From positions 1-36,287 of the forward strand of contig JAEEKL010000166.1 of NCBI GenBank assembly GCA_016282395.1: a DNA stretch of 36,287 nucleotides, written 5' to 3'. Origin of the DNA: Bacteroidales bacterium (GTDB taxonomy: Bacteria; Bacteroidota; Bacteroidia; Bacteroidales; WCHB1-69). The notes under the pieces are model-generated. The model had not been told where the DNA came from, did no database searches, and worked only from the letters and a program-made list of their open reading frames with translations. This document shows, one piece after another, positions 1-36,287 of the stretch; the stretch's first letter is position 1; the number at the start of each line of letters is the position of its first letter. Position numbers and translations under genes: made by a program.

Positions 1-1347
1 GCAGTCGGAGCCTTCCTGAACCATGAAATTGTCAATGAAGAGGTAATGAGCCCAATCGGAAAAATAGTTGATGGCAATGTATTTCGCGTCACCGGGTATG
101 TCAGCGGCGAGGTATTGGTTCCAGTCGGTGCTGTTGTTGGATACAGCGGGCTTCCATGTGAAAGCGCTGATGGAGGGTGTGGTGGTGGAGTAGCCGACTC
201 TGAAATTCTCAACCAAGGTGTCAAAGTTTCTGTAGGCAAAGCTTACAATTTTGGAGTCGGTGACGGGCAGTTCCGGCGTAATCACGTATTGATTATAGTT
301 TGTTGTCTGGCTATAAGAGGAGAAGCGCAGGGAATGAGTACCATCGGAGGCGAACTGGGTGGTGATGACAATGCTGTTCGGGTTTGAAGAGCTGGCGTTG
401 CCGGCCAACCAGCAGGAAAGGCCCTCCACGCTCTCGAAACTTTCAAACAACGGCAGAGTGGAAATACTGCAGTCAAAGCAGTAGCCGCTTACCGCAACCG
501 TCTGGCTGAAAGTTCCGGCGGTGATGGTGATGGTGTCCTGATAGCTGCCCGTAGCAGTAGGAACGAAACGCACATACAGATCGCCGCCGCCGACAGGCAG
601 GGTGGCGTTACTTCCGAAAGTGGTGTTGTCCGCGGAAATCTCAAATGGCGCCGCAACACTGGCAGATACAGTTCCTGGAATGTTGTTGGCTACAACATGT
701 ACGGTTTGCGCAGAAGAAGTGGTGTTGAGTTCCACACTGCCGAAGGAAAGTTCCTCGGGAGTGACCATTAAGACGGATTCAGAGGAGGTGGAATAGACCG
801 TGATGTCGTCCAATACAAGCACGAATTGGTCCGTGCAGTTGAAATGGCGGAACGCGATATAGACCGTGTTGCCGGCGTAACTGGTCAGATCCACCGTGCG
901 CATGGTCCAGGTGCCGTGGGCTGCTGTTGGCGTTTCCTCGAAAAGAAGAGTGAAAGCCGATGTGTCGGTGGCCGAAGTGGTGGAAACATAGACTCCATAG
1001 TGGTCAGCTGGATAGGCCTGGGCCACTATGAACCAGTAAGTTAGCGAACTTGTTCCCGACAGTTCAATGGCCGGTGTTACCAGCCAATTGTTTGGGGTGA
1101 GAGCCTCGTAAGTGGAGTTTTCGTACGAATACGAGGCGTATGCGCCTGAGCCCGTATGTCCGGACGAAAGGTCTCCTTGCACGGAAATGTGCTCCCAGTT
1201 ATTACCGTCCTGGTCCGCGTCAATGATTGTCCATCCCGTAGGCAGGGATGTTCCTTCAAAGCCTTCGGTGAATACCGGCACTTGCGCCCTGACACCGAAA
1301 GTCAGCATTGTCAGGAATAATGTCAAAAACAGAAATGTCTTTTTCAT
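1..1347 (-). CDS. Secreted cleaved-adhesin/choice-of-anchor protein, 3' end off the window
   Basis: This is a partial gene of 449 codons that stays open to the left edge. It starts with a signal peptide (MKKTFLFLTLFLTMLTFGVRAQ). A choice-of-anchor J or cleaved-adhesin type domain follows at about residues 25-175 (VFTEGFEGTSLPTGW, then NNWLVTP and LDDITV). Next comes a segment like choice-of-anchor D domains (about 180-290, with FEISADNTTFGSN and YVRFVPTATGSY), then a second anchor-J-like domain up to the edge, ending FIDNFMVQEG. The N-terminus closely resembles that of the gene at 8883-14171, so the two are paralogues. Such proteins are normally exported through T9SS and act at the cell surface in binding host or polymer material; that is family knowledge. 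A weak -7 box (TGCCTTTG, minus strand of 1416-1423) lies upstream. The T9SS sorting domain, if any, lies outside the window. Confidence 0.8.
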   Translation of the reverse strand, partial: MKKTFLFLTLFLTMLTFGVRAQVPVFTEGFEGTSLPTGWTIIDADQDGNNWEHISVQGDLSSGHTGSGAYASYSYENSTYEALTPNNWLVTPAIELSGTSSLTYWFIVAQAYPADHYGVYVSTTSATDTSAFTLLFEETPTAAHGTWTMRTVDLTSYAGNTVYIAFRHFNCTDQFVLVLDDITVYSTSSESVLMVTPEELSFGSVELNTTSSAQTVHVVANNIPGTVSASVAAPFEISADNTTFGSNATLPVGGGDLYVRFVPTATGSYQDTITITAGTFSQTVAVSGYCFDCSISTLPLFESFESVEGLSCWLAGNASSSNPNSIVITTQFASDGTHSLRFSSYSQTTNYNQYVITPELPVTDSKIVSFAYRNFDTLVENFRVGYSTTTPSISAFTWKPAVSNNSTDWNQYLAADIPGDAKYIAINYFSDWAHYLFIDNFMVQEGSDC

Positions 1348-1448
1348 TGCAATTCGATTTTGGTGATTTTTTTTTATATAGGTGATTTTTGGATTCGTTT
1401 AAATGCAATAGGATGCAAAGGCACATTTTTTTACGATGCCTCGTCACA

Positions 1449-4400
1449 TCATCTCCTCATCTCTTCATCGGTTTGCACGCCTTCCACCCGCTTTTTCCGT
1501 CCAACTGCGTTAGAGCCTGAGTGTTTGCGAGTAGGTTGTGTTTTTTGCATTTGTTGTGACGGGGCTTGGGACGGAACCCTATTCGTCTTTGCCGCAGAAG
1601 GATGGAGTGCGGGGTTGAAGACGGTATTGGTGTCGTTGCCGAAAATCATTTCCGCTAATTCAGGATAGTCAACAAACGGATTGCGGTTGTTTTGTAATTG
1701 ATAGACGGCATTGTTGCGGTCGATTTCCTTTTGGCTCACGGGATCCAAGGCGGCCCATTGGAGGAGCAGCTGTTTCGCCCATGGTTTGAGGTTGCCGCCG
1801 GAGAAATTAGACTGGGTTTCCACACCAAGATTCTCATCCATGTAGCATACCGCCATGTAGAAGTAGATGCGTGCGAAGTCGCCTTTGAAGCTGTCGATGG
1901 GCTCAAACACCTGACCTGAGTAGCCGGAGATGTTGGACGTGCCCACCTTGCTGCCGTTGGTGCTGGTCCACGTGGCATTGGTCACTTTGCCGATGGGCAG
2001 ATTACTTCGTTTGGAGTTGACGAATCCGTCGGTGGGGTAAAGGTGGAAAAGGTCGGTGTACATGGGTGCTGAACTGCCGCCGAACCAGCTCTTGGGCACT
2101 GTGTGCTCGCGGTTGTAGCAGTCGCCCTCGCCGGAATAGCTGCCACACTGGTCGCTGCCAAATGTAAAATAATAGGCGGCAGTGGAGCCGGGTCGGTCGG
2201 AATAGATGTCCCACACTTTGTTGTTGTCAGGTCGTTTGTCGGTGGTTTGGAAAGCGTTCCATAAACCGTTGTAGGACACTGACGTGTAATTTCTGATGAT
2301 GTTGTGCATTGCGACACGTAACGCATAACCTTTCTTGTTCTTTGCGTTTTTGTAGTAGCTCTGTATGTATTGGGGAATAGTGTCTTGCGGTGTCGGGGTG
2401 TTTCCTCCGGGGAGGATGGTGTCCATGAGACAGCGGACAGGTCGCCCGTAGTCCTTGCCGCTGGCGTTCCGGCCTACTACTGCGGCTTGGTGGCTCATTA
2501 GGCGGGTGTATGCGTTGCGGTTGTTGGACTCGTTTTCTGTTGAAGTCCAGAAGAAGGCGTAGTTGCCCACATAGCTGAACGAACCGTGGAAATAGCCTGT
2601 CGGGACGGCGGAAAAACCTGTGGCATTGTTCGCGCTTGAGGTGTTTCCCACAGCATAGTTGTTCGTGGAGGTGTTCCATCCATACGTGGCGGCCAATGCT
2701 TTCGCGATGTTACTGCTGTTGCCGCCACACTGGTAGTCGGACACACTGCTTACGTAGTCTGTCAGCTGTGTGAGCTCCGCGTCACTTGGCAGATGCCAGC
2801 CGGTGGGGCAGATTCCTTGCACCCCGCTCGGAGAGGCGGAGGAAGAAGCCGCGCCGTGCATCGCTGCGGGCCAGTTGTACAGGTGACCCCGTCTTGCCAA
2901 TGGGATGTCGGAGTCGCTGTTGTCATAATAGTAAGAATCGGTAAGGCTTGTGGTGTCAGTGCCGGTCGGGATGGGGGTACCGTCCGCGAACTTTGTGCTC
3001 CGCAGGTTCTCCCGCATCCAACACTGGCTGCCAATCTGTACGGTGTTATATACATTCCCTTCATAGTCGGTTACGGTGGCCGCATTCGGACAGGGGTTCG
3101 CACTGCCGTCAATAGCGGCGGGCGCCGTGCCCTGCGGTGTCAGAGTGTCCTCGCCGACAGGATTGGCAAAGTCCAGCACAATGTCATCAATGTAGTTGTA
3201 GCTGTAGGTGAAGCTGCCGCTGTCCAACACATTGCGGAAGGCAATGCGGTGGCCGTTGCCGTTATAATTGGAAAAGTCACATTCCACATGTTCCACGTTT
3301 GTGGTGCTGTTGTTGATCAGCAGCACTAGCTCGAACGTCTCCGTCAGGTCATCCCATACACCCACCTCCAACTGGTAGGCGGCGTAGGCTTGTCGCAGGT
3401 ACATTTCCAATCGCAGCTGGTTTACCGCCACCTCTTCCGGCAGTGCCGGCATTGCATACACACAGCGGTTGTGCATCTTCAGGCTGTAGTTCCCGCTATG
3501 TGCGAAACTGCTCCTGTAGTACAGCTGCGGACGGTTTGCCGCTGTAATGGTCACATCTTCCTGTACCAGTTTCCAACAGTCGGGTTCCACACCTGTGGAT
3601 GCGGTGGTGGAGGTGGTGAAGCTCTCGAAAGTCTCGATGTATGGAATGGCGATGGTGGTGCAGGTGTCCTGTGGCTGCTCCTCCGTAGTGAACGAGACCT
3701 CCTCGCCGTAGGACGTTCCCGCGCTGTTGGTGGCATACGCTCTAACATAGTAGCTTGTACCCGATTCCAAGTCGTTTATGCTGCTCGTGAACGTGCCTAA
3801 ACCGTTGCCGTCGCTCGTGTGGCTGCCATTCACTGTCGGATTCGGATTCGTGCTCCAGCATACGCCGCGTGCAGTGACTTCGCTGTAGCCGTTAGAGGAA
3901 ACGGAACCGCCGCCGGTGGCCGTGGTTTCTGTGATGTCGCTTACCGCACCGGTGGTGACGGTTGGCAGTAGGAATGCCTGTAGCCGCGCAAACCGGTTCA
4001 CTAACTCGCACAGGTCTATCTCGCCGCAAGAGTCCGTTTGGACAACTCCCGCATCATTGGCATTACTTTCGCCACCTTTGGATGGATTCGGAAGGTCGTT
4101 CACGGTGAGGTACCCCGCGTCATTCGTCAAATCCCCGATGTTCTGAGGAATTACGGGCTTGTTCTTCAGGTCATCGTAGTCTCCGCTGAAGCTGTTGGCA
4201 GCCGCCTTTGCAAAGAGCGCATACGGCACACTATGCACCTGCTGGGTATTCGTTATGCTGTAGTTGTCGCCGCCGTTGGGGTCAGTCTCGGTTCTCAAGA
4301 AATAGGGGCCGTTCGACCAGTCAATCTCCCCGATAGTACCCTGTTGGACTTTCCCGCCGCCAATCTCTAAAGTCAGCAGACCGTTGGCGTTAGTGGTGCC

Positions 4401-4607
4401 CGTGTGCGTCTCCACATACACGGCTATGCCGTCCTCGTCCCCTTGCAGGATGCTCACGCGCACACCCACCAAAGCATTGGCGACCATGGCGTTGCTGGCA
4501 TTGCGAACCACCGTCTGGTAGTTGAATTTGTCGGGTGTCTGCGCGAGTGCTGCGGTTGCACACAGCACCATCGTGATAATCAGGGTAATCGCTCGTCTCA
4601 TACTCAT
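1449..4607 (-). CDS. Secreted multidomain protein with FISUMP domain and endonuclease I (EndA/NucM-like) domain
   Basis: The protein has 1052 residues. The signal peptide is residues 1-22 (MSMRRAITLIITMVLCATAALA). Residues 25-135 are the N-terminal domain common in Bacteroidota surface proteins (FNYQTVVRN...). A fibronectin-like Ig segment with RGVCWSTNPNPT lies at about 215-308. An anchor-J-like segment lies at about 320-480. A FISUMP domain follows at about 500-728 (VQIGSQCWMRENL, GICPTGWHLPS, RPVRCLMD). Residues 748-990 match endonuclease I: NREHTVPKSWFGG at 832-844 with the expected His, DLFHLYPTDGFVNSKRSN at 852-869, and NRNPFVDYPEL near the end. The inferred role is degradation of DNA outside the cell. 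No T9SS sorting domain is visible; the last 50 residues are basic and low-complexity, so the mode of anchoring is unclear. The start fits a -7 box 40 nt upstream. Confidence 0.88.
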   Translation of the reverse strand: MSMRRAITLIITMVLCATAALAQTPDKFNYQTVVRNASNAMVANALVGVRVSILQGDEDGIAVYVETHTGTTNANGLLTLEIGGGKVQQGTIGEIDWSNGPYFLRTETDPNGGDNYSITNTQQVHSVPYALFAKAAANSFSGDYDDLKNKPVIPQNIGDLTNDAGYLTVNDLPNPSKGGESNANDAGVVQTDSCGEIDLCELVNRFARLQAFLLPTVTTGAVSDITETTATGGGSVSSNGYSEVTARGVCWSTNPNPTVNGSHTSDGNGLGTFTSSINDLESGTSYYVRAYATNSAGTSYGEEVSFTTEEQPQDTCTTIAIPYIETFESFTTSTTASTGVEPDCWKLVQEDVTITAANRPQLYYRSSFAHSGNYSLKMHNRCVYAMPALPEEVAVNQLRLEMYLRQAYAAYQLEVGVWDDLTETFELVLLINNSTTNVEHVECDFSNYNGNGHRIAFRNVLDSGSFTYSYNYIDDIVLDFANPVGEDTLTPQGTAPAAIDGSANPCPNAATVTDYEGNVYNTVQIGSQCWMRENLRSTKFADGTPIPTGTDTTSLTDSYYYDNSDSDIPLARRGHLYNWPAAMHGAASSSASPSGVQGICPTGWHLPSDAELTQLTDYVSSVSDYQCGGNSSNIAKALAATYGWNTSTNNYAVGNTSSANNATGFSAVPTGYFHGSFSYVGNYAFFWTSTENESNNRNAYTRLMSHQAAVVGRNASGKDYGRPVRCLMDTILPGGNTPTPQDTIPQYIQSYYKNAKNKKGYALRVAMHNIIRNYTSVSYNGLWNAFQTTDKRPDNNKVWDIYSDRPGSTAAYYFTFGSDQCGSYSGEGDCYNREHTVPKSWFGGSSAPMYTDLFHLYPTDGFVNSKRSNLPIGKVTNATWTSTNGSKVGTSNISGYSGQVFEPIDSFKGDFARIYFYMAVCYMDENLGVETQSNFSGGNLKPWAKQLLLQWAALDPVSQKEIDRNNAVYQLQNNRNPFVDYPELAEMIFGNDTNTVFNPALHPSAAKTNRVPSQAPSQQMQKTQPTRKHSGSNAVGRKKRVEGVQTDEEMRR

Positions 4608-4646
4608 TTGTTTTTGTTATCTTTCTCTCGAAACATCTCATCGGTG

Positions 4647-4654
4647 CAAAAGTA
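4647..4654 (-). promoter_or_regulatory. -7 promoter box of the FISUMP-endonuclease gene
   Basis: The minus strand reads TACTTTTG, a match to the Bacteroidota -7 consensus TAnnTTTG. It lies about 40 nt before the start at 4607. No clear TTTG -33 box is seen. Confidence 0.5.
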
Positions 4655-4713
4655 CAATTTTTTTTGTATTGCATACGTCGTCTTTTTTACTGGGACGCTG
4701 ACATTGACTAACA

Positions 4714-4749
4714 CCAAAGGCCGTCACCATCACCGGCAACGGCCTTTGG
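4714..4749. other. Perfect 11-bp hairpin between two minus-strand genes
   Basis: CCAAAGGCCGT at 4714-4724 pairs with ACGGCCTTTGG at 4739-4749 around a 14-nt loop. It lies downstream of the adhesin gene that stops at 4885 and may slow or end its transcripts. No T-run follows on either strand, so a standard intrinsic terminator is not shown. Confidence 0.5.
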
Positions 4750-4760
4750 CTTGTCGCTTC

Positions 4761-4790
4761 TGTAGAGACGTTTCATGAAACGTCTCTACA
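4761..4790. repeat. 30-bp perfect palindrome, TGTAGAGACG type
   Basis: The left half begins TGTAGAGACGTTTCA and the right half is its exact reverse complement, centred between 4775 and 4776. The outer arms match those of the palindrome at 8981-9008, so this is another copy of the same small dispersed element, here between genes. Confidence 0.85.
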
Positions 4791-4823
4791 AGTCAGGCAA
4801 GTGGAATCGGACATTGTCGTTCC

Positions 4824-4881
4824 ATTCCGTTTGGCCAGACGCACTTGCGGGTTGCAGCGTCATTTTCTGGCCAGACGGAAT
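4824..4881. repeat. Imperfect inverted repeat just after an adhesin stop codon
   Basis: ATTCCGTTTGGCCAG (4824-4838) and CTGGCCAGACGGAAT (4867-4881) are inverted with one mismatch in 15. The arms also share the direct repeat GGCCAGACG. The hairpin begins 3 nt beyond the stop of the gene at 4885 (minus strand). It could protect the 3' end of the mRNA or help termination. Confidence 0.55.
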
Positions 4882-4884
4882 CTC

Positions 4885-7800
4885 CTACCTCTTCACGAAC
4901 GTCTTCGTCACCGTTCCCTCATCCGTGGTCACGCGCACGAAATACATGCCGGTGGCGAGACCGCTGACGTTTATGCAGGTCTGTAGGGGCGAATAATTAT
5001 TCGCCCCTACGACGGTGCGGACAACCTTACCATAAACATCCAAAACCTCAATTTCCTCCAACTGTACATTATTCATCGTACATTGTACATTGACGTAATC
5101 GTTAGCCGGGTTAGGGTAGAGGGTGATGCGGCTGTACAGGTGGTCTTCGATGCCGCAGGGCACCATCATCGTTACCGGTTCCGTCCAATCGCTGACCTCC
5201 CCGTTGCCGCACACGGCTCTTACGCGGATGGCGTAGTTCGTATTGTAAACAATATCAATGAGTTGGTAAAAATGGTCGTTGACGGTTTCGGTTGTCCAAT
5301 CTTCACCCTCTTTCGCGTATTGGAGCTCCCAATGCATCACGTCTTCGTCGTTGTCCCAAACCACATTGTTTGTCTGTTCTCCAGAACTGAGGGTCACCAC
5401 GCGCAGACCGGTGGGAACGTCGCACGGGTCGGGCGTTTCATCGGACAGGGTCGTAAACGTTTGGAAGGCGTATGTGGAAACATCTCCGCTGCCGCAGTCG
5501 GCTTGCACGCGGACTTGGTATGCGGTGTCCGGCATCAATCCGGTCAAGGTGAAGGTGGTGGTGGTGACGGGCAGGATTGTCCATGCGGAATCGGTCGTCA
5601 TTTTGTACTCCAAATTCCAGACATTTTCAGTTCCGGCGGGAGTCCACGCTATGTCAGCGGAAACAGAGGTGATGTTGTTGACCGCCAGATTGATGGGACG
5701 CTGGCAGGTCACGGGGGTGACGGAGAGGTTGGAGATGACGGCGCCGGGTTGTGTGCCGCCATTGGAATCATTACGCCATAGGAATACCAGCTTGGCAACA
5801 CTGAAAGCTGTGGCATTTACATGATATGGGTTGGGCATTATGGCGTCGATGTGTACTGTGTTTCCGCCAGTCAGATTGAATTTGTAAGGATAGTTCTGCA
5901 CTGAAGAAAAACTCAGATAGTCGGCGAAAGAAAAAGCGTGTGAGGTATAGCTCGCGGAAGCGTAATTTACATTGAAAGTGGTGGTTGCAGCTGGATATTC
6001 TAAGGAATCAGGGGCAAGGAAGAGTTTCAGGAAATCGAAATGGCTTTCCCCTCCGATCATCACATCGAAACTGATTTTGATATCGCTGGCAGTACCCACA
6101 ATAAGGGTTTTTACGGCGGAAATTATCGCTGAGGACGTGACACCGTAAGCGGGTGTGGGATCGATACTGTTGTTGGTGACGAACAGGGCGCCGGTGTTGT
6201 TCACGGTGCCGAAAGCCCACCAGTTGGTGCAAAAGCGGTCGTTCAGCTGCCATTCATGCTCTGTGCCTGTGCTGAAGTTCGTGGTGTAGGGCAGGGGGAC
6301 AGGCGGAAGGGTTGTCCTGAAGCCGCCAAACGCTGCGCTGGAGTAAGAACCGTCATTGCAGATGGCTCTCACTGTAAGCTGGTGGTAGGCATTCGGCTGC
6401 AGGTTCTGGAGCGTGACGGACGGAGTGCCTGTCACGATGACGGATCCGGTGGGAGTGCCATAGATGTCGTTCTCAGGGAAATACTCCACTAACCACGTGT
6501 CTGAATCGCCGTTTTCTGTCCAGGAAATGTCTGCCGTGGTGTCGGTGACGTTCGTCACTGTCACTTGTGAGGGCGTCTCGCAGGAAGGAATCTCGTCCAA
6601 TGTCACGTTGTCAATGTGAAGGTCGTTGCTCCCGTTACTGACGCTGGATTCGCCATAGAAAGCGACACGGATGGTCTCGCCAGCGTACTCCGTCAAGGGG
6701 ATGTTGATGACTTCGCCGATAGAGGAAATCTGGTTGAATGAATGGTCACCGCTACCGTCATTGCTCCATACGGTAGCATTGGCGGCACTCCAGGTGGCGC
6801 CGTCATCGGTGGATATGATGACCATGAACTTGTCGTCCGCTTGGCCGTTGAGGTTTTCTATCGGTGAGGCATTGTTGTTGTCCGTCAGCGCGAGATAGAA
6901 GGAGAGATTGGGAACGGAGAGGTTGCTCAAATCAATGGAGGGAGACACCAGCCAGAAGTATCGTGAAGTGCCGTAGATGTTGAGGGTGGCATGATTTTGG
7001 CCGAACACGTTGGTGTTGGTGAATGTCCATCCTGCGGATGTGCTTATGGGCGGTGTCCCTGCAAAAACATTGTTGGCGGAACCGGCATAACGTTTCCAAC
7101 ATTCGGGAAGGGAGACACCGGCATCGAAATCCATGGAGTATGGGGAGATTTGGGTATAGCAACTGGTTGTGAATGAAGAAATTGTCGCGCTGGCTGTTTG
7201 TGTGCTGTCATCGCAAACGGCGGCTACATACCACTGGTAGGTGGTGCCGGCATTCAGGTCTTCAAGTGCGTAACCGTTCGTGTCTAAGGTGATATCGCTT
7301 ACGGCTATCCACGTGGTGTCATCGTCGGTTTTATAATATAGGGTATAGAGTTCTGTATTCCCTGTCCAGCTGAGAATGGCACTATTGGGTGTCACGTCCG
7401 TTACGACCAAAGCTTGTGGCGCACTACAATCGGGAATCAGCTCCACGGTAATGTCATCCACATACCAGGACCAGCTGGAGGTGGTTTCGTATTGGAATGC
7501 AATGTGGTACGGCATGTCGGGGACGGTGTTCACGTCGGAGAAGAGCACGGTATAGGAATGGTACTCATTGTCATCAATTTGTAAAGCAGGATAGGAGGAC
7601 AATGTCACGAAAGAACCTGGATTGGAGGGATCTGTCATATAACCCACCGCGAGTGTGCCGGAACTGGAACTTCCCCTGCGGCTCCAAAAGGAGACTTGCA
7701 ATTCGGAGAGGTCTGTCGTGAATTGGGGCAAAATGGCAAAAGAGGGGGTGCTGGTGAGGTAATTGCCTCTGAATTCCAGTGCATTGCCGCTGTGTGCGTG

Positions 7801-8721
7801 CGAATCGGTTACCTTGGGATACCCATTGTAGGGTTGAAGTTGGAACCAGCATTCCGGAAGCCCGGTGATTGCCGCGTCGTTGAAGTCCTGGAAAAAGGGT
7901 AGCGTTTCGATTTCTCCGCATGGCGTAGTGAAGTCCGCAATATCGGTGAAGAGCGTGTCCCCATCACAGATGACACTCAGCATCCATGAGTATGCGGTGT
8001 TTTCAGTCAAGGAGTAGAGCGTGTAAACCCCGTCGGTCAGCGATACGTTTTCCACGATGTTGGCGATGCTGTCATCCGCCGTCACGTAATAGAGGGTGAT
8101 GTCCAAATTGTCCGAGGTTTGGTACCAGGAGAGGTCTGCTGAAGTTGACGTGACGTTGCTTGTGGTCAAGTTTGCTGGTGCTGTGCAGGGCGAGGTCGCA
8201 TCCACCATGAAATTGTCAAGGAATAGGGCGATTCCGTCGGAATGGTGGATGGCGATGTGTTTCGCATCTCCGGGAATGGTCAGGTTTTGGTAGTGGTTCC
8301 ACGGATTGTCCACCGCCGGCGACTGTACGGTCTCCATCCAGATGAAATCGGAGGTGTCGTTAGTGGTGGTGGAGTAGCCTACCATGAAACTTTCCGTGTA
8401 CCAGTAGCCCCGATGGTCGAAGGAGACTGTTTTCGTTCCAGACACCGGCAGTTCGGGCGTAATCAGGTAGAGGTCGTAATTGGAACTGTAGATGGAGAGC
8501 AGCATCAGTGAATGGGCACTGTCGGATGCATCTTCGCCGGTAATCCCGTATTGTGGGAGAGAATCGGTTGCGTCGGCGAGAATCACTGTCCAGCAAGGAC
8601 TCAGCACCGAATCGTTTTCGAAGCTGTCGGTGAACGGCAGCGTGATGTCGCAATCCGTATTTTGGGCTATAGCTGCAGAAACCACTATGAGTGCAGCAAT
8701 GAGGAGCAGAAATCTTTTCAT
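4885..8721 (-). CDS. T9SS-exported adhesin with anchor-J and fibronectin-III repeats
   Basis: The protein has 1278 residues when started at MKRFLLLIAALIVVSAAIAQ, a clear signal peptide. An upstream in-frame start at 8865 would precede the -7 box at 8761-8768 and is rejected. Four anchor-J/cleaved-adhesin-like modules (opening near LPFTDSFENDSVLSPCW, LPFFQDFNDAAITGLPECW, SPYSMDFDAGVSLPECW and LPYTTNFSTGTEHEW) alternate with fibronectin-III-like modules (for example SADLSW, AILSWTG, ADISWTENG). The last ~80 residues are a T9SS type A sorting domain (ITLYPNPANDYVNV...MYFVRVTTDEGTVTKTFVKR), which directs export and surface attachment. Modules are shared with the next gene upstream (for example DDKFMVIIST and NDLHIDNVT), so the pair are paralogues. 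The sorting domain contains a palindromic element and a heptamer array, both read in frame. Confidence 0.88.
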   Translation of the reverse strand: MKRFLLLIAALIVVSAAIAQNTDCDITLPFTDSFENDSVLSPCWTVILADATDSLPQYGITGEDASDSAHSLMLLSIYSSNYDLYLITPELPVSGTKTVSFDHRGYWYTESFMVGYSTTTNDTSDFIWMETVQSPAVDNPWNHYQNLTIPGDAKHIAIHHSDGIALFLDNFMVDATSPCTAPANLTTSNVTSTSADLSWYQTSDNLDITLYYVTADDSIANIVENVSLTDGVYTLYSLTENTAYSWMLSVICDGDTLFTDIADFTTPCGEIETLPFFQDFNDAAITGLPECWFQLQPYNGYPKVTDSHAHSGNALEFRGNYLTSTPSFAILPQFTTDLSELQVSFWSRRGSSSSGTLAVGYMTDPSNPGSFVTLSSYPALQIDDNEYHSYTVLFSDVNTVPDMPYHIAFQYETTSSWSWYVDDITVELIPDCSAPQALVVTDVTPNSAILSWTGNTELYTLYYKTDDDTTWIAVSDITLDTNGYALEDLNAGTTYQWYVAAVCDDSTQTASATISSFTTSCYTQISPYSMDFDAGVSLPECWKRYAGSANNVFAGTPPISTSAGWTFTNTNVFGQNHATLNIYGTSRYFWLVSPSIDLSNLSVPNLSFYLALTDNNNASPIENLNGQADDKFMVIISTDDGATWSAANATVWSNDGSGDHSFNQISSIGEVINIPLTEYAGETIRVAFYGESSVSNGSNDLHIDNVTLDEIPSCETPSQVTVTNVTDTTADISWTENGDSDTWLVEYFPENDIYGTPTGSVIVTGTPSVTLQNLQPNAYHQLTVRAICNDGSYSSAAFGGFRTTLPPVPLPYTTNFSTGTEHEWQLNDRFCTNWWAFGTVNNTGALFVTNNSIDPTPAYGVTSSAIISAVKTLIVGTASDIKISFDVMIGGESHFDFLKLFLAPDSLEYPAATTTFNVNYASASYTSHAFSFADYLSFSSVQNYPYKFNLTGGNTVHIDAIMPNPYHVNATAFSVAKLVFLWRNDSNGGTQPGAVISNLSVTPVTCQRPINLAVNNITSVSADIAWTPAGTENVWNLEYKMTTDSAWTILPVTTTTFTLTGLMPDTAYQVRVQADCGSGDVSTYAFQTFTTLSDETPDPCDVPTGLRVVTLSSGEQTNNVVWDNDEDVMHWELQYAKEGEDWTTETVNDHFYQLIDIVYNTNYAIRVRAVCGNGEVSDWTEPVTMMVPCGIEDHLYSRITLYPNPANDYVNVQCTMNNVQLEEIEVLDVYGKVVRTVVGANNYSPLQTCINVSGLATGMYFVRVTTDEGTVTKTFVKR
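4983..5010. repeat. 28-bp perfect palindrome inside the T9SS domain, GTAGGGGCG type
   Basis: The left half is GTAGGGGCGAATAA and the right half is its exact reverse complement, centred between 4996 and 4997. It is translated as VGANNYSPL between the conserved strands DVYGKVVRTV and TCINVSGLA. The paralogue has a different palindrome at the same point (8981-9008). Confidence 0.9.
5063..5092. repeat. Degenerate heptamer array inside the T9SS domain
   Basis: Four tandem 7-mers on the + strand read TGTACAT, TATTCAT, CGTACAT and TGTACAT, then TG. The segment is translated on the minus strand as VQCTMNNVQ. The paralogue has a cleaner version at 9061-9090. Confidence 0.75.
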
Positions 8722-8760
8722 ATTGATGATTTTTTGGTTTGTTTGAACGTAATTAGGCTG

Positions 8761-8768
8761 CAAATATA
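8761..8768 (-). promoter_or_regulatory. -7 promoter box of the adhesin starting at 8721
   Basis: The minus strand reads TATATTTG, matching TAnnTTTG, about 40 nt before the chosen start. It argues against the in-frame start at 8865. No convincing -33 box is seen. Confidence 0.5.
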
Positions 8769-8826
8769 CATTATTTTTAGATGTCGTCATCGATTTATGA
8801 TTTACAAAATTGTAAGCTGCAAATCG

Positions 8827-8856
8827 AAAAAAGGGGAACCCTTCCGGATCCCCCTT
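8827..8856 (-). terminator. Probable intrinsic terminator of the 1762-residue adhesin gene
   Basis: Read on the minus strand, a G-rich arm (AAGGGGGATCC) pairs imperfectly with GGGTTCCCC and is followed at once by TTTTTT (8827-8832). It lies 27 nt past the stop codon at 8883. Confidence 0.65.
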
Positions 8857-8857
8857 G

Positions 8858-8885
8858 ATTATCAATTATCAAATGTCAGTTATCA
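8858..8885. repeat. Heptamer array running into a stop codon
   Basis: Four tandem 7-mers read ATTATCA, ATTATCA, AATGTCA and GTTATCA. The last TCA (8883-8885) is the stop codon (TGA) of the minus-strand adhesin gene, so the array overlaps the gene end. Confidence 0.75.
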
Positions 8886-11800
8886 TTTCTTGACAAATGA
8901 TTTGGTCACCGTGCCCTCGTTCGTGGTCACGCGCACGAAGTACATTCCGTTGGCGAGACCGCTGACGTTGATGCAGGTCGGTAGAGACGTTGCGCGCAAC
9001 GTCTCTACAACGGTGCGGACAACCTTTCCGTACACATCAATTACCTCGATATCCTCCAATTGTACATTGTTCATTGTACATTGTACATTGACAACGTCGT
9101 TCGCGGGGTTCGGGTAGAGGGTTACGTTGCTGGCGAGCTGGCTCTCGATGCCCACATTGGTGGTCTGTGCTGTAATGGAGTTGGACCATTCGCTGAGACC
9201 GTTGTCGCCGCAGTTGGCCTGCACTTGGATTAAGTAAGTGGTCAAACCCTCGAGATCGGTGATAGTATAGCTGTTGGTGCTGGATGTCTGAGTGCTCCAG
9301 TCGCCGTTGGCCACACGGTACCGGATATTCCAGTTGTTCACATCCGCATTGGCATCCCAAGCAATGGAGATGGCGTGGTTTTCCACATTGGTGGCGGTGA
9401 GTCCGGTGGGAGCCTCGCAAGGCACGGGAGTGTCATTGGACAGGGTGGTGAAGGTGACAATTGCTGTCCATTCGCTCATGCCGCCGTCACTACAGTTAGC
9501 CCTCACACGAGCTTGATAAGTGGTGTTAGGAGTCAGACCGTTTATGGTGTACCAAGGGTGGTTGGACGTGACTTCTGTCCAGTTGACGTCTTCGGCGGCC
9601 TTGTACTGCAAAGTCCATGACGGCACGGAATTGTCGAGTGGCCAGGAGGCGACTGCCGAGGTTTGCGTGATGCCCTCTTCCGCAAACGACATGTATGCCG
9701 GGGCATCACAAGGTTCTGTGTTGGTACCAGCTGCTGCGATGGTGATGTCATCCAGCACAATGCCGTATCCTTCGGCGGCATCACCAGTGAAGGCAATTTG
9801 GTAAGTGGCTGTTGGGTTGGGTAGCGCGATGGAATCCATCGTCCATTCGTTCGCGGCGGAAGCATATATGACTAACATCTGCCACTCTGAGGTAGAGGAT
9901 GTGCGATAAAATACGCTCAGGTGGTCTTGGCTGTTACCCCAGGGCTTTTGTGCGTACCAATAGGAGAGGTAAGGATTTGTTATGCCAGAGAGGTCGAAAA
10001 TGGGTGACACCAGGCGGGTGACGCTTCCATTGTAGTTTTCCGAATAGAAGTAGGCATTGTAGTTCCCGCTGTGCGCATTTTCGATGCCGGTACTGCTTTG
10101 TGTGCCGTTCTCAACTGTCCAGTTAATCATATCAATCACATATTCCTGAGACCAGCATTCGGGCAAAGCACCGTTGTGCTCAAAGTCTTCGGTGTAGGGG
10201 AAGGTCGTGAACGCATCGCAAGGAACGTTGAAAAGGGTTGATGCCCACAAAGATTGGTTGTCGGAGCCACAGATTGCCTGCACACGCACCTGGTAGGTGG
10301 CACCGGCCACCAGCCCGTTGAGGAGGTAGGAGGCGGAGCCGCTGACGTTCGTGGTTGTCCAAACAGTGTCGGCAGATTCTTTGTACTCTAAAATCCAGTC
10401 TGTCTCTTCGCCGCCCGGCATCCAGTTGATCTCAGCGCTGTTGGTGGTGAGGTTCGTGGCGGCGAGGTTCGTAGGCTTCGGACAAGAAAGTTCTTGAATG
10501 GAAACATTGTAGATGATGGCGGCAGGTTGTGTGCCTTGGCTTTGGTCATTCTTCCACAGGAAGACTAATTTGGCTGTGGAGGCGGCAGTCGGATTCGTGT
10601 TCGGATTGGGCATGGTGGCGGACACATGCACGATATTGCCGTCGGTGAGGTTGAAAATATACGGGAAAGAAATGGATCCGCCGTATTGTATATAGTCGGA
10701 GAAGTTCAACGCGAAATTCGAATAGTTGTTGGCGGCGTAGTATATGTTGGTGTTGATTGCTGGATAGAGCGAGTCGGCAGGGGCGAAAAACACCTTCAGG
10801 TAGTCGAAGGTACTTTCGCCACCCACGTTCACGTCGAAACTGATGAGCAGGTCAGTGGCTTCTCCGATGGTGAAGATCTTTTCGGCGGAAACAGCAGAGA
10901 AACTGCTCACATTGTATTTGGGAATACTGTTGTTGTCGGTGACGAACAGGGCAGTTGTGCTGTCGTTCACAGATCCGATTTTCCAGAAGTTATTGCAGCT
11001 GCCGTTGTTGAACAGCCATTGGTCATTGTCGCTGCTGAAGTCTGTGCTGTACGGGAGGCTCGTGGTGTTCATTGTAGTGGTGAAAGATATGCTGGCGGCA
11101 GGGGAGTAGCCTTCGTTGTCACATGCACTATATAGGTTAACCGTGTAGGTGGTGTTGGCTGCGAGATTAGCGAGGTTGTAGGTGGTGTCGGAGAGGTTTT
11201 CTGTTATCCATTCGGTATCGTCATAGGCTTTGTACTCCACCAGATAGGTGTCAGCAGACCCCGCCCAGGTCAAGACGGCGGTTTCGGAGCCGACATTGGA
11301 AAGGGTCAGGTTGGTGGGAGGCATACAGGCGGCGCAGTTCGTGGTCAGGACGAAGCCGCTTCTATGCGAGCTGACATCGGAGGTGAACTTGACGGTCAGC
11401 GGGCCGGAGGAGGATACCAACGTGGGAACCGAGCCGTTGCCGCAGTATTCGCCGAGCAGGGTGCCGCTGGTGCCCACACTGTCGTAGATACGGAGGTAGT
11501 CCCAGTTGTTTTCCGTGACATACGTGCCGGAAACGGTCATCAGCTCGCCTTCGTTTTCGGGGAAGAGAACTAACGTGAAGTCGCAGTTGTCGCTGTAATC
11601 GCCGTTAGCGCCACCGTTGTCGTAGATAATCGTTGAGCAGGTGGTCAGCGTGTCGGAACCGGTTATTCCCATGTTGTATGTGCCTGGAGTGGCGGCGACG
11701 GGACCTGTCCAGAAGCTTTGCGCATCGCCGCAGTTGGACTGCACATAGAAGTGGTAGGGGATTCCCGACAGGTTAGTGACGGTGAACGGGTTGGATGTGG

Positions 11801-14171
11801 CCGCCACGACAGTGCCGTCGCCAGTCCCCGGCGTGAAACCGACCGGACCGTATTCGATGTTCCAAGCGGTGGCGGTGCCGCTCTCCGTCCAAGTTAGCGT
11901 GACGGAATTGTCCGTGACCGTTGTGACAGTCAGATTGTTGGGTCTTGCACAAGCGGAGGCGTTGTCCACCATCACATTGTCGATGTGCAGGTCGTTGTCA
12001 CCATTGCCAGTCACGGTCGATTCGCCGTAAAATGCAATCATCACCGTCTGTCCGGCATAGTTGGTCAGCGGGATGGTGATCTCCTGACCGGCGGCAGGAA
12101 TCTGGTTGAAAACATAGTCGCCGTTGCCGTCGTTGCTCCACACCGTGGCGTTGGCGGCGCTCCAGGTGATGCCGTGGTCGGTGGAGACGATGACCATGAA
12201 CTTGTCATCTCCCTGTGCGTTCGGGTTGTCGATAGGGTTGGTGGTGTTGTATTTGGTGAGAGCCAGGTCGAAGGTCAGGGTGGGGGAGGCCAGTGCGCTC
12301 AGGTCGATTGGCGGGGTCACTAACCAGTATTTGGTGCCTGTTCCGTAGATGTTCAGCGATGCGTGTCGGGCACCGAAGACATGCGTGTTGTCGAGACGCC
12401 AGCCACTATAGTTAGAGGTGGTCGGGGTGAGTGCGGTGCCGGTAAAGATCTCGCTTGCCAGACCGGTGTAGCGATGCCAGCAATTCGGGAAGGAGGAAGA
12501 AGCGTCAAATTCTTGCAGGAACGGCGTGAGATAGTTCCCGCAATCCGTGGTGAAGGATGTGTTCTCCATACTGTTGCTGGTGGTGCCGTCGTCGCAAATC
12601 GCCGCCACGAACCAGGTGTAGGTCGTGTTTGAAAGCAGGTTCTCCAACAGGTAGCCGTTTTCATCTACAACCACGTTTTGGACTTGCGTCCACCCCGTGT
12701 CGGCGGCGGCTTTGTAGTACAGGTTGTAACTGTCTGAATTGCCGCTCCAGTTGAGCGTGGCACTTGAGCTGGTCACCGCAGTGGTCTCGAGGTTGGAGGG
12801 CGGTGCGCAGGTGGAGATCTCATCCACCGTGATGTCATCGACAAACCAGTACCAGATGCTGCCGTAATTGTTGTTGGGCTGGTATTTGAAAGTGATGTGG
12901 AACGGGATGTTGGGGTCAGATTCTACATCCGCGAAGCTGACCATATAGGAATGGGGATTGTTGTCGCCGATTTGCGGGCCAGTGATAGACCATACCGGCA
13001 CGAAACTACTCGTGTCGGTGATGTCACTCACGTAACCGACACTGAAGGTGCCGGACCATTGGCCTTCGCGGAACGTGGAGAAGGTGATTTGCAGGTCTGA
13101 GAGATTTACGGGCATAAGAGGCATCACCGCGTAAACAGGTTCGTAAGTGCTATGGTCGCAGTTGAACATCAGAACCTTGTCATTGCCCCCGGTACCGTAT
13201 TCGGAAGTGGCTCGGGGGTACCCGTTGTAGGCATTGATTCTGGACCAGCATCCGGGCAACCCGAATTGCGGGGCATCATCGAAATTCTGCATGTAAGGCA
13301 AGGTGATGTCGCAGGCAATGCTGTTGCCGGTGAGAAGGACAGTGGTGCTCACCGTTCCATCGGAGAGAGTAAGGTAGGCCGTGTCATTGCTCTCGTAGGT
13401 GGGGTAATAGCGGACATACACAGCCGTGTCGGTGCCCGACATCGTGACAGAGCTGCTGAAGGTGACGTTGTCGAGGGAAACCTCGAACGGGTCGCCCGCT
13501 ACGGCGGTGATGGCGTTCGTGACGTTGTTGGCGTTCACTGTCACCATCTGGGAAACAGAGGGGAATCCTTCCTGGACGTTGAAGAACTGGAGTGCCGAAG
13601 GCACAACGGTGATGATCGGAGAGGCTGAGGTAGTGGTCACCGTGATATCGTCTAAAATGAAGGCTAACAAATTGGTGCAGTTGTAGTGTCGGAAAGCGAT
13701 ATAAACTGTCTGACCGGCGTAGGCACTCAGATCAACGGTCTTCTCCATCCAATGGTAGGAGGGAAGGGTCTCCTCAAACACCTGTGTGAACGAGGTGAGG
13801 TCGGTCGCCGAGGTGGTGGAGACAAAGATACCGTAGTGCTCTTGTGGTGTTGAAAAGCTGGACATCCGCCAGAACGTCAGCGTGCTGTTTCCCGCCAACG
13901 GGATGGCTGGCGTGACCAACCAGTTGTCAGGGGTCAACGCGGCACCGTTGAGCTTTGAAAAGGAGACGAAGGCACCGTCACTTTCATGCCCATCAACGAA
14001 AGTGGTGGAATTGTGAACCCATGTGTTTCCGTCGTTGTCCGCATCGATGTTGGTCCAGCCTGCAGGCAGGACACCATCTTCGAAGCCTTCACTGAAAACC
14101 GTAATCTGGGCGTTGACGGAGAGAGAAAACATCGCCAATAACATTGGCAAAAGTAGTAATGCTTTTTTCAT
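8883..14171 (-). CDS. Giant T9SS-exported adhesin with anchor-J, fibronectin-III and CUB-like domains
   Basis: The protein has 1762 residues with signal peptide MKKALLLLPMLLAMFSLSVNAQ. Anchor-J/cleaved-adhesin-like modules open near residues 25 (FSEGFEDGVLPAGW), 285 (LPYMQNFDDAPQFGLPGCW), 545 (LTPFLQEFDASSSFPNCW), 1035 and 1310 (FPYTEDFEHNGALPECW). Fibronectin-III-like modules lie between them. A CUB-like domain occupies about 840-948 (YSDNCDFTLVLFPENEG, WDYLRIYD, LTVKFTSD, then CAAC). The C-terminal ~80 residues are a T9SS type A sorting domain (VTLYPNPANDVVNV...MYFVRVTTNEGTVTKSFVKK). CUB domains bind protein or glycan partners in other secreted proteins; the ligand here is unknown. The gene has its own promoter (14248-14280) and a terminator after its stop. 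Its sorting domain is nearly identical to that of the gene at 4885-8721 except for the swapped palindrome. Confidence 0.9.
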   Translation of the reverse strand: MKKALLLLPMLLAMFSLSVNAQITVFSEGFEDGVLPAGWTNIDADNDGNTWVHNSTTFVDGHESDGAFVSFSKLNGAALTPDNWLVTPAIPLAGNSTLTFWRMSSFSTPQEHYGIFVSTTSATDLTSFTQVFEETLPSYHWMEKTVDLSAYAGQTVYIAFRHYNCTNLLAFILDDITVTTTSASPIITVVPSALQFFNVQEGFPSVSQMVTVNANNVTNAITAVAGDPFEVSLDNVTFSSSVTMSGTDTAVYVRYYPTYESNDTAYLTLSDGTVSTTVLLTGNSIACDITLPYMQNFDDAPQFGLPGCWSRINAYNGYPRATSEYGTGGNDKVLMFNCDHSTYEPVYAVMPLMPVNLSDLQITFSTFREGQWSGTFSVGYVSDITDTSSFVPVWSITGPQIGDNNPHSYMVSFADVESDPNIPFHITFKYQPNNNYGSIWYWFVDDITVDEISTCAPPSNLETTAVTSSSATLNWSGNSDSYNLYYKAAADTGWTQVQNVVVDENGYLLENLLSNTTYTWFVAAICDDGTTSNSMENTSFTTDCGNYLTPFLQEFDASSSFPNCWHRYTGLASEIFTGTALTPTTSNYSGWRLDNTHVFGARHASLNIYGTGTKYWLVTPPIDLSALASPTLTFDLALTKYNTTNPIDNPNAQGDDKFMVIVSTDHGITWSAANATVWSNDGNGDYVFNQIPAAGQEITIPLTNYAGQTVMIAFYGESTVTGNGDNDLHIDNVMVDNASACARPNNLTVTTVTDNSVTLTWTESGTATAWNIEYGPVGFTPGTGDGTVVAATSNPFTVTNLSGIPYHFYVQSNCGDAQSFWTGPVAATPGTYNMGITGSDTLTTCSTIIYDNGGANGDYSDNCDFTLVLFPENEGELMTVSGTYVTENNWDYLRIYDSVGTSGTLLGEYCGNGSVPTLVSSSGPLTVKFTSDVSSHRSGFVLTTNCAACMPPTNLTLSNVGSETAVLTWAGSADTYLVEYKAYDDTEWITENLSDTTYNLANLAANTTYTVNLYSACDNEGYSPAASISFTTTMNTTSLPYSTDFSSDNDQWLFNNGSCNNFWKIGSVNDSTTALFVTDNNSIPKYNVSSFSAVSAEKIFTIGEATDLLISFDVNVGGESTFDYLKVFFAPADSLYPAINTNIYYAANNYSNFALNFSDYIQYGGSISFPYIFNLTDGNIVHVSATMPNPNTNPTAASTAKLVFLWKNDQSQGTQPAAIIYNVSIQELSCPKPTNLAATNLTTNSAEINWMPGGEETDWILEYKESADTVWTTTNVSGSASYLLNGLVAGATYQVRVQAICGSDNQSLWASTLFNVPCDAFTTFPYTEDFEHNGALPECWSQEYVIDMINWTVENGTQSSTGIENAHSGNYNAYFYSENYNGSVTRLVSPIFDLSGITNPYLSYWYAQKPWGNSQDHLSVFYRTSSTSEWQMLVIYASAANEWTMDSIALPNPTATYQIAFTGDAAEGYGIVLDDITIAAAGTNTEPCDAPAYMSFAEEGITQTSAVASWPLDNSVPSWTLQYKAAEDVNWTEVTSNHPWYTINGLTPNTTYQARVRANCSDGGMSEWTAIVTFTTLSNDTPVPCEAPTGLTATNVENHAISIAWDANADVNNWNIRYRVANGDWSTQTSSTNSYTITDLEGLTTYLIQVQANCGDNGLSEWSNSITAQTTNVGIESQLASNVTLYPNPANDVVNVQCTMNNVQLEDIEVIDVYGKVVRTVVETLRATSLPTCINVSGLANGMYFVRVTTNEGTVTKSFVKK
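8981..9008. repeat. 28-bp perfect palindrome inside the T9SS domain, GTAGAGACG type
   Basis: The left half is GTAGAGACGTTGCG and the right half is its exact reverse complement. It is translated as VETLRATSL and sits at exactly the same codon position as the palindrome at 4983-5010 in the paralogue, with only GTAG...CTAC and scattered stem bases in common. Confidence 0.9.
9061..9090. repeat. Heptamer array inside the T9SS domain
   Basis: The + strand reads TGTACAT, TGTTCAT, TGTACAT, TGTACAT, then TG, a four-copy 7-bp repeat. It is translated on the minus strand as VQCTMNNVQ. Confidence 0.8.
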
Positions 14172-14247
14172 TTGATTTAAATTATTGTGATACTTTAATG
14201 CTATTTTTTGTTTCAGAACAATAACGACAAGATGTTATAATAAACAG

Positions 14248-14280
14248 CAAAATTACAATATTCTTAAAAAGACCGGCAAA
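14248..14280 (-). promoter_or_regulatory. Promoter of the 1762-residue adhesin gene
   Basis: On the minus strand a -33 TTTG (14277-14280) is followed after 21 nt by TAATTTTG (14248-14255). This fits the Bacteroidota TTTG/TAnnTTTG promoter and predicts a leader of roughly 70 nt. Confidence 0.6.
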
Positions 14281-14347
14281 TTATTTATGAATAAATGTCA
14301 ACAGCCTTTTTTCTGTAGAATGTCTCATGTTAAATTTTCACTTGGCT

Positions 14348-15787
14348 TCAATTCCTATGACTGTTTGTATCAAACATCTCCTCCATGAAGTTCAACAGAT
14401 ACACTTTTTCCGTGCTGCGTGTAACGGCGGTGTACATCCACCGGAGATATTCCTTGTCGATGGTTTTGTCAGGAAGATAGCCTTGGTCGATGAGCACGTG
14501 TTTCCATTGGCCGCCTTGTGTCTTGTGGCAGGTCAGCGCGTAGGCGAATTTCACCTGCACGGCGTTCAGATAGGGGTCGTTCTTGATTTTCATGAAACGG
14601 GCGCGAGGATTCAGGATCTCCATATAATCTTCAGCCACAGCATAGTATAGTTTCTGATTGGCTTCGTTGGAGAGCGACGGTCCGTCACAGTCCAAGCTTT
14701 CGAGGATGATTTTGATATCGACGTTCGGGTGGTCGGGGTAGTCGCACAAGCGCACGGTCACGTCCGCGAAATGGAAACCGTAAAGTTCCTCTTGTTTCTG
14801 GATGGACATGATTTCCATGATGTCGCCGTTGGCTAAGAAACCCGCCTCCGACAGCTCGTCCAACCAGTAGTAGTTGTTTTTCACCGCCATGATGTAATCG
14901 CCTGTGGCAATGACGTTTTCGCGGAACAGCACGCGGCTGCGCACGGCGTTGTTGAACTGGAACGCCCGTTTGTTGGAGCGGGTCACCAACACGATTTCGT
15001 CGCTGTCGTGGTTGTTGTAGAGGGTGTTGAGCAGCTCCTCCATCTCGCCGCCCTGTATGCGTCGGAAATCCTCGAAAGGGTGGCCGCTGAAAATCGGCAG
15101 GGAGTAGTCGCCGCCGTTGATTTTGTCGCGCACCCGCGTGGCGTTGTAGAGAATGCCCGAATCCAACGACTGCCGCACCACATCGGTGAGCCGCGCCCCG
15201 AAGACGTTGACGTTGTAAGCGGATTTGAGGTAGTCGGCGTCGAGGGCGGGGCTTTCGTCGGCATGGACGGGCGGCAGCTGCGCGTCATCGCCCACGAAGA
15301 GCATCCGGTTGCTGTCGCCGAGGAAGGCGAATTCCATCAGGTCGTCCAACAAGCTGTTGCCCACCAAGTCGTTAAGGGAACCCTGTGCCGAAATCATCGA
15401 GGCTTCATCGACGATGAAGAGCGTGTGGCTGTCCTTGTTTTCGCGGCGCACAAACTTGTGGATGCCGTCTTTGCTATGTACGCGGTAGATCCATTTGTGG
15501 ATGGTGTATGCCTTGCGGCCCGAATACTGCGAGAGCACTTTGGCGGCGCGGCCGGTGGGGGCGAGCATCACGATGTGCACGCCGATGTCGGACAGCGTGT
15601 TCACCAAGGCGCTCACGAGGCTGGTCTTGCCTGTGCCGGCATACCCCGACAGCAGGAAGAGGAAATTCTCCCCTTTGTCGTAGATGAAATCGGCGAGTTG
15701 CTCCATGGCCTCGGCCTGACTGTCTGTCGGCTCGAACCCGAAGTTCTGTCGGAACTGCCTCTGGAATGCGCTTCTGCTTCTGTCCAT
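14348..15787 (-). CDS. RecD-like ATP-dependent DNA helicase (superfamily 1)
   Basis: The protein has 479 residues when started at MDRSRSAFQRQF. The longer in-frame start at 15826 lies upstream of a good -7 box and is rejected. Walker A is GYAGTGKT (48-55), Walker B is VDEAS (126-130), and a late motif FAYALTCHKTQGGQW followed by YTAVTRS matches the UvrD-C2 end of RecD-type helicases. The family unwinds DNA using ATP, usually 5'-3'. The length fits the short RecD-like proteins of Bacteroidota, which lack a RecBC partner. It is transcribed away from the AddAB-like genes at 16.2 kb, from a shared intergenic region. I infer a housekeeping or repair role. The exact substrate is unknown. Confidence 0.85.
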   Translation of the reverse strand: MDRSRSAFQRQFRQNFGFEPTDSQAEAMEQLADFIYDKGENFLFLLSGYAGTGKTSLVSALVNTLSDIGVHIVMLAPTGRAAKVLSQYSGRKAYTIHKWIYRVHSKDGIHKFVRRENKDSHTLFIVDEASMISAQGSLNDLVGNSLLDDLMEFAFLGDSNRMLFVGDDAQLPPVHADESPALDADYLKSAYNVNVFGARLTDVVRQSLDSGILYNATRVRDKINGGDYSLPIFSGHPFEDFRRIQGGEMEELLNTLYNNHDSDEIVLVTRSNKRAFQFNNAVRSRVLFRENVIATGDYIMAVKNNYYWLDELSEAGFLANGDIMEIMSIQKQEELYGFHFADVTVRLCDYPDHPNVDIKIILESLDCDGPSLSNEANQKLYYAVAEDYMEILNPRARFMKIKNDPYLNAVQVKFAYALTCHKTQGGQWKHVLIDQGYLPDKTIDKEYLRWMYTAVTRSTEKVYLLNFMEEMFDTNSHRN

Positions 15788-15806
15788 TGTCGTCAATAAG
15801 AGGCGG

Positions 15807-15814
15807 CAAAGGTA
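15807..15814 (-). promoter_or_regulatory. -7 promoter box of the RecD-like helicase gene
   Basis: The minus strand reads TACCTTTG followed by CCGCC, an exact TAnnTTTG match 19 nt before the start at 15787. It decides the start codon, because the alternative ATG lies upstream of it. Confidence 0.65.
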
Positions 15815-15939
15815 CACAAAATTCATGGACGTCGGTGTGTGAATCGGAAAAATTAAGGGCTTGAGTTTCCAACTTTATTAATTTTGACGTTCTGGCAGGG
15901 AACAAATAGCTTGTTGTTATTTTCGCGATTTAGCCGCTG

Positions 15940-15987
15940 TCTGCTACTCGCAATTTTTTTCTCACATGGGAAAAATGACTATCTTTG
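15940..15987 (+). promoter_or_regulatory. Operator-promoter module D (inverted repeat plus -7 box)
   Basis: TCTGCTACTCGCAAT (15940-15954) is a degenerate copy of the TTTGCTAnTAGCAAA inverted repeat. After 25 nt comes the -7 box TATCTTTG (15980-15987), followed by CCGCGT as in modules A and C. It would drive the leader and probably the AddB/AddA-like pair. Confidence 0.6.
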
Positions 15988-16212
15988 CCGCGTCATCTCT
16001 CTCGTTCTGGTTTAATGGGACTTCGGTTAGGGAAAGGAGGCGATGGCGAGAAAAAGTAAAATCAGAAGTTCCTTGTGAGATTAAATTATGAAAATAATTA
16101 ATAATGTTCAGCCTTATGAAAATTATTGTCACTGGTTAGAAACATTTCGGGGGAGACTGCTTGAGAACTGATTTTGTTCCCTCTTGAGTATGGCTTTTTT
16201 CTTAAATATTTG

Positions 16213-16220
16213 TATTTTTG
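16213..16220 (+). promoter_or_regulatory. Proximal -7 promoter box of the AddB-like gene
   Basis: TATTTTTG followed by CATCCC lies 29 nt before the start at 16250. It has no operator next to it, so the pair of nuclease genes may have both a regulated and a basal promoter. Confidence 0.5.
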
Positions 16221-16249
16221 CATCCCAATAATAGTGTAATCTTGCTTTT

Positions 16250-19054
16250 ATGAAAATCATCTACAGTCCTCATTATGACGGCGAAATCTTCCTTGGTGAC
16301 CAACCGGGATGTTTCGACACCCTTTACGCGGGGAATGCCACCCTGCTGCAACAGCTGGGACTCCGTACTGGCATCTGCGTGGCTCCCGCATCCGATATGG
16401 AGCGCGAAGCCGCCTACCAAACAGCAATGGACACCCCCTTGAAAGGCACCTGCTTTGAGTCCTCCGCGAAAACCGACCCCATCGGTGTGGCCGCCAAACT
16501 GCTGCTTTGGTGCGACAACCTCATCATGGCCGGCTGGGACGGCACCTGCACCGACCCGACGTTGACCAAACTCCACGTGCTGGCCGAAATTGAAAAAGAG
16601 ATGCGCAACGGAGCCTTTTTCCCCGGCAATGCAGACTTCTGGCGGAGAATCTGTGACCATCTCGATAACAACAGCTTCCAAAACTCCATCGCCGAAATCC
16701 AAATTGACTGTCCGTGGAGCGAAATCCCCTGTCTTGTGCAGCATGCCCTCAAGACACTGGAAAAAAAGGGGACTCAATTGGTGCTGACAGTGGACGAGAA
16801 CAAGTCTGTGGATTTGCAGACCGACAAGATTTCGGTGGTGAAGTTCGATGACTTGCTGGATGCTTACGAACGGATAACCCAATTAGAGAATATACCACAA
16901 AATTGTGCCATCGTCAACCGTGACAACGCACGGCTCAACCACACACTCTACACTTGGGACAAACCTGTCGTACACGCCACTCTCACGCAGAGCAATCCGC
17001 AGTTGCTACAACTTTTCAAACTGAGCCTGAGCATCTTCTCCCGTCCGCTCAACCTTGGCAACCTCGTTTCCTATCTGCAACTCCCTCTTAGTCCTATTCC
17101 AAGCGCACTGCGTTTCCAATTAGCCCATATCCTGCTGAAAAACGGCGGCTTTGGGGAAGTGAAGGTGCGCGAGGATGGAAATCTCCACGACGAATGGGAT
17201 GAAACCATCCGGACGTATGAGTTCATAGAATACGACAAAGACGGCAACCCCAAGTCTGGGGATAGCAAGAAAGTCAGGGCTGAGAAGATGGCTTTCCTCA
17301 ATCCCGTTCGTCAGGACTTCAGCGACGGAATACCCCAAAACGAGTTGAACAACTATGTGGAGAAGATGCAGGAATGGATACGCGGATTTCTCGGGCTTGA
17401 TGACTTGCCAGACGAGCGCAAGAAGCAGTTCCACCAACTCTCCTCTATGTTTTCCGCTTTCAAGCAGGTGCTCGTTTCCTTGCCGGATCCCGTCTGTTAC
17501 AGCGACATCGCGAAGATGGTGCTTCGTATTTACCGTCCGATGAGTTATTCGTGGCAGCAATCGGAGAAGGGTTCTCTCAACGTTATCGGCGACCTGCGCG
17601 GTATGGCCGTGCCCGCCGATACGCTCATCTGGCTCGATTGCCAGGACGAAGAGCAGGGAACAGACCCTTACGATTTCCTCAGCACGGCGGAACGCCAGTA
17701 TTTGGCCTCAAAAGGTGTGCTGATTCCGGATTTTGCTCAGTATCTGAAAATTCGCCGTCAGGAACGCAACCGCTTGCTTAACAGTGTGAAAGAAAAAGTG
17801 GTGCTGGTGCAGAGTGAATACGATGGTGTAAAACGGCTGGGAGAACACAGTCTGGTAGCCGAGGTGAAGCACCTCTTTGGCAAGTTCGATTATGCGGATG
17901 CGGATGCCGTGCTGCCAAAAATCCCCCGAACTCCGAATCTCCAAAATATTGATACCTTTGGATCGCAGATGCATTACGACCTCAAAATCAACGGCGTGGG
18001 AATGTCTGCCTTCAAAGGGCGCAAGGAGAGTAACTCTTCGATTGATATGCTTATCCAACGGCCCTTCAATTACGTGATGCAGTATGTGGCCCAACTTCCC
18101 GCTCCGAACGACGAGCAGTTGAGCAGCCCCTACATCACAGCAGGTTTGGTGGCACACCACTTCTTCCAACACATCATCGAAGACGGCAAGAAGGCGGCAA
18201 CAGGGGCGGCTCTGTATGACACGTTGCGAAATCTTGCTACAAACCTGTATGATAAGTATTTGGATGCGGCCGTCAACGCCAAGGGGCTGATTCTGCTCGC
18301 GGATGAGAACGCCACGCAATTGCATAACTTCCGTTGGCAGCTTAGGAAGAGTATGCAGACACTCATCGATATTATGGAAGAATTGAAACTCAAGCCCGAG
18401 GGTTGCGAGATGGTGTTTCAGGAAAAAGACGGCAAGGCCTTGAAACTTTCCACCATTGGGGCGTTCGAAGCCCGCATAGACTTTCTGCTCTCCGATTCCA
18501 ATGGCGACTACGTCATTTTCGATTTCAAGTGGAGCTTCGCCAAACGATATGTCCAAAAGTTAGAGGATAATGCCTCCATCCAGTTAGAACTCTACCGGCA
18601 GTCCGTCCGTGCTACTTATCCTGATAAGAAAGTCGTGGGCGTGGGGTATTATATGATGCCTCGACAGAAACTCTTCACCACCGACTTCAGCGATTGGAAC
18701 AATATGATTTGTAAGGTGACCTTAGCCAATTCTAATGACCTTTTCCAGCAGATTCAAAACGCCTACACTTTTCGGAAGGAAGAACTTGAAAAAGGTCATA
18801 TTGAGGAGGGTGAGCTGATGGATGTTCTTCCTTTTACGGATAACTATTACAACAAACAGAATGAGAAAAAACTTTGTTCTCTGGATGTTGTTGAAAAATA
18901 TGAAGGAAGAGGGAAAGGCAGAACATTAGTTGGTGTTACTAAAAATTCGGAATATGTTTATGTCCAATCCCCAAAAAAATCTTTCGATTTCGACGAAAAG
19001 GAGCCTTATGAGACCCCAACATCACATCCCATTTTAAAAGGCAGACTGAAATGA
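16250..19054 (+). CDS. AddB-like PD-(D/E)XK nuclease family protein
   Basis: The protein has 934 residues. The C-terminal part carries the RecB-type PD-(D/E)XK nuclease signature, ARIDFLL then YVIFDFKWS at about residues 740-757, followed by LELYRQSVR. The N-terminal ~700 residues resemble the inactive helicase-like body of AddB/RexB proteins; no Walker A motif is visible. It ends in a 4-nt ATGA overlap with the AddA-like gene, a sign of translational coupling and a stable complex. By family, such pairs unwind and resect double-stranded DNA ends for recombination or destroy foreign linear DNA. Whether this is the cell's main AddAB or an accessory one cannot be told from the window. The neighbouring DUF2779 nuclease and the operator suggest a specialised role (inference). 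Confidence 0.8.
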   Translation: MKIIYSPHYDGEIFLGDQPGCFDTLYAGNATLLQQLGLRTGICVAPASDMEREAAYQTAMDTPLKGTCFESSAKTDPIGVAAKLLLWCDNLIMAGWDGTCTDPTLTKLHVLAEIEKEMRNGAFFPGNADFWRRICDHLDNNSFQNSIAEIQIDCPWSEIPCLVQHALKTLEKKGTQLVLTVDENKSVDLQTDKISVVKFDDLLDAYERITQLENIPQNCAIVNRDNARLNHTLYTWDKPVVHATLTQSNPQLLQLFKLSLSIFSRPLNLGNLVSYLQLPLSPIPSALRFQLAHILLKNGGFGEVKVREDGNLHDEWDETIRTYEFIEYDKDGNPKSGDSKKVRAEKMAFLNPVRQDFSDGIPQNELNNYVEKMQEWIRGFLGLDDLPDERKKQFHQLSSMFSAFKQVLVSLPDPVCYSDIAKMVLRIYRPMSYSWQQSEKGSLNVIGDLRGMAVPADTLIWLDCQDEEQGTDPYDFLSTAERQYLASKGVLIPDFAQYLKIRRQERNRLLNSVKEKVVLVQSEYDGVKRLGEHSLVAEVKHLFGKFDYADADAVLPKIPRTPNLQNIDTFGSQMHYDLKINGVGMSAFKGRKESNSSIDMLIQRPFNYVMQYVAQLPAPNDEQLSSPYITAGLVAHHFFQHIIEDGKKAATGAALYDTLRNLATNLYDKYLDAAVNAKGLILLADENATQLHNFRWQLRKSMQTLIDIMEELKLKPEGCEMVFQEKDGKALKLSTIGAFEARIDFLLSDSNGDYVIFDFKWSFAKRYVQKLEDNASIQLELYRQSVRATYPDKKVVGVGYYMMPRQKLFTTDFSDWNNMICKVTLANSNDLFQQIQNAYTFRKEELEKGHIEEGELMDVLPFTDNYYNKQNEKKLCSLDVVEKYEGRGKGRTLVGVTKNSEYVYVQSPKKSFDFDEKEPYETPTSHPILKGRLK

Positions 19055-22000
19055 AAAAAGTAACCTATATCAATGCCGGTGCAGGTTCGGGAAAGACCTA
19101 CACCCTCACCACATTGTTGGCTGATGAACTTTCCAAAAATAAAGTGAAACCCTCGCAGGTGATTTTGACTACTTTCACCGAGTTGGCTGCTGCTGAATTC
19201 CGCGAGAAGGCCCGCGAGCAGATTTTGGCAAAAGGCAACCTTGAGGCCGCCGCCCAAATTGACGGTGCTGTCATTGGCACTGTGCACTCCATGGCCTTCC
19301 ACTTTGTCAGGAAATTCTGGTATCTGTTGGATTACGGTGCCGACATCCAGCCCATTTCCGAACGCGATGACGATTTCTACAGAGACCAGTCGCTGGCTCG
19401 CATTGTGCAGGAACGCGATGCCAGCGGCCAGCTGAAATACAAGCAGCATCTGGAAAACTTCCGGAATTTCCGCGACTATTTCGACATCACCAACGACAAC
19501 CGTCCCGACTACCTCTTTTGGCAGCCGATTCTCAAGGATGTGGTGGAGAAGATGGAGTACTACGAAGTGAACAATGTGCAAGAGAGCATCAACGAGAGCG
19601 TGAACACCATCAAGAGCGTTTTCAACGGATCCCCTTTGGATTCACAACTGAAGGATGATTTGGTGGATTATCTAAAAAAGTACCAAAAGATTCTCCAAAG
19701 TGAAACATCCAAATCGGCTACCGAACAAAACGACGAGATTTCCGCCTCGTTGAGTGACTTTGACTTCAACTTGGTTCCAACGCTTAAGGTTGTCAATAAC
19801 CCCATTAAACCTGCAAAAATCGAGCAACTGTGTCCCGGGTATAATGATTTCCACGACAAGGCCCTTGCCATTCCCGTATCCGTTTCGAACCAAGACATTT
19901 TAATCCGATTCGTCACCTCCATTTTTGAACTGGCCGCAGTGTGGCGCAGTGATTTCAACACCTACAAACGGGAAAACCACATCATCTCCTACAACGATAT
20001 GGAGCAACTGTTCCTGAAGCTCCTTAAGGAGGAACCTGAAGTGCAGGATTACATCAGGGAACACTACCGTCTGGTGATGGTCGATGAGTTTCAGGATTCC
20101 AACCCCATACAGCTCAAGATTTTCAACGAGCTTTCAGAATTAGTCGGCAGCAATGAAGGCGGCCGTTCCTACTGGGTAGGCGACCCCAAACAGTCGATTT
20201 ATGGCTTCCGCGGCGCCGATACCGAACTGGTGAGCGAGGTGTCGGGAAAATTCACATTCTACGATGATGACAAATGGCACATAGAGTCGAGTGGGCTTGG
20301 TTCGCGGCGACTGGTGAAAAGCTGGCGCTCCCGTGCACAGTTGGTGGAATTGGTGAACGCCACCTTTGAGGAACCGTTCAAAGTGGATGGCATCGACTCG
20401 AAACTCATCACATTGACTCCACAGTTTACATCGGATCATCCCGAAGTTACATACGATCCTGTTGGCCATTGGGAATGCAAGGAGGGTAACAAGGAGCTTG
20501 CCGCAACGGCTTTGGCCGCCAAGGTGAAAGAGTTGCTTGATTCACACGTCAAGGTGCACCACGAAAAACTCGACAAAGATGTTTCTGACATTCGACCCTA
20601 CGATGTGGCGATACTCTGCCGCACCAACGCCAATGCCAAGGCGATTGTCAAGGCCCTGCGCAAATTCGGTGTTCCTGTTTCGGAGCCGGAAGACTCCATC
20701 ATGCAGCGTGTGGAAGTGCAGCTGGTAGTCACACTGCTGCAATTTATGCAAAATCCCGCCCAGAAGCATGTCCGCGCCGACCTGCTGCGGTTGCTCAAAG
20801 GAATGAAGACAGAGGAAATCTTGGTGGATCGGCTGCAATATCTCGACCAGTTGGAGAAAGAGAATGGAGAAATAAATGATGATATCTTGAAAGAGAAGGA
20901 CATTTGGTTGGATGACGATACGCTTTTCAAGGAACTGAAGAAACTGACTGACAGATTTAAGCATCTCTCTATTCCCGAAATGGTGGACGGGCTGATTTAC
21001 GAGTGCGACATTCCTGCGCTCGCCGACAGCTGGGGCGACGGTGCCATCCGTCGGCAGAACCTCTCCACGCTCCGCAAATTGGCTGCCGACTACGATCAGC
21101 GCTGTTTGCAGCTGGGGTTGGGCACCTCCATCACGGGCTTCATCTTCTTCCTCAATAGCAACGAACCCGACAAGTCGCCCGACAATCACTCCGACACGGT
21201 GAAAGTGCTCACCTACCACAGATCCAAAGGCTTAGAATGGTCATCCGTTGTCTTGACCGACCTCAACAATGATGCGCTGAATGACAATGAATGTATCAAA
21301 AAATCGTTTATGAAAGTGTTTGAGGTGGACAAGAAAACGAACCTTGGTGATCCATTCCACAAGGATTATTATCTGCACTATTTCCCGTTTGTTCTGAAAG
21401 GTGCAAGATCCAATCCAGATTCGTCACTGGCCAACAAAATAAAAGATTGGCCCTTGTATAAAGACATCAAAAAGAAGGTGGGCCAGGAGGAACGCCGCCT
21501 GATGTATGTGGGAATGACCCGTGCCAAAGACCGGCTCGTTACATTTGGTCGTGGTGGTAAAGAAAGCGAAGGGAAGCCGAGTGCAGCTCAAATCAATGAA
21601 TTCAATTGGCTGAGAAATGTCGGCGTTGTCAATCCCACGCCTGAAAATGTATGGGATAACAAAAAACACGTCTCGGTATATGAGGATGCTTCTGCGGTTA
21701 CACCCCCGTCAGTGGCCGCAACCTTGAAATGGAACAGGGTGGTGAAACCCGAAGTGCACACTGATTTCGGGAAGCGTTATCTCTCGCCCAGCAAAATAGA
21801 ACGGTTCGAAGAGTGGCAGTTTACGAAATATCGGCAGTGGGCTGACAGCGGCAGCAGAATGTCCACAAGCGGATGGGGTAGCGACTATGCCGCTATTGGC
21901 TCCTGCATTCACGATTTCTTCGCAGTATTCCGTCCCGGCAAAAGTGCTGTTAACGAGGAATTGGCGAAGAGTATCATTGCGGGTTACGGGTTGACGCCCC

Positions 22001-22365
22001 AGCTTTCGGGCAGCGTCGGTGACATCGTGGAGTCCGCCGAATGGCTGTACCGACAGTTGCAGCATCATTTTCCGCAAACAGAAAACGACCGTGTAGAGAT
22101 GGAGGTGCCTTTCCAGCTGACACTTGCCAACGGGCAGACTCTGCGTGGCGAGATGGACCTGCTGTGGTTCTACACCGACGGCGACGGCCAGCATTGTGTG
22201 CTGGTGGACTACAAGACCTTCCCGGGAGTGGACTATGCCAAACACACGCAAAGCCATTATCCGCAGTTGTCGGCATACGCCCAAGCCCTGCGCGAAGAGG
22301 GCATTGACGTGACGCATACGCTTCTCTATTATCCGGTTGGCAGAGTGGTGCATGAGTTATTATAA
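19051..22365 (+). CDS. AddA-like UvrD-family helicase-nuclease
   Basis: The protein has 1104 residues and shows all main superfamily 1A motifs: Walker A INAGAGSGKTYTLTT (about 7-21), Walker B VMVDEFQDSNP (about 343), VGDPKQSIYGFRGAD (about 377), VLTYHRSKGLEW (about 725) and RRLMYVGMTRAKDRL (about 820). The C-terminus carries a PD-(D/E)XK nuclease core, GEMDLLWF then VLVDYKTFPG (about 1035-1057), with a following QLSAYAQAL motif. Helicase plus nuclease in one chain is the AddA/RexA arrangement. Together with the overlapping upstream nuclease gene it should form a two-nuclease AddAB-type enzyme acting on double-stranded DNA ends. It starts with the ATGA overlap at 19051-19054. Confidence 0.88.
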   Translation: MKKVTYINAGAGSGKTYTLTTLLADELSKNKVKPSQVILTTFTELAAAEFREKAREQILAKGNLEAAAQIDGAVIGTVHSMAFHFVRKFWYLLDYGADIQPISERDDDFYRDQSLARIVQERDASGQLKYKQHLENFRNFRDYFDITNDNRPDYLFWQPILKDVVEKMEYYEVNNVQESINESVNTIKSVFNGSPLDSQLKDDLVDYLKKYQKILQSETSKSATEQNDEISASLSDFDFNLVPTLKVVNNPIKPAKIEQLCPGYNDFHDKALAIPVSVSNQDILIRFVTSIFELAAVWRSDFNTYKRENHIISYNDMEQLFLKLLKEEPEVQDYIREHYRLVMVDEFQDSNPIQLKIFNELSELVGSNEGGRSYWVGDPKQSIYGFRGADTELVSEVSGKFTFYDDDKWHIESSGLGSRRLVKSWRSRAQLVELVNATFEEPFKVDGIDSKLITLTPQFTSDHPEVTYDPVGHWECKEGNKELAATALAAKVKELLDSHVKVHHEKLDKDVSDIRPYDVAILCRTNANAKAIVKALRKFGVPVSEPEDSIMQRVEVQLVVTLLQFMQNPAQKHVRADLLRLLKGMKTEEILVDRLQYLDQLEKENGEINDDILKEKDIWLDDDTLFKELKKLTDRFKHLSIPEMVDGLIYECDIPALADSWGDGAIRRQNLSTLRKLAADYDQRCLQLGLGTSITGFIFFLNSNEPDKSPDNHSDTVKVLTYHRSKGLEWSSVVLTDLNNDALNDNECIKKSFMKVFEVDKKTNLGDPFHKDYYLHYFPFVLKGARSNPDSSLANKIKDWPLYKDIKKKVGQEERRLMYVGMTRAKDRLVTFGRGGKESEGKPSAAQINEFNWLRNVGVVNPTPENVWDNKKHVSVYEDASAVTPPSVAATLKWNRVVKPEVHTDFGKRYLSPSKIERFEEWQFTKYRQWADSGSRMSTSGWGSDYAAIGSCIHDFFAVFRPGKSAVNEELAKSIIAGYGLTPQLSGSVGDIVESAEWLYRQLQHHFPQTENDRVEMEVPFQLTLANGQTLRGEMDLLWFYTDGDGQHCVLVDYKTFPGVDYAKHTQSHYPQLSAYAQALREEGIDVTHTLLYYPVGRVVHELL

Positions 22366-22369
22366 GCAA

Positions 22370-22418
22370 TTTGCTACTCGCAAAAAAAGCACCCCGATTC
22401 CGTTTCTTCCTATTTTTG
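22370..22418 (+). promoter_or_regulatory. Operator-promoter module A
   Basis: TTTGCTACTCGCAAA (22370-22384) is an inverted repeat centred on C22377. After 26 nt comes the -7 box TATTTTTG (22411-22418), followed by CCGCGT. The intervening bases, including CACCCCGATT, are conserved in modules B and C. No TTTG is found at the usual -33 position. The module lies inside the longer open frame that begins at 22371 and so places the real start at 22452. Confidence 0.7.
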
Positions 22419-22451
22419 CCGCGTAAAACTTTCATCATAAACCCTAAAAGT

Positions 22452-23906
22452 ATGTCAATAATAACCAAAGACAAAGAGTTCAGCGATGAAGAAATTTTGG
22501 CTGAATACAGAAAAAGAAGCGACGAATACCACGAGTGGCGCCAGCAAAAGGCGGCGGAGTTCCTGCAAAGCAAGAAACGGAACAAATGCTACCACTGCTA
22601 CACCGTAGAAACAGAAACCAGCTATGAGGACGAATTCTTCATCCCGCTCGCCGACGACATCGTTGCCCGCGTGCAAGCCCTGAAGGAGGAAATCCGCAAC
22701 GATCCTGAACTGAAAGACGATGAAGACCGTGCCGATGAGTTCAGCGACCGCGTTTGTGAAATCGGCTATGACATCGAAAATGTACCGCAACCATGGCCGG
22801 ATGACAATATCTTCACCAACATCGACCTTGATGATTACATTTACCTGTATCACTTTGATATCCACCTCTTCGACTGGAAAGGCGACGCGAACGGACGGCT
22901 GTTCCCGGCTACAGCGGACCTCACCGACGAGGAATACATTGACCTGCTGGCGTTGTTGATCGACCAGCCTGATTGCTCGTTTCAGCACCTCGCCCACCTC
23001 AGCCAGAAGTTCAAGGCTATCTATGACAAGGTGAGCGATTATCTCCACAACTATGAGTTTGGCGTGGCTGAGCCGTTCTGCCACGACCACGACTATGCCA
23101 TCCGGATGACCGAACTGCGCCGCGATGTCCAAAAGCTGCTCAAACAGCTGAAAGACAACAAGGAGGAATACCCTTACATTGGCTTCCTGAAAGATTTTAT
23201 GGTGAATTTGACCGTCATCATTAATGAGAGAAATGCTGACAAAACCTCATTGCAGACGGCGACAGATGATTCTTCGACGGATGGGACAGGAGGCGAGGAC
23301 CAGCAGGAACGGCTTGCCAAACTCGCCGACTGGATCGACCAGTTCACCAAGGGAGACAATTTCCTTGCCGCGGATTTGCTGGAACGAGAGCTGAAAATGA
23401 GGATTGAAAAGGAAAAATTGAGCAAACCTTACCCCATAATAGTGGATGGGGACAAAATATATCTTGAACTCCCAGGCAACAAGCGTGAAAAACTCTCTTT
23501 TGAACGTGCTAATTATGCCAGAACATTGTATATCTTCTTTATGCGACAAATTGAACGTGCAAGTAAGGACAGAAAAGTCTCCCCATATTTATCACAAAAG
23601 GAGATGGAAGCATACTTGGATGAGTTGCGGAAAATTTATGAGAACATCTGCGGTAAAAAGCCATTTGACCTTGAATCATGGTTTCAGAAAAGTTCTGTGT
23701 CAAATAAATTTTTCACCGATTGTCATTCCATACGCAAACTGTTTGGCCAGTTTTATAATACCGAAGAACTTAAGAAAAACTACGGCAAGTGCTACAGCAT
23801 TGAAATCATGGGCAAGGACAGCTATGGTAACCCACGCTACGGCATCGATCTTGACATAAAGGATTTCGATCTCGGCTGGTACAGCATTGACAGGAGGAAA
23901 ATTTGA
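22452..23906 (+). CDS. Unrecognised protein with a Bacteroidota-type C-terminal domain
   Basis: The protein has 484 residues from the start at MSIITKDKEFSDEE. This start is chosen because the promoter module ends at 22418. No catalytic motif is recognised. The first ~290 residues are rich in charged residues and probably mostly helical. A polar linker (TATDDSSTDGTGGEDQQ) separates them from the rest. The last ~140 residues (YLELPGNKREKLSFERANYARTLYIFF..., FFTDCHSIRKLF, YSIEIMG) resemble a C-terminal segment I know from many uncharacterised Bacteroidota proteins; this is from memory and not checked. There is no signal peptide, so it is probably cytoplasmic. It lies between the AddAB-like pair and the DUF2779 nuclease, under the shared operator, which suggests joint use. 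Its function is unknown. Confidence 0.75.
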   Translation: MSIITKDKEFSDEEILAEYRKRSDEYHEWRQQKAAEFLQSKKRNKCYHCYTVETETSYEDEFFIPLADDIVARVQALKEEIRNDPELKDDEDRADEFSDRVCEIGYDIENVPQPWPDDNIFTNIDLDDYIYLYHFDIHLFDWKGDANGRLFPATADLTDEEYIDLLALLIDQPDCSFQHLAHLSQKFKAIYDKVSDYLHNYEFGVAEPFCHDHDYAIRMTELRRDVQKLLKQLKDNKEEYPYIGFLKDFMVNLTVIINERNADKTSLQTATDDSSTDGTGGEDQQERLAKLADWIDQFTKGDNFLAADLLERELKMRIEKEKLSKPYPIIVDGDKIYLELPGNKREKLSFERANYARTLYIFFMRQIERASKDRKVSPYLSQKEMEAYLDELRKIYENICGKKPFDLESWFQKSSVSNKFFTDCHSIRKLFGQFYNTEELKKNYGKCYSIEIMGKDSYGNPRYGIDLDIKDFDLGWYSIDRRKI

Positions 23907-23934
23907 GCATTTACCATCAAATTTCGTGACTTTG
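23902..23934 (+). promoter_or_regulatory. Promoter of the DUF2779 gene
   Basis: TTTG (23902-23905) is followed after 21 nt by TGACTTTG (23927-23934) and CCGCGC. The -33 box overlaps the stop codon of the previous gene. Unlike its neighbours, this promoter has a -33 box and lacks the TTTGCTA inverted repeat. Confidence 0.55.
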
Positions 23935-23941
23935 CCGCGCC

Positions 23942-23973
23942 ATTCATAATTCATAATTCATAATTCTTAATTC
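23942..23973 (+). repeat. Heptamer array in the DUF2779 gene leader
   Basis: ATTCATA is repeated three times, then ATTCTTA and ATTC. The array fills almost all of the short leader between the -7 box and the start codon at 23977, so a change in copy number would change the 5' untranslated region. Confidence 0.8.
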
Positions 23974-23976
23974 GTC

Positions 23977-25485
23977 ATGCCCGGTCTTTCCAAATCCAAG
24001 TACACCAGTTTCCGCAAGTGCCCGAAATACCTTTGGTTGGGCGCGTATAAGCCGGAAGAACAAGTTGTTGACTCCTCCATGCAGGCACGATTCGATACCG
24101 GCACCAGCGTGGGCGAACTCGCCAAAGGGCTGTTCGGTCCCTACACCGATGTCACCACATTGACTGATGACGGCCACCTCGACATCAAGGCGATGCTGGC
24201 CCGCACGCAACAGTGTCTCGCTGACGATGCCGACAATATCTGCGAGGCGGCCTTCTCGTACCGAGGGTGCTATTGTGCGGTGGATATCCTCCGCAAAACC
24301 GATGATGGATACGCCATCTACGAGGTGAAAAGCAGCACCTCGGCCGACAAAGAGGTCTATGCGCAGGATGTGGCCTTCCAAAAATGGGTGCTCACCCAGT
24401 GCGGCGTCAACGTCACGGGCACATACCTCGTCTGCATCAACAACCAATATGTGCGGAATGGCGCGCTGGGTGTCCACCAGCTGTTCAGTATCAACGACAT
24501 TTCGGAGGCGGTGGCGGTGGAATACCCGCAGGTGGCCGCCAACTGCAAGGCAGCCAAAGCGGTGCTGGACAACCCTGCGGAACCGGCCGTGCCCATCGGA
24601 CCGCACTGCCACGAGCCCTACGGTTGTGGGTTTATGAGCTATTGTATGCGCCAATGCGGTATCCCCGACAACGAGCCCACCGTTTTTGATCTTTACAGAG
24701 GTTCGTTTGAGAAACAGTTAGAACATGTACACAACGGTATCGTCTCGTTTCCCGATATTGTCAAATCCGGCATCAATCTTACGCCTATGCAGAAGATGCA
24801 GGTGGACTGCACGATGCATGGCACCAAGCATATTGACAAAGCCGCATTGCACGAATTCCTGAACACGTTGAGTTATCCGATATACCATCTGGACTTTGAG
24901 ACGATGCAGCTCGTTGTCCCGCCATACGACGGCACACGTCCCTACCAACAGATTCCGTTCCAGTACTCGCTGCACATCGAACACGCCGACGGCACGTTGG
25001 AGCACAGGGAATTCTTGGGCAACGGGGTTGACGACCCGCGTCGGGCGTTGGCCGAACAACTCTGCAGGGCCATCCCTGCGGACGCCTGTGTGACCGCTTA
25101 CAACAAAAAATTTGAATGCGGCCGTCTCAGCGAGTTGGCGGATACCTTTCCGGATTTAAGTGCGCACCTGTTGAGCATCAGCAACCATATCATCGACCTG
25201 CTGTCACCCTTTCAGAAAGGCTACTGCTACTATCCGGCGATGGGTGGCGGGTTCTCCATCAAGGCGGTGTTGCCGGCCCTCTTCCCCAGTGACCCCGACT
25301 TGGACTATCACAACCTGGAGGGTTCGGTACACAACGGTGGCGAGGCGATGGACATTTACCCGCTCATCGCTGCCATGTCGCCTGTCGAGCAGGCGGCGGC
25401 CCGCGAGTCGCTGCTCCGCTACTGCGAACTCGACACCTTCGCGATGGTGAAGGTACTGGAGAAGCTGCGGGAGCTGGCGAGGTGA
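23977..25485 (+). CDS. DUF2779 protein: Cas4/RecB-like nuclease fused to a DEDD-type exonuclease
   Basis: The protein has 502 residues. It opens with SKSKYTSFRKCPKYLW, typical of Cas4-like RecB nucleases. A PD-(D/E)XK core follows (AVDILRKTDDGYAIYEVKSST, about 100-120). Cysteines in CHEPYGCGFMSYCMRQCG (about 210-227), with the N-terminal CPKYLW Cys, could bind an iron-sulfur cluster as in Cas4 and AddB. The C-terminal half begins YPIYHLDFETMQ (about 300) with the D-x-E of DEDD exonucleases, continues with AYNKKFECGRL and IDLLSPF, and ends with YCELDTFAMVKVL carrying a late Asp. Two nuclease domains in one protein point to DNA or RNA end trimming. There are no cas genes nearby. It stands beside the AddAB-like genes. 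Confidence 0.82.
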   Translation: MPGLSKSKYTSFRKCPKYLWLGAYKPEEQVVDSSMQARFDTGTSVGELAKGLFGPYTDVTTLTDDGHLDIKAMLARTQQCLADDADNICEAAFSYRGCYCAVDILRKTDDGYAIYEVKSSTSADKEVYAQDVAFQKWVLTQCGVNVTGTYLVCINNQYVRNGALGVHQLFSINDISEAVAVEYPQVAANCKAAKAVLDNPAEPAVPIGPHCHEPYGCGFMSYCMRQCGIPDNEPTVFDLYRGSFEKQLEHVHNGIVSFPDIVKSGINLTPMQKMQVDCTMHGTKHIDKAALHEFLNTLSYPIYHLDFETMQLVVPPYDGTRPYQQIPFQYSLHIEHADGTLEHREFLGNGVDDPRRALAEQLCRAIPADACVTAYNKKFECGRLSELADTFPDLSAHLLSISNHIIDLLSPFQKGYCYYPAMGGGFSIKAVLPALFPSDPDLDYHNLEGSVHNGGEAMDIYPLIAAMSPVEQAAARESLLRYCELDTFAMVKVLEKLRELAR

Positions 25486-25528
25486 CCTGTGGTTTCCATG
25501 CCTCCTATAGTGGAATCGGGGTGCGTTA

Positions 25529-25577
25529 TTTGCTACTCGCAAAAAACGCACTCCAATTTTCTTTCTCCCTATTTTTG
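25529..25577 (+). promoter_or_regulatory. Operator-promoter module B
   Basis: TTTGCTACTCGCAAA (25529-25543) is followed after 26 nt by TATTTTTG (25570-25577) and CCGCAT. The spacing and intervening bases match modules A and C. It places the start of the next gene at 25614. Confidence 0.7.
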
Positions 25578-25613
25578 CCGCATAAAATTCAGTTATTCAC
25601 AAAATCAAAATTT

Positions 25614-26081
25614 ATGCCAATTTTAAAATTCAAAAACGGAGAATGGTGCGAACTGACACCGGAAGAAATCGAACAGGAAAAGATAATGGCAGAACAGAAA
25701 AGCCAAGAGGACGAGAAAGCCCGAATGGAGAGGCAACAGGAATTGGCCAAGCAGTACGGTGCCGAAGTCTGGAACGCTTCCATAGAACCCAGCCGTATGG
25801 AGGAGATCTATGAGGTGTGTTCATTGGAGCCCCAAACCTTGTGCGTCGACATCAGCGATGGCTTGATGACCTGCATTTGGGAAGACTACAGCAACAACGC
25901 TTACAAAAGGATAGACCTGTTGTACATCGACACGCTCGCCGTGCGCCGATTGTTGAACTGCGAGAACAACGCCGCTTTGTTTGAGGAGATGAAGAAACGC
26001 TTCGGCAGCGAAAACGGCATCGAGCTGATTGGCAACTGGCTGACCGAAAACGGGGTGTATTTCAAGAGGGAGGAGGAATAG
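25614..26081 (+). CDS. Unrecognised 155-residue protein
   Basis: It starts at MPILKFKNGEWCELTPEEIEQ, just after module B; an upstream start at 25482 would read through the promoter. Residues 20-45 are a charged helix, probably a coiled coil (EKIMAEQKSQEDEKARMERQ). The remainder looks globular (LCVDISDGLMTCIWEDYSNN, IDLLYIDTLAVRRLL). There is no signal peptide or membrane segment. I do not recognise a family. A strong terminator follows, so the gene is a single unit under the shared operator. Confidence 0.7.
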   Translation: MPILKFKNGEWCELTPEEIEQEKIMAEQKSQEDEKARMERQQELAKQYGAEVWNASIEPSRMEEIYEVCSLEPQTLCVDISDGLMTCIWEDYSNNAYKRIDLLYIDTLAVRRLLNCENNAALFEEMKKRFGSENGIELIGNWLTENGVYFKREEE

Positions 26082-26093
26082 ATATTACCGCAC

Positions 26094-26165
26094 AAGCCGT
26101 TCCTGCGAGAAGGTAGATTGGATGAAAGACTCCTCCTTGACAGTTTGCGGGAACGGCTTTTTTTT
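26094..26165 (+). terminator. Intrinsic terminator running into operator C
   Basis: AAGCCGTTCC (26094-26103) pairs perfectly with GGAACGGCTT (26150-26159), and eight T follow or overlap (26158-26165). The T-run shares its last three bases with the operator of the next module, which begins at 26163. Confidence 0.85.
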
Positions 26166-26211
26166 GCTACTAGCGAAAAACGCGCCCCGATTTCATTTCT
26201 TCCTATTTTTG
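26163..26211 (+). promoter_or_regulatory. Operator-promoter module C
   Basis: TTTGCTACTAGCGAA (26163-26177) is followed after 26 nt by TATTTTTG (26204-26211) and CCGCGT. It is the third near-identical copy of the ~58-bp module, with CGCCCCGATT conserved between operator and -7 box. Confidence 0.7.
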
Positions 26212-26238
26212 CCGCGTCAAACCAATAAAATTGAAGAA

Positions 26239-26418
26239 ATGGAAAAGAACAATCTCAAAGAAGAAGAATGGAACACCTATGAATGTGAAGTTTATCTTTC
26301 ACACTGTTCTTGTATCACCAAGTATGTCAAGGCTCCGACCTTGGAGGCGGCCATCGCCTATTTGGAGAAAAAGTACCCTGAGGCGACCTGCGTTATAGAA
26401 GCGGACCACTGGCGGTAG
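26239..26418 (+). CDS. Unrecognised 59-residue small protein
   Basis: The protein runs MEKNNLKEEEWNTYEC... to ADHWR and starts 27 nt after the -7 box of module C. The body (YVKAPTLEAAIAYLEKKYPE) predicts a helix between short strands. It has four Cys (three in YECEVYLSHCSC, one in ATCVIEADHW) and could bind a metal, but this is not shown. There is no known family. The strong dedicated promoter, preceding terminator and clean start support it as a real gene. Confidence 0.65.
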   Translation: MEKNNLKEEEWNTYECEVYLSHCSCITKYVKAPTLEAAIAYLEKKYPEATCVIEADHWR

Positions 26419-26486
26419 TGAGAGCTCGCTCACTCAGCTGTGTGCCCTCGCGGGCAGGAGGTTCCGCTTGACGCTGGCGCGTCTCG

Positions 26487-26619
26487 CGGAATGGTGCAAC
26501 GCGCTCGGGAAAGAAAAGGGAAAAGACGGGCGGCGGCCGGAACAGATCCGGCCACGGCACTATTCTCCCCGCCGCCCGCCTTTACCCCTTAACCCCGTCC
26601 GGCGGCGCACACCATTCCG
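26487..26619. repeat. Nested GC-rich inverted repeats
   Basis: The outer arms are CGGAATGGTG (26487-26496) and CACCATTCCG (26610-26619). The inner arms are GGGCGGCGG (26528-26536) and CCGCCGCCC (26569-26577). All arms are perfect and concentric, so the strand could fold into one long stem-loop. A related motif (GGTGCGCCGCGAAACGGGG) recurs near 26775. Confidence 0.6.
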
Positions 26620-26830
26620 TTTGCTTTGTCCAAGGATGTTCCGTGTGCGAATACAGCCCGACTAGGGCTGAAAGCTCGGTAGCCGGCAACGGCGGCATTG
26701 TCGTTACCCGCAAGCTGGTTAGGATTGCGGGGATCGCGGCGCGGGGGAAAATTCCGGGCGAGGGAATTGGGTGGTGCGCCGCGAAACGGGGTGATGTTTC
26801 GGACGGACGTGCGAGAGGGATTGAAGTGGA

Positions 26831-26930
26831 AATGATTTTGGCATGAGGGCGTATGCGATACGCCCGCACATGTTGTGCTCGTAGGGGCGTATCGCATACG
26901 CCCCTGTGGTGACGAATGGCCAAAATCATT
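26831..26930. repeat. 100-bp composite palindromic element
   Basis: The 12-bp terminal inverted repeats AATGATTTTGGC (26831-26842) and GCCAAAATCATT (26919-26930) enclose two inverted copies of one palindromic core: GGGCGTATGCGATACGCCC (26847-26865) and GGGCGTATCGCATACGCCC (26886-26904 approximately). The central spacer contains GCACATGTTGTGC. The right core, with its GTAG flank, belongs to the same GTAGGGGCG family as 4983-5010. Confidence 0.8.
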
Positions 26931-26962
26931 GGAGCGGAAAGCCCGACGGCGCGCCTTTCAAT

Positions 26963-26990
26963 GGTTATCGGTTATGGCTTATGGGTTATT
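26963..26990. repeat. Heptamer array GGTTATN
   Basis: Four tandem 7-mers read GGTTATC, GGTTATG, GCTTATG and GGTTATT. The array lies between genes, upstream of the conjugation operon. Confidence 0.7.
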
Positions 26991-27091
26991 GAGGGGGGAT
27001 TCGGGACTTTGGTGGAGAATGGCGCTCGGCGCGCCGGCTCGCCCAAATAAAAAAGAAGATGTGTATGCCCTGCAAGAAAAATCTGACCTAA

Positions 27092-27124
27092 TTGACTTGG
27101 ATTTCGGATTATTTTTTATCTTTG
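27092..27124 (+). promoter_or_regulatory. Promoter of the ubiquitin-like conjugation operon
   Basis: TTG (27092-27094) is followed after 22 nt by TATCTTTG (27117-27124). It lies about 56 nt before the first gene. No TTTGCTA inverted repeat is present, so this operon is not part of that operator set. Confidence 0.55.
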
Positions 27125-27179
27125 CATTTTCTTTTCAAATCCTTTAACGCAGAAGTTTTAATACGAGAATTTGAAAATT

Positions 27180-28256
27180 ATGGGAAAAAAACATAGAAGA
27201 ATCCGTCGCATGAAAAAGATAGTTTCATTTCCAGTGCTGTGCCATGGGCAAAGTCGTGATGATTTCCAAAAGAAGGAATTGGCTTTGTCCGAAGCGTCAC
27301 AATCCATTCCGCAGTGTGATTTGGCGATTTCCCCGAGTGATAAAGCCATCATTTATAAGAGCGAATTGGATTTTGTGTCGCGGTGTATTCTCGACTACCC
27401 TCATATCGAGACCGGGGGGCAGATGTTCGGCTATTGGACGGATGACGGCACTCCGGTCGTGTTATATACCATCGGGCCGGGACCTTGCGCCAACCACCAA
27501 ATAACGTTTTTCAATCAAGATTTGTCTTATTTGGAGTCTGTCGGGAACGTGCTGGTCAGAAAGTACGGGCTTCAGCATATCGGCGAGTGGCATTCTCACC
27601 ACAGATTGGGGTTGGCGCATCCAAGCGGACACGACGCTTCCTCCATGGCAAAAGGGCTGGTGGAAAGCAAACGCAACCGTTTTCTGCTTTGTATCGGCAA
27701 CATAACAGCTGACACGACGAAGCTGAACCCTTTCAATTTTGTGAACGGCAAAGGAACCGACTATGAGGAAGCGCATTGGATGGTTAAGCCGGCAGACAGC
27801 CCATTCCGCGAGCTGATTGACACGGAACTGCGGAACATGTTATGCCTACCAAACACCCCGCAACCCAATTATTCGGGTGTGGATTCGTGCAACTCGTTCC
27901 AGCCTGAAGCGAATGCAACGCCACATTATGATTCAGCGTATTGGCTGTCGGACAAAAATAACAATAAGGTGTTAAAAGCCATAATGGATTTCCTCAACTC
28001 GGATTTGTATGTTTTCAATCTGAAACCAATGCTGGATAATCAAAAACATGTCCATTTGACGTGTACGTACAACAGGGAACTGTCCATGACGGTCTCGTTT
28101 CCTTCCGGTTTCCCCAATGTCCCTCCGGTTTTCAAGATTTGCAAAACAGACTGGAACAATATGGAGACTCCATGTGAATTGATCCTTCCCGAATGGAGGT
28201 TTGACGGGGATATTTACAACTCATTCGTTGAATATTATAAAAACATAGAATTATGA
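27180..28256 (+). CDS. JAB/JAMM metallopeptidase with C-terminal E2/RWD-like domain
   Basis: The protein has 358 residues from ATG 27180; a TTG at 27171 and an ATG at 27210 are alternatives. The JAMM zinc motif is complete: Glu77 in IETGGQMFGY, His138 and His140 in GEWHSHH, Ser149 and Asp152 in HPSGHD. By family it should cut isopeptide or peptide bonds after a ubiquitin-like tail, that is, mature the modifier or remove it from targets. Residues ~260-358 (NKVLKAIMDFL..., MTVSFPSGFPNVPPVFKI) have the pattern of an E2/RWD fold, with the FPxxPP turn and two later Cys (321, 332). This may be a docking domain or a degenerate E2. It opens a seven-gene operon and overlaps the next gene by 4 nt (ATGA). 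Confidence 0.82.
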   Translation: MGKKHRRIRRMKKIVSFPVLCHGQSRDDFQKKELALSEASQSIPQCDLAISPSDKAIIYKSELDFVSRCILDYPHIETGGQMFGYWTDDGTPVVLYTIGPGPCANHQITFFNQDLSYLESVGNVLVRKYGLQHIGEWHSHHRLGLAHPSGHDASSMAKGLVESKRNRFLLCIGNITADTTKLNPFNFVNGKGTDYEEAHWMVKPADSPFRELIDTELRNMLCLPNTPQPNYSGVDSCNSFQPEANATPHYDSAYWLSDKNNNKVLKAIMDFLNSDLYVFNLKPMLDNQKHVHLTCTYNRELSMTVSFPSGFPNVPPVFKICKTDWNNMETPCELILPEWRFDGDIYNSFVEYYKNIEL

Positions 28257-28681
28257 TGGATAATGAACGCTATCAGGCCGAGCAAATGGTTCTTCGCGCC
28301 AAATTACCTGCGAATGCATATCGTTTTATGGATATGGGCACTGCGCACCCGTATATTCTCATGGCGGCACGTACCAATAAAGGGAATGTCTATACTTTGC
28401 GTATTGAACTTTCACAATTCCCGACATATATTCCCAAAGCCTTTGTGACAAAGATGCTTTACGCGAAGGATGGTCATGCGCTCGATGACCCGAGCTCCTC
28501 AATGCACACTCTTTCCAGTGAAAAAGGCTGGACGCGTATTTGTCACTATGGCTCTGCGTCTTGGAATCCCTATGTCTCAATATACAAAATCTATGTGAAG
28601 TGCAGACTGTGGCTGGAAATGTATGAACTCCATCTGAAAACGGGGAAGCACATAGACTATTATTTAAAACACCAAGCTTAA
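28253..28681 (+). CDS. Prokaryotic E2-like (UBC-fold) protein
   Basis: The protein has 142 residues. The order of elements is that of bacterial E2 proteins: a strand-rich start (YTLRIELSQFPTYIPKAFV, residues 47-65, with the yP..P turn), His85, then Cys97 in TRICHYGSASWNP as the probable catalytic Cys, and a C-terminal helix pair ending WLEMYELHLKTGKHIDYY (residues 120-137), the WL.xYe.y..TG pattern of these families. The expected role is to take a modifier from the E1 as a thioester and pass it to a target. It starts in the ATGA overlap with the JAB gene; ATG 28256 is a second possible start. Cys97 is inferred from position, not shown experimentally. Confidence 0.8.
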   Translation: MMDNERYQAEQMVLRAKLPANAYRFMDMGTAHPYILMAARTNKGNVYTLRIELSQFPTYIPKAFVTKMLYAKDGHALDDPSSSMHTLSSEKGWTRICHYGSASWNPYVSIYKIYVKCRLWLEMYELHLKTGKHIDYYLKHQA

Positions 28682-28711
28682 TACAAACGTTAACATTAAA
28701 ATATTAAAATT

Positions 28712-28885
28712 ATGGCAACTGATGAAGAAAAATTAGGCGAAGAAGTTCGCAAACAAGGTGAAGGAACGGCAATGACCGAACTTACTTTCAATCCGGCTAC
28801 CGGAGAATTTGAACAACGTCCGGAAGGCTCTTCAGGACCGGGAGAGGTGGTGACCACCATGACGAAAGAAGGTTTTGCCCAATAG
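28712..28885 (+). CDS. 57-residue acidic peptide in the modifier position of the operon
   Basis: The sequence starts MATDEEKLGEEVRKQGEGTA and ends MTKEGFAQ. It has about twice as many acidic as basic residues, little hydrophobic content and no predicted globular core, so it is probably disordered. It lies between the E2 and E1 genes (8 nt before the E1 start), where related operons encode the ubiquitin-like modifier. It is too short and polar for a beta-grasp fold and has no GG tail. Its C-terminus (KEG then FAQ) could be trimmed after Gly54 by the JAB peptidase; this is speculation. Residues 24-39 hold LTFNPATGEFEQRPEG, a motif also found twice in the membrane protein at 30202-30489. It could be a Pup-like tag, an adaptor or a substrate. 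It was found by reading the frame directly. Confidence 0.65.
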   Translation: MATDEEKLGEEVRKQGEGTAMTELTFNPATGEFEQRPEGSSGPGEVVTTMTKEGFAQ

Positions 28886-28893
28886 TCCAGGCT

Positions 28894-30189
28894 ATGAATG
28901 CAAACATTGTTTTGGAAGACGTGTCGCTTCCAATAGTGTATCTGAGTTCCGAAGAGATTGAGGCCTTTCGCGGTTCCAAGGAAGAGGTTGCGGAGGCGTT
29001 CTCGTATTTGTGGGAGGACGAGTCTGTTTATCACATCCACTTGACGCAACCCAAGCACTCTTTTGGGAAAAAAGAGAAAGTCTTGGTGGCGAAACACGCT
29101 TCAGATTTGGTGTCACGTTATTCGGACGATTCTTTTTTGTTCTTTTTGTTGGTCAACGAAGGGGACTGCCAACTGCAGATGCGGAAGAATGGCGAGATAC
29201 AAGCGTGTGATTTGAACTACATACCTTCAAAGGAGGACTTGTACTCAAGAAACAAGGGCATTTTGGAACTTGACATCTTGGAATCCAAACGGGTGATGAT
29301 TGTGGGTTTGGGCAGTTTCGGATCGCAAATCGCCATAGAATTGGCAAAAGCCGGTGTCGGAAATTTCGCCCTCTTTGATTTTGACAGGGTGGAACTGCAT
29401 AATCTTGCCCGCCACACGTGTACCACCAAGGATTTGGGCCGCTTGAAAACAGATGCCATTTATGATGCTGTCATCGGCAAAAACCCTTATGCCACGGTGG
29501 ATCGTTTCCCTGTCAATATCAATAAGAACATCGAGAATGGTTTGTTGGACGAAGAGGTTACGAAGGCGGATATCGTCATCTGCGCGACGGACAACAACCA
29601 AAGTCGCTTCAACCTTTCCGAAGCATTGGTGCGGCACCGAAAAATCGGCATTTTCGGTCGCGCCATCACGCGTGCGGAGGGTGGCGATGTCTTCCGTTAT
29701 CGTCCCGAAGGCCCCTGTTATTGCTGTATGGTGGGGTCCGGGGCCTTTAATTCCGCAGAGGAGGAAATCACCAATCTGGAGGCCGCGCGCCGGGATGGCC
29801 GCATCCCTGCCTATATGGCGCCCGAAGAGGCGGAAGCGGCGGTCCAAGTGGGTTTGTCAGCCGACATCGAGCCCATCTGCAATCTTATGGTCAAATTGAC
29901 CCTTATGGAGCTCTCCCGCGGCAAGGCTTCCGGCATATCCTCGCTTGAGCAGGATCTGGTCTATGACTACTATATTTGGGCCAACAGGCGCGAAAACAAA
30001 TACTCGAACTGGGCCGCGTTGCCGCAATCAGCGAATATGCCGACCGTTTTGCGCTGGTATGGCGCCAGAATACAAAAGGATGAAGGCTGTCCCGTCTGTT
30101 CGCACACACTCCGTTTAGACGAAGGAGAGGATGTCTTTACGCTTACGGACATCGATGTGAATCTGGACACAGAAGGCCTTTCACTTTAA
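28894..30189 (+). CDS. ThiF/E1-like activating enzyme with extra N-terminal domain
   Basis: The protein has 431 residues. Residues ~130-345 are the E1/ThiF adenylation domain: GLGSFGS (138-144) for nucleotide, FDFDRVELHNLARH (161-174) with the Asp and Arg of the family, RLKTDAI with Lys185, and CATDNNQSRFN (230-240). CYCC (275-278) and CPVC (399-402) probably form a zinc site. Cys329 (EPICNL) and Cys176 are candidates for a thioester Cys. The first ~125 residues are an unrecognised domain, perhaps for binding the modifier or E2. The expected reaction is ATP-dependent adenylation of a modifier C-terminus, followed by transfer to the E2 at 28253-28681. The gene is not linked to thiamine or molybdopterin genes, which supports a conjugation role. 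Confidence 0.87.
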   Translation: MNANIVLEDVSLPIVYLSSEEIEAFRGSKEEVAEAFSYLWEDESVYHIHLTQPKHSFGKKEKVLVAKHASDLVSRYSDDSFLFFLLVNEGDCQLQMRKNGEIQACDLNYIPSKEDLYSRNKGILELDILESKRVMIVGLGSFGSQIAIELAKAGVGNFALFDFDRVELHNLARHTCTTKDLGRLKTDAIYDAVIGKNPYATVDRFPVNINKNIENGLLDEEVTKADIVICATDNNQSRFNLSEALVRHRKIGIFGRAITRAEGGDVFRYRPEGPCYCCMVGSGAFNSAEEEITNLEAARRDGRIPAYMAPEEAEAAVQVGLSADIEPICNLMVKLTLMELSRGKASGISSLEQDLVYDYYIWANRRENKYSNWAALPQSANMPTVLRWYGARIQKDEGCPVCSHTLRLDEGEDVFTLTDIDVNLDTEGLSL

Positions 30190-30201
30190 TGCTAAAAGAT
30201 T

Positions 30202-30489
30202 ATGGGATATATTTACGATAATGAAACCGGTGAATTCAGACCTACGGGAAATACGTCCCATAACAACACCTCTTCAGGGGGATATGTTTACGATGATGAA
30301 ACTGGTGAATTCAGACATTCGGGAAATACGTCTCGTAACAGCACCTCTTCAAGACGTCGGCGAAGTACTCCGACGACACCTTCGTCAGATGGATGTTTTG
30401 ACGGATGTCTGAGTGGATGTCTGTTGGATAACATTGGATGCGTTATTTGGTTTATTGTGCTTGTGATTTTAATGCAAATGTGTTTGTAA
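30202..30489 (+). CDS. Small membrane protein with two TGEF-motif repeats and Cys-rich transmembrane end
   Basis: The protein has 95 residues. Residues 2-19 and 27-44 are near-identical repeats (GYIYDNETGEFRPTGNTS and GYVYDDETGEFRHSGNTS). Next come a basic Arg-rich stretch (residues 51-54) and then a C-terminal hydrophobic helix (about 77-93, IGCVIWFIVLVILMQM) with five Cys (65, 69, 73, 80, 94). The arrangement suggests a C-tail-anchored inner-membrane protein with a soluble N-terminal bait. The TGEF motif also occurs in the 57-residue peptide of the operon, so both may bind the same partner, for example the Clp N-domain or the TerB-like protein (inference). It lies 12 nt after the E1 stop and 1 nt before the ClpB-like gene. 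Confidence 0.75.
   Translation: MGYIYDNETGEFRPTGNTSHNNTSSGGYVYDDETGEFRHSGNTSRNSTSSRRRRSTPTTPSSDGCFDGCLSGCLLDNIGCVIWFIVLVILMQMCL
30205..30354 (+). repeat. Two-copy 75-bp tandem duplication within the small membrane protein gene
   Basis: The segment from 30205 repeats from 30280 with a 75-bp period and few differences, giving the two 25-residue TGEF repeats. An EcoRI-like GAATTC lies at the same place in each copy. Confidence 0.75.
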
Positions 30490-30490
30490 G

Positions 30491-33076
30491 ATGAACTTCG
30501 CTAATTTTTCAACTTTGTCGCAATCGGCTATCAAGCAGGCGCACACATTGGCTTCCCAAGGGTCGAATGCCGCTGTTGAGCCTGCCCATATAATGGTGTC
30601 AATTGTCCAGTTGGACAAGGAACTCGTGTTCTTTTTGCTCAATCACATGGGAGTGGACAGGAATGCCTTTTGCACTGCTCTCGGGGCAATGGTGAAGTCT
30701 CTGCCGAAAGTGCAGACGCAGCCCCCCGGCTTTTCCCCCTCGTTGAATCGCGTGTTTGAAAAAGCGGTGGAGATTGCCGGACGTCGCAATTCGTCGGTGG
30801 TGGCGTTGGAACACATTTTCGCCGCTTCTTTTGAGACCGACAATCCGGTCCGTGACATGATGCCCGATTTCGGGATTACTGTTGAGAAAATCAACAGCGC
30901 GTTGGATGCCTACGGCAACAGTGGTTCGCAAAGCCAACCGCAAAATCCGCAGTCTGACAATGGCGGCTCTCTTCAGCACCTGAGCACGTATGCGGCGAAT
31001 CTTAACAAATTGGCGGAAACGGGTAAAATTGAACCTGTTATCGGAAGGGATGAGGAAATTCGCCGGTTGTTGCAGATTTTGACTCGCAAATCAAAGAACA
31101 ATCCGCTCTTGGTCGGTGCCCCCGGAACCGGCAAAACCGCCATTGTGGAGGGTCTGGCGCATAGAATCCTGCGAGGGGACGTGCCCGAGGAGATGCGCTC
31201 CCTCAAACTGTATGCGTTGGATTTCACCTCACTCGTCGCGGGAGCAAGCATGCAGGGCGAATTTGAGAAACGATTGAATAATGTTATCGCGGATGTTAAA
31301 TCCGACCCCAATATTGTGTTGTTTATTGACGAGATGCACCTGCTTGTCGGGGCGGGGCATGGGGCTATGGATGCCGCCAACATCCTCAAGCCGGCTCTTG
31401 CGCGCGGCGAAATCAAAGTGATCGGGGCCACCACAAACGAGGAATATCGCAAATACATAGAATCAGACAAAGCTTTCGCGCGCCGTTTCCAAAAAGTGGA
31501 TATTGAGGAGCCTGATGTTGATTCCGCGATAACGATCATGCGCGGTATCAAATCGCGTTATGAAAAGCACCATCGAATAAAAATCCTGGACGAAGCGGTG
31601 GTGGCGGCTGTCCAGTTATCCCATCGCTATATCACGGACCGGTTCCTGCCCGACAAAGCCATCGATCTGCTCGACGAAGCCGCCTCCCGTATGCGGGTGG
31701 AGCATCACTCTGTGCCGCACGAATTAGATGAGATTACGCGAACCATACGCAATAAAGAGATGGAGCGCGCATCGCTTATGCAGGACGAGCAACATCACGA
31801 TTTGGCGCAGTTGGAACAAGAAATTGCGGATCTGAAAGAGAATGAGCGAACCATGTATGCCAAATGGCAGAATGAGCGTACGCAACTGGAAGCCGTCCAG
31901 CGCCTGCGTGACCAGAAGGAAAATTTAGAGAAACAGCGGGAAATCGAACAGTCGCTCGGACATTATACGGAAGCTGTTGCCTTGGAGAAGCAAATCGCTG
32001 ACATCGAGGCATCCTTGGACCGGGAGATGTCGGATGTCGATCAGGATTCGCTGCTCCTCAAATATGCCTTGGACGAGGATGAGATTCGCCATGTGGTCAC
32101 CTCTTGGACCGGCATTCCTGTAGAGAAACTGAGTGATGACGATTCTGCGAAAATCCTCAGGTTAGAGGAAGTGCTTGCCAACACGGTGAAAGGACAGGAG
32201 GGTGCCGTACATGCAGTCAGTCAGGCTATCAGACGAAATCGGATGGGCTTTTCGGATGCCAACAAACCCATTGCCTCTTTCCTCTTTCTCGGGACCACCG
32301 GGGTGGGGAAGACGGAATTGGCCAAAGCCCTCGCAGAATACCTTTTCAACAGCCGGGATATGATGGTGCGGATTGATATGAGCGAATATCAGCAAGAGCA
32401 TTCCGTGTCGCGTCTTTTTGGCGCCCCGCCAGGATATGTCGGCTATGACCAAGGCGGACAGCTGACGGAAGCGGTTCGCCGCAAACCCTATAGCGTTGTT
32501 TTGTTGGATGAAATAGAAAAGGGGCATAACAAAGTCTTTGAAACGCTTCTGCAAGTCTTAGACGACGGGCGAATGACAGACGGACAGGGGAATGTGGTTA
32601 ATTTTCGTAACACGATTATCATTATGACGTCCAATTTTGCGGCAGATCTGATTTCTGAACGCACAAACCAACAATGTTTCACTGCGGCAGATGAGGAAAA
32701 CTTAAAGAACCAGCTTGTGGGTATGCTGAAAGCGCGTATATCGCCGGAATTTGTCAACCGAATCAACGACATTGTGCTTTTCCATCCGCTCACGAAGCCG
32801 GTTATCGCCGATATTGCCAGAATGCAGTTGTCGAACTTAACCCAAAAAATGGCTGAACGTGGAATCAATATGAGCATTGATGAAAGTGTGGTTTCCAAGA
32901 TTGCCGAAATCGGTTATGTCCCGGAGTTCGGGGCACGGCCGGTCAAAAGGGCCATCGAGGAGCATGTTGTTGATAATTTGACGATGAAATTGCTTACGGG
33001 CGATATTGTGCAATCGTTGCCGATACAGATAACCGTAGAAAATGGAAATCTTTGTTTTAGAAATATAAATCCGTAA
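30491..33076 (+). CDS. ClpB-like double AAA+ unfoldase
   Basis: The protein has 861 residues with the order of Hsp100/ClpB: a Clp N-domain (about 1-145), a linker (SGSQSQPQNPQSDN), first AAA+ domain with Walker A GAPGTGKT (209-216) and Walker B VLFIDE (276-281), a coiled-coil middle domain (about 405-525, from HELDEITRTIR through QLEAVQRLRDQKENLEK), and second AAA+ domain with Walker A GTTGVGKT (601-608), pore loop GYVG (648-651) and Walker B VVLLDE (669-674). The family uses ATP to pull proteins through a central pore. Oddly, the first pore loop reads ASMQGEF (252-258) where ClpB normally has KYRGEF, so the aromatic is absent. No ClpP-binding IGF loop was seen. Its place behind E1, E2 and JAB suggests it unfolds or extracts modified proteins (inference). 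It is unlikely to be the housekeeping clpB. Confidence 0.9.
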   Translation: MNFANFSTLSQSAIKQAHTLASQGSNAAVEPAHIMVSIVQLDKELVFFLLNHMGVDRNAFCTALGAMVKSLPKVQTQPPGFSPSLNRVFEKAVEIAGRRNSSVVALEHIFAASFETDNPVRDMMPDFGITVEKINSALDAYGNSGSQSQPQNPQSDNGGSLQHLSTYAANLNKLAETGKIEPVIGRDEEIRRLLQILTRKSKNNPLLVGAPGTGKTAIVEGLAHRILRGDVPEEMRSLKLYALDFTSLVAGASMQGEFEKRLNNVIADVKSDPNIVLFIDEMHLLVGAGHGAMDAANILKPALARGEIKVIGATTNEEYRKYIESDKAFARRFQKVDIEEPDVDSAITIMRGIKSRYEKHHRIKILDEAVVAAVQLSHRYITDRFLPDKAIDLLDEAASRMRVEHHSVPHELDEITRTIRNKEMERASLMQDEQHHDLAQLEQEIADLKENERTMYAKWQNERTQLEAVQRLRDQKENLEKQREIEQSLGHYTEAVALEKQIADIEASLDREMSDVDQDSLLLKYALDEDEIRHVVTSWTGIPVEKLSDDDSAKILRLEEVLANTVKGQEGAVHAVSQAIRRNRMGFSDANKPIASFLFLGTTGVGKTELAKALAEYLFNSRDMMVRIDMSEYQQEHSVSRLFGAPPGYVGYDQGGQLTEAVRRKPYSVVLLDEIEKGHNKVFETLLQVLDDGRMTDGQGNVVNFRNTIIIMTSNFAADLISERTNQQCFTAADEENLKNQLVGMLKARISPEFVNRINDIVLFHPLTKPVIADIARMQLSNLTQKMAERGINMSIDESVVSKIAEIGYVPEFGARPVKRAIEEHVVDNLTMKLLTGDIVQSLPIQITVENGNLCFRNINP

Positions 33077-33080
33077 AAAT

Positions 33081-33452
33081 ATGAAGCTCGTTTTTACACA
33101 AGAAGAACAGATAGGCATTCACTGTTTGGTGCAATGTCTCATTAAGGCCGATGGCCTTGTCCATCCCGAAGAGAATGTATGCTGGAATACCATTTTCCTG
33201 AAAATGGGTTGGACGCCAGTAGCTCAAGATGTCATTGCCAATTATGAGCAAAGTGTGGCTGTTGCCACTTTGGCGGCGATGGATGAAGACAAAAAACGGT
33301 TCGCGACGGCGTTTTTCACAATGATCATCCTTGCTGATCAGCGGGTTGCGCCAGAAGAAGCCGAACTCTTGAAAAAATACACGACCGAGGCTCGTCTTCC
33401 CGAAATCCCGAGAGCCGATTGCGCAAGTGTACTGGAACAGTACCTTGTTTGA
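33081..33452 (+). CDS. TerB-like small helical protein
   Basis: The protein has 123 residues, all predicted helical, with two TerB-type acidic turns, KADGLVHPEE (about 23-32) and LADQRVAPEEAELL (about 84-97). TerB-fold proteins occur in stress and phage-defence operons and may bind metals through these acidic turns; family knowledge, not shown here. It starts 4 nt after the ClpB-like stop and is the last gene of the operon. A real tellurite-resistance role is unlikely because no other ter genes are present. It may link the AAA+ machine to a membrane or metal signal, possibly through the 95-residue membrane protein (speculative). Confidence 0.75.
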   Translation: MKLVFTQEEQIGIHCLVQCLIKADGLVHPEENVCWNTIFLKMGWTPVAQDVIANYEQSVAVATLAAMDEDKKRFATAFFTMIILADQRVAPEEAELLKKYTTEARLPEIPRADCASVLEQYLV

Positions 33453-33582
33453 TTGCCGTCGCGTGTCGGGCGTTTCCTCTTGCTTTTGCCAGAAAAACAC
33501 ATCGCTACGAGAGGCTGGCTTCGGCAACAAATCAAATCGCCTGACAGATACATTTCGTCCTTGAATTTTTGCATCTGTAGTA

Positions 33583-33632
33583 TTTGCTATTAGCAAAAAT
33601 TACAGACGACTCCCACATTAATTGTATCTTCG
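33583..33632 (+). promoter_or_regulatory. Operator-promoter module E with perfect inverted repeat
   Basis: TTTGCTATTAGCAAA (33583-33597) is a perfect 7-1-7 inverted repeat, the cleanest copy in the window. After 27 nt follows TATCTTCG (33625-33632), a -7 box with one mismatch, then CGCCGTC. The gap sequence is unlike modules A-C; only the inverted repeat and geometry are shared. Confidence 0.6.
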
Positions 33633-33766
33633 CGCCGTCATATTTTCAGATGCTGTATAAAGAGCCTCGCAGGGTCTGAAGGTGTAGTGGGAATAAGAGT
33701 AAAAAGGAAAGTATATTAAGCATATAAAAAACCTCGCGATGTAAAGGTAATCGCAAAAAAAAAGGT
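33633..33766 (+). other. Long untranslated leader of the orphan gene
   Basis: About 125 nt lie between the predicted transcript start and ATG 33767 with no open frame of note. A small hairpin, GCGAT (33736-33740) with ATCGC (33750-33754), is followed by nine A just upstream of the start. It may regulate translation or be a separate small RNA; no known family was recognised. Confidence 0.4.
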
Positions 33767-35050
33767 ATGGTTAAATCTATTTGTGATTTTTTTGAGAATA
33801 TTACAAAACAAAAATGCCTCATTCTGAATCCAGGGGTGTGTAAATCAGAATATCTTGAAGATTTTTATAATGATTGTGTCAAAGACACATTGCCCGAAGT
33901 TGAAGTTGTTAAGAAATGGCACAATCTTTTAAAGAGGTATATTAATGATCCGGAAGCTGTTTTTTTTGTTCGTAGATATGCAAGCGGTAAGGATAAAGAA
34001 GGAAAATGGGACATTCGAAGAGGCTTCTTAACGGTGTTCAACAATATCAAGTTAGTTTATGTCGATAATTTTTTTGCGCAATATTTTTACGCGATGGCCA
34101 AGAATGGCTTCGTTCCTGGCTATGATGATTTTAAACAATTTATCCTCAATAGGAAAATGCCATATGGATATAGTGTGGTGTCTTTAGAACGCGATCATCA
34201 AGCTTACTTAAAAGGACATACCTACCCCTTGAATAAAAATGGATGGAAACATTCTCATGTGTTTTCAGCTAACCAAAATGATTACAATTTTAATTATAAG
34301 AAAATCGCCACAACTCTTTTCCCAAAAGGAGAGTACGATGATTTTATAATACATGATGGTTCCGATTATCCATATAGGAGAGTCGAACAAACTATATTAG
34401 AAGAAGATGTGAAGAGAATGAAAGCTCATTTTTTGAGAGTTGTCCACCCAATAAATTATTTTTTAACTCCGAAAGTTGAATTGCAGAGTTCGTCTGAAGG
34501 AATTAAGGACATCGGTGAATATCCTGATATGATTGCTCTTATGAAATATAACCTAAATGGGTTATATGGCAAAGTTTTTGCCGAGTACCAAGAAATGATT
34601 ATGGCTACCAGTAGTACTGTATCACCCAAAAACCCATATATAGGGTTGTCTTATGGGAAGGGGATAGGGGAAGCCAGTTCGATAGCTAAAGGACACTTCG
34701 TCGAACCGACGTTGAAAAGAGCTTCTAGTAAAGGTGGCGTAACGCCATTTTCGATGAGCTACAAACCAATAAGTGGAAAAAGTTTGTTTACTCCTGAACA
34801 AATTGCCAATTGTATAAAAGCATATTTATTTGATGGAATGAGTTTTAGAAATATTGAACAGATTTGTTTGGAAATGCCCAAACGAGTGAATGGTGGTGGT
34901 TTTGAGGCTAAAAAGTTACTTAATAGTATGGATATTGATAACTCTATGAAGAAACAGTTCCATGGCAAAACCATTGATGAAGCTATTTATTCGGCAACAG
35001 AGCCGTTGAAATCAACACTGATAAGGATGAAAGCAGATCTCATACCTTAG
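33767..35050 (+). CDS. Unrecognised 427-residue AT-rich orphan protein
   Basis: The protein starts MVKSICDFFENITKQKCLIL. The gene is visibly richer in A and T than its neighbours, a common sign of recent gain. No signal peptide or membrane helix is seen. The middle section has GWKHSHVFSANQNDYNFNYKK (about 164-184), which could be a His-containing active-site region, but I cannot assign a nuclease family. A polar, glycine/serine-rich stretch (about 285-330) separates it from a helical end (FTPEQIANCIKAYLFDGMSF, ICLEMPKRVNGGGF). It stands alone behind module E with a long leader. The link to the operator set suggests a role related to the nuclease locus, but the function is unknown. Confidence 0.75.
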   Translation: MVKSICDFFENITKQKCLILNPGVCKSEYLEDFYNDCVKDTLPEVEVVKKWHNLLKRYINDPEAVFFVRRYASGKDKEGKWDIRRGFLTVFNNIKLVYVDNFFAQYFYAMAKNGFVPGYDDFKQFILNRKMPYGYSVVSLERDHQAYLKGHTYPLNKNGWKHSHVFSANQNDYNFNYKKIATTLFPKGEYDDFIIHDGSDYPYRRVEQTILEEDVKRMKAHFLRVVHPINYFLTPKVELQSSSEGIKDIGEYPDMIALMKYNLNGLYGKVFAEYQEMIMATSSTVSPKNPYIGLSYGKGIGEASSIAKGHFVEPTLKRASSKGGVTPFSMSYKPISGKSLFTPEQIANCIKAYLFDGMSFRNIEQICLEMPKRVNGGGFEAKKLLNSMDIDNSMKKQFHGKTIDEAIYSATEPLKSTLIRMKADLIP

Positions 35051-35208
35051 CCTTTCCATGATGTTGCATTTGATAAGCTGAAAAAGTTCTTCAGTGATGT
35101 GCCAGATTGACATTCAATGAATCAATACTACAATTAAAGTAATAAATGCATATATCTTAAAATCAAGTGTTCGCAACCAAACCAGATGTTGTGCTTTGAC
35201 GTTTGCTT

Positions 35209-35481
35209 ATGAAATACTTAAAAAAAATGCAAACATTCTATCACGGTTCACACAGATTATTTGATACGTTCGACCTTTCACACGCTCTTGAAGGTGACGG
35301 AAAGGTCAAGTTCGGATTCGGAGTGTATGTGACCTCGAAATACGAATCCGCTGTGCATTATTCGGCGAGTAACAAGTCCGCCACAGAACATTACGTATAT
35401 ACCCTTGAATTGCCTGAGAAAACGGGACAAAACTACATTGCATTTACGGAAAGTCTCGGACGAATGGGGGATACTTGGTAA
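35209..35481 (+). CDS. ADP-ribosyltransferase-like domain, reading frame broken before a NADAR domain
   Basis: This open frame of about 90 residues carries MQTFYHGSHRLFDTFDLS, GDGKVKFGFGVYVTSKYESAVHYS and HYVYTLELPE. The order YHGS, then GxG(x)YVTS, then A..YS matches DUF3990-like and related ART-fold (ADP-ribosyltransferase) domains. The start may be ATG 35209 or ATG 35227. The frame ends in a stop at 35479-35481, but the C-terminal piece NYIAFTE reads as the first strand of a NADAR domain that continues in another frame from 35405-35902. A single-base change near 35448 (or in the G-run 35466-35470) would join the two. I therefore read this as the N-terminal half of one ART-NADAR gene, either disrupted, misassembled or translated by frameshifting. 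Confidence 0.55.
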   Translation: MKYLKKMQTFYHGSHRLFDTFDLSHALEGDGKVKFGFGVYVTSKYESAVHYSASNKSATEHYVYTLELPEKTGQNYIAFTESLGRMGDTW

Positions 35482-35902
35482 TTTCGCTCATACTCCGATA
35501 CAATACGAAGGCGTGACGTACAAGAGTTCCGAACAGCTATTCCAGATGATGAAATTCACGGACGAAGAAGTCCGAAATGCTGTCTGTGCTGCAAACAATC
35601 CCAAATATACGGCGAAACATTACGAGAAAACCCATAGACGAGACGACTGGGGGATGATTATCGTGGATGCCATGAAACAATGCCTTCAGTTGAAGTACGA
35701 ACAAAGTGAGGAGTTTCGGGCGGCGCTGGAACGGAGTAAAGGCAAGTACATTGTCGAAGACCAAAGCACCTTCAGAAAGAAGTATGCCGACACTTGGGGT
35801 GTGAAGCGACAGGGAAATTTCTATGTAGGACCGAATCTTATGGGTCGGTTGCTGATGGAGCTTCGGGACAACGTTCTTCAAGTTTCTCGCCAGTGCCGCT
35901 AA
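35405..35902 (+). CDS. NADAR (YbiA/DUF1768) domain, C-terminal part of a frameshifted gene
   Basis: From about 35450 this frame encodes a NADAR domain: KVSDEWGILGNFAHTPIQYE, YKSSEQLFQMMKFTDEEV, NNPKYTAKHYEK, DDWGMIIVDAMKQCLQLKYEQ, and NFYVGPNLMGRLLMELRD at the end. These are the conserved blocks of YbiA-type proteins. NADAR enzymes remove ADP-ribose from nucleobases (guanine) and are known antitoxins to DarT1-type transferases; that is family knowledge. The given start (TTG) is only the frame edge and has no support. The natural N-terminus lies in the other frame (NYIAFT then KVSDEWG). The upstream ART-like domain fits a toxin-antitoxin or writer-eraser pairing. Confidence 0.7.
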   Translation: MNCLRKRDKTTLHLRKVSDEWGILGNFAHTPIQYEGVTYKSSEQLFQMMKFTDEEVRNAVCAANNPKYTAKHYEKTHRRDDWGMIIVDAMKQCLQLKYEQSEEFRAALERSKGKYIVEDQSTFRKKYADTWGVKRQGNFYVGPNLMGRLLMELRDNVLQVSRQCR

Positions 35903-35960
35903 CTACTAACTGCTAACTACTAACTGCTAACTACTAACTGCTAACTACTAACTGCTAACT
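35898..35960. repeat. Heptamer array filling the gap between two convergent genes
   Basis: A 14-bp unit GCTAACTACTAACT (two related heptamers) is repeated four times and followed by GCTAACT. It begins within the last codons of the NADAR frame, supplies its TAA stop (35900-35902), and ends in the first base of the prfH stop on the other strand (35960-35962). The whole intergenic space is repeat. Confidence 0.85.
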
Positions 35961-36287
35961 CACAAGTCTCCCTTGAACTTCCTTGCAGGATTCCCCCGCT
36001 CGAGCGTGTTGTGGTTCATCCATACGTCGCGCTCGCGTTGGGCTCGCGCGGCCTCGTGGTCGGCGGCGAGGCGCATCAGCAGCCGCTCTTTCGCCAACTG
36101 CTTGTTGCGCAGCTGCGACCGTTCGTCGGAGGCCGTCACGCTCAGACCCGTGGGCAGGTAGGTGGCCCGCACCGCCGTCTCCACCTTGTTGACGTTCTGC
36201 CCGCCCGGACCGGAGGCGCGGTGCGTCTCATAGACGATCTGCCGCTCATCGACCTGCTGCGCCTGCATCGGGGCGATGAAGTGGACC
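35960..36287 (-). CDS. prfH: PrfH-type peptide chain release factor, C-terminal part
   Basis: The frame is open to the right edge, where the coding strand reads [18 protein letters not shown]. The RF-1 catalytic domain has the GGQ motif in [20 protein letters not shown] and the following [19 protein letters not shown]. The ending [13 protein letters not shown] is that of PrfH rather than of PrfA or PrfB, which are longer. PrfH rescues ribosomes whose decoding centre was cut in 16S rRNA and is usually encoded beside the RNA ligase rtcB, which would lie outside the window to the right. An internal Met at 36268 is not the start. Confidence 0.85.

Follow-up and report, generated by a model that had tools for sequence, protein, structure and literature searches.

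In the Pup/UBact systems, a short and largely unfolded modifier that ends in GGE or GGQ, and for which PafA/Dop serves as the ligase, is handed to an AAA+ ring. Other bacterial systems use E1, E2, and JAB proteins. As outlined in portions of the source papers, these three are co-encoded in types 6a–6e of Iyer et al. 2006, often on mobile elements, where type 6d includes a beta-grasp ubiquitin-like protein (Ubl) whose C-terminal residue is Gly; type 4d includes ClpS (PMC1779556). CBASS Cap2 joins cGAS, which is not a beta-grasp protein, using a Gly or Ala conserved at the C-terminus of cGAS (PMC10097602). The vWA-MoxR “FtsH ternary” systems couple JAB, E1, Ubl-E2, and RING E3 proteins with AAA+ proteins, and rare variants carry ClpN repeats (Kaur et al. 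2020; PMC7159879). Bil is characterized by two ubiquitin-like domains in BilA, a Cys domain in BilD, and a CEHH motif in BilB (PMC11354881).

We analyzed a gene set (Table 1) within a window of DNA, meaning the whole stretch of 36,287 nt under study, from a Bacteroidales genome. The host is a gut bacterium. An earlier note on this DNA had described seven genes on one strand with overlaps or gaps of at most about 30 nt. This operon observation is confirmed, as all seven open reading frames (ORFs) lie on the forward strand with that spacing, including a 4-nt overlap between the JAB and E2 ORFs.

Table 1. Genes of the operon, with window coordinates and the evidence for each assignment.
Gene product	Position	Strand	Evidence
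JAB/JAMM metallopeptidase, 358 aa	27180..28256	+	Prok-JAB, PADLOC JAB, JAMM residues
E2 conjugating enzyme (predicted), 142 aa	28253..28681	+	AlphaFold model, Foldseek, His85/Cys97 invariance
57-aa peptide, candidate modifier	28712..28885	+	Homologues before or fused to E1, dN/dS
E1-like adenylating enzyme, 431 aa	28894..30189	+	ThiF match, structural matches
Protein of 95 aa that carries the peptide motif twice	30202..30489	+	Sequence
Clp/HSP100 two-ring AAA+ protein, 861 aa	30491..33076	+	TIGR03346 score, motifs, tree
Helical protein of 123 aa, weakly assigned as TerB-like	33081..33452	+	Alignment to the TerB of locus L037

The likeness of this locus to CBASS Cap2/Cap3 lies in the E1 and E2 domains, the JAB peptidase, and a non-beta-grasp substrate, as described in part of PMC10097602. 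Here, however, E1 and E2 are separate genes, the candidate substrate is the 57-residue peptide, and a Clp protein is added; no CD-NTase was found by Pfam or PADLOC among the 10 window proteins scanned. In the FtsH ternary systems, as far as the excerpted text of PMC7159879 describes them, the Ubl forms a domain of the E2 protein, and MoxR and FtsH types serve as AAA+ partners alongside vWA proteins, whereas no MoxR, FtsH, vWA, or RING gene was recognized in the present operon. Separate modifier, E2, JAB, and E1 genes are shared with Bil (BilABCD), but the Bil hallmarks named in part of PMC11354881, a BilA with two Ubl domains and an E2 with a CEHH motif, were not found here in alignments and Pfam scans. 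The likeness to Bub operons comes from E1 structure alone, with BubCD being among the E1 structural matches. Compared with Pup/UBact, the locus has E1, E2, and JAB instead of PafA/Dop, which had no Pfam match among the 10 window proteins, and a GFA tail instead of GGE/GGQ. For types 6a–6e, the relevant portion of PMC1779556 describes no ClpB-type partner. Among the matches listed, no title or abstract opening of an open-licence paper described an E1-E2-JAB operon that has either a ClpB-type partner or a peptide modifier with a hairpin.

The explanation we favor, with a probability of slightly under one half, is a ubiquitin-like conjugation system in which a mostly unstructured peptide of about 57 residues with one beta-hairpin acts as the modifier, Clp follows up the conjugates, and the output is most likely directed against phages. 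Horizontal spread of the conjugation system would form part of this explanation.

Conservation of the conjugation genes

One genome scan with the window E1, together with the window itself, gave 33 loci, mainly in metagenome-assembled genomes of Bacteroidales and also in Fibrobacter, Kiritimatiellae, Desulfovibrionaceae, and Verrucomicrobia. The core order of JAB, UBC-fold E2, a peptide of about 57 residues, and E1 is kept across these loci, and therefore chance ORFs can be excluded. Two loci with weak E1 matches (L007 and L052) are left out of all counts, and two in which E1 is split over two frames (L030 and L036) are left out of the E1 counts and the E1 tree. The distribution is patchy, in that the system occurs in 4 of 104 family genomes, a figure that includes the window and one distant 29% match. 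An E2 profile search at the class level recovered 2 of 396 genomes, window included. A peptide profile search of the 104 family genomes found two but missed the peptide-bearing genome G056, and therefore under-counts.

With the window E1 as query, no relative was found in viral contigs. A ThiF-type match was present in 46 phage records, where among the five matches listed none covers 80% of the query, and the best of these records (L066) has an E1 adjoining a large FtsK-like ORF. Plasmid relatives of E1 occur in two records, both from Bradyrhizobium barranii.

The window E1 belongs to the ThiF family (Pfam, 8.5e-32) and is composed of a ThiF fold, an N-terminal domain of about 110 residues, and four probable Zn cysteines. 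A model of the peptide–E1 fusion from locus L020, a homologue of the window E1, matches ThiF, UBA5, Cap2, MoeB, BubCD, and MccB, with Cap2 among the best matches (rank 4, TMq 0.48). In the alignment used for folding, the E1 rows of L039 and L051 are misplaced at the N-terminus. The adenylation domain includes a nucleotide site with a conserved Arg/Lys/Asp set, which together with the ThiF match bears out the earlier reading of intact adenylation motifs. The only invariant cysteines are the probable Zn ligands Cys275, Cys278, Cys399, and Cys402. Outside these, no candidate for the catalytic Cys of canonical E1 enzymes is invariant (C329 in 30/35, C230 in 29/35, and C176 in 24/35).

The window JAB matches Prok-JAB at 2.1e-4 in Pfam, under the cut-off of that family, and the PADLOC JAB model at 1.6e-12. 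Residues E77, H138, H140, and D152 of the JAMM zinc site (E...HxH...SxxD) are invariant in all 35 JAB rows, with L024 and L025 omitted where JAB lies outside the contig, and the JAMM residues are thus intact as originally noted. An additional C-terminal domain of about 105 residues has no recognized fold. An FP..P pattern seen by eye had made an inactive E2 (RWD) a candidate for this domain; comparison with the E2 profile gave only weak similarity (2.4% probability, P=0.019), and we do not claim this identity.

The AlphaFold model of E2 has a pLDDT of 95.4, and its first 13 Foldseek rows from the PDB are E2/FANCL/RWD entries (probability 0.75–1.00, E 0.012–0.51). No PDB match at E≤0.001 was obtained by Foldseek, and the E2 sequence profile alone found no E2 in the PDB. 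The model supports the UBC fold expected of this gene, and a lack of that fold was not observed. His85 and, downstream of it, the candidate active-site Cys97 are invariant in all 36 rows of an alignment that omits L039, where the E2 frame is unclear. Judged from sequence, the active sites of both E2 and JAB are intact.

The 57-residue peptide and its motif in accessory proteins

The peptide is present in 33/33 loci, either directly upstream of E1 or fused to it. Its signature consists of a [FY][ND]P.TGEFE hairpin and a VVT.MT..GFA tail, and the C-terminus is G[FYW]A followed by zero to five residues. Gly54 is invariant (35/35) and Ala56 nearly so (33/35). Purifying selection on the peptide is indicated by dN/dS values of 0–0.29 in 13 close pairs, several of which have saturated dS. 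The earlier note had given the peptide as one item among seven; its presence holds, yet it proves to be the most constant novelty of the set. The GFA end is not universal, as the peptides of L046 and L050 end in GFF(x), the peptide candidates of L044 and L045 in PYY(x), and an extra copy in L005 in FFP.

A classical ubiquitin-like protein with a beta-grasp fold was considered and rejected for this peptide, which has only 57 residues. None of the 35 members has a ubiquitin-like match in Pfam at E≤0.1, and the peptide profile found no Ubl in the PDB, where the matches were solely SAKe designs, which we take to be kelch-type. In the L020 fusion model (pLDDT 76.5 overall), the peptide region is a single hairpin at about 80 accompanied by low-confidence helices, and the N-terminal helix and the tail are at 51–59.

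L013 and L020 encode the peptide and E1 as one fusion protein, and the distant locus L051 has two near-identical copies in one ORF. A second, partial copy is present in L026, and upstream peptide remnants are found in L018 and L040. By analogy, these tandem, fused, and partial copies resemble polyubiquitin and Ubl-fusion precursors that need a peptidase. The tandem arrangement of L051 comes from a single genome and could reflect assembly. The peptide is the best candidate for the modifier, and this modifier may be categorically new.

In the 95-residue protein of the window, the YDxxTGEFR motif of the peptide occurs twice. The protein also has a Ser/Thr/Arg linker and, as recognized by eye, a hydrophobic segment at its C-terminus. 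The core motif of the peptide recurs at the N-termini of accessory proteins in the same operons. It is found in 18 of 69 accessory ORFs versus 5 of 324 others, and those five are also operon ORFs. Because the pattern was chosen after the sequences had been seen and several of its 18 carriers are closely related to one another, the Fisher value of 5.5e-11 is descriptive only.

Accessory proteins differ between loci, whereas the peptide does not. They include membrane proteins (DUF4407 and SH3 proteins among them), Ig/PKD-like proteins, helicases, dynamins, and TerB. Defense-type neighbors include a LeoBC-like dynamin in L019 (3.5e-88), a GajB-like helicase in L037 (8.1e-15), and PtuA-like and PtuB-like proteins in L050 (2.2e-66 and 4.5e-6, respectively). 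The Bradyrhizobium relative adjoins a SMODS fragment that ends in ...TFGA, as well as SAVED-Cap4 and TIR genes. Such neighbors may be present by chance. PtuAB and Cap4 adjoin distant relatives rather than the window.

The TerB-like label was the weakest of the seven given earlier. The window protein has no TerB match in Pfam or PADLOC, and BLASTP returned nothing against the true TerB of L037 (Pfam, 6.3e-8), whereas its global alignment to that protein scored above 500 of 500 shuffles (z=4.1). A TerB or TerB-like gene is present in three loci, namely the window, L037, and a near-copy in L038, and this sporadic occurrence rules out TerB as a core member.

Alternatively, the peptide could be an obligate cofactor or adaptor of E1, for example an E1-gating tail, with an accessory or host protein being conjugated as cGAS is in CBASS. 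We consider this unlikely, if well short of implausible. The E1 fusions of L013 and L020 fit such a role, as does the Bradyrhizobium relative, in which the N-terminus of E1 appears to be a fused, hairpin-like stretch without GFA, and next to which the CD-NTase fragment ending in FGA could be the substrate. The peptide is also too small for a beta-grasp fold, and part of PMC10097602 gives the CBASS precedent for a non-Ubl substrate. However, the two-copy ORF of L051 and a conserved stretch that reaches the very end of the peptide are better suited to a processed modifier, and accessory proteins vary among loci while the peptide remains the same.

The Clp-type AAA+ partner

In 32 loci, from which L031 is omitted since its contig ends in E1, the DNA continues beyond E1, and a Clp AAA+ gene follows in 25 of them. 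The gene begins no more than 400 nt downstream in 24 of these 25 loci and at 3.8 kb in L014. No Clp was found past E1 in L018, L023, L028, L029, L036, and L039 (6.7–10 kb searched in each) or in L022 (1.2 kb searched), and none was seen in the distant relatives L044 and L045. The DNA past E1 is short in L046 (1.1 kb), L050 (2.5 kb), and L051 (1.8 kb), and therefore Clp absence there says little. Thus, the ordered gene set that the earlier note proposed to seek in other genomes recurs in its core, with Clp a usual but optional member and TerB a sporadic one; E1, E2, and JAB stand without Clp in 7/32 loci and without TerB in most.

Two AAA+ rings, a Clp_N match, and an M domain in the long form are features shared with the ClpB disaggregase, and both rings carry their Walker motifs (A1, B1, A2, and B2), in agreement with the AAA+ motifs reported as intact. 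The “ClpB-like” designation stands for the Clp AAA+ assignment but is loose as to the ClpB type. Against TIGR03346, the ClpB model, the window protein reaches 1006 bits, under the cut-off of 1232.1, the pore-loop Tyr of the first ring (D1) is lost in 25/25 operon Clp proteins but kept in five host Clp paralogues, and the M domain is absent from 8 of 24 complete proteins. In the window protein, the D2 pore sequence GAPPGY is kept and the M domain is present. Operon Clp proteins and the five host paralogues (an outgroup from three genomes) fall on separate sides of a branch with support of 100/99. With this outgroup of five, the tree and the D1 pore loop rule out a housekeeping ClpB and reveal a specialized Clp.

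Clp distances correlate with those of JAB, E1, and E2 (r 0.82–0.88), with values of 0.87 for E1 and 0.88 for E2 among 20 loci (0/1000 permutations). These comparisons omit L013 (Clp cut), L030, L006 (long peptide), and loci in which one or more of the five genes are missing. Such correlations may reflect either co-evolution or shared ancestry. Overall, the proposed coupling of ubiquitin-like conjugation genes to a Clp-type AAA+ protein of their own is upheld as a recurrent unit by its presence in 25/32 loci, the predicted UBC fold, the tree, and the co-variation.

The relation of this Clp to ClpB, together with the membrane and TerB accessories, would also fit a role in proteostasis or envelope stress, wherein the peptide tags damaged proteins, Clp disaggregates them, and the TerB, DUF4407, and SH3 membrane proteins direct the process to the envelope. 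Bub operons offer a parallel, for which a stress response is possible and phage protection is not shown according to the excerpted text of PMC13373217. We regard this role as improbable, given the patchy distribution and cross-phylum spread of the system, the defense-type effectors beside relatives, and the loss in the operon Clp of a pore Tyr that the host paralogues keep. That Clp is an independent neighbor of the conjugation genes is very improbable, since the loci without Clp, L044 and L045 included, are set against its usual position close behind E1, its own tree branch, the distance correlations, and a motor change common to all 25 proteins.

A possible peptide-tagging pathway

If the operon encodes a conjugation system with a peptide modifier, as we favor, its chemistry can be inferred as follows. 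JAB would trim the residues past G[FYW]A or split tandem and E1-fused precursors, and E1 would adenylate the C-terminal carboxylate of the peptide. Because no E1 Cys outside the zinc sites is invariant, the acyl-adenylate would probably pass more or less directly to Cys97 of E2. E2 would attach the peptide to target proteins, from which JAB could remove it. The hairpin motif may be a docking signal for a shared reader, for which the N-domain of Clp and the additional domains of E1 and JAB are the likeliest candidates. Clp would then pull on tagged or docked proteins, mainly by its D2 ring, and the variable accessory proteins would supply an output that is most likely anti-phage. The order of tagging, unfolding, and untagging suggested in the earlier note is likewise an inference. 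A narrower version, which we hold only tentatively, is that a Pup-like peptide lacking a beta-grasp fold is linked to proteins at its G-aromatic-Ala end by true E1, E2, and JAMM enzymes and that a purpose-built Clp, changed in its D1 pore loop, reads the hairpin, including where it occurs on the N-termini of effectors from the same operon.

To our knowledge, all known modifiers of E1-E2 cascades are ubiquitin-shaped, with the exception of cGAS in CBASS. If our reading is true, such a cascade does not require the ubiquitin fold, and the world of ubiquitin enzymes would be linked to Pup-like tagging and AAA+ unfolding. The operon would then be a bacterial parallel of ubiquitin-Cdc48 built on an unrelated tag, in effect a ubiquitin pathway without ubiquitin. 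Whether bacteria combine a tag and an unfoldase with ubiquitin enzymes is a question that could be put to a direct test with a small reconstituted set, and the motif shared by the N-termini would serve as a handle for finding effectors of the system. If confirmed, these operons would represent a new route of protein marking, perhaps one used against phages.

Gene order and distribution of the operon

The seven genes that the earlier note described as tightly packed on one strand (JAB, E2, a 57-residue peptide, E1, a 95-residue protein, Clp and a TerB-like protein) overlap by no more than 4 nt and are separated by gaps no longer than 30 nt, and this observation is both confirmed and extended here. 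The genome that carries them is 2.5 Mb and 69% complete. Family scans of the window proteins recognized Prok-JAB (under the cut-off), ThiF and Clp, and no Pfam family above cut-off was found for the E2, the 57-residue ORF, the 95-residue protein or the TerB-like protein.

An E1 search of 104 genomes of the same family (E<=1e-20) matched four, namely the window, two relatives with 61% and 57% identity, and a distant one (29%). One scan of genome contigs with a three-row E1 profile yielded 32 loci, and because L015 and L032 duplicate the contigs of the close relatives L005 and L006, the working set comprises 33 loci including the window. The hosts are mostly Bacteroidales MAGs, together with two Fibrobacter and one each of Kiritimatiellae, Desulfovibrionaceae and Verrucomicrobia, labels that depend on binning. 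In the E1 tree the Fibrobacter and Kiritimatiellae rows are nested among Bacteroidales rows, a placement consistent with horizontal transfer. Of the ordered gene set that the earlier note proposed to seek in other genomes, the part JAB-E2-peptide-E1 is kept in 31 loci, and contigs L024 and L025 start after JAB. Order- and phylum-level searches (E<=1e-30) matched 4/393 and 4/394 genomes, respectively, window counted, and contributed distant loci L044, L045, L046, L050 and L051; their weakest match, L052, was left out.

Coordinates of the operon, its relatives and nearby features
Sequence	Coordinates	Strand	Feature
Window	27180-33452	+	Seven-gene operon
Window	16250-22365		Two large ORFs, PD-(D/E)XK nuclease and UvrD-type helicase with PD-(D/E)XK domain; AddAB-like pair
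Window	23977-25485		DUF2779/Cas4-like nuclease ORF, after AddAB-like pair
Window	35203-35902		3' of operon: 92-residue ADP-ribosyltransferase (ART)-like fragment (ART-PolyVal 2.8e-5, under cut-off), then NADAR protein (Pfam 3e-18; related to anti-phage family DS32_2, 5.4e-27, under cut-off), overlapping in different frames
L007	2128-4428		Different E1-E2-JAB operon type; 82-residue ORF 5' of it ends MSPHTFGCNS
L014	11364-14230		Additional incomplete ORFs for the Clp N-terminus, alternating with radical-SAM-like ORF (by eye), 5' of full Clp
L050	406-3965		Peptide-E1, then PtuA/PtuB-like (Septu) pair
L065	5838-12208		Bradyrhizobium relative of the JAB-E2-E1 genes
L066 (phage record MT836827.1)	584-6308		E1-like gene, then 1423-residue FtsK-like ORF

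The 82-residue ORF of L007 may be a remote counterpart of the peptide. L066, filed as phage, looks like a bacterial, ESX-like contig.

The peptide and its predicted enzymes

The peptide ORF, about 56-67 residues (longer as called in L006, L018, L026, L036 and L040), lies 5' of E1 in 31 loci, and in L013 and L020 it forms the N-terminus of the E1 ORF. Its C-terminus is G[FYW]A plus 0-5 residues, except in L026, L013 and L020, where the ORF continues. Gly31 and Gly54 occur in every one of 35 aligned rows (33 loci plus L046 and L050) and Ala56 in 33 of them, and dN/dS ranges from 0 to 0.29 (13 close pairs). Additional copies were observed: L051 has a single ORF with two near-identical copies, each ending SIVKDGFA, L026 a second, partial copy, and L018 and L040 an upstream remnant ending GFAG. 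Comparison of the peptide with known families gave no Ubl or Pup match, and its PDB matches at E about <=0.001 were SAKe designs, along the hairpin segment. AlphaFold predicts a hairpin (pLDDT about 80) between low-confidence flanks (51-59).

The lack of a UBC fold in the E2, which the earlier note named as refuting its reading, was not borne out: His85 and Cys97 are common to all 36 aligned rows, and the first 13 structural matches of the model (pLDDT 95.4) contain E2, FANCL or RWD domains (probability 0.75-1.00), although these are weak by E-value (0.012-0.51; none <=0.001). The JAB zinc-site (JAMM) residues, previously read as intact, are invariant across 35 rows. In the 35-row E1 alignment the sole invariant cysteines are Cys275, 278, 399 and 402 (the latter two in 34/34), and thus no conserved catalytic Cys was found. 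When the naturally fused peptide-E1 protein of L020 was modeled, its structural matches included ThiF, UBA5, Cap2, MoeB, Uba4, BubCD and MccB.

The Bil features compared, BilA with two Ubl domains and CEHH in E2, were not found in the operon. Comparisons with Pup and CBASS cover ten window proteins, among which there was no Pfam hit to a PafA/Dop ligase and no CD-NTase. In the account of CBASS within PMC10097602, Cap2 joins cGAS, which lacks a ubiquitin fold, via a conserved C-terminal Gly or Ala; the peptide's Ala is compatible with such chemistry.

The Clp partner

Clp is encoded in 25 of the 32 loci reaching past E1 (31 without L022, which has 1.2 kb there), within 400 nt of E1 in 24 of the 25. 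The pairing of a Clp-type unfoldase with conjugation genes, as in the earlier note, is usual across the loci but not universal. Clp distances co-vary with those of JAB (r=0.82), E2 (r=0.88) and E1 (r=0.87; 0/1000 permutations each, 20 loci, shared ancestry remaining in the permutation). In a tree with five Clp paralogues from three host genomes, a branch with support 100/99 separates the 24 complete operon Clps from these paralogues. The D1 pore-loop Tyr, present in 5/5 host paralogues, is absent from 25/25 operon Clps (replaced by another residue in 17, lost from a shorter loop in 8), and the D2 pore GAPPGY is retained in 24/24 complete ones. Because just 24-25 residues separate D1 and D2 in the 8 short Clps, compared with 101-158 in the rest, the short forms lack an M domain. 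No ClpC-like loop was seen in D2 of the operon Clps save a RIGF insertion in L037 and L038; since RIGF resembles a ClpP-binding tripeptide, these two might pair with a protease.

In the FtsH ternary systems described in PMC7159879, AAA+ proteins already accompany Ubl-conjugation sets, and a few rare variants also have ClpN repeats. Pairing conjugation genes with an AAA+ protein is therefore not new in principle; the operon departs from those systems in its Clp type and in the peptide.

Accessory proteins, neighbors and role

The hairpin motif, a pattern picked after the sequences were seen, occurs near the N-termini of 18/69 downstream ORFs, compared with 5/324 other ORFs; these five are the peptide ORF itself (L006, L026) and ORFs of the E1-Clp interval (one in the window, two in L014). 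We infer that the motif is a docking signal common to its carriers. Among the accessories are DUF4407, dynamin-like GTPases (in L019, 3.5e-88 to the LeoBC model), SF1/UvrD helicase, TerB, SH3_3 and PKD/Ig-like proteins; in L037 the helicase bears the motif and TerB scores 6.3e-8.

Genes adjacent to two relatives favor a defense role, by association only. PtuA-like (2.2e-66) and PtuB-like (4.5e-6) genes lie 3' of the L050 peptide-E1 locus. L065, the conjugative plasmid pBb323S2b of the named isolate Bradyrhizobium barranii, carries JAB, E2 (34.5% identity) and E1; the N-terminus of this E1 includes a stretch resembling the hairpin but lacks GFA. Next come a SMODS fragment with TFGA at its end, a SAVED-Cap4 nuclease (1.2e-243) and a gene for a TIR protein. 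The SMODS fragment also lends support to the rival reading that a protein other than the peptide is conjugated. Separately, the window ART-like and NADAR ORFs resemble a DarT-NADAR pair, possibly degraded.

Insofar as conjugation is predicted from its genes, the operon adds a new variant to the ubiquitin-like conjugation systems of bacteria. Its main novelty lies in the peptide, which may represent a new type of modifier.
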